Shown here piece by piece: positions 1-64,000 of a DNA stretch of 64,000 bases. Each line of letters begins with the position of its first letter. Within the stretch, counting starts at the first letter, position 1. Location: the NCBI GenBank assembly GCA_037447655.1, contig JBBHKE010003430.1, positions 1-64,000 on the forward strand. The letters run 5' to 3'. The notes below the pieces were generated by a model, which searched no databases, was not told the origin of the DNA, and saw only the letters and a program-made list of their open reading frames with translations. The translations under genes and the position numbers were made by a program. This DNA is from Zygnema cylindricum (Eukaryota; Streptophyta; Zygnematophyceae; Zygnematales; Zygnemataceae).

Positions 1-230
1 CAATTAGGTGAAGTCACGAATACATTAATTAGAATCTAGACTATGATTCTTCTTGTTACAGCGCACCATAGAGCGCTTAGATTCCACAGTAATTAGCACT
101 ATGTATTTTGTATATAAACGACTCTTCTCACTTAATGAAATCATCCAAAATACAAATCAATTTCTCTCTCCAATGCATTGATCTTTCTCTTGTGTACAAT
201 TTCATGGCTTCCGCCAATTCACCTCCAATA
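1..230 (+). repeat. Element E: 3' part of its 5' LTR
   Basis: This stretch precedes a copia-type gag. It contains a TATA box (111-118), the gag start codon (204) and ends directly at a primer-binding site at 231, so it is read as the promoter-to-U5 part of a 5' LTR. The left end lies outside the window. The LTR end reads ccaata rather than a canonical CA. No second copy is present, so the LTR call rests on layout alone. Confidence 0.6.
111..118 (+). promoter_or_regulatory. TATA box of element E
   Basis: TATATAAA lies 86 bp upstream of the E gag ATG, a plausible distance for an LTR promoter with a short 5' leader. Confidence 0.6.
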
Positions 231-1574
231 GGTTATGGGCCCGGCCATGCCACTTCTTATACCATCCAAAAGTTTGATGGCCAAAACTTCTATGATTGGT
301 CATTTTTAGCCATGCATTTTTCAAACACGAGAAGATTTGGGACCATTTTATAGGAATTACAAAACCTCCTATCCTTTCCTCTATTGATACACCTACAAAA
401 AAAGCTACAAAAAGGTTTGCAATAGCTACATGGAAACAAAAGGATGAGGATGCGCACGCTTGCCTAGTGAAGTCACTTACTACCAAGCGCACTCGTCTTA
501 TTCGTGGCGCCTCCTCTTCCGCCGATTCTTGGAGTCATCTTCAAGCAGCTTACATTCAAACCGAATGGGCCGCTCGCCGAATTCAAAAACGAGCGTCTTT
601 TAACTCTGTGAAAAAAGCAGACGGAATCCATGCAAGATTGGATTAGCACAGTCGAATTGTCGACCGGAAAGTGCACCATGATAGGCGTGCATCTTTCCGA
701 CGAGGACCTCTCTTCTACCCTTTTGGGAGGACTCCTTGAAACCTTTTCCCCTTTCATTTCCTCCTTTGACAGTCTAGACCAATCCATTCTCTTTCACTCC
801 CTTTGTTCAAAACTTTTGCATGAAGAGACAAAACTTCTCTCTTTATCTACTCCAAATCTCTCTCATGCAAATGCTTTTATTGCTGAAAATCAGAAAACTA
901 ACTCGGGGGGGTTGCAACGTTTGTTTTGCGCGTACTGCAAAACAAAAGGACATTCCGTTGAGGAATGTCGAAAATTGGTGAGGCAGAAAGTAGCCAAGGC
1001 TTTCAATCCCCCTAAAAATGGAGGGAATGCCAACGTTGCATATACCACCCCACTAGTTCTTCCCACCCCCCCACTCCCTCTACACCATTCTTTCTCTCCA
1101 AATTTTCCATATCCTCATCATTATTCCCTTTCTACATCCCTCCCACAATCTTTTAACGCCACAGCGCACTATGCCTCTTCAAACTCCACTAATCTCCCTT
1201 TGTACACCGCTTTATCCCCACATTTTCCCTTTACTTATCCTGCTCAAGTAGCTTCCTTTTTTTTCCTCCCTCCCTCACCAAAATTTGGATACGACAATGT
1301 TGGCTATTATATCCCATATTCTGTCACTCCGGATATTCAATTTCCACAAGGGTGCGCTTTTCTATCTCAAACCCTTGACGATTGGCTAATAGATAGTGGT
1401 GCTAGTCACCACCTTTCACCAGGATCCGATTCGTTCACTCACCTTTCTCCTTTATCATGTCCTATGCCAATTCGCTTAGGAGACGACCGTATTTTGTTGG
1501 CTACTTTTTCTGGCGACATAAACGTCCCTAATGTGAATTTCACATTCGCAAAGTCCTCTTTGTTCCTGGTCTAG
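204..1574 (+). pseudogene. E gag and aspartic protease (copia), frameshifted
   Basis: This is Ty1/copia Gag followed by the retroviral-type protease. Gag begins with Met-204 inside the LTR and has the family's early pattern (FDGQNFYDW). The reading frame shifts near 300-350 and again near 630-646. The third segment (630-1574) has a zinc knuckle CAYCKTKGHSVEEC near 925-966, a long Pro/Ser/Phe-rich spacer, then the protease active site WLIDSGASHH near 1383. Gag would package the RNA and the protease would cut the polyprotein. The breaks make it inactive. The spacer between knuckle and protease, roughly 130 residues and rich in proline, is longer than in the other copia elements here. Confidence 0.8.
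231..242 (+). other. E primer-binding site, tRNA-iMet anticodon-arm type
   Basis: GGTTATGGGCCC abuts the LTR end. It is complementary to the anticodon stem-loop of plant initiator tRNA-Met, as in Drosophila copia, which primes with a half-tRNA. In E the PBS is translated in the frame Gly-Tyr-Gly-Pro, unlike the Val-Met-Gly-Pro frame of A, B, C and T. Confidence 0.75.
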
Positions 1575-2073
1575 CTAGGAATCTATTTTTAGTCAAAGTC
1601 GCCATTTTTGACGGCTTAAAAGCTGAATTTAATAATGATAGAGTAACGTTTCTTGATAGAAAAGACAATAGTACTGTAGGTTTAAGCGTAGCAAGAGATT
1701 CAATGTACGTCCTACAATCCTATAGTACGCCAAAGATATTTGCTTTAAGTGATAGCGTCGAAAGTTTTCCACTTTGGCATTTAAGATATGGTCATTTAAA
1801 TAGCGAAAGTTGGCGTACCTTGCCAAATTTGGTAACCGGAATAATTTTTTTTTTAAACAAATCTTTAGATTTTTGTCACGGTTGCGTGCAAGGAAAAATG
1901 CCGAGTCATTCATTTCCCACCAGCACTACCGTCATCACTCAACCACTTCCACTTGTACATACGGACGTATGTGGTCCCATGCGCACGCGTAGCTATAGTT
2001 GATCCCTTTATTTTGTCACTTTCATTGACCACGCCACTCGTTTTTCACACGTGTATCCAATAAATCTGACGCA
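1575..2073 (+). pseudogene. E pre-integrase domain and start of integrase, truncated
   Basis: The frame shifts near 1560-1575 and continues the copia polyprotein (LARNLFLVKVA). The pre-integrase HHCC zinc-binding domain is seen as LWHLRYGHLN and CHGCVQGK (about 1770-1900). The first catalytic Asp of integrase is in LVHTDVCGP (about 1950-1975). A stop follows SYS near 2000, after which the frame resumes (FVTFIDHATRFSHVYP). Coding ends abruptly at 2073, where the LTR of D begins. The rest of integrase and all of RT/RNase H are absent downstream of D, so D did not simply insert into an otherwise complete E. Confidence 0.8.
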
Positions 2074-3069
2074 TGTTGAAATAAGAAATCTTAATACTCA
2101 CTAAACAGAGCTGTGAGGAGAGACCAAGTACTTAGAATATTTTGGTCTAGATAAGTTGTAATACTTACCTCATTTAGTGTGACAGTAGCAGTAGTACTTT
2201 TGAAGTGTATTGTACTTTTGCAGGGACACTCGTCAGAAAATAAACATCATACGGGTTTTTGGGAAAGCGCCAACACACTTTACCACGCGTCACACATCGA
2301 ACGAATACTGTTGAAGAATCGGACGGACGGAGACTCAACCGATTGTCCGCGAAGATAGTGGTACAACATTCAACGACGACTGTAGATGTGAATCGAGTGA
2401 ATGGACGAGATTCACGTGGGACCACAAATGACTCATCACTTTGTACGATCTCAGGTGACTTGGAGCACTTGATCAACAGTCAGCTGGACGCTAGCATCCA
2501 CTGCTGACTAAGCACCCTGAACACTACTGTACGGGAATCTATTTGCATATCTGAAACACAATAGTTTTTACTTAGCGAATTAGAATGTAGTGTTCCACTA
2601 AGTATATTGTTGTTTAGTAGTCAAATTGGGTTTGTACGTACTCACAGTACATATAGTGTACTGATTCGGTACCTTGTCGTAGTGTAGTATAGTACTGCTG
2701 TTCCAGGTGTAGACATCGGATTAGTTAGTTTTCAGTAGATACTCTATGTGAGTATAAAGTTAGGACTTAGCCAAAATTGTAACCATCCAATATTGAGATC
2801 TAACTCTCTAAGAGACAGTTTTTGGGGAACTTCCAAGTGTTGTATCTTATGGTATACTGGTTCAATTAGGCTGCAATTTTGGGAATTGGCAGAATGCATG
2901 TGATACTGTATTATTGTGGAATTTGGTGATATCTGGAAACTGTGAGCATTTTTTGTGTTATATCAAAGTTGGTTGTTTGATATGATTTCTGGTAGCTTTT
3001 GCTGAAGTCTATGTCTACATCCACTACTACTGGTGGACCTCCACCTGCAACTGTGGTTATAGAACAACA
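2074..3069 (+). repeat. D 5' LTR
   Basis: The 996-bp LTR is paired with 7231-8226. Its final 59 bases carry the gag start: ATG at 3011 encodes a Thr/Gly/Pro-rich leader, and the last Gln codon spans the LTR/PBS border. Confidence 0.9.
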
Positions 3070-4341
3070 GGTTATTGGCCTTTCGTCCAGAATTCTTGTC
3101 TTCAACGGCCTGAAGTATGCATACTAGGCAGCTATGGTTGAATCATCTTTTGAAACTGCTGACTTGATGGGGGTCTTGGATGGATCTCTTGCTGAAACGG
3201 ATCCGAGCTGGGCTAAGAAGAACTCTCTCGCTCGCAACAATTTGATTCTTTCTATCTCAAAGAGTCTGGTTATGTCTCGGCTCAAGATGAAAAAGGCAAG
3301 CGAGATTTGGACTTCCTGAAAAATTCCCACGAAAAGGCGAACGTCTAGGAGGAGCTTTTGGTGGCTGGCCGGATCTAGGACTATAAATACTCGGGGGGAT
3401 CTATGACCGAGTATTGTGATAAGTTTAGGGAACTCATTGATGCACACTCTTCAGCAGGTGGAACTTTTCCAGAGTTCCAGCAAGCTGCTTTACCTATTAG
3501 AGGTCTCCCTAGTCATATGAAGGGAGTGTTCGCAGCTTTGAAAGGGCATAGTAAGTCTAGTTGGACTTTTCAGTTAGCTAACAATCTTATACTAGAGGAA
3601 GAGTCTACAAGTAAGGTCCTTGATGTTGAAAAGAAAGTAGAGGCTTATTGTACGGACTTTGAAAGAAAAAATCAGTTTAATCAAAACAGAAACCAATTTA
3701 ACCAGACTCAAAACCAGTTTAATCAGAATCAGACCCAATTTAATCAGGGAAGTCAAAGGCCAAATCGACAGTCTTCTAACGCTTGTTTTTATTGTTCTGA
3801 GAGGGGACATGGTTATAGATACTGTCTAAAACTGAAAAAGGCAAATGAAACTGGTGCATACAGGCCGGATGGCAACAAAGCCAGTTTCACCAAGGCTTTT
3901 CTAGCAATCCATCACGAGGGAATGCCCTTTTTTTCAGCCTTTGCAGATGATGCAAATTCATCTCTGAGCTTCAATGATGAAGAGGATGCGGAGTTATTTG
4001 CTATGGCGGCAGCAATGGAGGGTCCTAAAGACGGTGGATGGATCATGGACACCGGGGCATCGGCCCACATGTGGTGGGACAAAGTTGTTTTTACAAATTT
4101 AAAGCATACACCTCTGACACATATCTACTATGCCTGTGGCATGAGTGTCCAGTCATCGGCAAAGGGGGATGTATCTCTAATGGTAGATGTGGGGGGAAAG
4201 TCTGTAGAAAGAACTCTCCACAATGTTTTACATGTTCCAGATTTTAAAAATAATCTCTTTTCTATGTCTTTAGTAGAGAGTAAGGGATTTGAGGTCACCC
4301 TTAAAGGGGGGAGACACGTTGTTACTAAGCTAGAAAAATAG
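3011..4341 (+). pseudogene. D gag and protease
   Basis: Copia Gag starts at Met-3011 in the LTR. A stop follows GLKYAY (about 3124), and the frame is broken again near 3319 and 3400. The segment 3403-4341 is open. It has a gag core, four to five tandem NQFNQ-type repeats (about 3667-3750), a zinc knuckle CFYCSERGHGYRYC (about 3781-3822), an acidic spacer and the protease motif GGWIMDTGASAHM (about 4032-4070). DTG is intact. The upstream half of the gag core appears shortened compared with A and C. Gag and protease would assemble and mature the particle; the stops rule out a full-length product. Confidence 0.85.
3070..3084 (+). other. D primer-binding site, decayed anticodon-arm type
   Basis: GGTTATTGGCC sits where the intact families have GGTTATGGGCC. 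The position and the downstream Ser-Arg-(Ile/Val) codons identify it as the same half-tRNA-iMet PBS with mutations. Confidence 0.55.
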
Positions 4342-4343
4342 CA

Positions 4344-5576
4344 GTAAGAGGAACAAGAGATGCCACTAAGATGTACAGGATGGACATGGCTCAATGCAAA
4401 GAAAAATATGTTTTGTATTCTAGTGTGTCATCTGAAAATGAGTTATGGCATAAGAGGTTAGGACATATCAATTATGAAAGTTTGAAAAAAATGGTGAATG
4501 TTGGGAAAGTTAAGGGTGTTTCTCTCACATCTCAGCCTGTAAAAACTTGCGATGGCTGCTCACTAGGAAACATTCATAAATTGCCATTCCCATAGGAGTT
4601 GGAAAACAGATCCACAAAAGTTCTACAGCTTGTTCATTCGGATGTCCTCGGCCCATTCCAAGTACCGTTGACTGGAGGAGTACAGTACATGGTCACTTTC
4701 ACTAATGATTTCTCCACGTACACAAAAGTTTATTTTATGAGGAACAAGAGTGAAGTGTTCACTCACTTCAAGCACTATAAAGTTTGGGCTGAGTAACTAC
4801 ACGGAGTGCCAATCTTGGCGTTCAGATCGGATAATGGAGGTGAATACACCTCTAATGAATTTAAGCAATTTGTACTTGATGAAGGTATAAGTCACAATCT
4901 GATGGTTCCATATACTCTTGAGCAGAATGGAGTTTTTGAAAGATTAAATAGGACAGTAACAGAGGTTGCTAGGTCTATGCCTGCAGAAAAATGTGTAGAT
5001 CTGAAATTCTGGTCTGAAGCACTAAACTGCGCGGTCTATATAAAGAATAATGTAGCATCCAGATCTGTCAGCACTACACCTTATGAGTTGTGGACAGGAA
5101 AGGTACCAGATGTTGGTCACTTTAAAGTGTTTGGGAGTAAATGCTATATTTTAGAAAACTCCCCAGATATGTGGAAAATGGAAGCCAAAGGCTTAGCAGG
5201 AATTCTCTTCGGGTATGATAATAATGCAAAAGGGTATAGAGTGTATGTCTTAGATAAACAAAAAATCTTTGTGTCTCGGATCATTCAGATTAAAGATGAA
5301 CAGGATTCGGCTGATCTTTTCAAAGTCACAGATGAGGCGACAGAAAACAAGAAACAGGAGTATGTCATCTTTCACCATCAACATCAGGTGTATTTTCCGG
5401 TGCAACCCCCTCCCATAACACCTTCTGCTACTACACCGCTTGTTCCTGCTACGGTTGCTTCTCCATTGCATCAACTCCGGAGGACCAGACCGCTACACCT
5501 TCGGATCCTGCTGCAGTTTCAGCACCACGAAATCGGAGATTGCCGACCATTTGAGCCTCAGAATTTCCGGGGGTAA
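4344..5576 (+). pseudogene. D pre-integrase and integrase
   Basis: After a stop at about 4339 the frame resumes with the pre-integrase zinc domain (LWHKRLGHINYESL, CDGCSLGN; about 4440-4570). The integrase core shows all three catalytic acidic residues: HSDVLGP (about 4635), SDNGGEYTS (about 4828) and NGVFERLNRT (about 4925). Stops lie near 4596 and 4797. The C-terminal integrase region (GYDNNAKGYRVYVLD) runs to about 5260 and is followed by a Pro/Thr-rich linker whose frame shifts. The enzyme would insert the cDNA into host DNA. Confidence 0.85.
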
Positions 5577-6408
5577 GAAGATCTAGCAGTCGTCTGCAAA
5601 CCGGTTCTCACTTTGCTTTTTCTACTGCATTAGGGGAGCCTATAACTATCAAAGAGGCCTTCTCATCACTGGAGAGAAACCACTGGATTGAGGCGGCCAA
5701 CGATGAGATGAAGTCGATTATGGAGGCACACACATGGGAGCTGGTGGACCTGCCTCCGGGGAGGAAAGCCATTGGAAGCAAGTGGGTCTTCAAAGTCAAA
5801 CTCAATCCGGACAACACTATCGAAAGATATAAGGCCAGACTTGTGGCCAAAGGGTACAACTAGAAATAAGGTATTGACTTTGAGGAAACCTTCTCCCCAG
5901 TCGTCAAATTTCCTACTGTCGGAATTTTGTTAAGTATAGGTGCTATAGAAAACATGGAAATTCATCAGATGGATGTTAAGACAGCCTTTTATCATGGAGA
6001 GTTAGAAGAAACTATTTATATGCAGCAGCCTGAAATGTATGAAGAAAAAGGAAAAGAAAAGTTAGTCTATAAACTTATAAAATCTTTGTATGGGCTCAAA
6101 CAAGCCCCCAGACAATGGAATCTAAAGCTAGATGAATTTCTAACTAGTCCAGGATTCAAAAGAATAAGCTCAGATCACTCAGTTATGTCTTACAAGGGGA
6201 AGATGGAATTCTTTATATCGCTGTATATATGGATGATCTTTTACTAATAAGCAAATCCATAGATGAAATAAACCGTATTAAAGCATCTTTGAGGTCTAAG
6301 TTTGAAATGAAAGACCTCGGTGAGGCTAAATATATTCTGGGCATACAAGTTGAAAGAGACAGAGATAAGTGATTGATTATGCTAACCCAGTAAGAAGCAA
6401 TAGGGAAC
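5577..6408 (+). pseudogene. D reverse transcriptase
   Basis: Copia RT begins with the conserved WxxAxxxEMxxI region (WIEAANDEMKSIMEAHTW, about 5690) and the KWVFKVKLNPD motif. It then has stops around 5862-5868, followed by FEETFSPVVKFPTV and MDVKTAFYHGELEE. The catalytic YxDD is readable as YMDD near 6225-6236 only after a frameshift around 6200. GLKQAPRQWN is intact. A further stop lies near 6370. RT would copy the element RNA into cDNA. Confidence 0.85.
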
Positions 6409-7207
6409 ATGCTGGAAAAATTTGAGATGAAAGATGTGAACGGATCTGTAACTCCCATGGAAGCTAGGCAGAAGTTGGAGAGAAGTGAATCAGACTCAGG
6501 CATAATGGTTAGTGAAAGCTTAGAGTCAGGGGAGGAAGAGTTTATGGCTACAAAGCCATACAGACAAGTAGTGGGAAGTCTTATTTATTTTATGAAGTGT
6601 ACGAGGCCTGACATCGCTGCAGGTATAGGAGTCTTAAGTAGGAGTCTTCAGAATCCTAAAAGAGCAGATTGGGAAGCAGCGAAGACGGTTCTGAGATACC
6701 TGGCAGGTACCCGAAACCTCAAGCTTATACTCGATGGAGGAGAGGTAAAATTACAGACTTGGAGCGATGCCAGCTACGGAGATATGCCAAGCTGGAAATC
6801 AACAACCGGTTTCGTTCTGAAAATTGGGAATTTGCTGCTGGAGCAGCAAATTACAGAAGGTCACGGCTCAATCCACGATGGAGTCGGAATATATGGCAGC
6901 CAACTTTGCCCTCAAAGAACTCATATGGGTTAAGGCAACTTTGCAGGAATATCGGTATATGCAAACCATTCCTCAGGTTATCTGGTGTGACAATCAAGCA
7001 GCAATTGCCATTGCCTCTAACCCTAGTCATCATTTTAAAAGCCAACACATGGATGTCAGACTACACTTTGTGAGAGAAAATGTGCTTGCAAGAGTGATAA
7101 AAATGAGTTATTTACTGGATGAAAAAATGGTGGCTGATATGATGACTAAAGCTCTTCCAACTCCTAAGTTGAAGTATTGTAGAGGGTCTGTTGGGTTAAG
7201 TGAGTAA
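6409..7207 (+). pseudogene. D RNase H, end of pol
   Basis: The segment from about 6409 carries the end of RT (PYRQVVGSLIYF, CTRPDIAAGIGVLSR) and the copia RNase H start (TWSDASYGD). A frameshift near 6820 moves the rest (WSSKLQKVTAQSTMESEYMA, WCDNQAAI, HMDVRLHFVRE) to another frame. Pol ends at the stop 7205-7207. RNase H removes the RNA template during cDNA synthesis. Confidence 0.85.
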
Positions 7208-7212
7208 GCGAG

Positions 7213-7230
7213 TCTAAAGATTTAAGGGAG
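7213..7230 (+). other. D polypurine tract
   Basis: The purine-rich stretch ending in aagggag lies directly before the TG of the 3' LTR, where plus-strand DNA synthesis is primed. Confidence 0.75.
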
Positions 7231-8226
7231 TGTTGAAATAAGAAATCTTAATACTCACTAAACAGAGTTATGAGGAGAGACCAAGTACTTAGAATATTTT
7301 GGTCTAGATAAGTTGTAATACTTACCTCATTTAGTGTGACAGTAGCAGTAGTACTTTTGAAGTGTATTGTACTTCTGCAGGGACACGCGTCAGAAAATAA
7401 ACATCATACAGGTTTTTGGGAAATCGCCGACACACTTTACCACGCGTCACACATCGAACGAATGTTGTTAAGAATCGGACGGATGGAGACTTAACCGATT
7501 GTCCGCGTAGATAGTGGTACAACATTCAACAACGACCGTAGATGCGAATCGAGTGAACGGACGAGAATCACGTGGGACCACAAATGACTCATCACTTTGT
7601 ACGATCTCAGGTGACTTGGAGCACTTGATCAACAAACGGCTGGACGCTAGCATCCAGTGGTGACTAAGCACCCTGAACACTACTGTACGAGAATCTATTT
7701 GCATAACTGAAACACAATAGTTTTTTTTTAGCGAATTAGAATGTAGTGTTCCACTAAGTGTATTTTTGTTTAGTAGTCAAATATGATTTGGACGTACTCA
7801 CATTACAAATAGTGTACGTATTCGGTACCTTGTCGTAGTGTAGTACAGTATTGTTGTTCCAAGTGTAGACATTGGATTAGTTTGTTTTTCAGTAGATACT
7901 CTTTGTGAGTATAAAGTTAGGACTTAGCCAAAATTGTAAGTATCCAGTATTGAGATCTAACTCTCTAAGGGACAGTTTTTGGGAAACTTCCAAGTGTTGT
8001 ATCTTATGGTATACTGGTTAAATTGGGTTGCAATTTTGGAAATTGGCAAACTGCATGTGATACTGTATTATTGTGGAATTTGGTGATATTTGGAAACTGT
8101 GAGCACTTTTTGTGTTATATCAAAGTTGGTTGTTTGATAGGATTTCTGGTAGCTTTTGCTGAAGTCTATGTCTACATCCACTACTACTGGTGGACCTGCA
8201 CCTGCAACTGTGGTTGTAGAACAACA
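7231..8226 (+). repeat. D 3' LTR
   Basis: This 996-bp copy matches 2074-3069 with scattered substitutions and the same termini (TGTTGAAATA, GAACAACA). It includes the untranslated copy of the gag start, because that codon lies in U5. Confidence 0.9.
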
Positions 8227-9389
8227 TGGTGCTCGTGAGTCTAAGGCTCGGTGTTAAGGCCTTTCGCAAGGCGTTTGGCAGTCGTTGGAACAAGATCCCA
8301 CGCACAAAATAATGGGTCTATCCTTATCAGCCCACCAACATCGCTCCTAGGTACCGAGCTCCACCACTAGGCTACAGCGAGCTCACCCCACTCGTCTTTT
8401 TGGTGAAGTTTTTCAACTCTTCCACTTTCACACCATCTTTGTCTTTCAAGCGATTGTGAGAGATTTACGTTTGCTATAATGACGAGCAACCACCACCATC
8501 GTTCAATTAAAGTTTATCCTTATGTGAGTGTTTTCCAATGTGGATGTGTATTTTCCAATGTGTGGAATGTATGGTTGGAATTGTTTGTAGTAATGGGATT
8601 TTCTGAGAGGTAGGAGATCCTATTACAGTCTATAATGCTCTATAAATATTTTCGAGACATTTATCCTCCCAACTACCCATCTTAATGCTTCAGTATCCTA
8701 TTTAAAGTGCATTCCGTGAATGTTTGATGACATGTTCCTTATGATGTTACGTTCCTCATAATTACGTGCGTCTTTTCACTGTTCTCCTATCCAAGCCTAT
8801 TGCAAGAAATTTTTTTTTGGTCAAATGATAAACATTCCAAGATCTATTTGTATCCCACAAGTTCATTGTTGGTGCAATGGGGGGCTAAAGGTATATCGGA
8901 GGTTTGCCAAGCTTTTTTGTTTGTGCGTCTAGATTAGGTGGTCGTTTAGGTGGATGCGGCTTACATTTTTAACACAATGAACTGTAATATTATATGAGAA
9001 TTCGTACATAAGTCGTCGCCTGTAAGTTAAACATTCTCTTATGATCATGTTTTTTAATATATGTTAAACTCTCTCATCATTTTTTAACTATTTTCGTCTC
9101 CATTTGATGCATTTGTCCGATTGAGATAATTACACAACTTATATGGTTTAATTTCCGAGCTCGCCTTTACCTTTAATTCAAGGCCATAACCTATAATAAA
9201 AAACAAAAAACAAAGATTTACAATTTAGAGTATATTTTGTGCTTTTCATACTATTAGCTTGAATTTGCACTTATAAAATGCATACTATATGGTTGTTTTG
9301 TATATTAATTATAATATACTCCTTTGACCTATATGTTATGAGAGTAATAAACCGAATTATGACGCTCGTAAATTTAGGGGGGTCATATG
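8227..9389. other. Spacer between D and Y
   Basis: No gene is visible here. The only recognisable part is an LTR fragment at 8497-8627; the rest is AT-rich and unassigned. Confidence 0.6.
8497..8627 (+). repeat. Orphan fragment of a Y-type LTR (U5 end)
   Basis: About 130 bp resemble the last part of the Y LTR (10219-10349). They share the tgtattttccaatg and tggaatgt blocks and end in the same cctattaca terminus. It is a leftover from another gypsy insertion, in the same orientation as Y. Confidence 0.7.
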
Positions 9390-10349
9390 TGTAACAGTAA
9401 TAAGGGATCAAACTTTTTCATAAATGGGTATTTTAGTGTTACGGATATAGTGTTATGAATTTGTTACACGTACGCGAAAAAATCGCACGATTCAGAGTTT
9501 TATTTTAAAAGTTATAGCGATTAGCGACAACACGAGGTCAAAATAATAATTGAGTGTTCTTTGTAGCGGGTTACGGGTCAAATGAGTACCATAATTTCCG
9601 GTGTACATTTGATAAAGTACTAATAACTGTTTGGTATGTCTAATTGTTTGATTCGTACAATTTTTAGTACGAAACGTCATAACTCATATTATGTAAGTAC
9701 ATAAGTAGATTCGCGCGTGAAATTTGTGACGTGCCAACGTGTGAAGTCGCGTTTCAATTCGCGTGCACTTTTGCACGTAAATAATGCGTAATGGAAGATA
9801 ACGTTTGATTGGTTAAGAATGCTACGTAGATAGTCACACATTTCGCATGTTTTTGCATTAGTTAGTCGTAGTCGCAACTGATCAATGATTGGCCCATCTG
9901 AAAACATGTTCAACGGACTGTTGACTCTGGCCTGGCTGGTTCAAGGCGATGATATATAAATGGGGAAGTCCAAAAGATAATTACGCATCTTTTCTTTTGG
10001 AAATGATTGTGGAAATTCTAGACGAATCTTAGTCCTAAGCAAATAATACCAAATTGGAGCAATGGCAATTTTGCATAGAAATCTCTTACTAAGTATGAGT
10101 ATTTTAGTAGTTAAGAGATAGAATTACTTACAGAGTGGAGGGCAGTGGGAAAATACTTTAAAATAAGGTTTGTTCTAAGAGAGCAAGAGCTTACGCTAAA
10201 TGTCATGTGGACAAAAGATTCTTCTAATTAAAAGATGATCCTAATGTGAGTGCTTTCCAATCTGAATATGTATTTTCCAATGGATGGAATGTGTGGTCTA
10301 GAATGGTTGTAGTAATAACATTTTCTAAGGGTTAGGGAATCCTATTACA
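9390..10349 (+). repeat. Y 5' LTR
   Basis: The copy starts TGTAACAGTAATAAGG, ends CCTATTACA and pairs with 20718-21699. Substitutions and small indels between the copies are frequent. Confidence 0.88.
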
Positions 10350-10362
10350 TAAGGTATCAAAT
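10350..10362 (+). other. Y primer-binding site, tRNA-iMet 3'-end type
   Basis: GGTATCAAATC lies 3-4 bases after the LTR end. It resembles the usual plant PBS TGGTATCAGAGC, complementary to the 3' end of initiator tRNA-Met. This is a different priming mode from the copia elements in this window. Confidence 0.6.
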
Positions 10363-11116
10363 CTTTAGTTAGAAGCGAAGGAGAAGCTTGCTCACCTGAA
10401 AATCGACTATCGTGACAAGTAAGGGTGCTCTGACCCGTGTAGGTGGAACCACCAATGTGAAGTGGTAGGGGATACGAGGGAAACTAAGTGACCACACTCC
10501 CAGCGGCCGTTAGTGAGATGTGGGGCGTGTTTAGGTTCTAACGACTCAGGCGGGATGGGTAGTGTAGCCACCGTTGAATCTCACTCAAATTATCTAAAGG
10601 CCAAACAAACATGCATTCTCCTAGCAATGATCCATGTGTACAGGGAGGGCTTGAAGCCATGAAGGGTGACGATGTGAGGATTAGAGAGTAAAAAAGCCTG
10701 ATGTAGTCGGAAATGGGAAGATTGCTAATAGAGGAGAAGGAAAGTGGAGGACTTTACTTCTTCTATAACAAATGAATTTAGAAATAACTCAAAACTTTTC
10801 AAACCCTAAATTGTTACCTTTTTGAGAGCTTTTAGTTTTGTTGTTGCAAAATTTGTCAAAAAATTTACCTTTGAACTGTTGATTTTGCAAATTTGTGGGG
10901 AAATTCTTACCTCTTTGTTTCAATGTTTAGAAAATTGAGGAAATGATAACTTACTTTAAATGTTTTTTGATTTCTCAGATTTTGATCTTTTTTTTCAAAG
11001 GATTTGTTAAGGAGAAGAAGTCTTGGATTGGAGCAATCCGAGGACTTCAAATCTCCAGCAAATTTCTTTGGGAAATTATATTATATCTTTTTTTTGTTTG
11101 ATTTTATTATTTGATA
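10363..11116 (+). other. Y untranslated leader
   Basis: About 750 bp separate the PBS from the gag ATG. No open coding segment is visible; a T-rich stretch precedes gag. Confidence 0.5.
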
Positions 11117-12343
11117 ATGGCAAATTGTGCATGGAAACGTGAAATAGAGAATGATTTGAATGTTTTGAAGAAACATACTGCTAAATTGGTTAAGAGATTT
11201 AATAATTATGCCGCAGCTGTGGATGAAACAAGTTCCGAATTGAAAAGTGAATTGAAAGTTGTTAAGGAAAATGGGAATATTTCAAATGAAAAATTGGATA
11301 AGCTCATTAACTTAATTCACACGAATAATGATATTAATGACCAAAAGGGTGAGAGTAGTAAAAAAAATGTCACTTTTAGGGAAGATGATCATGATAAACT
11401 TAATATGATAAGAAATATGAAATTGTCTATTAGTGAGGCACCATCTTTTGATGGTTAGAAAATTGATGAGTTGGATGTTTGGATTTTCCATATGTAGTAT
11501 TATTTGGAATCTATGAATTTTGATCGTGATGATTACATTTCTTTTGTTGTTAGCTGTCTTAAGGGTGATGCTCACATTTGGTATTACATTCAGAGAAAGT
11601 CTACTTTGATTCCTCATAATGTTGATTCGGAAGCTTTTAAAACAACCATGAAATTACGTTTTTAATCTTACACTTATAAATCCGAGATGGAAGAAAATTT
11701 GCTGAACTATAAGCAGAGTGGAACTTTGAAGGATTATATCGTGGAATTTGACTCATCTAACATACATACCATGGATTTAACTGATCAAATGGCTAAGTTG
11801 CATTTCTTGAACTATCTGAATCTTATATTGAAATCAGAACTGAAACATTAAAAATTTAATAATTTGAAAGAATTACAAGATAAGTTATTGGAATTAGAGG
11901 ATCAGTTTGGGTATAATTGGGAAACCAGATCACTAAGGGGTAATTTCAATGAAGTATCAAAGTGGGGTGATGAGGAATTTGTGGAAGATGGTCTGAATGC
12001 GCGTCTTTTGAATAAGCAAGATATCTTCAAACAAAATCAAAAGGTGGACATAGTTTTAATGCAAGAAACAAATTTCACAATAAAAAGGGATATATTTAGA
12101 GTCATAAACCGAGAATTCTGCTCAAAAACCTAATATTTCTATACACTTATGCACAATATGCCAGAAAAAGGGTCATAGAGCAGTTCAGTGAGTACAATTG
12201 AAGAAGATTAACTATTATCATAGTGGAGAGGAGGGACATTTCAACCTAGAGTGCACAAAACCCAAAAAGAAAGTCGCTTATTATAAATGCGGGGGTCCTT
12301 ATCATTATGCTAAGGATTGTACAGATAAAAGGTCTCTCAAAGT
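11117..12343 (+). pseudogene. Y gag, broken and interrupted by T
   Basis: Ty3 Gag starts at ATG-11117 (MANCAWKRE). The N-terminal part to 11458 is charged and coiled-coil-like. The retrotransposon gag core follows with stops at about 11458 and 11494 (YLESMNF, CLKGDAHIWY; about 11500-11590), then more stops near 11663 and 11850. Near 12150-12320 there are remnants of three zinc knuckles (CTICQKKGH, YYHSGEEGHFNLEC, YYKCGGPYHYAKDC), two with the first Cys changed to Tyr. It would be the particle protein but is defunct. T inserted right after the last knuckle. Confidence 0.82.
12339..12343. other. T target-site duplication, left copy
   Basis: aaagt is repeated at 16863-16867. Removing T and one copy rejoins the Y reading region (ctctcaaagtctctaaaa). 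Confidence 0.85.
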
Positions 12344-13326
12344 TGTTGTCCATAGCCTATTTCAGCCATGGATTACTCACGGAAACACCCACAAACTACC
12401 TCAAAAACAGCTGTGTTTCAGACAGCACAGATTACTCCAAACTGATCATAATCACCTCAAACCGCACCAATAGGCAGTATACCATATACACTATAAACTA
12501 CCAAAGTTACAGCTAAATCCACCAAGGCATCTAGAAGATATAGGCTCCAGAGTTTCACAAAAACAGCTGACAGCTTCACAAACTAACCACTTAGACTGCT
12601 CACAGAATCTTACAGAGATGTTGGAATAAAATGAAACTTCACACACATATATATTCTATATCATAGAATAACTCCAAAAATTTTCACATGAAAGCACCAA
12701 ACAGAGTGATCACACCAACAGGTCAAAGATGCAGAAAACAGTCTGCCATTACTTTGATTAACTTGACTGCGATACATAAAATAATCTGAGTCCTGCAAGT
12801 TATACTCAGAGTACGGAGGCATACCAGCCGTACTGTATCTACTCTAATAAACTAATTAGTCAAAAGGACAAACCTCTGTTGTACATAATATTTACACCGT
12901 ACTCTTCGTATGTCAGAAACCAAACTACCACTAAGCAACTACTAAGCTACCACTACCGTACAATCATCATTACTCGAGATCTATCCTAGTCATATTATCC
13001 GCAACTGCGCTACCTACGCTGGCTGCGCTTGGCCGTAGGGATTATACAAATAGCCGCAGCTACGTTGACTTAACTGCGTCGCAGCTCCGTAGTACTGGCG
13101 GCGCCTATTCCAACATTCCGTTTATTTTACATCGGATCGCTTCGCGATCCGCCGTCCATTTGTCACAGCTTGTTCACACCACTCAATGAGTATTTTACGT
13201 CACTTTAATTATATCAATCCGTTCGCTCCCCGAATCCGTGAATCTATTCAAACCTCCATATTAAATCCAATTAGCAGTTACGGGCAAACTATCTCGTACG
13301 CACGAAACTGACTTTTCAAAACAACA

Positions 13327-13337
13327 CTCCCCCGAAA
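13327..13337 (-). other. Internal second polypurine tract in T's U3
   Basis: On the minus strand cgggggag lies directly before TGTTGTTTTG. That is exactly the base at which the short 5' LTR begins. It looks like a polypurine tract used as an alternative plus-strand primer. Confidence 0.6.
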
Positions 13338-13367
13338 ATTTAGTTTCGTGCACCCAAAAAAAAAATA

Positions 13368-13550
13368 TGCAGCGTGTAGTGCTATGTTGCTACGCTGCGC
13401 TAGTTTGACATTGCAGCGCAGTATGAATACAAAGTGCAGGGTGTACTGCTATGCTGCTACGCTGCGCTAGTGTGACATCGCAGCGCAGTATGAATACAAA
13501 GTGCAGCGTGTAATGCTATGCTGCTACGCTGCGCTAGTTTGAGATCGCAG
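13368..13550. repeat. 67-bp tandem repeat, 2.7 units, in T's U3
   Basis: Units run 13368-13434, 13435-13501 and 13502-13550. Each holds an inverted repeat CGCTGCG / CGCAGCG with a 12-base loop, plus the GC-rich string gctacgctgcgcta. The same array with the same unit length occurs in the solo LTR (30171-30353). Position in U3 suggests an enhancer or RNA hairpin role, which is inference. Confidence 0.85.
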
Positions 13551-13629
13551 TCCTAGCTGCTGCTCTTTTTCGCCTTTAACTTCCTCCTCATAGCCTCATC
13601 TACTGAGACTAAAGCTTTTAAACTCTACA

Positions 13630-13650
13630 CTCCCCTAAAGCTTTAGACTC
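13630..13650 (-). other. T main polypurine tract
   Basis: On the minus strand ctttaggggag precedes TGTAGAGTTT, the start of the long 3' LTR. The form matches the aataaggggag tracts of A, B and C. Confidence 0.65.
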
Positions 13651-13682
13651 ATTAGTCCATGCTGTATGCAAATATTTCCACT

Positions 13683-13973
13683 CTAATGGATAAACGAAAG
13701 AATAAAAAAAATATTTAAATATTCAAATTTTTGTATCAACCTCCACTGTTCATCATACAAAATTTTTAGCAAAAACAACACATTACCACTGCTTTGCCGA
13801 CGTCGCCATTGCTCTTGCTGCCTTCTGCCAATTCCCATTCGCCTTTTTGAAAACTGCCACCCTGCAAATAGTGTCCTGCAATAGCTCCCCTTACGCCATA
13901 AATGCAAAACTGTCCCTTCACTATGGTAATAACTCCTCTCCAGTAAATCCGTATTTCCACTCGTCTTCGTCAC
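13683..13973 (-). pseudogene. T downstream reading frames, unrecognised
   Basis: Two overlapping open frames (96 aa at 13683-13973 and 64 aa at 13766-13960) lie near the 3' end, where copia elements have RNase H. I cannot align either to RNase H with confidence, although fragments such as IYGVRGA and GHYLQGG could be a diverged remnant. A coding role is uncertain. Confidence 0.3.
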
Positions 13974-14225
13974 TTAGCCATGTTATCAAATTTGGCGAAA
14001 ATCAACCACCTACACACTTTTATCGAACAGTTGTTGCACATTCTCTCCGGTTAAATACTTCCACGCCATCCACTTCCTTAGATGTATGTTACTGACGCTA
14101 CTACACCAAATTCTCATGAGATTTCCTGTAAATTCATTCAAGTCTTCCCATTTTCCCATTACACATCCCCTCACTGTTTCCGGTTGTGTTTTTTTGTGTG
14201 ATCAATTTCGTAACATGCTTGTTCT

Positions 14226-14567
14226 CTAACTATTTTGCCGCAATCTATCTCTCTTTCTTGGTTTCTTATGACTATCTGATCTGTTCAAAATTTTTCCATG
14301 GTTTCCTTTCCCACTACCTCTAGTAGTTTTTCGTACTGATTTTTGGTTTCTTTTCATAGATATGGAACTTCTCTGAAGTGTATATATATTCAATATTTTC
14401 CGTCTGACCTTCTTTTCAGTTAGCTGCACTTTCCTTTTCCTACGATTCTTTTTTAAGTTATGACTTTTTCGGCTCTCATGAACTATCTTCCTTAGCCTTA
14501 TTTTGTGAACACTCTTCCTCGGTTTTTCCTGGATTTCAATAATTTTTAAACCCACAGTGTTTTCCAC
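14226..14567 (-). CDS. T Lys/Arg-rich open frame, unknown
   Basis: A 113-residue frame very rich in Lys and Arg, with SRKSHNLKKNRRKRK-like clusters and no catalytic motif. It could be a nucleic-acid-binding tail or simply the translation of a purine-rich strand. It lies downstream of the acidic frame at 14577-14954, separated by one stop and a frame change. Confidence 0.35.
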   Translation of the reverse strand: MENTVGLKIIEIQEKPRKSVHKIRLRKIVHESRKSHNLKKNRRKRKVQLTEKKVRRKILNIYTLQRSSISMKRNQKSVRKTTRGSGKGNHGKILNRSDSHKKPRKRDRLRQNS

Positions 14568-14576
14568 TTCCGATGT

Positions 14577-14954
14577 TTATTCCTCTTTTTGTGTCAATTC
14601 ACACTTTCCTATCTGATAATTTACTTCTTCTCTTTCTCTAAGTTCTGTTTGTATTTTAGTGTTGTCTTTTTCTAAGAAATATTCTTCAATCAATTTTAAG
14701 TTTACTTCTTTAACTCCCCTTACTTCATGAACCTCTTCTCCCTCTATGGTATTCTCATACACCAGTTTATTACAAGAAGAAGTCACACAACCCGAGTCTT
14801 TTTCACACTCGTCTGTTTCCTTACTGTTTTCGGTGATAATATTTTTTCCAGTTTCTTCCGTTTCCATGTGCCTTTCACTTCTATCGACTTCTCGTATTCT
14901 AGTTGCCCCTTCCTTTAGTAAGTTTATGTCACCCACCAATCTGTCATAAGACAT
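14577..14954 (-). CDS. T Glu-rich open frame, unknown
   Basis: A 125-residue acidic frame starts MSYDRLVGDINLL. It is rich in Glu, Lys and Thr and looks largely disordered or helical. No domain is recognised. A similar Glu-rich region follows gag in element B, so this may be the degenerated linker left after internal deletion of pol. Confidence 0.4.
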   Translation of the reverse strand: MSYDRLVGDINLLKEGATRIREVDRSERHMETEETGKNIITENSKETDECEKDSGCVTSSCNKLVYENTIEGEEVHEVRGVKEVNLKLIEEYFLEKDNTKIQTELREREEVNYQIGKCELTQKEE

Positions 14955-15186
14955 ATTGAAAGTAATTGGATCCTTTTTCTGTCACCTCTTTCTCCTCATT
15001 CCGAACAACACAAAAGGTCGGTAAATAAATAAATTCGTCAACACATGGTGCATGCCTTTTGTCATCTGTCGAGTCTTGTCCTTCACTCACGAAAGCACTT
15101 GATTCCTTTCTTGTTGGGGTACGAACTAGGTTGTTGTCCCATCCATCTCTGAAATTTCCTGTAACACATGCACTTTTATACGATGG

Positions 15187-15905
15187 TCATACCCTGAAGG
15201 TATGTCCTAAATCATTACAGTAAAAACAATTCTTTGGTCGATCTCCGAACTCACTATTACTTTTAAATTTCTGAAACTGAGACTTAGATTCCTTTATATT
15301 CCTTTCACTTGATAAGACCCTTCTATTAGCCTCTTCATCTAAAATAACTTGTCTAACAACAGTTACTCTCCAATCATTTTTATCAATTAAAGTCAATCGA
15401 TCTAGTGCACTCTTATATTCTTTAGGTAGACTTCTCATTAACAAGATAGCTTGTTGAGCATCTGTAAAGTTGCCTCCTGCCAAATCATTTTCTGCAAATA
15501 ATACTTGTAAGTCAATACTTGTAAGTCAATACAGTGTTTCTCCATACTGCCTCCTACATACTTGTGTTCAACTATTTTGGTAACACTACTAAGCCAATGA
15601 TATAAAGAAGTCTTTCCATACATACTTTCTAAGCACTTCCATAATTCAGCTGCCTTTTTAACACTTATGTATGACATTACTAAATCCGGAGTCAATGAGT
15701 TCTTAATAACCCTTAGACACTCATGATTTTTACTTTTCTTTCCATTTGACGTTTCCACCAAGGTACTGTCCACCACGTCCATTAGTTCCATCATCTCGAA
15801 GTAGCTCTCGAGCGCACATTTCCAGTAGTGATATTTTGATCCATCAAATATAGGTAGCCATGGGAGTGGGCCCATAACCTGTTGTCCATAGCCTATTTCA
15901 GCCAT
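15187..15905 (-). pseudogene. T gag, frameshifted by a 14-bp duplication
   Basis: Gag starts at 15905 within the LTR (MAEIGYGQQ) and reads through the PBS (VMGPLPWLPIFDGSKYHYWK). It continues as the copia gag core with WKCLESMYG to about 15530. A tandem copy of aatacttgtaagtc (about 15499-15526) shifts the frame. The second half (AGGNFTDAQQAILLMRSLP ... FKSNSEFGDRP) runs to a zinc knuckle CFYCNDLGHTFRV that lacks its last Cys, because a stop follows. Without the duplication the two parts join into one Gag of usual length. No protease follows. Confidence 0.85.
15866..15879 (-). other. T primer-binding site, anticodon-arm type
   Basis: On the minus strand GGTTATGGGCCCAC abuts the LTR end CAACA. 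It matches 14 bases complementary to the initiator tRNA-Met anticodon arm and also encodes the Val-Met-Gly-Pro of Gag. Confidence 0.8.
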
Positions 15906-16862
15906 GGATTACTCACGGAAACACCCACAGACTACCTCAAAAACAGCTGTGTTTCAGAAAGCACAGATTACTCCAAACTGAACAGAATCACCTCAAACCG
16001 TACCAATAGGCAGTATACCATATACACTATAAACTCCCAAAGTTACAGCTAAATCCACCAAGGCATCTAGAAGATATAGGCTCCAGAGTTTCACAAAAAC
16101 AGCTGACAGCTTCACAAACTAACTACTTAGACTGCTCACAGAATCTTAAAGAGATACTGGAATTCAATGAAACTTCACACACATATATATTCTATATCAT
16201 AGAATAACTCCACAAAGTTTCACATGTAAGAACCAAACAGAGTGATCACACCAACAGGTCAAAGATGCAGAAAATAGTTTGCCATTACTTTGATTAACTT
16301 GATTGCGATACATAAAATAATCTAAGTCCTGCAAGTTATACTCAGAGTACGGAGGCATACCAGCCGTACTGTATCTACTCTAATAAACTAATTAGTCAAA
16401 AGGACAAACCTCTGTTGTACATAATATTTACACCGTACTCTTCGTATGTCAGAAACCAAGCTACCACTAAGCAACTACTAAGCTACCACTACCGTACAAT
16501 CATCATTACTCGAGATCTATCCTAGTCATATTATCCGCAATTGCGCTAGCTACGCTGGCTGCGCTTGGCCGTACGGATCATACAAATAGCCGCAGCTACG
16601 TTGACTTAACTGCGTCGCAGCTCCGCAGTACTGGCGGCGCCTATTCCAACATTCCGTTTATTTTACATCGGATCGCTTCGCGATCCGCCGTCCATTTGTC
16701 ACAGCTTGTTCACACCACTCAATGAGTATTTTACGTCACTTTAATTATATCAATCCGTTCGCTCCCCCAATCCGTGAATCTATTCAAACCTCCATATTAA
16801 ATCTAATTAGCAGTTACGGGCAAACTGTCTCGTACGCACGAAACTGACTTTTCAAAACAACA
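15880..16862 (-). repeat. T 5' LTR, short form (983 bp)
   Basis: On the plus strand TGTTGTCCATAGCC ... CAAAACAACA. It has the same length as 12344-13326 and lacks the outer 303 bp. It ends precisely at a target-site duplication, so it was integrated in this short form and was not cut later. Confidence 0.88.
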
Positions 16863-16867
16863 AAAGT
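16863..16867. other. T target-site duplication, right copy
   Basis: aaagt, identical to 12339-12343. Confidence 0.85.
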
Positions 16868-17400
16868 CTCTAAAAACAGATCTCTCAATGTCTCTCAAAA
16901 CATTTGATGTCGATGTAGGTCTTGAAGAAAATATTGCATTATACCTAGCTGAGCAAGAAGCCCAAAGAGTGGAAAACGCAAAAGACTAGCTGAAAGTCCT
17001 TCGTTTTGTCAACCAAATGTAGAAGTTAAAAAGTTGACTCTGAAAGGCAAGTTAATAAATGGAAAAGCTAGGATAGCAGAATTCGTTATGATTTTGACTA
17101 CACTACATAGTTTGAAAATCCCTTTGAAAATCCCTTCTGATGAAATTATGAAAAATATACGTGTGTCAGAACAGTTACGTAATGAAGACACCACACTCTG
17201 TATGATAAGATTTAAGTCTCTACAGGATGGAAAACCATTAAGAGTTATGGTTGATTTAGGTGCTACACATAGATTTATTTTACATAAGTTTGTAGAGGAA
17301 AATAAAATTCTTGATGTCATAAGGGAAAAACCATTACATGTTAAAGTGGCAAAGAGTAATAAGTCCACATTAGATTTATAAACTAACACAATAGATATTG
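16868..17400 (+). pseudogene. Y end of gag and aspartic protease
   Basis: After T the Y frame resumes. The open stretch 17034-17381 is an aspartic protease domain: LRVMVDLGATHRFILHKF (about 17242-17290) corresponds to the family motif with DSG changed to DLG. A stop closes it at 17379-17381, after which the frame continues poorly. The active-site Gly pair is partly kept, but the substitution and flanking stops argue against activity. Confidence 0.75.
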
Positions 17401-17479
17401 ATATCTAGGGTCATAAAATAAAAATTGTGTGTTTAATAATGAATTTGGGGAGTAAAAGCTAATACTGGGAAAACCTTCG

Positions 17480-19190
17480 TTGACATTACATACTCCTCAA
17501 ATTAATTGGGGAACTAATACCTTCAAAGTGAAGTCTGAAAATGGTTGGAAGGTTCTGCAAGCATTACCTTCAACGAAATTGCATAGGAATCATATAAATA
17601 ACATAAACAAATTGGGAGTGGAAGGTTTGATTTCTGCTAAGCAATTTAAAAGAAAAAACAAATTATGCTTTCTTCTTATTAGTAACTGAGGCAGCTGATG
17701 AACGGTGGGGAGAAAACACTTATATTGATGTTATTCCTAAATTAGACACCACTAAAAATCTTGAAAAACTAAAATCTGATTTTTTAACGAACATTAATAC
17801 AACTGATGCTCTTGTTAAAGATTTGATTTTTAAATTTCGTTATGTTTTTCAAGTGATTTACCATCAAGAAGGCCACCTTCCTGAGATGTGGAACATGTTA
17901 TTAACTTAGATCTGGAATGTAATCCTGATGTCACACAAATTTATAAGCTTAACTACTTTATGCAAAAGAAGTTAAAGAAATAAATCAAGGAGCTTCTGGA
18001 GAAATGATATTTCAGCCCAACAAATCACTGTACGGATCACCTATCGTTTTTGTAAAAAAGAAGGACGGAACGTTAAGAATGTACGTTGACTATCATATTC
18101 TAAACAAGATTACGGTAAAGGATAAGTATCCGTTACCACTAATTTCTAATTTGATAAATTGTTTAGAAGATGTTAAAGTATTTTTGTTGATTGATCTGCG
18201 TAGTGGCTTTAATCAGGTACGAATTATGATAGAGGATGTAGAAACGTCTGCCTTTAGAACTAGAGATGGTCATTTTGAATGGATAGTGATGCCATTTGGC
18301 TTGACGAATGCACTACCCACTAACCGAAGATTAACGAAACTAAACCTTTTCAGATTATATAGAGGAGTTTGTTTAAGTGTTTATAGATGACATTTTAATT
18401 TATAGTGAATCCAAAAAATAACATGAAACTCATTTAAAGTAAGTGTTGGAAAGTTTAAGTGAAAAGAAATTGTATGGAAAATTGTCAAAGTCAAGTTTTC
18501 TTAAAAGTGAACAATTATTTTTGGGACATATAGTTAGTGGGAAAAGTATTAAAACAAATCCATCCAAAATTAATGCAATCAAAATTTACTAATGTTAGAA
18601 ACGCTAGATCATTTTTGGGATTGGCCACTTATTACAAGAAATTTATCAAGAACTTCAGTATGATTGCCGCACCTTTGACGGATTTACTACGGGAGAAGCA
18701 TACGTTTATATGGGGAGCTGATCAAGAGAGAGCTTTTGAAGAATTAAAATAGAAGTTAACTTTTGTCCCTAGATTGGTGTATTTGATCATGCCGGGGAGT
18801 TTCAAGTCTTAATCACCACATATGCGTCTTATTAGGTCTAAGTGCAGTCATAAGTAAAAAAGTTAGTAAACACTTTCATCCTATTGCTTTTCAGTCCAAA
18901 AAAATGATGCTGAAAAGAGTTATCCAACACAACAAAAGAAATTACTTGCAATTGTTCATGCATTGGTGAAATGGCGTTGTTATTTGCATAATAAAGAATT
19001 CACAATTATTGTGATCATAAAACACTTTCTTATCTACAAAGATTAAATGATGCACGGATCATAACATGCATACAAGTTAGGTGGATGCAGAAATTGGCAT
19101 ATTTCAAATTTAACGTCAAACATATTTTTGGAAAGACAAATGTAGTGGCAGATCATTTAAGTAGATATTTTTAAATAAGTGAAACGGTTC
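17480..19190 (+). pseudogene. Y reverse transcriptase and RNase H
   Basis: Ty3 RT is recognised from YGSPIVFVKKKDGTLRMYVDY (about 18031-18090), DKYPLPLI, FLLIDLRSGFNQVRI and IVMPFGLTNA (about 18285-18315). The catalytic block is readable as FIDDILIYSES (about 18375-18410) in another frame. The connection region ARSFLGLATYYKKFIKNFS and APLTDLL follows at 18600-18690. RNase H pieces (ADHLSRY near 19150) appear in several frames. Stops and shifts occur every 100-300 bp. Confidence 0.8.
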
Positions 19191-19399
19191 AAGATAAATT
19201 GCTTTTAGATAGTAATAAAAATGTTTATGATAAAAATCATTATTTTACTCTAATTTGCAAGAATATTTCCGAGGGAATTTTTGACCTATTGAATGAGAGG
19301 CATGTCAAAAACTTAAAATGGAGGACGGCTTACTGTATTTCTAAACTGAGGATAGGCTGAGGGTAGGTTATGCATTCCAAAGGTGGGAGATTGAAAAAA

Positions 19400-20350
19400 A
19401 CAACTTCTACTTGAAACCCACAAACATTTACGACTTCTTGGTTTAGATTAAACTCTAAGTGGGTTGTAAAGCAGATTCATTTGGCCATTGATAGCAAATA
19501 AAGTGCCTAAAAATGTGGAAAGTTGTGCCCCTTGCCAACAACGTAAATCTAGTAACGAAAAACCTAAAGGTATCTTAAAACCTTTAGATATCATAGAAAG
19601 ACCATGGGAGTCTATCACTATGGATTTTATTGTTAGATTGCTAGCTACATCTAGAAGAAATGATAGTATCATAGTTGTAGTCGATAGATTTTGTAAAATG
19701 GCAATCTTTATCCCTTGCAAAACCACTCCCTCAGTTGTAGATCTTCCTCAATTATACTTTAACAACGTGGGTAAGGATCATTGAGTTATTCTATCTATAG
19801 TCAATGATAGTGTTTCAAAATTTATCTCAATATTTTGGAAATAATTGTAACAAAATTTAGGCACTGAATTAAAAATGAGTACCTCCTATCATCCTTAGAA
19901 AGATAGATACACAAAAAATATGAATCGTACACTAGGACAAAGACTAAGGATTGTTTGTAGTGCAGTCAGAGCACATGGGAATCTAAATTGCCATTAATAG
20001 AATTTACATACAATTAATAGAATTTACATACAAATAATGTAAACAGGCCAGTACAAGATTCTCACCGTTTGAAGTTGCATACAAATACCAACCCAAAGAA
20101 GCATTGGAATTAATAATAGGGGTCACTCAAAAAAATAGGGGTTCTGGAACAAAGTTTTGGGAATACATTCAAATAGTTTGGATAAAATAGGCAAGAATTA
20201 AAAGCTAACCGCAAACAGGGTGATTGGGTGGTAAACACAGGTCACAGAATTTGGCTTACAACAACCCATTAGAAGTTCAAGATTAAGAGACAATCGGATC
20301 CTACGGGGAAATTTGCTCCTAAATACATTGGACCATTCACTGTAATCAAG
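19400..20350 (+). pseudogene. Y integrase
   Basis: Zinc-binding remnants (CAPCQQRKS near 19530) are followed by the core: ITMDFIVRLL holds the first Asp (about 19620). A scrambled second block has IVNDSVSKF (near 19800) and GTELKMSTSYHP (near 19862). The expected catalytic Glu in TERMNRT reads TKNMNRT (about 19917). An 18-19-bp direct duplication of ttaatagaatttacatac lies at about 19996-20033. The protein is nonfunctional. Confidence 0.78.
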
Positions 20351-20668
20351 ATGATATTGTCAGTTTATGCAAAATTAGACTTTATGCCTTCTACAAAATT
20401 TCATCCTCTAATATATATCATTCAATTGAAACCAACAAATCTTCGACCAACTGAAAGAGAATTGGAATTGGATCCCTTAATAACTATAGAGAATGAGGTT
20501 TACAGATGGGTAATAGATTGGGATGGTCAACAGTTTAAGGTCGGCAGTACTATATTCTGGCAAGTGCATTATCTAGAAAGACTAGAAGATGAGTTAACTT
20601 TAGAGGATAAATTTTTTGAATTTTTGCAAAAGCATTGGAGGGATAATAATATATATATACCATTTTGA
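20351..20668 (+). pseudogene. Y C-terminal tail of pol
   Basis: A 105-residue open frame follows the integrase: FHPLIYIIQLKP (SH3-like end of integrase), then ERELELDPLITIENEVYRW and FWQVHYLERLEDELTLED. The position is where chromoviruses carry a chromodomain. Some spacing (KV...W.VHYLER..DELTLE) recalls it, but the aromatic cage is not clear. I leave it as a pol tail. Confidence 0.55.
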
Positions 20669-20699
20669 GATTGAAATATGTTTTAACTAAGGTTAGTTA

Positions 20700-20717
20700 A
20701 AAATAAAGAGGGGAAAT
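20700..20717 (+). other. Y polypurine tract
   Basis: aaaataaagaggggaaat ends at the TG of the 3' LTR. Confidence 0.75.
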
Positions 20718-21699
20718 TGTAACAGTAATAAGGGATCAAACTTGTTTATAAATTGGTTTTTAAGTGTTACGGATATAAAGTTATGAATTTTTTAGATTTT
20801 TGCGAAAGAATCGCACGATTCAGAGTTGTATTTTATAAGTTATAGCGATTGGTGTATTTAGGCGACAACACGAGGACAAAATAAGAATAGAGTGTTCGTT
20901 GAAGCGGGTTACAAGTCAAATTAGTAGCAACATTTCCTGCGTACGTTTGATAAAGTAATAATATTTGATTGATAAGTACGATGGTTCGTTTTGAACAATT
21001 TTTAGAACGAAACATCATAACTCATATTATAAAAGTTAATTAAGTAGTTTCATGCGTGAAATTCATGACGCGCGAACGTGGGAAGTCGCGTTTCTATTCG
21101 CGCGCACTTTTGCACGCATATGCAATGTAGTGAAAGAAAACGCTTGATTGGTTAGAAATGCTACGTAGTTAGTCATAGATTTCGCACGTTTTTTCATTGG
21201 TTAGTCATAATCGCGGTTGATCAATGATTCGCCTATCTAAAAACCTGTTCAATGGAGAGTTGACAGAGCGTTGACTCTTGCCTGGCTGATCCAGGGCGAT
21301 GATAGATAAATGGGGAAGTCCAAAAAAAAAATATGCATTCTTTCCTTTGGAAAATTTTGTAGAAATTCTAGGGCAAGATTCGTCTTAAGCAAATAATACC
21401 AAATTGGAGCAATGGCATTTTTGCACTGAAATCTCTTACAAACTATTAGTGTTTTAGTAGTTAAGAGATTGATTTACTTAAAGAGTGGAGGGCAGTGGAA
21501 AAATACTTTAAAAGAATGGTTAAGCCAAGAAGGCAAGAGACTTAGTTGAGTGTTATGTGGACAAAAACTTATTCTAATTATAAGTTGATCCTAATGTGAG
21601 TGCTTTCGAATGGGAATATGTATTTCTCAATGGATGGAATGTGTGGTTGAGAATGGTTGTAGAAATGGGATTTTCTATTTGTTAATGAATCATGTTACA
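20718..21699 (+). repeat. Y 3' LTR
   Basis: It starts TGTAACAGTAATAAGGG, ends ATGTTACA and pairs with 9390-10349. Confidence 0.88.
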
Positions 21700-23283
21700 A
21701 TGCGGAACTACAATAAAAAGTTGGATTACAATTATATAAACAACAACGATTTTTTTAAATCAAATGAAAATAACGCCACTACCCCATGCAAAATTGTTGA
21801 AATGTACTTCACCTATTTGATGATCTTGTTTTACTTCATAACTCTAAATTTTCATATAGCAAAAGAAATTCAAATCCCAATTGTTTTTCTTTTTTTCTCA
21901 TTATTTGTTTTACTGACCTTTTTTTTGGCATTTAAATTGTAAACTAATATATATTTAAATAATATTTTTTGACAATGACGCTGACCGTTATTTTTGTGAC
22001 ACCAATATTTTAAAAAGATGTAGATTCACACAAAGGTGTCCATTTGGCACAGGTGCCAAACTGTGTTTCTTTAATTAGCTGGTGCAAATGCACTCACATT
22101 TCATGGCCGTGACTCTAAAACCCACCATGGGATTGGAGATTTGCTACCAAAGTGGATGAAGAGATTCTCTTGAACGTAAAATCGACAAAATCATGTTAAT
22201 CAATTGAACATGCAAAAGGGCAATGGAACACAATAAGTTTGGTATGAGAAGACGATTTTTTATTTATTTTATTGGGTAGAATTACATAAGATTTGATAAC
22301 AGTTTTAGACATGAATGGTTGATAAAACAACATAAGCGATAGCGCCAATCGAACTAGACGAAATATATACCAGAAATGGTAAGAAAATACAAACTATGTA
22401 TTGTACAGATAATGGATTTTAAATACATTATTTGCTTAATATTAGGTCACTGTAGGAAAAGATCAAGCCCCAACACAAAATAAAAATGTCATGGTTGAAG
22501 GATGAAAATGATTTCTTGTTGATTAACATTAAATATTAATGAGATATTTATCAAATGAATGTAACTGACGTTCTTTAGGTTTGAGAAATATATCTTGATG
22601 ATACCGACATTTCGGTAAATAATAATACACGATGTACTTGTAATGTTAAACCCCATCGAAGATACATTGATTCAATAACTAATGTAATTGGTAAAAGTTT
22701 GAGCTATTTTTTAGGTTTATAATATGCCTTGAATCATTTGGAATGTAAAAAAAATAGTTATCTGGAGAAAATCTAGTATGATTAACAATAATTTGGGCTT
22801 AATAGTCCAAAACAAAGAATTCATTAACAAAAACCAATAGGCATATCATGGCCTTAGATACATATTACCACAGTGTATGCCATAGGATACGTGTTTATAC
22901 AATTGATGATTGAACATCTTAAAACTTGCTCGATTTATTTTCCTTGATCGTTATTAAAACTATAAAACCTCGCGTGCTCACAAGTATCGATGTCGTTATA
23001 CAACACCTTTTTATGTAATTTTATATTAAACAACGGAGACGAAGACACGCTATACGGTAAATCACTTAATAACATTGCTAATTAGTGCACTAGACAAAAA
23101 TGAAATATTAGACATGCGAAAGTAATGGAAAAAACAACAATATTCAATATATTTTAATTTTATGGGTATAGAGTCAAAAAAGGTAAATTAGTGTTATTAT
23201 CAATAATAAAGATTTGTCATATAGTGCAAACAAATAGGTTATGCTGTTAGGTGTAAGATTCGTAGCAATTGAATAGTGACAAA
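21700..23283. other. AT-rich spacer without recognisable genes
   Basis: No domain, RNA gene or LTR is recognised. Short open frames here have no coding signature. Confidence 0.5.
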
Positions 23284-23885
23284 TGAAACTCTGTGGCCTC
23301 CATTAGGCCACACAGTATGTTGTAATGCTTGCCCCTTCCTTTTTCCCACTTAATAAGTGCCACCCTTGCACAAAAATATTTCGACCACCCTCACCCGTGT
23401 GAGGGTGCGACTCCCTTGAGCCGAACACAAAAAGAATCGTTGAATTTGCTCCCCGGAAGTTATCAATGGTCAAAGATGACCTTTATAGTTACAAGCTCTC
23501 TCAAAGAGAGGTGGCTAAATTTCACAAAGTTCTAGTCTCCATAATCACAGCTACCTACTACTAAGTGTTATACCAATAGAAATATTGTACCGTACGAGAA
23601 GGTACATTGGCCGAGGAACTTCTTGTAGCCATTGTACAACATGGCCTTTCAGGTGACGCGATCGGGAGCCATGGTTTGTGCCACGTGTCATTGCGTGACG
23701 TTATCTCTAAAAGCCGCAAAAATTTCATTCCGGGTTGGCGACTGCGACGACTTCTATCCGATCAAATACATTTACACGGTTTGAATCGCGTCCGTGCGGG
23801 TTGTCAGTTCACATGGGCTTTTTCGTCAATTTGTTCCGTTGAATGAAATAGTCGTCACGGTACTGTTTATTTATTTATCAAACAT
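23284..23885 (-). repeat. Decayed LTR related to family C
   Basis: From TGAAACTCTGTGGCC it follows the C LTR (49425 onward) block by block: cttaataagtgcc, cccttgagccgaacacaaaaagaatc, ggtcaaagatgacctttatagttacaagctctc, the CACGTG box near 23680 and atttacacggttt. Similarity fades near 23885, about two thirds along. No internal coding region adjoins it, so it is a truncated solo LTR. Confidence 0.75.
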
Positions 23886-24077
23886 TGCGTCTACAACGAT
23901 TCTACAATTACTTAATTTATAGGGCGGCATATTGCTTTTGGACTATGTAGGATCAAAGATCAAATCCGGGCGAGTTTTAACCTTTTTTATAAAGTGTCCT
24001 TCATTTCTGTATGCCACCTTCTAACTAAAGAGGCAGCCATGATTTCCTTGGTCATACATGATTTCGTGCTCTCTGAA

Positions 24078-24127
<50 letters not shown>

Positions 24128-25384
24128 GAGTATAATCATCATTCAAGTAAACTATGAATTAGCTTTTCCAACATCAAGTTTTTAATTACCAGTATCGTAA
24201 TCGTTGGATCAAACGTTTTTACAAAGTTTTGACAATTTCGAAAATTTAATATTTTTTTAAATTTTTAACATGTAACTTAAAAGTACATAAAACTTCATTG
24301 TATCTTTTTATGGAGTTTGAATTAATAACGCAAAATAGGATCGAACTACTAAAACTCAACCATACCTTAGGGCACGTGCCCTTTTGCTTGAGTGAGGGTT
24401 ACATTTTCTATCGTTTTGTTATGCCAAAACAAAAAAGTCTTATAGCGTACTAGGAAAAGTAGAAACTGTAAGTACAAATTTGTCATCATGAAACTTACTA
24501 TATGCTTCATTTTGGTTTGACCCACTGATGCATCATGCCAACTCATCTCAAACTCAAATGTGAACTAGCTCAAAAGGTAGTTAGAAGCATAGTGACACTT
24601 GACTAACGAGTAGTAAATTCTCTTTGCATGTTCCACAAAATACCAACATATACGCACAAATGAGAGAACAATTTGTACACAATAATTTTATTTTTTTTGC
24701 CTATTGAAAGTGTTTATATAAAAAATATTTTTGGGGTGTCAAACTTTCATTTTAGTTCGTGGGTGCAAAAGTTTACGTTTTCGTCTATTAAGTTCACAGT
24801 TGAAAATCCGATGTCGCTGACTTCACAATGTTTTGGCATGATTCGTATGGTTTTGTGATATGTGTTGATATCGCATTAACTTTGTTTGGTTTTATGTACT
24901 TTTTTTATTCTCAAGGCACGATGAATAGTTTGGACTATGTATGATTGGAGTTTATTCTCGTACAAATTTTTTTTTTTTCATGTTTGGTTTTGAAAAAAAA
25001 AGTGTTTTCCCATAAATTTTTGCATGCCTTTTTTGATTGAAGTTATTTCACTACATCGGAGAAACTATGTGAGTGTTGTAAAGCAATTGGAGAATTCATC
25101 CTTTTATTAGTTTTGGATGATCCTATTTAGAAAAATGGATCATTGGACTAGAGAGGAGTGAAAAGTGTAAAGAGGGAAGAAGTTTGCCTTGTAAAAAAAA
25201 GGATCCGACCATTATATCAAATTCCCTTTCGACCGATTGTTTATATTATTTGTGCGCTTCAACTATGGTGATTTAATCATCGATCCTTTCATCGTTGCCT
25301 CTCCCCTTCCCTCTCCAACTAGTGTACCTCTACCCACTCCCTCTTTCAAAATTTGAACACAACTACTTTGGTATTAAATGAATG
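23886..25384. other. Spacer with microsatellite, no gene
   Basis: The only structured feature is the (CT)n tract; poly-T runs and AT-rich DNA make up the rest. Confidence 0.5.
24081..24126. repeat. (CT)23 microsatellite
   Basis: Uninterrupted ct dinucleotides span 46 bp. Confidence 0.95.
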
Positions 25385-25655
25385 TCGAATGCCTGATTAA
25401 CGTGAGGGAAGGGCCCACAGCCCCGAGTCGTTGGCATTAGAGTCCTGCAAATAACCCCCGAATGCGAATGCTTCCCAAAATGATGATCATGCCCATTGCT
25501 GCCCACATCCCTCCCATAGATATGCATGCGAAATAGGAGAGATGCTTGGTCAGGGAAAATGGAAGAGGGCAGGGGGGAGGCAGAGGGCAGGGAAGTTTAT
25601 CCGGTAGGGGAAGGTTTGGGTATCGTAATCGAGATGATCCCAATTTGTTGTTCTA
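25385..25655 (-). repeat. G repeat alpha, copy 1
   Basis: About 260 bp are repeated in direct orientation at 26781-27045. The shared core includes attaacgtgagggaagggcc, aaaatgatgatcatgcccact and gcatgcgaaataggagagatg. It directly adjoins the U5 end of the G 3' LTR region, as if a second LTR start followed. Confidence 0.75.
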
Positions 25656-26780
25656 TTATGGAAGTCTATCATTTGTTTTCAAACCCACGTTCATCTAGGG
25701 TTTTAGCTTACTCTAGAGAAGTAACTCCAAAGCAAAGAGAACACCAGCTGAAGACACGAATGCACTACCACGTAGATATATATACAAATAAATATGATTG
25801 GCTTTCCAGATTTAACAATATCACCTTGCCCCAGAAAAAAAAAGAATAAAAGATAAAAAATGTGAAACATAGCGAAGCGAGCTCAACATACCCCAGCAAT
25901 CAACGATGAAAATTAGAAAAAGGCGACCCCTCTTTGATAGTATTGCCAAAAAGGTATGGTACTCCTGCAACCTTCGGTGTTCGCAGCCCGGAACCGACCA
26001 GACTCTTCTCAGTTCCAAACAGTAAAAAGTCCAAAATCACCCAAAAAGAAAGATAGTGCCAACCACCCGCCCGGACTGTGATTTCCACAAAAGACACATC
26101 CAAAACCAAGATGGCAATAGAGTCAAAATAACACAAAGATTCTCCAAAACAAGGTTTGTTGGAATTTTTGAGGGTTTTCACAGGAGACAGTACTGAAAAG
26201 CAACCTGTCTCCTTCGACCCCAAGTGCCTTATACAACAAAGTTTGTTAAATTGCAGGTCCAAAAGTCAAAACACAAGACACAATAATCCTTACTACATTC
26301 GGGGCAAAAGGTTCTACTCGGACTGCGGCTAGATCCGCGGCCGGAAGTAATTATTTGGTCCACTATTATGAGACAAAGTCCTAAAAATGACACTAACTTG
26401 CCAGACTTTGACCTAACGTAATTAATGGACAAAAAGTCAACTGAGACTAAACTAAATCCCTACTGACGGCTACTAGCATAATCTAAATGCAAATCCGGAA
26501 AGTTACGGGGCAATCGAAAATGTACCCCCCACGGGGGCTGGTGGGAAATGGTTCTCTATAAGGGGATTGCAATCTTTGAGACTGTAGAACTTTGTCATTT
26601 GACCTGCGTTAGACGCTAAATAAAGTGCATTCCGTTCAGTTTAGGAAATAGAAGGATCTCGTCTGGCTTCGTGCACTCACTCCTCTGTACTTTGAAGACT
26701 GTACAGGGTAAAAAGGGCCCGGAAATCCTTAGAGATATAAAGGTATGCATCAAAAGCACATGAGCTTGACAATTGTGAAG
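25656..26780 (-). repeat. G 3' LTR region (beta and unique part)
   Basis: 25656-26225 matches 48010-48416 followed by 58970-59121 when the B insertion is removed: gaagtaactccaaagcaaag, gaaacatagcgaagcgagctc and ttggaatttttgagggtttt. 26226-26780 has no second copy in this window because the right-hand LTR is truncated. Exact TG/CA ends were not found. Confidence 0.65.
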
Positions 26781-27045
26781 CATGCCTAATTAACGTGAGG
26801 GAAGGGCCCACAGCCGCGAGTCGTTGGAAAATAACCCCCAAATGCGAATGCTTCCCAAAATGATGATCATGCCCACTGCTACCCACATCCCTCCCATAGA
26901 TATGCATGCGAAATAGGAGAGATGCTTGGTCAGGGAAAAGGGAAGAGGGCAAAAGGGAGGCGAAAGTTACCCCTCCCCTTGGCAGGGGGAAGGGATTTGG
27001 GTCTCGGATAACGGGCTGATATCCTAATTTCCCCCCTTTTAGTCA
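26781..27045 (-). repeat. G repeat alpha, copy 2
   Basis: This is a direct repeat of 25385-25655. A purine-rich tract (minus strand taaaaggggggaaat, 27031-27045) at its right edge could be the G polypurine tract, which would make alpha the start of U3. Confidence 0.65.
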
Positions 27046-27359
27046 ACCGTTACTAAGATATAAAACGATTACCCGCTCCATTCGCAGTTCCCAAAAAAAC
27101 CAGATGCTGGAGGGTAAAGGGGGTGGCTCTCAAGATGAGGGGAGACAGGCTGAATGCCAACACTAACCACATTGATTGCAGACCAATATATCGTGCAACT
27201 GGGAGGACTAATTGCAAGATGATGAACAAAAAAGAGGATCGGCAAAGTAAGTTAGGAGGAATGTGGGTTCATCTTCCTTTCCCTGAAAATGGCAAAGGGC
27301 CGAATTGATTTGATTCTCTTTAATTCGTCGACCATCCTTTCCCTCGATTGTAAAAACCC
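27046..27359. other. Segment between G integrase and LTR
   Basis: No domain is recognised; expected 3' untranslated part of G. Confidence 0.45.
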
Positions 27360-28423
27360 CCATTGTTAGAAACCTCAACCACTTTTAAAATTAGTCTCCC
27401 GGCAGAAATATCCAGCGTGTCCTTCTTTTGTTGCATCCAATATACAAAGCCCCCCTGCATAAATCGTCGCTTTCGGCGCTCCAGCGTTGAGAATACCACA
27501 ATTAATCTGGGTGTTGAGCTGCTTGTAAATTGCCCATGGGGAGAGGCATCTCTCGGTGGAATATCTTGGCCCTGTCCGCGATTAGTTTTTCGACTGTCCC
27601 TTTGTCATCCTTCTCCGCGAGGACCAACGCTTGGGCCGATGCGGCTCCAGGCAAGATGGGATGGCGTCGAAATAGTATGAAATAAGGGCTATAGGTGTGG
27701 AGAGAAGCCTGCCGACAGAATGTGTAACCCATAGCAATTCCAAGGCACTTTTTTGCCCCACTCCCCTAAATCTTCTTCAACTACATATTTTCGTAGTGAC
27801 CGCTTCACTGTCTGTACGCACCTTTCGGCCAAACCGTCAGCTTGAGGGTGGTCACGGCTGGTCAGCCGATGGTCGACTAGGCATTTTTCCAAGAGGTTGG
27901 AAAATTCTCCGGCAAATTCGGAGCCTTGGTCGGTTAGAACTTCCGCGGGCGCCTCGAATTGGCTAAAAACCCTTTGCAAAAGGCATCTGCAATTGCCTTG
28001 GACTCCTTCTGGGGGAACACCACCAACTCAATCCACTTGGAAAAATGTTATATTATGACCAACACGAAACGGTTCCCTCGCCTGCTAGTCGGAAGAGGAT
28101 CTAAAAGATTCAATAACCACCGATAAAACATCCCCCGGATAGGAAGCGAATGAAGCTAAGTCTTGCCCTTTTTGTCAAAAGTTGCCTTAACTCGACCGCA
28201 TGAGGAGCAAGACTGCACAATTTGGTTGACTTGGGTCCGCAAACCATGCCACTAATAGGAGCCTGTAACCAGGGAAGTGGTCCGCTTTTGCCCAAAATGT
28301 CCACATTGCCAATGGAGATTGGAAATCAGAGTTTCTCAGTCATAGGGGGGAGGAACCACTTTCCTCGTGCCATCTGACTATTTTCAAAGGAGAACGTCTC
28401 AGTCCTAATCATATGCAGCCATC
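27360..28423 (-). pseudogene. G integrase, Ty3 type
   Basis: On the minus strand the H2C2 zinc domain is readable (GHFGQKRTTSLVTGSYWW, then CSSCGRVKA; about 28320-28190). The core follows: RWLLNLLDPLP, where the first catalytic Asp is probably changed to Asn, GNRFVLVI and HFSKWIEL. A frame change near 27980 leads to LTDQGSEFAGEF with the second Asp (about 27934) and HPQADGLAERCVQTVKRSL with the catalytic Glu (about 27850). C-terminal pieces (LVLAEKDDKGTVEKL, then YWMQQKKGH) continue to about 27380. Frameshifts and stops mark it as dead. A1 starts at 28424. Confidence 0.85.
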
Positions 28424-29170
28424 TGAAACTGTGAGACCTCCATAAGTCCTCAGAGTGGAAAGCTTCCAAGAAGCCTCTAGGATAACCCTGACCCCTTTGT
28501 GTTTCAGCAAAAACAAGTGCCTCCCTAGCAGACAATAACTCTGACCAACTTCACCCTTGTGAAGGGAAGACTCCCTTGAGTCGATAGCAAAAAGAATCTC
28601 TGAATTTGCTCCCCTGAGCAGTAAGTTATTGAGAGTCAAAGTTGACCTTTCGTACAAAAGCCCTCTGGGAGAGAGGGTCCTATCTCCTAATTTTTCTAAG
28701 TCTTATCTCTCTCATAGACTCTATCTACTGATGTACGGAGCCTATCAGATTACAGTTCCGTACACAAAAGTACAGCTGCCGATGTACTTTCTGTTCGGAC
28801 ACTGTACGACAGGGCCTAAATGTCGACACGTGGTATGTTCGGATTCGCTCCCTTAATCATCGGAGATGCCGCGATCCAATGTCATTCCGCCACGTGTCAT
28901 CCGATGTGGCGATGACCACAAAGCGCCGAAATCGTCTTCCGCGATCTCGGCGTTAATTCCGGCCGTCCGATTAAATTCACATTTAATCGTAGCCGTAATA
29001 AATACATGCGAGGTATTCATTTTATTAAAGAAATAAATGCGCGGTATTGGTTTCTTATCCGTACCGTAATCCGTACTTTTACATTACTAGATTTACGTAT
29101 CCCGTAAATAATTATAGTTAAATGAATTATCCTACCTGATAATGTTTAATTAAATATCAAACCATATAGT

Positions 29171-30432
29171 AGTTGTCCATAGCTTATTTCAGCGATGGAT
29201 TACTCACGGAAACACCCACAGACTACCTCAAAAAAAGTTGTGTTTCAGACGTCACAGATTACTCCACAATAAACAAAATGATCACAAACTGCACCAATAT
29301 GCAGTATATCATATACACTGTAAACTCCCAAAGTTACAGCCAAATCCACCAAGGCATCTAGAAGATATAAGCTCCAGAGTTTCCCAAATGTAGCTGACAG
29401 CTTCACAAACTAGCCACTTAGACTGTTCACAAAATCTTACAGAGATACTGGAATACAATGAAACTTCACACACATATAGATTCTATATCATAGAATAACT
29501 CCACAAAGTTTCACATGAAAGCACTTATCAGAGTGATCACACCAACACGTCAAAGATGCAGAAAACAGTCTGCCATAGCTTTGATTAACTTGACTGCGAT
29601 GCATAAAATAATCTAAGTCCTGCAAGTTATACTCAGAGTACGGAGGCATACCAGCCGTACTGTATCTACTCTAATAACCTAACTAGTCAAAAGGACAAAC
29701 CTTTGTTGTACATAATATTTACACCGTACTCTTCGTATGTCAGAAACTAAGCTACCACTAAGCAACCACTCAGCTACCACTATCGTTAAATCATCATTAC
29801 TAAAATTCTATCCTATGTATATTATCCGTAGCTACGCTAGTTGCGCTGGCTGCGCTTTCCGTACGGATCATAAAAATAGCCGCAACTGCGTTGACTTAAC
29901 TGCGTCGCAGCTGCTCCGTATCGGCGGCGCCTATTTCAACATTCCGTTTATTTTACATCGGATCACTTCGCGATCCGCCGTCCATTTGTCATTGCTTGTT
30001 CCCACCACTCAATGAGTATTTTACGTAACTTTAATTATCAATCCGTTCGCTCCCCCAATCCGTGAATCTATTCAAACCTCCATATTAAATCTAATTAGCA
30101 GTTACGCACGAAACTGACTTTTCAAAAAAACACTCCCCCGAAAATTTAGTTTCGTGCATCCTGAAAAATATACAACGTGTAATGCTATGTTGCTACGCTG
30201 CGCTAGTTTGACATCACAGCGCAGTATGAATACAAAGTGCAGCGTGTACTGCTATGCTGCTACGCTGCGCTAGTTTGACATCGCAGCGCAGTATGAATAC
30301 AAAGTGCAGCGTGTACTGCTCTGCTGCTACGCTGCGCTAGTTCGACACCGCAGCTCTAGCAGCTGCTCCTTTCACCCTTAACTTCCTCCTCATAGCCTCA
30401 TCTATTGAGAACTAAAGCTTTCAATTTCAACA
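29171..30432 (-). repeat. T': solo LTR of family T (1262 bp)
   Basis: A single long-form T LTR flanked by perfect atagt duplications (29166-29170, 30433-30437). The first base is changed (AG instead of TG); it ends TTTCAACA. It contains the internal GGGGGAG tract and the 67-bp repeats. A solo LTR arises by recombination between the two LTRs of one insertion. Confidence 0.88.
30171..30353. repeat. 67-bp tandem repeat in T'
   Basis: Units are 30171-30237, 30238-30304 and 30305-30353, the same unit and phase as at 13368-13550. Confidence 0.85.
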
Positions 30433-30745
30433 ATAGTAGGTAACACTAGTTCTACACTTAATGGCTAAGGCTACCGGCTACCGGCTGTCTGCCGTCCGGT
30501 GGGTAGCAGGATCAAATCCTGTGGCCGGCACTTACCTTTTAGTAAATAAACCCCTAATTAATATATATTTCCCGTAAACCTCTGGATAGCCTAATAAGCC
30601 ATGGCTCTAGCTCCCTCTCCAATTTCTAAGTGACTGCGACAAGTTTGAGAGTTGGAGAGAGAAGTTAGAGGTAGACTGCCTCGTCTTCTTTCTATATTTC
30701 TATTTAGACGTATAAAATACTTTTAATGGACCATTAATTTCTACA

Positions 30746-30764
30746 CTCCCCTTATTTTCTAGTC
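30746..30764 (-). other. A1 polypurine tract
   Basis: On the minus strand gaaaataaggggag precedes the LTR start TGTAGAAATT. The same tract occurs in A2 and B. Confidence 0.75.
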
Positions 30765-32161
30765 AATCTTTAATTTCAAACCACACTTCTCCCTGCACAA
30801 AATTAGCTTACAGGAAGGCACAGGTTTGGTCATCATATCTGCTACCATCTCACCATTTGGTCGGTACTCTTAGCTGATTATTTTGTTTTCTACTTTCTCT
30901 CTAACAAAGCTGAGTCTGATGTCCATGTGTTTGGCTTTAAAATGATGTTTAGGATTGGTTGAAAAAGTGATTGTTGCCTGATTATCACAAAAAAAATTCT
31001 GCACACCACTCTTAAGGTGACCAAGCTCACCTAGCAAAGACTTGACCCACATCAATTCTTTTACAGCAGAGCAAGTGGCCATATATTTAGCCTCCATGGT
31101 GGATTGAGCAATAATTTTTTGTTGTTTGCTACTCCAACAGCAAGCCCCATCACCCACATATAATACATATCCAGAAGTACCTCTCCTCATCGGAGCATCA
31201 CCATAACTGGCATCACTCCAAGTAGTGATGTCAGTATTCTCCCCACCCAAATGAAACCATAGATCCCTAGTTCCTTTCAAATATCTAAGGACTCTCTTAG
31301 CTGCCTCCCAATCCCTCTTAGTGGGAGCATTTAGACTTCTACTCAGCACTCCTACAGCTGCAGCTAAATCGGACCGGGTACAATTCATAAAATAGATTAG
31401 ACTTCCCACTACTTGCCTGTAACGAATAGTGTGCATGAACTTCTGTTCTTCAAGAGATAATTCCTCGTCTAAGACTATGACTCCTTCTTCCTCACTCCCC
31501 TCACTTCCCTTATTCAACTCCATTGGAGTTGCACAACTATTAGCTTTATCCATTTGAAATTTTTCATGCATGTTCTCTATTGCTTCCTTTTGAGTCAATC
31601 TTATAATTTTTCTTTTTCGGTCTCTCTCTACTTGAATTCCCAAAATATATTTTGCTTCCCCCATATCGTCCATTTCAAATCTCCCCTTAAGATCCATTTT
31701 CAGTTTATTAATTTTTTCCATTGATTTACTTAAAACAAGCAAATCATCAACGTAAATTGCAATAAATATAAAACCTTCCTCATCTTCAAAAACAAATATT
31801 GAGTGATCTGAGCTGATCCTAATATATCCCAGACCGGTAAGAAACTCATCAAGCTTTTTATTGAACTGTCGAGGCGCCTGTTTCAAACCATAAAGAGATT
31901 TAATCAGCTCGCATACCTTACTCTTCTTTCCTTCCTCCACAAACCCTTCGGGTTGTCACATCAAGATCTCCTCTTCCAATTCTCCATGCAAAAAGGCTGT
32001 CTTGATGTCCATCTGGTGCACTTCCATGTCTTCCGCTGTTGCCAGGCTGAGAAGTATGCGGACGGAGGGAAATCTAACCACCGGGGCAAAGGTTTCCTCG
32101 TAGTCAATTCCCTCTTTTTGTGTAAATCCCTTAGCCACTAATCGGGCCTTGTAGCGCTCGA
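30765..32161 (-). pseudogene. A1 RT (C-terminal part) and RNase H
   Basis: From 32161 leftward: [28 protein letters not shown] and [15 protein letters not shown] stop lies near 31957, then comes a 356-residue open frame (31940-30870) with GLKQAPRQ, YVDDLLVLSKS, RYRQVVGSLIYFMNCTRSD and RNase H TTWSDASYGDAP. The RNase H acidic motif reads MEAKYMAT where A2 and C have MEAEYMA, a likely catalytic loss. A stop after ENKIIS (30870) truncates the tail, which continues to about 30765. A2 interrupts RT at 32161. Confidence 0.88.
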
Positions 32162-32165
32162 TTGT
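32161..32165. other. A2 target-site duplication, left copy
   Basis: attgt on the left and cttgt at 38616-38620 differ by one base. Without A2 the A1 frame reads gctcgattgtgttatct, as in the uninterrupted A2 sequence near 34630. Confidence 0.8.
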
Positions 32166-33214
32166 TGAAACTCTAAGACCTCCATAAGTCCTCAGAGTGG
32201 ACAGCTTCCAAGAAGCCTCTAGGATAATCCTGACCCCTTTGTGTTTAAGCAAAAATAACTGCCACCCTGGCAGACAAAAACTTTGACCAACTTCACCCTT
32301 GTGAAGATAAGACTCCCTTGAGTCGATAGCAAAAAGAATCTCTGAATTTGCTCCCCTGAGCAGTAAGTTATGGAGGGTCAAAGTTGACCTTTTGTACACA
32401 AGCTCTCTGGGAGAGGGGGTCCTATCTTCTAATTTTTCTAAGTCCTATCTCTCTCACAGACTCTATCTACTGATGTACGGAACCAATCAGAATTGAGTTC
32501 CGTACGTAAAAGTACAGCTGCCGGTGTACTTTATAAACGGACATTGTACGACATGGCCAAAATGTCGACACATGTCAAATCCGGATTCGGTGCCATAATC
32601 TCCGGAGATTCCACAATCCAACGGAATTTGGCCACGCGTCATCCGATGTGGCGATGGCCACAAACCGCCAAAATCTTCCTCCGGGATCTCGGCGCTAATC
32701 CCGGCCGTCCGATTAAATTCGGCTTTAATCGTAGCCGTAATAAATACATGCGCGGTATTTGTTTCTTTTACGAAACATATGCGCGGTACTGATTTTTGTC
32801 CGTACCGTAAGTCGTACATTATATATTACTGGATCTATGTATCCCGTAATTCATTTCAGTTAAATGGTTTATCGCTTGTATACATATGTAAATAATTATC
32901 AAACTATATGCTATGTAACACTACCGCTAGATTAAACGGCTAAGGCTACCGGCTATTTCGTGTTTGCCGGCCGGCAGGTACAAGGATCAAATCCTGCCGC
33001 CGGCACATACATTTTAATTAAATAAATAAACCCTAATATAAAATTCCCGTAAACCTCAGGATAGCCAAGGTAGCCATGGCTCTAGCTTCCTCTCCAATTT
33101 CTCACTGACTGCGACAAGTTTGAGAGTTGGAGAGAGAAGTTAGAGATAGAATGCCTCGACTTCTATATTTCTTTTCAGACCTAGAAAATACTAATAAAAC
33201 CATTAGTTTCTACA
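32166..33214 (-). repeat. A2 3' LTR
   Basis: 1049 bp, plus-strand TGAAACTCTAAGACC ... TTTCTACA, equal in length to 37567-38615. It contains a strong hairpin at 32965-33005. Confidence 0.92.
32965..33005. other. GC-rich hairpin / tRNA T-arm-like motif in A LTR
   Basis: TGCCGGC pairs with GCCGGCA and GGCAGG with CCTGCC around a loop containing aaggatcaaat, giving a 13-bp stem with one bulge. The loop part GGATCAAATCC resembles a pol III B box. Homologous motifs occur in A1, B and C LTRs. Confidence 0.6.
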
Positions 33215-33233
33215 CTCCCCTTATTTTCTAGTC
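33215..33233 (-). other. A2 polypurine tract
   Basis: On the minus strand gactagaaaataaggggag lies directly before the 3' LTR start. Confidence 0.8.
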
Positions 33234-34790
33234 AATCTTTAATTTCAGACCACACTTCTCCCTGCAAAAAATTAGCTTAGGGGAAGGCACAGGTTTGGTC
33301 ATTATATCTGCTACCATCTCACTATCTGGTCTGTACTCTAAACTGATTATTTTGTTTTCTACTTTCTCTCTAACAAAGCTGAGTCTGATGTCCATGTGTT
33401 TGGCTTTAAAATGGTGTTTAGGATTGGCAGAAATAGCGATTGCTGCCTGATTATCACAAAATATTTTCTGCACACCACTCTTAAGGTGACCAAGCTCACC
33501 AAGCAAAGACTTGACCCACATCAATTCTTTTACAGCAGAGCAAGAGGCCATATACTCAGCCTCCATGGTGGACTGAGCAATAACCTTTTGATGTTTGCTA
33601 CTCCAACAGCAAGCCCCATCACCCACATATAATACATATCCAGAAGTACATCTCCTCATCGGAGCATCACCATAACTGGCATCACTCCAAGTAGTGATGT
33701 CAGTATTCTCCCCACCCAAATGCAACTATAGATCTCTAGTTCCTACCAAGTATCTAAGGACTCTCTTAGCTGCCTCCCAATCCTTCTTAGTGGGAGCATT
33801 TAGACTTCTACTCAGCACTCCTACAGCTGCAGCTAAATCCGGCCGGGTACAATTCATAAAATAGATTAGACTTCCCACTACTTGCCTGTAAGGAATAGTC
33901 TGCATGAACTTCTGTTCTTCAGGAGATAATTCCTTGTCTAAGACTATGACTCCTTCTTCCTCACTCCCCTCACTTCCCTTCTTCAATTCCATTGGAGTTG
34001 TACAACTATTAGCTTTATCCATTTGAAATTTTTCAAGCATGTTCCCTATTGCTTCCTTTTGAGTCAATCTTATAATTTTTCTTTTTCGGTCTCTCTCTAC
34101 TTGAATTCCCAAAATATATTTTGCTTCCCCCATATCCTTCATTTCAAATCTCCCCTTAAGATCGGTTTTCAGTTTATTAATCTTTTCCATTGATTTACTT
34201 AAAACAAGCAAATCATCAACATAAATTGCAATAAATATAAAACCTTCCTCATCTTCGAAAACATAGATTGAGTGATCTGAGCTGATCCGAATATATCCTA
34301 GACCGGTGAGAAACTCATCAAGCTTCTTATTCCACTGTCGGGGCGCCTGTTTCAAACCATAAAGAGATTTAATCAGCCGGCATACCTTACTCTTCTCTCC
34401 TTCTTCCACAAACCCTTTGGGTAGTCGCATGAAGATCTCCTCTTCTAATTCTCCATGCAAAAAGGCTGTTTTGATGTCCATCTGGTGCACTTCCATGTCT
34501 TCTGCCGCTGCTAAAGTGAGAAGTATGCGGACGGAGGGAAATCTGACCACCGGGGCAAAGGTTTCCTCGTAGTCAATTCCTTCCTTTTGTGTAAATCCCT
34601 TTGCCACTAATCTGGCCTTGTAGCGCTCGATTGTGTTATCTGGGTTCAGTTTTAGTTTGAAAACCCACTTACAACCGATTGGTTTTTGGTTAGGTGGACA
34701 GTCCACCAGCTCCCAAGTATCGGCTGCCATGATTGAAGCCATCTCCTCATTGATGGCTGTCTTCCACCGGTTTTTTTCTGGACAAGTCAT
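33228..34790 (-). pseudogene. A2 RT and RNase H, one nonsense codon
   Basis: 34790-33726 is an open 354-residue [67 protein letters not shown] and catalytic YVDDLLVLSKS. A TAG replaces the Trp of GTRDLW at about 33726 and is not shared with A1. RNase H continues in the same frame (TTWSDASYGDAP, STMEAEYMASC, FCDNQAAIAI, HMDIRLSFVRE) to the stop at 33228. All catalytic residues are present, so a single base change separates this part from an intact frame. Confidence 0.9.
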
Positions 34791-35042
34791 CGCCTCTCGA
34801 TAAGTTTGAGGTTCATCTTGATGAGATAGTTTAGTTACCTTGTTATTAACCTGTTTTTCTTGCAGTCTTTTGCTACTTCTCCTCCCTCCCTCAAAATCTG
34901 AGGCCGGAATAGATAGTTCTCGTGGATTCTTTCAAACAAACTCGGCTTCTCCCCAATCCCTTGATTCCGAATCAATTTCCACCACGTCTTCCGCTTCGAG
35001 TAGAGTTGTCACTGGAGTTTCCACAGCCGAGTCCTTTTCGGT

Positions 35043-36230
35043 CTAATTTGTTCCTGCAAGAATGTCATCTTCTCTAAAACCTGGATAGTTAGGAAGCTCA
35101 AAGTCATCAGAATTTTCTGACTCAAATCTGATTTTTACTGACTTTGTATATTTGAAGGGATCCACAGACTTTCCTTCATCCATAACTACTAGATGCTTTA
35201 CTAAGATTATATCTGCTCTTTTTAGATCATAAACTCTATATCCTTTAACATCCTCATCATATCCTAAAAAGTATCCCGGTTTTCCTTTAGGATCTAGCTT
35301 CCAATTGGACCGATCAGTATCTAGACTGAATACTTGACTGCCGAAAACCTTTAAATGAGATAAGTCTGGTTTCCGGCCTGTCCATCTCTCATAAGGTGTT
35401 TGATCTTTTTTAGCTGAAGTAAGAACTCTATTTTTGAGGTAATTAGCACAGTTCATTGCTTCTGCCCAAAACCTTTTTCCTATCTTCTTATCCGACAACA
35501 TACTTCTAGCACTATCACTTAGTGTTCTATTTAACCTTTCAGCTACCCCATTCTGTTCAGGATTTTCTAGCACTGTCTTTTGGTGTTGAACCCCATCTTC
35601 CCTCAAAAAATCCTCAAACTGGTTAGAAGTATACTCTCCACCATTGTCACTCCTTACTCTCTTGATTGGAGTTTCATGGAGTTTTTCGCTCCATGCTTTA
35701 TATTGTCTAAAACAGTCCTCAGCCTCTGACTTGTTTTTCAAAAAATATACTCGGGAATACCGAGACCAATCATCAGTTATAGTCATCATAAATCTCTTCC
35801 CCCCCGGTGAGGGCACTCTAGCCGGTCCCCAAATATCTGTGTGTACTAGATCTAGAAGTTTTTCTCCCTTGTAGGTGGCTGTTTTTGGAAAGGGTAATCT
35901 GTGTGCTTTACCTTGAGCACACCCACTACAATCACTTATATCATCACTCTCACTGAACTGAATCCCTTCCACCACTCCCATCTTTTTCATCTCTCTTAAC
36001 TTATCTAGATTCACATGCCCAAGCCTCTTATGCCACATCATAATATCATGAACACCAGCATAATAAAGTTTCTTCGTTTCATTACTTAAGATCAGCCTAA
36101 ACATCCCATGGCTACCTTTCTTAGCAATGAAATAGACATCCTCCTAAAAACTAGGAGTAAAGACTCCTTCCCTAGTGCTAGTGAAAAAACCCTTATCATC
36201 TAATACAGATGTAGAGATGAGGTTTTTGTT
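35043..36230 (-). pseudogene. A2 pre-integrase, integrase and linker
   Basis: 36104-35043 is a 353-residue open frame: MWHKRLGHVNLDKL and CSGCAQGK (zinc domain), then HTDIWGPARV, SDNGGEYTSNQF and NGVAERLNRT with the full DDE triad, and GYDEDVKGYRVYDL. A linker rich in Glu/Ser (35042-34791) joins RT and contains a stop (AEFV*KNPREL, about 34930). Upstream of 36104 a TAG interrupts TPSF*EDVYF near 36146; the same stop is present in A1. Confidence 0.9.
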
Positions 36231-36587
36231 CAACTCCGGAATAAACAATACATCGGAGAGTGTTACTATGGATGTCTTTCTTTCGACTTACACTTTCAAA
36301 TCTACCAATCCTACAAGAGTAGTGGTGACTATCCTCCCATCCCCGTACTCTATCTCTACAGTGGGAATATTTCTTATCTTAGTGAACTGGTGCCTATCCT
36401 TACACATGTGCATAGAGGCACCCGAATCTATAATCCAGCCTGCTTCACCTTTCAATCCACCGTAAACACATTTCTGCTTTCGTGGAATTTCTACCTCGTT
36501 TGTCGCTTCCAACTCCTCATCCAATAAGAGCTCATCGTCCTCGTCTTCGAATTCCACCTCATGAACGTGTGTTAGAAGGGCTTTTTT
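36230..36587 (-). pseudogene. A2 aspartic protease segment
   Basis: An open frame of 89 residues (36557-36288) contains GWIIDSGASMHMCKDRHQF with an intact DSG and an acidic lead. It is bounded by stops: TAG at the gag end (36588) and TAA in DLKV*VERK (about 36285). Both stops also occur in A1, so they predate the split of the two copies. Confidence 0.85.
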
Positions 36588-37586
36588 CTATCCTCTGGGG
36601 GTTCCACCAATCTGCCCCTCCTTTATCAGAGCCTCGGTTAGCTTAGTGCACCTCGCCATATAGTGCCTTAGATTCTTACAAAAATGACATAAACACTTGG
36701 GAGCCCTTGGTCCAAACTCGTCGGTTTGATTTTTCTGCTCCCTCCCTCCATAGTTTTCGGCCGGTCTGTGGAAATCCTTGTTCCTCCAATCGGTCGCAGT
36801 TGCCAAGGCTTGGCCACTCTTTCCTCCCCTTCGGATCTCAATCATATTCTCCCGAACGAGAATCATCCCTACCACTGAGTTCCATATCCACCTTGAGTCC
36901 GGCAAGTCCTGCACACGGTCGACTATGTTCTCGAACTCATCAGGTAACTTCATTAGTAAACAGTTAACTTTTTCTTTTTCACTAAAAACTTTACCCGCAC
37001 TCTCTAGCTCCATGAAGAGTGTAGCAAGCTCATTGCAAAAATCCAACATATTTCCCCCTTTGTATACATACTCCTTAACTTTCTGATCAGCCAACTGTTG
37101 TTGCTGAATCGTACCACTTCGGTACAGCTCTATGAGAGCCATCCAAAGATCGGATGCCCTCTCTACCTGCAAATGAGGACATGCAAGTCCTTGAGTGAGA
37201 TGGCGTAGGATGAAGTGCTTTGCCGCCATATTGTTGAAGTCCCAGGTTTCAGTATCATTCTCCTCGTTCCTCGGAATAGGTGACATGAATGCTAAACCAG
37301 TTGCTATTGGTGTGGTCGCCTCCTTCTCCTTTCCTTTGTCCACCACCTCTCCTTCCTTTGTTTCCTCCGTTGAAGGTGAATCCTCTTTCCTGGTGAATCT
37401 GCTTCCTTTAAACCCTGGAGGAATTCCAAGACTTGATGGACGCCCCAATTGTCCACTCACTATCCCCCAAAACCTTTTTTCGCATAGAGCTCCTATCATC
37501 ATACTTTCCCAGTATATGAAGCCAGTTCCATTAAAGATTGGTACTCTAGAGGGTGGGCCCATAACCTGAAACTCTGAGACCTCCAT
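36588..37586 (-). CDS. A2 Gag (332 aa)
   Basis: Open from ATG-37586, which lies in the LTR (MEVSEFQ), through the PBS (VMGPPSRVPIF) to TAG at 36588. The gag core is standard for copia (YWESMMIGALCEKRFWGIVSG, FILRHLTQGL, YRSGTIQQQQLADQKV, GGNMLDFCNELATLF, LLMKLPDEFENIV). It ends with a zinc knuckle CHFCKNLRHYMARC. It would form the particle and bind RNA. The product is intact and differs from A1 Gag at only three residues. It may still supply Gag to the non-autonomous elements, which is inference. Confidence 0.9.
   Translation of the reverse strand: MEVSEFQVMGPPSRVPIFNGTGFIYWESMMIGALCEKRFWGIVSGQLGRPSSLGIPPGFKGSRFTRKEDSPSTEETKEGEVVDKGKEKEATTPIATGLAFMSPIPRNEENDTETWDFNNMAAKHFILRHLTQGLACPHLQVERASDLWMALIELYRSGTIQQQQLADQKVKEYVYKGGNMLDFCNELATLFMELESAGKVFSEKEKVNCLLMKLPDEFENIVDRVQDLPDSRWIWNSVVGMILVRENMIEIRRGGKSGQALATATDWRNKDFHRPAENYGGREQKNQTDEFGPRAPKCLCHFCKNLRHYMARCTKLTEALIKEGQIGGTPRG
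37552..37566 (-). other. A2 primer-binding site, tRNA-iMet anticodon-arm type
   Basis: Minus-strand GGTTATGGGCCCACC is perfectly complementary over 15 bases to the anticodon arm of plant initiator tRNA-Met. It starts directly at the LTR border and encodes Val-Met-Gly-Pro-Pro of Gag. Confidence 0.88.
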
Positions 37587-38615
37587 AAGTCCTCAGAGTG
37601 GACAGCTTCCAAGAAGCCTCTAAGATAATCCTGACCCCTTTGTGTTTAAGCAAAAATAACTGCCACCCTGGCAGACAAATACTCTGACCAACTTCTTCTT
37701 TGTGAAGACAAGACTCCCTTGAGTTGATAGCAAAAAGAATCTCTGAATTTGCTCCCCTGAGCAGTAAGTTATGGAGGGTCAAAGTTGACCTTTTGTACAC
37801 AAGCTCTCTGGGAGAGGGGGTCCTATCTTCTAATTTTTCTAAGTCCTATCTCTCTCACAGACTCTATCTACTGATGTACGGAACCAATCAGAATTGAGTT
37901 CCGTACGTAAAAGTACAGCTGCCGGTGTACTTTATGTACGGACATTGTACGACCTGGCCAAAATGTCGACACATGTCAAATCCGGATTCGGTGCCATAAT
38001 CTCCGGAGATTCCACAATCCAACGGAATTTCGCCACGCGTCATCCGATGTGGCGATGGCCACAAACCGCCGAAATCTTCCTCCGCGATCTCGGCGCTAAT
38101 CCCGGCCGTCCGATTAAATTCGGCTTTAATCGTAGCCGTAATAAATACATGCGCGGTATTTGTTTCATTTACGAAACAAATGCGCGGTACTGATTTTTGT
38201 CCGTACCGTAAGTCGTACATTATATATTACTGGATCTATGTATCCCGTAATTCATTTCAGTTAAATGGTTTATCGCACGTATACATATTTAAATAAATAT
38301 CAAACTATATGATACGTAACACTACCGCTAGACTAAACGGCTAAGGCTACCGGCTATTTCCTGCCTGCCGGCCGGTAGGTACAAGGATCAAATCCTGCCG
38401 CCGGCACATACATTTTAATTAAATAAATAAACCCTAATATAAAATTCCCGTAAACCTCAGGATAGCCAAGGTAGCCATGGCTCTAGCTTCCTCTCCAATT
38501 TCTCAGTGACTGCGACAAGTTTGAGAGTTGGAGAGAGAAGTTAGAGATAGACTCCCTCGACTTCTATATTTCTTTTCAGACCTAGAAAATACTAATAAAA
38601 CCATTAGTTTCTACA
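37567..38615 (-). repeat. A2 5' LTR
   Basis: 1049 bp matching 32166-33214 with few differences. Its last 20 bases (minus strand) hold the gag ATG. Confidence 0.92.
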
Positions 38616-39200
38616 CTTGTGTTATCTCGGTTCAGTTTAAATTTGAAAACCCACTCACAACCGATTGGTTTTTGGTTAGGTGGACAATCCACTAGCTCCC
38701 AAGTATCGGCTGGCATAATTGAGGCCATCTCTTCATTGATGGCTCTCTTCCACCGATTTCTTTCTCGAGAAGTCATCGCCTCTCCATAAGTTTGAGGTTC
38801 ATCTTGATGAGATAGTTTAGTTACCTTGTTATTAACTTGTTTTTATTGCAGTCTTTTGCTACTTCTCCTCCCCCCCTCAAATTCTGAGGCCGGAATGGAT
38901 GGTTCTCGTGGATTCTTTTGAACAAACAGGGCTTCTCCCCTATCCTTTGATTTCGAATCAATTTCCTCCACGTCTTCTGTTTCGGGTAGAGTTGTCACTG
39001 GAGTTTCCAGAGCTGAGTCCATTTTGGTCTGATTTGTACCTGCAAGAATGTCATCTTCTCTAAAACTTGGATAGTTAGGAAGCTCAAAGTCATCGGAATT
39101 TTCTGACTCAAATCTGATTTTTACTGACTTTGTATATTTGAAGGGATCCACAGACTTTCCTTCATCCATAACTACTAGATGCTTTACTAAGATTATATCT
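38616..39200 (-). pseudogene. A1 integrase-RT linker and start of RT
   Basis: After A2 the A1 frame continues: WKRAINEEMASIMPADTWELVDCPPNQKP (38776-38620) and, across stops near 38840, the Ser/Glu-rich linker with EGGRRSSKRLQ (39169-38843). It joins the RT part at 32161 once A2 is removed. Confidence 0.85.
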
Positions 39201-40120
39201 TCCCTTTTTAGATCATAAACTCTATATCCTTTAACATCCTCATCATATCCTAATAAGTATCCCGGTTTTCCTTTAGGATATAGCTTCCAATTAGACCAAT
39301 CTGTTTTCTAGTTTGAATACTTGACTGCAGAAAACCTCTTAATGAGATATGTTTGGTTTCCGGCCTGTCTTTCTCGCATAAGGTGTTTGATCTTTTATAG
39401 CTGAAGTAAGAACTCTATTTTTGAGGTAATTAGCACATTTCATTGCTTCTGCCCAAAACCTTTTTCCTATCTTCTTATCTGACAACATACTTCTAGCACT
39501 ATCACTTAGTGTTCTATTTAACCTTTTAGCTACCCCATTCTGTTCCGGGTTTTCGGGAACAGTCTTTTGGTGTTCGACCCCATCTTCCCTCAGAAAATCC
39601 TCAAACTGGTTAGAAGTATACTCTCCACCATTGTCACTCCTTATTCTCTTGATTGGAGTTTCATGGAGTTTTTCGCTCCATGCTTTATATTGTCTAAAAA
39701 AATCCTGAGCTTTGGACTTGTTTTTCAAAAAATACACTCGGAATAGCGAGACCAATCATCAGTGATAGTCATCATAAATCTCTTCATCCCCGGTGAGGGC
39801 ACTTTAGCCGGTCCCCAAATATCTGTGTGTATTAGATCTAGAATTTTTTTTCCCTTATAGGTGGCTATTTTACGAAAGGGTAATATGTGTGTTTTACATT
39901 GAGCACATCCACTACAATCACTTATATTATCACTCTCACTGAACTTAATCCCTTCCACCACTCCATCTTTTTCATCTCTTTTAACTTGTCTAGATTCACA
40001 TGCCCAAGCCTCTTATGCCACATCATAATATCATGAACACAAGCATAATAAAGTTTCTTCGTTTCATTACTTTAAACCAGCCTAAACATCCCATGGCTAC
40101 TTTTCTCAGCAATGAAATAG
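39201..40120 (-). pseudogene. A1 integrase, degraded
   Basis: Pieces are CSGCAQCKTHILPF (zinc domain with changes), HTDIWGPAKV, SDNGGEYTSNQF and NGVAKRLNRT. The last shows the catalytic Glu replaced by Lys. Frames break near 39300, 39740 and 39960. It is visibly more diverged from A2 than the gag/protease half. Confidence 0.85.
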
Positions 40121-40572
40121 ACATCCTCCTAAAAACTAGGAGTAAAGACTCCTTCCCTAGTGCTACTAAAAAAACCCTTATCATCTAATACAGATGTAGA
40201 GATGAGGTTTTTGTTCACCTCCGGAATAAACAATACATCGGAGAGTGTTACTATGGATGTCTTTCTTTCGACTTACACTTTCAAATCTACCAATCCTACA
40301 AGAGTAGTGGTGACTATCCTCCCATCCCCGTACTCTATCTCTACAGTGGGAATATTTCTTATCTTAGTGAACAGGTGCCTATCCTTACACATGTGCATAG
40401 AGGCACCCGAATCTATAATCCAGCCTGCTTCACCTTTCAATCCACCGTAAACACATTTCTGCTTTCGTGGAATTTCTACCTCGTTTGTCGCTTCCAACTC
40501 CTCATCCAATAAGAGCTCATCGTCCTCGTCTTCGAATTCCACCTCATGAACGTGTGTTAGAAGGGCTTTTTT
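40121..40572 (-). pseudogene. A1 aspartic protease segment
   Basis: The 89-residue segment (40542-40273) equals that of A2 except for one residue (HLFTK for HQFTK), with DSG intact. It is bounded by the same stops as A2 (gag end, DLKV*VERK and TPSF*EDVYF near 40131). Confidence 0.85.
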
Positions 40573-41571
40573 CTATCCTCTGGGGGTTCCACCAATCTGC
40601 CCCTCCTTTATCAGAGCCTCGGTTAGCTTAGTGCACCTCGCCATATAGTGCCTTAGATTCTTACAAAAATGACATAAACACTTGGGAGCCCTTGGTCCAA
40701 ACTCGTCGGTTTGATTTTTCTGCTCCCTCCCTCCATAGTTTTCGGCCGGTCTGTGGAAATCCTTGTTCCTCCAATCGGTCGCAGTTGCCAAGGCTTGGCC
40801 ACTCTTTCCTCCCCTTCGGATCTCAATCATATTCTCCCGAACGAGAATCATCCCTACCACTGAGTTCCATATCCACCTTGAGTCCGGCAAGTCCTGCACA
40901 CGGTCGACTATGTTCTCGAACTCATCAGGTAACTTCATTAGTAAACAGTTAACTTTTTCTTTTTCACTAAAAACTTTACCCGCACTCTCTAGCTCCATGA
41001 AGAGTGTAGCAAGCTCATTGCAAAAATCCAACATATTTCCCCCTTTGTATACATACTCCTTAACTTTCTGATCAGCCAACTGTTGTTGCTGAATCGTACC
41101 ACTTCGGTACAGCTCTATGAGAGCCATCCAAAGATCGGATGCCCTCTCTACCTGCAAATGAGGACATGCAAGTCCTTGAGTGAGATGGCGTAGGATGAAG
41201 TGCTTTGCCGCCATATTGTTGAAGTCCCAGGTTTCAGTATCATTCTCCTCGTTCCTCGGAATAGGTGACATGAATGCTAAACCAGTTGCTATTGGTGTGG
41301 TCGCCTCCTTCTCCTTTCCTTTGTCCACCACCTCTCCTTCCTTTGTTTCCTCCGTTGAAGGTGAATCCTCTTTCCTGGTGAATCTGCTTCCTTTAAACCC
41401 TGGAGGAATTCCAAGACTTGATGGACGCCCCAATCGTCCACTCACTATCCCCCAAAACCTTTTTTCGCATAAAGCTCCTATCATCATACTTTCCCAATAA
41501 ATGAAGCCAGTTCCATTAAAGATTGGTACCCTAAAGGGTGGGCCCATAACCTGAAACTGTGAGACCTCCAT
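40573..41571 (-). CDS. A1 Gag (332 aa)
   Basis: Open from ATG-41571 in the LTR (MEVSQFQ) through the PBS to a TAG at 40573, with the same core and zinc knuckle CHFCKNLRHYMARC as A2. Three substitutions separate it from A2 Gag (Glu/Gln at 5, Ser/Phe at 13, Gln/Arg at 46). It looks translatable, although its LTR promoter is largely deleted. Confidence 0.88.
   Translation of the reverse strand: MEVSQFQVMGPPFRVPIFNGTGFIYWESMMIGALCEKRFWGIVSGRLGRPSSLGIPPGFKGSRFTRKEDSPSTEETKEGEVVDKGKEKEATTPIATGLAFMSPIPRNEENDTETWDFNNMAAKHFILRHLTQGLACPHLQVERASDLWMALIELYRSGTIQQQQLADQKVKEYVYKGGNMLDFCNELATLFMELESAGKVFSEKEKVNCLLMKLPDEFENIVDRVQDLPDSRWIWNSVVGMILVRENMIEIRRGGKSGQALATATDWRNKDFHRPAENYGGREQKNQTDEFGPRAPKCLCHFCKNLRHYMARCTKLTEALIKEGQIGGTPRG
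41537..41551 (-). other. A1 primer-binding site
   Basis: GGTTATGGGCCCACC on the minus strand, as in A2, directly at the LTR border. Confidence 0.85.
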
Positions 41572-41830
41572 AAGTCTTCAGAGTGGATAGCTTCCAAGAA
41601 GCCTCTAGGATAACCCATACCCCTTTCTGTTTCAACAAAAACAACTACCTCCCTGGCAGATAATAACTCTGACCAACTTCACCCTTGTGAAGGCAAGACT
41701 CCCTTGAGTCGATAGCAAAAAGAATCTCTGAATTTGCTCCCCTGAGCAGTAAGTTATAAAGGGTGAAAGTTGAACTTTTGTACAAAAGCTCTCTGGGAGA
41801 GAGGGTCCTATCTTCTAATTTTTCTAAGTC
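41552..41830 (-). repeat. A1 5' LTR, truncated to 279 bp
   Basis: Only the U5-side part remains (TGAAACTGTGAGACC ... tttttctaagtc). At 41831 the sequence changes to the G methyltransferase. U3 and promoter are gone. Confidence 0.88.
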
Positions 41831-42758
41831 TGCTCCTTTCCGATAAGCGTGACTACGAGGGAAAGAAACCAAAGTTGGGAGTGCTCTCCGTGGTAATCCT
41901 GGCTGGTTGCACTGAAAGAAAAAAAAGCAGTCTGGTCGTGTCACAAGGGTGGCCATCCTACCTTCCCCAAGTATTTGCTGCACCGAATTCTTCAGGTCAG
42001 GAATTTGCTTGTCGAACAGTCGTCAGAGTACTTGAAGCGGGATCATATTGGTCCAATATGCCATTACTCTGTGTGCACGGGATCCCATCTGTGCGGCGTC
42101 GAAAAACCAAAGAAGCTCCTAAAATCAGGGTTACGTGATTCCAGCTGTCCACAACGTGTTTCCTTTTATCATCTGCCAGGTTGACATTTTCAAGAACGTA
42201 CCCCATCACTGTGTCCTGATGTTATTGAAGCCACGTGATTATTTCGATCATTCAGTGAAATGTTCCACTTCGGTGGTCTTGATGCCCTTTTCCTTGTCCC
42301 GCTAGGGAGTATCCCTGACAAGGCCAGCCTGCCAACACCAAATCCACTCTTCCCAAACTGGGTAGATGGTGGGCCATGATGTTTTCTACATTTTTGGGAA
42401 GACTTCGGTGAGCTTTGGAAAAGACTGTCACGGGAAGATGTTGAAGATATAGGTGATGAAGTTGGTGGAGGCGGTGTTCGCTGACAGCCCGCGCCTCGGG
42501 TGATATTTCCACGGGTGTGTATGACTCCACCAGATATCTTGTTTTAAAAACCGCTTCCAAATTGGAACTAATTCCTGAAAATAGAGATAAAATACGCAGT
42601 TTGGAATCGGGGACTGCCAATGACACCACTTGTCGATTGAACTCTTTGATACCGAACTTGGTTTTGGAAGCATTAGACAATGGTGTAGAAACGGTTTCCT
42701 TCAATGTTAAGGCTGAAAATGCCTTATCCACTCCCCACCGGAGTTTTGCTGCCTGCAA
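41831..42758 (-). pseudogene. Cytosine-5 DNA methyltransferase domain in element G
   Basis: The minus strand encodes the motifs of a C5-methyltransferase in conventional order. Motif I is LRILSLFSGISS (about 42590-42565, SAM binding) and motif II is YTPVEISPEAR. Motif IV is VLAGWPCQGYS with the catalytic Cys (Pro-Cys-Gln at 42323-42315), and motif V is RSGTF (about 42270). Motif VI is YVLENV (Glu at about 42194). Motif VIII is AQMGSRAHR followed by YWTN (about 42100-42050), and motif IX is RALPTLVSFP (about 41870). Two stops (TGA after GTFH at 42252, TAA about 27 bp on), a frameshift near 42130 and another stop near 42030 inactivate it. Motif X is lost at the A1 border. The AHRxRxYWxN block recalls DNMT3-type enzymes; plant DRMs have rearranged motifs and do not fit. 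It follows the G protease directly, so it was part of the pol polyprotein. Confidence 0.85.
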
Positions 42759-43555
42759 TAATCTATTCTTATATTCCTCTTCCCACCGCTTAGAAATTGG
42801 GAATTGCTATATTTCTTTGGCGATATCTGTAGAACTGCTAAACAATTCCTTAGGAGATGATGTAGTATACACCGAGTAGCAACCAGACACTGGGACATTT
42901 GTCTTCCCCCGGTTTCATAAATCCAAAGGAGCCACCACTTTGGTTCCTTCCGGATTTTAGGGGTCTTGGACGGTACATTGTTCCTTCCACACGCTCAAAC
43001 TCATATTGAGCCGGTCCAAGTGGCCATTCCCAGCAGAATTTCGAATTGAGTCCCTTCCACCACCAAGAAGGGAAGCTCAATTTTCACCCGTTGGCCTCCA
43101 TCATCAGAAAACTCGATTTCCATGGCCTTGATTATTCCATGGATTGGTTGATTGCCGCTACTTACGATGCTTAAGCAGATATTGCTTGGGCAAAATTCAG
43201 GCCGAGGTTCCTCGGGCATTTTTTTGCAAAGCAGAGGTGGTAATGAGGTTGGGGAGAGCTGCGATGTCGACCACAGCGTCCTCGTATCCCCCGTAACCGT
43301 TGAGCGTCAAGTTCCCGGTCCGGTTCAGTATAATAGCCACTAATAAGGCTTTGTAGTCCCTATCCACTATAGGGGTTTTAGGATCGGTGGACAAAAATAA
43401 TGCGATTGGCGGATTGGTCATGTCTACCCCCCTCTTTCCAGAGTGGATCTCCTCTCCCAATGCCTGAATAAGGATTTCTTTAGACAGGTAATGGGAGGAT
43501 GCTAGAGTCTTCACGTGTGTGAGGGCATAGGGCATGAGGTGTCGCACTAGCATGA
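42759..43555 (-). pseudogene. G aspartic protease and linker
   Basis: The frame 43553-43197 (118 aa) ends with a protease-like block LTLNGYGGYEDAVVDIAALPNLITTSAL, split here as GYGGYEDAVVDI and AALPNLITTSAL. DIA (about 43268) stands where DTG/DSG is expected. The next frame (43219-43001) continues with IHGIIKAMEIEF, LPFLVVEGTQFEILLGMATW, matching the second half of a retropepsin (ILG motif). Stops and a shift lie between them. A poorly conserved linker (43000-42760) joins the methyltransferase. Confidence 0.65.
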
Positions 43556-44530
43556 CAACCAGTTTCGGAATGGGAGTGTGGCTTTCGGTGAAGATGGGGA
43601 TGAGTTCGGTTCTTGTAGATCTTGATCTTTTCCTTCTATCTCACTTTCGGAGCCTGAATCTTGGATTGGAGGTGTTTGGGGAGTGTTATTTTCCGGGCGT
43701 TTTGCCATATATCTCTCAAATTAGTCTCGATTGTCCTTTTTCTCTCGTTCCATTGACTCTTTTTCTCCCTGCTGTTTCTCGTTTTGGTAATTTTTGAAAC
43801 CGGGAGGCAATTTAGAATTGGGAGGAAGAGATGTGGGTTGATTGGGTTTGATTCCTAGGCCGATGTCGCTATTCAGCATTACTCCATTGTATATGGTATA
43901 CTGCCAATTGGTGCGGTTTGAGATGATTCTGTTCAGTTTGGAGTAATCTGTGCTGTCTGAAACACAGCTGTTTTTGAGGTAGTCTGTGGGTGTTTCCGTG
44001 AGTAATCCATGGCTGAAATAGGCTATGGACAACAGGTTCCGGCATGGAGGGCATTTGGGGGTTCCAAATCCCAGCCCTATAGGTCGTCATCGTTGGCACC
44101 CGCTATGCCTTGAAGCTTAAGCTCTGCAAGCTTCTGTAACAAGTCGTGTCTCTGCTTATGGAGTTGTTGCATTGCAGTAAGAGGAGCAGGTCGGGAAGAA
44201 GATCCCAAGCGGAGGGCAGCCAACTTTGCAGCCATGGCGGCTAGCTGCTGACTCTCCTGTTGTATGATGATCTTTGGCGTAAGCTTGGGAGAAGCAGCCG
44301 GGGCTCCTTTAGGTCTCTTCAGCGTGGACATAAGTAGGCGCCGCCAAAGGTAAAGAAGTTGGAGTGGGAGAGGGTTAACGATTGTTTCTCCTCCTCTAGT
44401 GAACAAAGCAAATTGCATCATTTCCTTCGCTACTCCATTTTTCCGGAAACATTGCCCTTCCTTTTGCCCTAGAAATCCACAAGCTTTGCACTTGGCGCCC
44501 TTGGTAGTATATTTACTCTAGATTTCGTTG
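43556..44530 (-). pseudogene. G nucleocapsid part of gag, interrupted by a T LTR fragment
   Basis: On the minus strand 44520-44400 reads CKACGFLGQKEGQC, a CCHC zinc knuckle with His changed to Gln. It is followed by a Pro/Ala/Lys/Gln-rich frame (44421-44077) with a heptad-like Leu/Gln stretch (QLAAMAAKLAAL, MQQLHKQRHDLLQKLAEL). A 148-bp T LTR fragment lies at 43887-44034, after which charged gag/pol linker frames lead to the protease. Confidence 0.55.
43887..44034 (+). repeat. T LTR end fragment in G gag
   Basis: The last 148 bp of a T LTR, in opposite orientation to T, from tatatggtatactgcc to GGCTATGGACAACA. No other LTR part or internal region adjoins it. Confidence 0.85.
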
Positions 44531-47500
44531 GAGATTTGAGCGGCATCAAAATTTGGGAGTTTGATTTGCCGCAACTGTGATTGGGACATCTTAGAGGTTT
44601 CGCTCCGGGGAGTTAGACAGTAAGTCTCTTTGGTTACCGGTGTCTTATCCTCCCCCCTCCCTCCGTTGTGCCTTTCTTGTTGTTTCAAGGTCATTTTTAC
44701 ACGTTCTTTCTCCCATTCCTAGAGTTTCAAAGCCAGCTCCGGTTTAAGTTTCCTGGTGTATTGCTTCCACCCATGACCCGGTTGTTGACAATTCATGCAA
44801 TTATAGAGGAATACTCGCTCATCTTCTCACAAAGCTAGTTCTGACTCGCTGTCAGTCACTTGCTTCCCTTTAAGCTTTCGCAAAGATTGAAGTTCTGCTT
44901 GTTCCTCCTTATTCAAGGAGGTTTCCCGGGCGAATCCTACCAAATTTGCTCAGGCTTTGCCAGTCACGGCCTTCTCCCTTCCCTCACAATGGAAGAAGTG
45001 ATCATATAATTTCATCGCCACCAGTGAGATTTCCTTAGGTGAGGGATTGATGTCCTAAATTGCCTTTCCGACAATCCAGTTATCTAAAGCAGTTTGCCTT
45101 GTCGGTCCGAATGAATTGTGGACAGCGATAAAGTAGTTGGTTGCCATTGCTGGAAGATCAATCGTGGACAATTTCGTTTTCTAACAAAGGCTTGAGAGTC
45201 GGTTGAAGAGAGTTTAGGAACCCTCAATCTTCAAGCATCGGAATTCCATGAATTCCTTGATTGTTGACTCATTCTTCACTGTGTAGAGGAGTCTCTAGTT
45301 GTTTGGCAGAGTTGTACAAGGGTAGGGATTAGCAACCATGCGGGTTGTTGCCTGGGCTGCCTGAAATGGCTTGCAGCTGGTTAACATAGGCACTTCCTTG
45401 TGTCTGCAGTTTCATGTCCTGGGTGAAGGTAGTGGTTACAAGGGTCGCAGCCACTGCCGCTAAGTCAGCCTCCGCTTATACAACTGACGCATTAAGGGTT
45501 GGATCCGAAATCTTGATGCTAGAAGCCATCAAAAGAGGTTGACGCTCCTTGTAATCTATCAACGCCCCTCTAGAAAGGTAGTTGACCATCATGGGGAAGA
45601 GGGTTGTCATCAAGTCATCCGTAATAGCTCCTCCCTTGTACTTGTTGATTTCGGATTGTGTGAAAGATTTCCACAACAACTCGAAATGTGAAAATGTGAT
45701 CCACGAGCTATCTCCTGTAAAGATCCGAATGTCTCCCATTTCTTTTTCTTCTTCTGCAGAATTGGTGAAATTGGAATAGTAAGGCCCGGTGGGGCTGACA
45801 AACTGAGCTGGCGAGATGACTCTAGTATCCTTTTCCTCGCGATCAGAACCGTGTCCTTCTCTGATAGAAGGTGCGGCCCCTGAAGTGTAAATCCCCCTCC
45901 CACAGAGGAAGTACCAGCGCTAGGAAGTATGGTTAGGGGAAGGATGTTCCCCACTATTCCTCTATATCTAGGAGAATATTGTGCCTCCGTGAGCACGGTC
46001 TCCACCGATGGAATGTGGAGACGAGGCTTGTTCAAAGGCTTCACTGGGATAGCCGGTTGTGGAGACGGGGAAGGAGATTGAAACGGAGACTGCGGAGCTC
46101 TTGTGAGGAAAGGTGTATGTCTCCTTGTTTACCTCCTAAAGGTCTTGGGAGGTGGAGTTCCGGAGCTGGAGGCAGGAGATCGTCGGTGAGGAAGTGAATA
46201 AGCAGGTCGGATTTGTAGGGTAACAATAGCACACCAGGCGACCCACGGACCGCTGCAGCAAGAGAAATAGATAGAGAAAGAGATGAGGCGGAACAGTCTC
46301 GGGGCTTTGTGGTGAGTCTTGGGGAGTGGGAGGAATAAGGCGGAGGAGGAGAAGGTGGGAGCTTCGGAGAGCCTGTAGGAGAAGTGGAAAGAGGTGTTGG
46401 TGCCCTCAAGGGAATGTGAATCCTCTCGTCAGGTTGTAACTCCACCGAAGCCTCCAAGGTAGTTGATACCTCCATTGAGACAAAGGTAGTGTCTCCTCTT
46501 AGAGCCGAAGCGAGTTCAGAAGGTAAATCTGCACCCAAACCCTTCATATTAGGTCCTGTGTTTTCCTCCCCTTTACGCGGAAGAGGAGGCTCTCGGCTTG
46601 TTTTCAAGAACAAAATGTCGCGCTGAGCGTTGGCAAGAGGAGAGGTCTCCACCGCTAGTGCTTCTGAATGTGGCTCTATCTTTTATGTAAGAGGAATCTT
46701 CCCGCTAAAAATCCCACTTGTCCGATGCCGAGCTTCCTTGATAAGCCTCAATTCATGTTCCCAAGCCTTTCTTCTTTCTTCCTCTAAGGCCTCCCAATCT
46801 ACCGTGGCGGGTCTGGCCCTCGCCGTATCCTATCGTTGGGATTTTAGAACCTCCACTAGTTCCTTGGCTTTTTCGACCACTTTAGTGAAATCGGCTATCC
46901 CCACCCCTGAGATTTCGGGATCATTGGATCAGGCCCGCCACCATCCATCGGACAAATCTTCTGGCCGCATACTTAGAACCTCTAGATCAGTTTGTTTGGG
47001 ATCACGATAGGGGGGATCACGAGGTGGTGTAGGAGCTGGTTTCTCGGTTGATGCGGACAAAAGAGTTGGGGAAGTCTCCTCCTTGGGAAGCAGTGCAAAT
47101 CTCCCCTTACTGTCACGGTGGTCAAACCTCTTTCCCCTCAATAGATCTCATGCTTCCCTCTCGATACCCCCTTCTCCTCTACGATGCCGCAACGAGGCAC
47201 GCCCCTACAAAGGTCTGCTAGATGCGTTGTCTTGAAAGGAAGATGGGGGAGGGCGAGAATAGGGAGCTTTCTGTGACTAGTCCTGAACCGACTGTGATAG
47301 CTGCTCTCCGAAGAACTGATCAAAATCTCCACCACCCCTCCCACTGGTCTAACCACTCTGACTCGATTTGTCCGAGCCACTCTTTGTACCAACTCCTTCT
47401 TCACCTTGAGCTCATGGAGGTCGTGAAAGGCAAAGAGTTCCTTAAGACTTGGGCAACGTGGATCCGTCAAAACCGTAGGGTCAATCTGGATCTTGGCCCG

Positions 47501-47935
47501 AGGAAATTTGGATCTGGTGTGTATCCCTACCTCCGAAAGTGGACCCAAATGGGGTTCCCTCTATGCTTGACACTTTTGCCGGGCCCTAAGAGACACTCGG
47601 TTCCTTTCTTGGGCCTAAGCCCGGCTTTTTTCCGTTCCTCAACATAGACCCTAGCGGCCTCCGCCAGGGAAGGGTAGTGTTCGGGAGTCAGACGGGGAGG
47701 AGGAGGACGAGAAGAAGCACCAGCGGATTCCTTGAACAGAGAATCAAAGATAATATCCATGGGTTTAAACTCCTCAGACCTTTGAGACTGTCTCTCCGGT
47801 ACAACCCTCTCCTGCTAACCCTGCTCTTTAGATCTATTATCGGGAGTCTCTCCTCCCACCATGATGACAGAGGTAACGAGAGGAATAATAGGAATGTCAC
47901 TAAAGCTCACTTCCAAAAAGAGAGCTTCCAAAGTT
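44531..47935 (-). pseudogene. G gag, long and disrupted
   Basis: A chain of minus-strand frames. 47935-47527 is the N-terminus (EALFLEVSFSD, then MDIIFDSLFKESAGASS). 47548-47138, 47141-46929 and 46652-46041 are Pro/Ser-rich with SPKLPPSPPPPYSS. 46044-45610 and 45739-45476 follow, the last resembling a capsid region (WITFSHFELLWKSFTQSEINKYKGG). A knuckle CMNCQQPGHGWKQY with the last Cys lost is near 44800. Position between 5' LTR and protease, strand and knuckles make this gag; the sequence itself matches no family I can name. Total length, over 1000 codons, is large for a Ty3 Gag. Stops and frameshifts are frequent. Confidence 0.55.
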
Positions 47936-48009
47936 AAATCTCCTATCCCCTCTAATCTGAGCAGACAAGTGTTGCTTTTCAGTACTGTACTTTGTCTACG
48001 GAAAGTTTA

Positions 48010-48416
48010 TCGCATTTGTTCCATCAAAACCCATTGTCCTTATCCAGGGGGTTTCAGCTTACTCCGGAGAAGTAACTCCAAAGCAAAGAAAACTCCAGCT
48101 GAAAACACAAATGCACTACCATGTAGATATATATACAAATAAATATGATTCGCTTTCCAATTTCAACAATATCACCTTGCCCATGAAAAGAGAATAAATG
48201 ATAAAAAATGTGAAACATAGCGAAGCGAGCTCAACATACCCTGCAATCAACGATGAAAATTAGAAAAAGGCGACCCCTCTCATGATAATATCGTCAAAAA
48301 AAATTGGTACTCCTGTAACCTTCGGTGTCCGCAGCTCGGAACCAACGAGACTCTTCTCGGTTCATAACAGCAAAAAAGTCAAAAATCACCCAAAAAGGAA
48401 GATAGTGCCAACTACC
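48010..48416 (-). repeat. G 5' LTR, part 1
   Basis: Matches 25656-26060 (gaagtaactccaaagcaaag, gatgaaaattagaaaaaggcgacccctct). It stops at 48416, where B is inserted with a ctacc duplication, and resumes at 58970. Confidence 0.78.
48412..48416. other. B target-site duplication, left copy
   Basis: ctacc, repeated at 58965-58969. The uninterrupted LTR at 26050-26075 reads gtgccaaccacccgcccgg. Confidence 0.85.
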
Positions 48417-49424
48417 TGAAACTCTGAGACCTCCATTGGCCCTCAGAGTAGGCAGATCCAAAGAAGCTAATCTAGATAGTGCCGACTCCAAACTTGATAT
48501 AAACCCAAATAAGTGACCACTTGACAGTCAGAACCCCAATATAGATCCACCCTTGTGAAATAACACTTTCTGTGTGCTCAGTTCCACCACAGAATGCAAA
48601 GTTTGAATATGAGATTTGGACACATTAGCCCACTTTGACTTTCCCTTAGAAGTGCACCCACCCTGGCGCACAAAAACAAAGACCGACTACACCCCTGTGT
48701 AGCCTGGACTCCCTTGAGTCTGCAGCAAAAAGAATCACTCAAAATGGTCAAGTAAATTGATAGTTATGGCCGGCCAAAGTTTGCCATTTATACGGGGTGC
48801 TCTCAAGGAGAGGCAGCTACCTACCCAAAATTTTCTAAGTCCTATTCCCCCTCTAAAACTCTATCTACTAAAGTACGGCACCAATCAAATTACTATGTCG
48901 TACAGAAAAGTATAGGTGCCGGTGTACTTTCTGTACGGCCATTGTACGACATGGCCAAAATGTCGACACGTGTCAAATAAGGATTAGTTTCTGTAATCTC
49001 TGAAATTCCTGTAATCCAATGTTATCACTCCACGTGTCATCTGACGTGGCAAAGACCGTAAAACGCCAAAAATGCATTTTTCGTGATCGCGCCGCCTATC
49101 GTGGTCGCCGATCAAAACCGGCTATAATCCTAGACGGTGAAATTCGATGCGCGGTATTTGTTTCGCTATCAAAACAAATGCGCGGTATCCGTTCTTTCCC
49201 CATACAGTACTTCGTACTAAATAACAGTGTATCTATGCACTAAGTATCTATTCGCCGTTAAACGAATTAATCTACATGTAACGATTTATATATTTATCAA
49301 ACCCAATATATCGTAATATGTTTCCTAAACCTAACGGCTAGAGCTAACGGCTAATGCAAATTGACGTACGGCAGAGACCAGGATCAATTTCTAGGTCCGC
49401 CAACTTACTTTAGGTAAGTCTACC
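48417..49424 (-). repeat. B 3' LTR, outer part
   Basis: TGAAACTCTGAGACCTCCATTGG to gtaagtctacc; it continues at 55630 after C. It carries a CACGTG box and a T-arm-like motif near 49380. Confidence 0.88.
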
Positions 49425-50314
49425 TGAAATTTTGTGGTCTCCATTGACCCACAGAATGAGCAGCCTATGTAAAGCCTCTAGGATAATATTTGCGCCTCTA
49501 CTTTCCCGCTGAATAAGCGCCGCCCAGGCACACAAATATTCTGACCACTCTCACCCTTGTGAGGACAAGACTCCCCTGAGTCAAACGCAAAAAAAATCAC
49601 TGAATTTGCTCACCTGAGCAGTAAGTTATGGCTGGTCAAAGATGACATTTATAGTTACAAGCTCTCTTAGAGAGAGAGGTACCTAAATATTACTAAGTCT
49701 CGGTCTGCCTACTCACGACTACCTACTATTAAACCCTAGTCCAATAGGAACACTATAAAGTACAAGAAGGTACAATGGGCGATGTACTTATTGTACAACT
49801 ATTGTACGACAAGGTCTACAAGGTGACACCTGTCATATCGGAAGCCATGGTTCCTCCTCCCATCTTCTCCGGTATCAAATAATGTGGCGCCACGTGGCAC
49901 CGCGTGACGCTATATCCGTATGCCGCCGAAAAGCTCACTTTGCGTGGCGGCTATAATGCCGGCCGTCCGATCAAAACATATTTTACACGGTTCAGATTCG
50001 CGTACATGCAGAAATTGCTCATTTTGGTTAGTCTGCTTTTAATTAGTTGTTTTGTTAATGTTTATATATTTATGAAACCTGTCACGTGAATCGTTTCGTA
50101 ACGCCTTAATGGTTAAGGCGTTAGGCTATAAAGAATCTAGAGGTCACATGTTCAAATCTAGACCTAGGCACCATTTTAGCCAAAATACCCTTAACTGCAA
50201 AAACTGCCACTTTCTAAATATGGCGGCAGCCATGGCGCGCCTTTGATCCTTACTCTCTTTCTTTAAAACAAAACTAAAATAGGGAAGTGAACTATTTATT
50301 ACCTCTTTTCAACA
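49425..50314 (-). repeat. C 3' LTR
   Basis: 890 bp, plus-strand TGAAATTTTGTGGTC ... TTTTCAACA. It nearly equals 54744-55629. Confidence 0.9.
50098..50173 (+). other. tRNA-like motif with perfect hairpin in C LTR
   Basis: AACGCCTTAA and TTAAGGCGTT form a perfect 10-bp stem around TGG (50100-50122). The region also reads like a tRNA: A-box-like taatggttaagg, B-box-like tgttcaaatct 40 bases on, and a terminal gcacca. No cloverleaf acceptor stem is obvious, so a working tRNA is not claimed. The same motif is at 55418-55493. Confidence 0.55.
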
Positions 50315-50333
50315 CTCCCCTTAATTCCTAGTC
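50315..50333 (-). other. C polypurine tract
   Basis: Minus-strand gactaggaattaaggggag directly before TGTTGAAAAG. Confidence 0.8.
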
Positions 50334-52433
50334 ACTTTTCAATTTTAATCCACAAATTTCTCTGCAATAAATCAACTTAGGGGAAGGCACTGCTTTTGTC
50401 ATCATGTCTGCAATCATTTCTCTATCAGTTTGATGAACCAGTTTAATAATTTTATTTTCTACCTTCTCTCTGACAAAGCTTAGTCTAATATCCATATGCT
50501 TAGCTTTGAAGTGATGTTTCGGATTAGCTGCAATCGAGATAGCAGCTTGATTATCACAAAAAACATTTTGAGTTCCAGACTTCATGAACCCAAGTTCTTC
50601 AAGAAGAGATTTAACCCACATTAATTCTTTGGTGGCAGCACAGGAAGCCATGTATTCAGCCTCCATAGTGGACTGAGCAACTACTTTTTGTTGCTTGCTA
50701 CTCCAACAACATGCACCGGATCCAATTTGCAACACATATCCAGTCGTACACCTCCTTAAAGGCACAATTCCATAACTAGCATCACTCCAAGTGGTGATGT
50801 CAGTGTGCTCCCCTCCCAAATGCAACCATAATTCCCTTGTCCCCACCAGATACCTCATCACCCTTTTGGCAGCCTCCCAATCTCTCTTTCTTGGTTCATT
50901 TAGATTTCTACTAAGGACACCTACAGCTGCAGCTATATCTGGACCGGTACAGTTCATAAATTAAATTAAACTGCCTACAATCTGTCGATAAGGGATATTT
51001 TCCATAAATTTTCTTTTTATCTCGTCCATCTCATCATTAATGATGAATATTCCTCCCTCTTCACTCCCCTCACTCACTTTCTTCAAATCCATGGGAGTAG
51101 TACATCCGTTTGCTTTCTCCATTTGAAATTTTTCTAGCATATTACCGATTGCTTCTTTTTGAGTGAGTCTTATAATTCTATTCCCTCTATCTCTCTCCAT
51201 CTGAATTCCCAAAATGTACTTTGCTTCGCCAAGATCTTTCATATCAAAACTGCTTCTAAGATCCCGTTTTAGTTTGTTAATTTTATCTAAGGACTTGCTT
51301 AAGACCAACAAATCATCCACATAAATAGCAATAAATATCACTCCATTCTCATCCTCAAATAAATATATAGAGTGATTTGAACTAATTGTGATATACCCCA
51401 AACCGGTCAGAAATTCGTCGAGCTTTATATTCCACTGTCGCGGGGCTTGCTTAAGCCCATAGAGTGATTTTATCAGTTTGCAAACTTTGTTTTCTTCCCC
51501 ACTTTTCACGAATCCTTCCGGTTGCCTCATGTAAATTTCTTCTTCCAACTCTCCGTGCAAAAAGGCAGTTTTAATATCCATCTGGTGGATTTCCATATCC
51601 TCCGTTGCGGCTATACTTAAAAGGATTCTAACAGAAGGAAATCTGACTACAGGTGCAAAGGTTTTTTCGTAGTCTATCCCCTTTTTCTGTGTATAACCTT
51701 TTGGAACTAACCTAGCTTTGTACCTCTCAATGGTATTATCCGCGTTTAATTTAAGTTTAAACACCCACTTACATCCGATCGGTTTTCGGTCCGGTGGACA
51801 ATCTACCAACTCCCATGTATTGGCTTCCATGATAGAGGCCATTTCTTCATTTATAGTTGTGATCCACCGGCTACTTTCTGGAGTGTTTATGGCCTCTAAG
51901 TATGTTTGAGGTTCATCTGGGTGAGACATCTTTGTGAGTTGGTTATTTACTTGTCTTTCTTGAAGTCGTTTACTACTTCTTCTTCCCCCTTCAAAATCGG
52001 ACGCCGGTATGGAAGGCATCCTTGGGTTTCGTTTTGGGAAATTTTCAGCTTCCCTATCTTCCAATTCCGGTGTCTCGTCAAGTTCCTCATCGGTTTCCAC
52101 TTCGTATTGTGGCGTTGCCTCGGATGTTGTCCTTTCCTCCTTCTCCTTTCGTAGATCTGCAGATTTTTCTTTTTCTCCCTCTTCCTTCTCTTCATTTTCA
52201 AAGTCAAAGTCAGAAAACTGATCCGTTTCAAATCTGATTTTGACTTCCTTATTATATTTGAATGGATCAATGGACTTCTCTTCATTCATCACCACTATGT
52301 GTTTTACCAAAATTATATCTATCTTTTTCAAGTCATACACTCGGTTTCCTTTTGTGCTCTCATCATATCCTACAAGATATCCTGGTTTCCCTCTTCCCTC
52401 TAACTTCCATTTAGTCTTATTGGAATCGAAACT
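50328..52433 (-). pseudogene. C linker, RT and RNase H
   Basis: One long frame (52340-50961, 459 aa) holds the end of integrase, a Glu/Lys-rich linker with FEGGRRSSKRLQ, and [39 protein letters not shown] and YVDDLLVLSKS. A TAA replaces the Tyr of SLIYF at about 50958. RNase H (50957-50328) follows in frame with TTWSDASYG, STMEAEYMASC, FCDNQAAISI and HMDIRLSFVRE. Apart from that stop the catalytic residues are kept. Confidence 0.9.
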
Positions 52434-53690
52434 CTAGACTTGACTTCCGAACACTCTCAAACTAGACAAATCAGGCTTTCTTCCTGTCCACCTCTCATAC
52501 GGAGTTTCCTCCTTATTTGCTGAAGTTAGGACTCTATTTTTGATGAAATTAGCATAGTTCATAGACTCAGCCCAAAACTGCAGCCCTATCCTCTTATCAC
52601 TTAACATACATCTGGACATATCTCCTAAAGTTCTATTCACTCTTTGTGCTACTCCATTTTGTTCCCGATTAAAGGGAACAGTTTTCTCATGATGAATTCC
52701 TTCTTCTTTAAGATATTCTTCAAAATCCCTTGAGGTGTATTCTTTCCCATTATCACTTCTTATCTCTTTTATTGAGGTTTCATGTAGCTTTTCACTCCAT
52801 ACTTTATACTCTTTGAAACATCTTAATACCTCTGACTTATGTCTGAGAAAGTATACCTTCGTGTATCTAGACCAATCATCTGTGATAGTTAACATCCATC
52901 TTATCCCCCCATGTGAGGCATACCTAGCAGGTCCCCAAACATCAGTGTGAACTAGATCTAATACTTTCTCTCTCCTAAATGTGGTTGCGTTTGGAAATGG
53001 AAGTCTATGAATCTTCCCTTGGGCACATCCACTACAATCATCAAAGGTCTCATCATCTTCAAAAGAAATACCCTCCACTATTCCATTTTTCTTCATTTTC
53101 TTTAATCTATCTAGATGCACATGCCCCAACCTTTTATGCCAAAGCATCATCTCACTTGCACACGAGTAGAAAACACTCTTTTCATTGCAAAGTACAAATC
53201 TGAACATTCCTTGACTGCCCTTCTCAGCTATGAAATAAACCTCATTATCAAAGCTTGCTGTGAAGATTCCTTTCCTAGTTCCTATTTCAAACTCATTTTC
53301 ATCTAGGACAGTTGTTGAGACTAGGTTCTTGCTAAGTTGTGGAATGTAAAGAACGTCTGAGAGTGTTACAAATGAGGCCTTTCCATCAACTTGAACCTTC
53401 AAGTCAACAATTCCAACAAGACTTGTGGTTTCTACTCTACCATCTCCGTACTCTATCTCAACTGTTGGGATCTTTCTCAGTTTAGTGAACCACCGCTTAT
53501 ATTTGCACATATGCATTCAAGCCCCTGAGTCTATGATCCACCCATCCTCGGGTGGATCCCTCTTACCTCCGAAAGCACACTTTTGTCTCCGTGGAATGTC
53601 GACATGATTTTCAGTGTTTTTTGGATTAAGAAGAAGCTCCTCAAGCTCCTCTTCAGGTTCAGTTTTTTCTTCCACTTCCTCATCAACAAC
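52434..53690 (-). pseudogene. C protease, pre-integrase and integrase
   Basis: Protease reads GWIIDSGA followed by TGA (about 53517), then a 360-residue frame (53516-52434). It has LWHKRLGHVHLDRL and CSGCAQGK, HTDVWGPARY, SDNGKEYTSRDF and NGVAQRVNRT. In the last motif the catalytic Glu is Gln, so integrase would be dead even without stops. A TAG ends the frame at FGSQV (52434). Confidence 0.9.
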
Positions 53691-54763
53691 TTAAGTCAGG
53701 AAAGCCTTTTTCTTTCCTCCGTCCTTTGAGGTTCCTTGACCATCTTTCAGTCGAAGATCTGCAAGTCTGACATAATCTGCCATATAGTGTCCCAGTTTCT
53801 TGCAGAAGTGACATAATCCTCCTCGAGAAGTTCCTCTCCCCTGTCTATCAAATCTGCCACCTCCTTGTCCTCTTCCACCAAAGTTTCGATAAAGATCTTT
53901 CCCTCTCTCCTCATCACGCTTCCGCCAATCAGCTCCTGCAGACAATGCTTGAACACTTGGACTCCCTCTCCTAAGCTCTATGGTGCTTTCTTTCACTAAA
54001 ATCATTCCCACAGTGTCATCCCAATTCCAATTGCTATCTCCTATGTCCTGCAATCGGTTAATGATATTCTCATACTCTTCAGGTAGTTTCATCATTAATG
54101 TGTTCACTCTTTGTCTCTCAGACCATGAGTTACCTGCACTCTCTAACTCTCCAAACAATGCTCCTAAATCATTGCAATAATTATCCATACTTCCTCCCTT
54201 ATAAGTATAAGCTGCAATCTTATTTCTGCACACTGTTGCTGCTGCAATGATCCACTCTTATATTTGTTAACTAGTGATATCCAAATCTGAGATGAAGATT
54301 TGACATGCATAAGAGGAATGGCAATCCCATTTGCTACACTTTTAAGAATTAAGAGCTTAGCAACCTTGTCTTTGTAGTTCCACTTTTCATACTCTGATCT
54401 TTCGGTCTGAACCCTTGTCGTTGTTGCTGGTGGTGCTGCTGCCGGTATCGCCTTCGGCAATGGTGTTACTTGAGTTGCAACTCCTTCCTTTTCTCCTTCC
54501 ATGACAATCTCTTCTCCTTCCTCATCTTCATCCTCGGTGATGGTGGCAGTTGTTCTACCAACTGTAGAGGCGGAGGTGCCAGAAAAACGTGTCGTTCCAA
54601 ACCCAGGTGGAGGTGGGCATCGAATTTGTCCAGACACTATGCCCCATAAATGCTTCTCAAATAGTTCTCCCTCCATCATCATTTCCCAATAAAGAAAGTC
54701 TGATCCATCAAATATGGGCACCCTAGAGGGTGGGCCCATAACCTGAAATTCTGTGGTCTCCAT
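53691..54763 (-). pseudogene. C gag, frameshifted
   Basis: Starts at ATG-54763 in the LTR (METTEFQ), reads through the PBS (VMGPPSRVPIFDGSDFLYW) and is open to 54164. A frameshift near 54225 (after SLQQQQC) moves the rest to 54233-53691: YTYKGGSMDNYCNDLGALF, LMMKLPEEYENII, and a knuckle CHFCKKLGHYMADY with the last Cys changed to Tyr. Gag of otherwise normal length. Confidence 0.9.
54729..54743 (-). other. C primer-binding site, anticodon-arm type
   Basis: GGTTATGGGCCCACC on the minus strand, perfect 15-base match, directly at the LTR end. Confidence 0.88.
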
Positions 54764-54965
54764 TGACCCACAGAATGAGCAGCCTATGTAAAGCCTCTAG
54801 GATAATATTTGCCCCTTCTACTTTCCCGCTGAATAAGCGCCGCCCAGGCACACAAATATTCTGACCACTCTCACCCTTGTGAGGACAAGACTCCCCTGAG
54901 TCAAACGCAAAAAGAATCACTGAATTTGCTCACCTGAGCAGTAAGTTATGGCTGGTCAAAGATGA

Positions 54966-54974
54966 CCTTTATAG
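54966..54974 (-). promoter_or_regulatory. TATA box of C
   Basis: Minus-strand CTATAAAGG, about 200 bp upstream of the gag ATG (54763). Confidence 0.55.
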
Positions 54975-55210
54975 TTACAAGCTCTCTTAGAGAGAGAGGT
55001 ACCTAAATATTACTAAGTCTCGGTCTGCCTACTCACGACTACCTACTATTAAACCCTAGTCCAATAGGAACACTATAAAGTACAAGAAGGTACAATGGGC
55101 GATGTACTTATTGTACAACTATTGTACGACAAGGTCTACAAGGTGACACCTGTCATATCGGAAGCCATGGTTCCTCCTCCCATCTTCTCCGGTATCAAAT
55201 AATGTGGCGC

Positions 55211-55216
55211 CACGTG
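55211..55216. promoter_or_regulatory. G-box in C LTR
   Basis: CACGTG within GCGCCACGTGGCAC, upstream of the TATA box. Plant bZIP/bHLH factors bind such boxes; a role here is inferred. Confidence 0.5.
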
Positions 55217-55629
55217 GCACCGCGTGACGCTATATCCGTATGCCGCCGAAAAGCTCACTTCGCGTGGCGGCTATAATGCCGGCCGTCCGATCAAAACATA
55301 TTTTACACGGTTCAGATTCGCGTACATGCAGAAATTGCTCATTTTGGTTAGTCTGCTTTTAATTAGTTGTTTTGTTAATGTTTATATATTTATGAAACCT
55401 GTCACGTGAATCGTTTCGTAACGCCTTAATGGTTAAGGCGTTAGGCTATAAAGAATCTAGAGGTCACATGTTCAAATCTAGACATAGGCACCATTCCAGC
55501 CAAAATACCCTCAACTGCAAAAACTGCCATTTTCTAAATATGGCGGCAGCCATGGCGCGCCTTTGATCCTTACTCTCTTTCTTTAAAACAAAACTAAATT
55601 AGGGAAGTGAACTATTAATTACCTCTTTT

Positions 55630-55799
55630 AATTTACCCCTTGTCTTCTCTAGAGAGCTTAGGCAGCCATGGCTTTAGCTCCCTATCCAGCCTTCAGTGAC
55701 TACTACAAGTGTGGGGGCTTGGAGAGGGGAGTTAGAGGCAGACTGCCTCTGCCTTTTTCTATTCTATTTACAAACCTAGAAAATACACAAATATCAACA
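55630..55799 (-). repeat. B 3' LTR, inner part
   Basis: Continues the B LTR from aatttacccc to ATATCAACA. With 48417-49424 it gives 1178 bp, against 1179 for the 5' copy. Confidence 0.88.
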
Positions 55800-55818
55800 C
55801 TCCCCTTATTTTCTAGTC
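55800..55818 (-). other. B polypurine tract
   Basis: Minus-strand gactagaaaataaggggag before TGTTGATATT. Confidence 0.78.
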
Positions 55819-55873
55819 TATTTTCCTTTCAACTCCCACACACAAAAAAAACCAAAATACCCCCTCCCAATTT

Positions 55874-56488
55874 TTATTTTTTTTTCTTTTCCTTTTTCCT
55901 TTTCTTTTTATAAACCTTTATGACAATGCCCTCACATTTTAAAAGGTCCATTAGATGAGCTGAAATAAACATTCGATCTTGCTGATCACATATTTTATCA
56001 AGCATCCCAATTTTCATAACCCCGAGCAAAGATTTTATCCACCTCATCACTTTTTCATCCACACACAACCCGATTTCTCTCTTACAATCCAAACAGCCAG
56101 CCCCATCTCCAATCTGCAACATATATCCGGATGATAACCCTTTTACAAACACAACTCCATAAGTGATATCACACCAAGTAGTGATGTCAAATCCATCCAC
56201 CCCCAAATATTCCCAAAAAACACTAGTCCCCACTAAGTTCCTCATAAGATCTACATCTTTCGTACCCATATTTTTATCCATGATAATTACCCCATTTTCT
56301 GAACTTCCCTCACTCTCTCCTATGGAATTCTTTCCACTATAACTTTCTAATTTAATTCCCAATAAATATTTCTTCTCCCCTAAACCTTTAATCAAATATT
56401 TCTCTTCTCCCGTATCCTTTAAAACCTCTTCGAGTTTCACTTCTCCCCTTTCCTCGGAATCCGTTGAAGTCTCCCTTTCCGACCAGAT
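55874..56488 (-). pseudogene. B residual pol frame (RT/RNase H shreds)
   Basis: A 188-residue open frame (56440-55874) keeps isolated copia pol blocks: KKYLLGIKLES (RT end, compare KYILGIQ), SEGSSENGVIIMDKNM, RNLVGT, FDITTWCDITYGVV (RNase H start), GYMLQIGDGAGCL, VMRWIKSLLGVM and CDQQD. Blocks between them, including YVDD, are deleted. The plus-strand copy at 59972-60566 has the same joints. It may have been kept as a coding frame or may just decay slowly. Confidence 0.75.
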
Positions 56489-57805
56489 TTATGTTTCCCT
56501 ATTATCTATAAAATTATTCTCATTAATTTTATCTTTCCCGTTTTCACTTATGGATCCTAGATCTGACTTTCTCATCTCTAAGTCATACAGTCTACACTCC
56601 TCGACATCCTCAAATACCTTCTCTCTCTTTACTTCCCTTATACCTCCAAAAGCACACTGTTGCTTTCGTGCAATTTCTGTGTACTTTTCTCTTTTCCCCA
56701 TTCTACCGATGTGAAGAAGCTTCAATTTTTCTTCATCCTCTTTCTCCTCTTCCTCTTCGTCCTCCTCATCCACATTCCAACTTCTAAGTTTTTCCAAACA
56801 AGGGCATTCCTCCATATAATGACCCGGTTCCCTACAAAAGAAGCAAACCCCTTTTTTCGAAGCTCCCGTGTCTTTTCCTCTCCCTCTTTTTCCACCAAAG
56901 TTCCGATAAGGTTTACCTTTGTCTTTCTTCCTCTCATCCACCTTCCGCTCGTCACCACCGTTCCTCTCATCACGCTTCCGCCAATCACCACCTGCTGTAA
57001 ATGCATTCACCCTGTCACTTCCCCTACGAAGCTCCAAAGTGCTTTCTCTCACAAGAATTATCACCATGGTAAAGCTCCAAGTCCATGAGGAACCATCAAG
57101 TGCCTGCATACGACAAATGATGTTTTCGTACTCATCTAGGAGTTTCATAAATAGTGTATTAATCTTACTCTCCTCAGATTCTACATATCCCGCACTAGCT
57201 AGCTCTACATATAACGTAGCAATATCATTGCAAAACTCTATCATGCTACCGCCTTTATAAACATAGGCCTTTATTTCCTGTTTTACTAATTGCTTCCTTT
57301 GAATAGTCTCACTCTTATAAATCTGACTTAGTGCTTCCCATATCTCTAAAGACTTGGTTAGACTTAAAAGAGTGATAGCTGTCACCTTAGACACATATCT
57401 AAGTATGAGATGTTTTGCTATAGTGTTTTTGTATTCCCATATTTTTCTGTCATTTTCTTCAGTTTTAATCCCTACATGTGGTACCATAGCTGAGAGCCTA
57501 GCTCTCCTCACCATAGGTGTCCCATTTTCCTTCTCCCCTATTTCCCCATCCACGGAAAGGTTTTTCCCTTCATCTTCCGTTGCATCTGAACTCTGGATGA
57601 TATTTTGGGCAGCCTCAGATGATTCTCCATAGTAATCTCCTCCAAAGCCAGGTGGCGAACATCTCACTTATCCCACAACAATTCCCCATAAGTGCTTCTC
57701 AAAAAGCAATCCCTCCATTGTAAACGCCCAATAAGTGAAACGTGTTCCATCAAACATAGGCACCCTCGATGGTGGGCCCATAACCTGAAACTCTAAGACC
57801 TCCAT
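56489..57805 (-). pseudogene. B gag with Glu-rich tail, one stop
   Basis: ATG-57805 in the LTR, then the PBS-coded VMGPPSRVPMFDGTRF. A TAA interrupts IVVG*VRCSPP near 57668, and a 392-residue frame (57667-56489) follows. It has HLILRYVSKV, IYKSETIQRKQL, GGSMIEFCNDIATLY, LFMKLLDEYENII, RESTLELRRG, a knuckle CFFCREPGHYMEEC and a Glu/Asp-rich run. It then jumps from QQCAFGG (start of protease in relatives) to ECRLYDLE (end of integrase in relatives): protease and integrase are cleanly deleted. Confidence 0.85.
57771..57785 (-). other. B primer-binding site, anticodon-arm type
   Basis: GGTTATGGGCCCACC on the minus strand, perfect 15-base match at the LTR border. Confidence 0.88.
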
Positions 57806-58152
57806 TGGCCCTGAGAGTAGGCAGATCCAAAGAAGCTAATCTAGATAGTGCCAACTCCAAACTTGATATAAACCCAAATGACAGACCCCTTGACAGTCAA
57901 AACCCCAATATAGATTCACCCCTGTGAAATAACACTTTTTGTGTGCTCAGTTCCACCACAGATTGCAAAGTTTGAATATGAAATTTGGACACATTCACCC
58001 ACTTTGACTTTCCCTTATAAATGCAGCCACCCTGGCGCATAAAACCTCTAATCAACTACATCCCTGTGTAGCCTAAACTCCCTTGAGTGTGTAGCAAAAA
58101 GAATCACTCAAAATGGTCAAGTAAATTGATAGTTATGGCCGGCCAAAGTTTG

Positions 58153-58161
58153 CTATTTATA
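58153..58161 (-). promoter_or_regulatory. TATA box of B
   Basis: Minus-strand TATAAATAG about 350 bp upstream of the gag ATG. Confidence 0.5.
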
Positions 58162-58398
58162 CAGGGTGCTCTCTAGGAGAGGCAGCTACCTACCCAAAAT
58201 TTTCTAAGTCCTATTCCCCCTCTAAAACTCTATCTACTGAAGTACGGCACCTATCAAATTACTCTGTCGTACAGAAAAGTACAGGTGCCGGTGTACTTTC
58301 TGTACTGCCATTGTACGACATGGCCAAAATGTCGACACGTGTCAAATCAGGATTAGTTCCTGTAATCTCCGGAATTCCCGTAATCCAATGTTATCACT

Positions 58399-58418
58399 CC
58401 ACGTGTCATCTGACGTGG
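58399..58418. promoter_or_regulatory. Paired G-box / ABRE-like sites in B LTR
   Basis: CCACGTG and GACGTGG form an inverted pair separated by a few bases, upstream of the TATA box. Variants occur at the same place in A, C, the 23284 LTR and the 60567 LTR. Confidence 0.5.
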
Positions 58419-58964
58419 CAAAGACCGTAAAACGCCAAAAGTGCCTTTTCCGTGATCGCGGCGCCTATCGCGGCTGTCCGATCAAAACCGGCTATAATCG
58501 TAGTCGCTGAAATTCGACGCGCGGTATTTGTTTCGCTATCGAAACAAATGCGCGGTATCCGTTCTGTCCCTATACCGTACTCGTACTAAATCAAACTGTA
58601 TCTATGCACTAAGTATCTATTCGTCGTTAAACGAATTAATCTACATGTAACGATTTATATATTTATCAAACCCAATATATCGTAACATGTTTCCTAGACT
58701 TAAAGGCTAGAGTTTACGGCTAATGCAAATTGACGGACGGCAGGGACCAGGTTTAATTCCTGGGTCCGTCAACTTACTTTTGGTAAGTCTACCTAATTTA
58801 CCCACTGCCTTCTCTAGAGAGCTTAGGAAGTCATGGCTCTACCTCCCTATCCAGCCTTCAGTGACTACAACAAGTGTGGGGGCTTGGAGAGGGGAGTTAG
58901 AGGCAGACTGCCTCTGCCTTTTTCTATCCTATTTACAGACCTAGAAAATACACAAATATCAACA

Positions 58965-58969
58965 CTACC
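58965..58969. other. B target-site duplication, right copy
   Basis: ctacc, identical to 48412-48416. Confidence 0.85.
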
Positions 58970-59121
58970 TGCCCCGACTGTGATTTCCAAAAAAGACAGA
59001 TCTTAAACCAAGATGGTAATAGAGTTGAAACAACACAAAGATTCTCCAAAAGAAGGTTTGTTGGAATTTTTGAGGGTTTTCACAAGAGACAGTACTGAAA
59101 AGCATTCTGTCTCCTTCAACC
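58970..59121 (-). repeat. G 5' LTR, part 2, truncated
   Basis: Matches 26070-26220 (ccgactgtgatttcc, ttggaatttttgagggtttt, gacagtactgaaaagca). It ends where a B-type gag begins on the other strand. Confidence 0.8.
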
Positions 59122-60566
59122 TTTAAAACTGAAGAAAATGACAAAAAATATGGGAATACAAAAACATTATAGCAAAGCATCTCATACTTAGAAACGTGTC
59201 TAAGTCCATAACTATCACTCTTATAAACTTAACGAAGTCTTCAGAGATATGGGAAGCACTAAGTCAAATTTATAAGAGTGAGACTATTCACAGGCAGCAA
59301 TTAGTAAAACAAGAAATAAAGGCCTATGTTTATAAAGGCGGTAGCATGATAAAGTTTTGCAATGACATTGCTGCGCTATATGTTGAGCTTGCTTGTGCGA
59401 GATATGTAGAATTTGAGGAGAGGAAGATCAATACACTATTTATGAAACTCCCAGATGAGTACGAAAACATCATTTGTCGTATGCAGGCAATAAATGTCTT
59501 CTAATGGACTTGGAGCTTTACCATGGGGATAATTCTTGTGAGGGAAAGCACTTTGGAGCTTGGTAGGGGAAGTGACAGAGTGAATACATTTACAGCTGGT
59601 GGTGATTGGCGGAAGCGTGATGAGAGAAACGGCGGTGACGAGCGAAAGCGTGGTGAAAAAAGACAAAGGTAAACCTTCTCGGAACTTAGGTAGAAAGAGA
59701 GCGAGAGGAAAAGAAACGAGAGCTTTGAAAAAAAGGGTTTACTTCTTTTGTAGGGAATCGGGTCATTATATAGAGGAATGCCCTTGTTTGAAATAACTTA
59801 GAAGTTGGAATGTGGATGAGGAGGAAGAAGGGGAAGAGGAGAAAGAGGATGAAGATATGTTGGATATTCTCCGTATCCGTAGTATGGGGAAGAGAGAAAA
59901 GCACACAAAAATTCTTCGTAAGCAACAGTGTGCTTTTGGAGGTATAAGGGAAGTAAACAGAGAGGAAATACTTGAGGGAGTTCAAAAATATTGAGGATAG
60001 TTTCATAGATATTTTGGAAACATTAAACTGGTCGGAAAGGGAGACTTCAACGGATTCCGAGGAAAGGGGAGACGTGAAACTAGAAGGGGTTCTAAAAGAT
60101 AGGGGAGAAGAGGAATGTTTAATGAAAGGTATAGGGGAGGGGAAATATTTATTGGGAATAAATTTAGAAAGTGATAGTGGAAAGAATTCCATGGGAGAGA
60201 GTAAGGAAAGTTCAGAAAATGGGGTGAGAATCATGGATAAAAATATGAGTTTGGAAAATGTAGATTTTACGAGGAACTTAGTGGGGACTCTTGAAGTAAG
60301 GATAAATTTGGGGGGTAATGGTTTAGACATCCCTAATGGGAGTGATACCCTCTATAAAGGTGTGCTTGTAAAAGTGTTATCATCTGAGTTTGTGTTGCAA
60401 ATTGGGGATGGGGCTGATTGTTTGAAATGGAAAAAGGAAAGTGGATTTTGGGTGGATGAAAATGGGAGGAGGTGGATAAAATCTTTGCTCGGAATTTTGA
60501 AAAGTGGCATGCAAAATAGAATGTATGATCGACAAGATGAAATTATTTTTGGTCATCTAATACACT
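59122..60566 (+). pseudogene. B': second copy of the deleted B interior, plus strand
   Basis: Parts are gag core IYKSETIHRQQL, GGSMIKFCNDIAALY and LFMKLPDEYENII (59196-59504); knuckle CRESGHYIEEC and KKRVYFFC (59599-59796); QQCAFGGIREV joined to the Glu-rich region (59812-59994); and a 198-residue pol shred (59972-60566) with YLLGINLES, RNLVGT, VLQIGDGADCL and RRWIKSLLGILK. All deletion joints equal those of B. The start of gag and its LTR are missing, and the frame breaks at several points. Confidence 0.85.
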
Positions 60567-61718
60567 AGATCCAAAAGAAGCTAATCTAGATAGTGCCGAC
60601 TCCAAATTGATATAAACCCAAATAACTGACCCCTTGACAGTCATAACCCCAATATAGATTCACCCCTGTGAAATAACACTTTCTGTGTGCTCAATTCCAC
60701 CACAGAATGCAAAGTTAGAATATGAGATTTGGACACATTCACCCACTTTGACTTTCCCTTAGAAATGCAGCCACCCTGGTGGACAAAACCTCTGACCGGC
60801 TACACCCCTGTGTAGCCCGAAATCCCCTGAGTCTCCAGCAAAAAGAATCACTGAAAATGGTCAATTAAATTGATAGTTATCGCTGCCCAAAGTTAGCCAT
60901 TTATACAAGGTGCTCTCTCGGAGAGAGGGTCCTATCTGTCAAATTTTTCTAAGTCCTATCTCCCTCTAAAACTCTATCTACTGAAGTACGGCACCAATTA
61001 AAATACTGTGTCGTACAGAAAAGTACAAGTGTCGGTGTACTTTTTGTACGGCCATAGTACGACATGGCCAAAATGTTGACACATGTCATATTTGGATTTG
61101 TTTCCGTAATCCCCGGAGTTGCCGCAATCCAATGTAGCTTTGCCACGTGTCACTCGATGTGGCGGTGATCGCAAACCGCCAAAATCCTACTCCGCGATCT
61201 CGGCATCCTTCGCGGCCGTCTGATCGAAACTGGATTTCAATCGTGGCCGTCATAAATACTTGCGCGGTATTCTTTCCAACGTCAAACAAAATACGCAGTA
61301 TTTATTTCGTAGCCATGCCGTACATCGTAGTTTACGCTACTGTTTCTATGCATTACGTATATAGTTCTCGTTAAATGAATTAGTCTAATTGTAACTATTT
61401 ATATAACTATGATACACAATATACTCTATCCCATAACCTAGACTATTAGGATAAGGTTACCGGTTACTCCGCGTTTGACGCAGGTAGGTACTAGGATCAA
61501 ATCCTGGCTCCGTGATACTACCTGTTAGAAAACCCAATGGAACAACTGCCTGTCTCTCTCTAGACAGCACAGGCAGTCATGGCTAACTCCTCCTCCAGTC
61601 TTCAGTGACTGCGACAAGTGTGGGGACTTGAGTGAGGAGTTAGAGGCAGGCTGTCAATATCTACTTTTTGCTTTTTAATTTGCAATCTCTAGACCTAGAA
61701 AATACTTGAATTTCAACA
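60567..61718 (-). repeat. B-type LTR (B''), lacking its first ~45 bp
   Basis: agatccaaaagaagctaatc ... GAATTTCAACA, 1152 bp, oriented as for a minus-strand element and therefore opposite to B'. Similar to, but clearly diverged from, the B LTRs. It carries a CACGTG box near 61143 and a T-arm-like motif near 61490. Confidence 0.82.
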
Positions 61719-61734
61719 TTTTGTCACAGCCTCA

Positions 61735-62980
61735 CTTACTATCTTTCTAAACTTTGGTGTTTTGGATAAGGCGTTTTATCTTAGCACCTTCTAATTTGTA
61801 TTTAGACTTCAATAACCACTGTTTGTAAGCATCATCAAACATTAAGATCTTCAAGCTATCCTTCACATGTAAAAACCTCTATAGCATGATAAAATTTGTA
61901 GCAAACTTGGTCTCTCCAGGTTTCACAAGCCAAAGTTTGGAGATCTGGTGGAATAAGGTTGCAGTCATGTGATGATTCATGATAAATTTTAACACCTCCT
62001 TCGCCTCTTGGATAGGTGTTGAAATAAATGATAACTTGCCCCAATCCTCCAACATTAGGTCTAATACGTGGGCAGCATATGGTGCCACGTGATGGAAGGA
62101 TACTTTTCCATAAGCATCGAGGTGACAGCCTTCTTCACAGGAGCAGAATGTGTTACAACTCGTACCACATGCTTGACCCTCACCTCAATAACTCTTTTCT
62201 CTAATACCTTACAAACATATTCATCATCATTGATTTTCCCTTAAGTGTCTTCCGCCTTAAGAAACATGTCACCTTTTGGGGTGACAGCTAGAATGTTTAG
62301 GAGAGGCGTATCATCAACGGTCGTCTTACTGTTTGATGTGATGGAGGCACCGGTGATTTTTATGGTCTCCGTGTATCTTGCCAAATCGTTTGTGATCGTT
62401 GCTTTCATCTTAGACAAAAGGCGATTTCCCATGGTATTCCTCTGAGGTAACTTATAAGAAAACCTTATATCCTCGGTCTTTTTCATTGCTGCCTTAAAAT
62501 GTGGGTCGTCTTATAGTCAAAATAACAAACCATTGGCAAAAAAGCCTTTTGCCCATGCTACATCCACCTCTTTTATGTTATGCATATTGAATACATTATT
62601 TATTTTGGTTTGAACACCTTGTAACTTGCTACTTTGGCTAGATCCAGGACATCTAGTGAGTTCTTCCAAATCGGATATGACACGTTTTGGAGAGCCATGA
62701 GAACATTTTGTGGTTTCCGATGCATTTAACTCCGCTTGCACTTCATCTGGACATAAAATGAAAGCTCTAATGCCCCCAATTTAAACATTTCCAAGCAGAT
62801 GGTTTCTAATCTTAGTTGTTTGACCATTGTATTCGAAATTGCAGTATATCCAGATGCATATCCTATTATTCCCAAGCAACTCTCGGTCTGGGGCCTTAAC
62901 GTGCTCCCACTCGATTCCTCGTGGCTTAGACATGGATGCTTCTTTTTAGGTCGTGGAAGCTTGAAGGGTGGCTTCAATGA
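61735..62980 (-). pseudogene. BED zinc finger / DUF659 transposase-like protein (hAT type), broken
   Basis: Minus-strand pieces in order: a BED-like finger (IYCNFEYNGQTTKIRNH ... CPDEVQAEL, about 62870-62715), the DUF659 start VDVAWAKGFFANGL (about 62560), and YTETIKITGASITS, TTVDDTPLLNILAVTPKG and MFLKAEDT (62486-62241). CKVLEKRVIEVRVKHVVRVV and PVKKAVTSMLMEKYP follow, then AAHVLDLMLEDWGKLSF, EAKEVLKFIMNHH and KPGETKFATNF (62088-61879), and FDDAYKQWLL near 61830. Frames change several times. The C-terminal hAT dimerisation region is absent where the B'' LTR begins. Such proteins derive from hAT transposons and occur in many copies in plants. Confidence 0.8.
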
Positions 62981-64000
62981 CGGGTCTAATGGCCGATTTT
63001 ATGGCGTCTCCAATGGCGGCTTTTTTGTGAAGGAGTGGAGGACAGATGAAATTTCGCGCGTGTAAATGAACCACCGTCTTTTAAAAAAAAAAAAAAACGT
63101 ACAAATTTTCTGTAGTGTTTGATGTACGAAATTTACGAAATTTACGAAACAAGTGAATACTACGTAGTTTTCGGGAAAAAGTCCAAATCCGTACGAATTG
63201 GACATCTATGGTGGCGACTTTTGTTTTTGTACAACGGTGCACGTGTATATAAAGTACGTAAAATTTTCAGTACAAGCCAGAATCTGATCGGTAAGGTACG
63301 CCCGTGATTATTTTCAGTTCGACAGATTGGCATTTACGTTATGTCAGAAAAGATACGCACAGCCTGGAATTTCGTGTGCCACTAAATTCCTTCGTGTCTT
63401 CAAGATTGCCCTGATTTTTCAAAATATCTTTCACAGAATAGATTCGCCATTCTGGAGCCCATATCTTCGTACAGATAAACTTTTGTGCCAAGACTTGCAG
63501 TACACGTGATCGTATTTTTAAAATCGTCGAAAATCATTGCATAGATCGCATCCACTGTTCATCACTGATGGTTCAGCAGAATCTCTGGATCCAGTCCATG
63601 TTTTTTGATCGAACGGTTCATCGAGAAGTACGTGTATGCAATATCTCTTCGAAATCCAATCAAAATCTCTCTGCGTCTCGCTTTGTCAGCACCGACAATT
63701 CGAAGGTCTTTATTTCCGTACATAATTTGCGTCTTTCTCTGATGCCTCAAGTTTACGTAGGACCACGAACGAGTAGAAATCTGGAATTTTTGTCTCACAT
63801 TTGATTAGATAGAAACATTCACATCGTCCAGATCCAAACCGACAAGGAGAAAGTAAGGAGGATTGCGGGAGGCAGAGAAACAGACAAGTAAGTTGCTGTT
63901 TACGAGTGTGTTATTATTTCAGTAAACTACAATCGAGCAGAAAAACAGCTTCAAGTAAAGCTCTTTATTTCTGCCATCTGTCACGTTTTTTTGTCTTTAT
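62981..64000. other. Right end without recognisable genes
   Basis: A poly-A run (63080-63094) and short acgaaattt repeats (63126-63146) are the only structured parts. Open frames of 60-78 codons here have no domain signature. Confidence 0.5.

Follow-up and report, generated by a model that had tools for sequence, protein, structure and literature searches.

The minus strand of the window, by which we mean the whole stretch of 64,000 nucleotides analysed here, carries a decayed, truncated DNA methyltransferase (MTase) that lies inside the pol region of a Ty3/Gypsy LTR retrotransposon. This copy of the element is old and dead, and the best explanation, to which as a whole we give a probability of about 0.8, is that it belongs to a multi-copy Ty3/Gypsy family with the order LTR-gag-protease-(TAG)-MTase-reverse transcriptase-RNase H-integrase-PHD finger-LTR. 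In the window gag, protease (PR) and MTase are found in this order at 47.2-41.8 kb and integrase (INT) and a PHD finger at 28.4-27.1 kb; in the window profile search the protease, integrase and PHD profiles matched the MTase's own strand, in order. The features are the following (L numbers denote loci and P numbers proteins from our searches).

58964-59121, minus strand: outer half of the 5' LTR remnant (89.9% identical to 26219-26062)
48412-58963, minus strand: second copia-bounded insertion, inside the 5' LTR (junction sequences; target duplication GGTAG)
48049-48411, minus strand: inner half of the 5' LTR remnant, paired with the 3' LTR remnant in the 90.0% comparison below
44041-47207, minus strand: gag region with two degenerate CCHC knuckles at 44799-44758 and 44490-44449 (colinear with L057; knuckles also in kin)
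43888-44037, minus strand: 150-bp piece of another repeat, replacing about 160 bp of kin sequence (97% to 15876-16026; 93% to L044; L057 aligns on both sides)
43022-43358, minus strand: retropepsin-like protease with degenerate active site (tblastn to P0039, 43358-43221, E 7e-6; profile, 43231-43022, E 9e-4, 12 bits)
42807-42809, minus strand: amber TAG with CAATTCCC after it, candidate readthrough site at the PR-MTase junction (TAG in 14/14 copies with the CAATTNCC site)
42105-42614, minus strand: N-terminal MTase piece with motifs I, II, IV, V and VI (relatives-built profile E 6.4e-51; PF00145 26.2 bits)
41832-42106, minus strand: C-terminal MTase piece with motif VIII-like AHR and motif IX-like ALPTLVSFP (profile, 42106-41834, E 1.4e-27; 51.6% identity to P0033 over 93 columns)
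28423-41831, minus strand: nested copia array interrupting the MTase element (self-BLAST; RVT_2, rve and gag_2 matches; truncated LTR at 41551-41831)
27338-28422, minus strand: Gypsy-type integrase, H2C2 and rve, in two frames (profile 28395-27961 E 1.9e-49; 27994-27722 E 4e-32)
27124-27255, minus strand: PHD finger remnant downstream of the integrase (family profile E 3.9e-5; L029 has a PHD in the corresponding position, PF00628 E 4.3e-10)
25698-26219, minus strand: remnant of the element's 3' LTR, possibly beginning near 26270 (90.0% identity over 518 aligned sites with the 5' LTR remnant, 59121-58964 plus 48411-48049; K2P 0.109)

The translation of 42806-41832 identifies a C5-cytosine MTase, of the DNMT3 type as judged from its relatives, and all C5-MTase motifs named in the first-pass annotation are there in conventional order. 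FSGIS, VEIS, GWPCQGYS, RSGTF and ENV share one frame, AQMGSRAHR..YW.N and ALPTLVSFP lie in a second frame past a frame change near 42.11 kb, and further in-frame stops are present. PF00145 matched the 184-aa open piece 42806-42252 (26.2 bits, cut-off 22, E 6.7e-6), with motifs I, IV and VI in order; the other pieces compared alongside it gave no PF00145 match. The MTase profile used in the list was made from relatives with the window excluded, and the reversed window, used as control, gave no match for any of five domain profiles. The retropepsin-like block and the gag zinc knuckles described earlier upstream of the MTase were likewise recovered, both in degenerate form. The fold of the MTase of a family member is of the DNMT3 type, with de novo DNA MTases as nearest matches. 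Plant DRM is also DNMT3-related, but its motif order is rearranged, whereas motifs I to IX of the window MTase follow the conventional order, so that it is not of the DRM kind; the 50 VIA rows listed do not include DRM, which says nothing on DRM.

The decay of the window copy can be followed by comparison with L057, a copy from the source genome. Bases 2-5425 of L057 align to window 47207-41832 and bases 7600-9998 to 28422-26109, with a 93% match of window 26270-26109 to the corresponding place; L057 5426-7599 (2,174 bp containing the MTase end, RT and RNase H) is without counterpart in the window. The MTase ends at 41831, exactly at the start of the truncated copia LTR, and the other end of the array, 28423, adjoins the Gypsy integrase. 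Since the copia LTR truncates the MTase here, motif X is missing. A search with the RT profile found no RT between MTase and integrase in this copy, the only match in the window being to a different Gypsy, at 18-19 kb on the plus strand. Without RT and motif X the window copy cannot act. The earlier view that the MTase was once part of pol, lying between protease and RT, thus holds for the family, with PR-MTase-RT-INT in 14/20 sampled places, but not for what is left in the window, from which the RT is gone. The window integrase scored below the cut-off of PF00665 (E 7.7e-5), and scans of the window for Rfam families (gathering scores) and tRNAs found nothing.

Several observations concern the other repeats of the window. 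The copia array 28423-41831 is a tandem LTR-internal-LTR-internal-LTR arrangement with partial internal regions and two full LTRs that are 97% identical, and it contains a 1.25-kb solo-LTR-like insertion at 29168-30421. Of 3,341 matches to the copia RT, the 120 listed had identities of 34-57% and mixed organism names. The piece 44037-43888 is up to 97% identical to repeat starts at 12344 (97%), 15880 (97%) and 29172 (89%). A second decayed Gypsy at 16953-19973 on the plus strand has RVP_2, RVT_1 and integrase-profile matches and no MTase profile match.

The source genome (352.8 Mb, 2,689 contigs) contains further copies. The PF00145 search gave 782 first-look candidates, of which 123 were scored and all 123 matched; every sixth listed place was then taken as a sample (n=20) with 10 kb around each. 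The element MTase was present in 19/20 of these places, PR was found upstream in 17, and RT, INT and PHD were found downstream in 15, 16 and 14, respectively. PR, RT and INT together surrounded the MTase in 14/20 places, 12 of which had the PHD finger as well, and this bears out the first-pass annotation in its view that the MTase is borne by a retroelement and is not a host exon. The one place without it, L040, contains a host exon of chromomethylase-like type, for which three PDB sequences scored 99 bits and the next DNMT1 entries 49. Among the three is 4fsx, which we take to be maize ZMET2. Four extra places outside the systematic sample (L059-L062) were picked for long frames. The intact gag-PR-MTase-RT-INT in one frame that was sought in the source genome was found in L059, where a single frame of 2,395 codons covers PR, MTase, RT, INT and PHD, with two gag knuckles upstream in the same frame. 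In L060 a frame of 1,757 codons spans PR, MTase and RT, and in L061 and L062 a TAG is followed by 1,525 and 1,520 codons, respectively, across MTase, RT, INT and PHD. The Ty3/Gypsy domain order PR-RT-RNaseH-INT (RVT_1, RT_RNaseH, H2C2, rve) is present in the genomic copies and in the relative L029. Direct LTRs in this family are represented by the window remnants and by L059 and L043, whose direct end repeats are identical (533/533 and 361/361, both cut by the ends of the fetched stretch), so that at least two copies look recent; in the 10 other copies of the 12 checked no direct end-repeat pair was found within 10 kb.

The source genome contains two lineages of the element, A and B. In the MTase tree the window pairs with L057 (100/97) within lineage A, a lineage whose nearest outside protein is P0039 (98/96); lineage B (100/100) comprises L043-L045, L048, L049, L053, L054 and L058. 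In the RT tree L061 and L062 join lineage A and L059 joins lineage B, and the lineage of L032, L033, L034, L035, L038 and L060 was assigned without use of a tree. The groups of the MTase tree reappear in the RT tree, whose deeper branch order differs and whose Marchantia rows are short; this fits co-inheritance of both domains and does not prove a single capture. Owing to long branches the tree places of P0036, P0040, P0044 and DNMT3A are unsure, as was that of the window before its genomic kin were added. The intact MTases of lineage A look constrained: among 28 non-independent pairs of eight sequences, 17 were usable and gave a median dN/dS of 0.23 (0.06-0.43). The pairs left out were L032-L039 (dS 0.007, ratio 0.78) and 10 with saturated dS and dN of 0.18-0.21. 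The RT of lineage A had a median dN/dS of 0.06 (6 pairs), and the three intact MTases of lineage B yielded no usable pair.

We looked upstream of the MTase for CAATTNCC preceded by whatever codon, in 31 stretches that represent 30 distinct places (one of them twice). This preceding codon was TAG in 14/14 sites found, window included, and it is in frame with the MTase start in 13 of these, L056 being one base off. The site was not found in the remaining 16/30 places, which are 12 of lineage B, three of lineage A (L050, L051, L055) and one without the element MTase; L059, of lineage B, reads straight through from PR to MTase with no stop. Because the amber codon is common to kin, the window stop 42809-42807 is best interpreted as a family feature, probably a recoding site and not a sign of decay, and the shared position ahead of CAATTNCC suggests stop-codon readthrough. 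The readthrough context is CARYYA. Here the sequence downstream of the amber is CAATTC, one letter off, and TAG CAATCA in L029 fits. The predicted RNA structure downstream of the amber is weak, with a covariation term of -0.76 kcal/mol (11 of 14 sequences shown).

Relatives outside the source genome show that the place of the MTase varies. A first search found 7 relatives among 2,526 candidates and a second one, with the MTase part of L029 as query, 38 proteins among 7,994 scored candidates, including six named Marchantia polymorpha, one Calypogeia fissa and one Closterium; no match in these searches was identified as a Klebsormidium nitens sequence. Across all 45 proteins PR precedes the MTase in 30 and RT follows it in 4. 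Three of the 45 have RT-RNaseH before the MTase and INT-PHD after it, and two more read MTase-INT-PHD with no RT between. In the related polyproteins P0038, P0041 and P0044 the MTase stands between RNase H and integrase rather than between PR and RT. Viral contigs gave 28 MTase loci, all distant (28-48% identity).

L029 itself is a 9,285-bp contig from a scan of bacterial and archaeal assemblies that was binned with an uncultured cyanobacterium. It is most likely a eukaryotic contaminant of this cyanobacterial genome bin and was probably assembled as a circle; its ends overlap by 127 bases. Its order is gag-PR-MTase, TAG CAATCA and then RT-RNaseH-INT-PHD in the same frame. A similar amber is thus located after the MTase in L029 and before it in the window, so that L029 would produce its MTase at Gag level and the source-genome copies theirs at Pol level. 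In the L029 clade the proteins terminate shortly after the MTase, and their last residues are similar in the closest ones (25 proteins examined).

The Marchantia (P0027, P0029, P0030, P0031, P0034, P0035) and Calypogeia (P0025) proteins resemble the present family in having PR and MTase in one predicted protein, and in P0030 and P0035 RT comes after the MTase. In contrast to the source-genome copies with the CAATTNCC site, these predicted proteins run from PR into the MTase without a stop, and their MTases are 40-45% identical to intact source-genome copies, where listed among the best four. Going by the names Marchantia and Calypogeia, these relatives extend the MTase-bearing Gypsy kind to land plants.

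That an algal retroelement can capture an MTase, as the first-pass annotation stated, has already been published for a charophyte. As described by de Mendoza et al. 2018 (PMC5890265), KnitGypsy-Dnmt3 of Klebsormidium nitens is a Gypsy with a Dnmt3-type MTase in Pol that is non-rearranged, intronless and under purifying selection; by this published description it is the closest published kin of our family. In the same report its domain gave no methylation in yeast, a test that the authors call inconclusive, human DNMT3B failing too, whereas SymbioDIRS-Dnmt3 domains methylated CG (PMC5890265). One sentence of a figure legend calls the KnitGypsy-Dnmt3 repeats DIRS-like (PMC5890265), whereas direct end repeats were found here in 2/12 copies checked. 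The PR-MTase amber, the PHD finger and two lineages in one genome are features of the present family that the description of KnitGypsy-Dnmt3, as far as available, does not include. SymbioDIRS-Dnmt3 and SymbioLINE-Dnmt of dinoflagellates are likewise DNMTs encoded by retrotransposons, but of the DIRS and LINE kinds and not Gypsy, and the authors treat the Gypsy Dnmt3 as an acquisition independent of them (PMC5890265). Retrotransposons with DNMT3 are also mentioned, for streptophytes and dinoflagellates, in a study from 2025 (PMC12344493). For land plants, the literature searched by title and start of abstract contained no MTase-bearing Gypsy besides the charophyte report, and a term search of PMC12885004 found nothing. 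New, as far as this literature shows, are the liverwort relatives, the PR-MTase amber, the PHD finger, the second position of the MTase and the presence of two many-copy lineages in one genome.

Transposon silencing by cytosine methylation is usually seen as a weapon of the host. In the element, ribosomes would stop at the amber and yield Gag-PR, and occasional readthrough would yield Gag-PR-MTase-RT-IN-PHD, a joint polyprotein through which the MTase would be packaged with RT and integrase. We see about an even chance that the MTase acts before or upon integration, methylating cytosines of the element's own cDNA or of the insertion-site DNA, and that the PHD finger contributes to reading histone H3 at the target. 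A wider scenario is more speculative and we hold it only tentatively: in an old streptophyte DNMT3-Gypsy lineage the MTase would have been taken once, kept for long, moved between the PR-RT and RNaseH-INT positions and placed on either side of a readthrough stop, with a dose that differs by lineage; paired with the PHD finger, it would mark the element's own DNA, which would enter the genome already methylated. With a multi-copy family, a constrained MTase of the de novo type and some identical end repeats, a gain for the element from methylation becomes testable, and the amber between PR and MTase is a simple handle on MTase dose.

Whether the enzyme methylates DNA at all bears on the strongest rival. 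The fold could be kept for another role, for instance to methylate RNA, to bind nucleic acids or to serve as a structural component of the particle, and we regard this as possible though rather unlikely. In its favour, the one LTR-element MTase tried in yeast showed no activity (PMC5890265), the PCQ proline is replaced in lineage B (L043, L059, L060) and in P0032, which read WECQG, P0038 reads PECKD, and the motif pattern for ENV had no match in L059 and L060. However, the 11 intact MTases read keep the Cys of W(P/E)CQG in 11/11, ENV in 9/11 and the later AHR in 10/11 (L057 having no AHR after the PCQ motif), and the fold is nearest to de novo DNA MTases. The amber, too, can be explained otherwise, as the lesion of one master copy spread by amplification and not a recoding signal: most of its carriers are closely related, and lineage B manages without it. 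This seems improbable to us, since the amber is kept in the window, L033, L047, L057 and the L042 group, L057 being separated from that group by saturated dS with low dN, and since the 150 nt from the TAG are just 44-59% identical to the window (ungapped, position by position) in 12/13 other copies.

The remaining rivals concern the origin of the MTase. Direct acquisition of a bacterial or phage Dcm by the element would agree with the window piece alone, for which M.HhaI and DNMT3C scored nearly equally in the PDB (E 0.03 and 0.035). This origin is not favoured and we consider it very improbable: the MTase of the relative P0001 strongly prefers DNMT3, being closer to it than to DNMT1 or bacterial Dcm, and in the tree six Dcm rows (five from viral contigs and L030, from Streptomyces, as the sixth) stand apart from 32 rows of elements and DNMT3A (100/100), the DNMT3A row being incomplete and sitting on a very long branch. 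One could also imagine that retroelement debris happens to flank a host DNMT3 exon or a processed copy of a host gene, since the MTase is DNMT3-like and hosts among the non-flowering streptophytes also possess DNMT3 (PMC6453930). The genomic copies rule this out for practical purposes, with PR upstream and RT and INT downstream in the sample and with MTase and RT in one frame in L059, L060, L061 and L062. An MTase carried by the Gypsy family itself is thus the reading we prefer.

The host setting can be narrowed as well. The first-pass annotation had thought of a land plant; the source genome gave 27 exon matches for GRAS (best 4.7e-54) and no profile match for DELLA or AUX/IAA, absences that are weak because the control genomes are prokaryotic. 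GRAS without DELLA or AUX/IAA would presumably be more expected in a zygnematophyte than in a land plant, and such an alga would be the likelier host.

Two genomic copies, L039 and L046, had no RT found after the MTase. By eye, the frame end of L039 resembles the end of the window copia LTR, which may mean that copia has inserted repeatedly at this part of the element.
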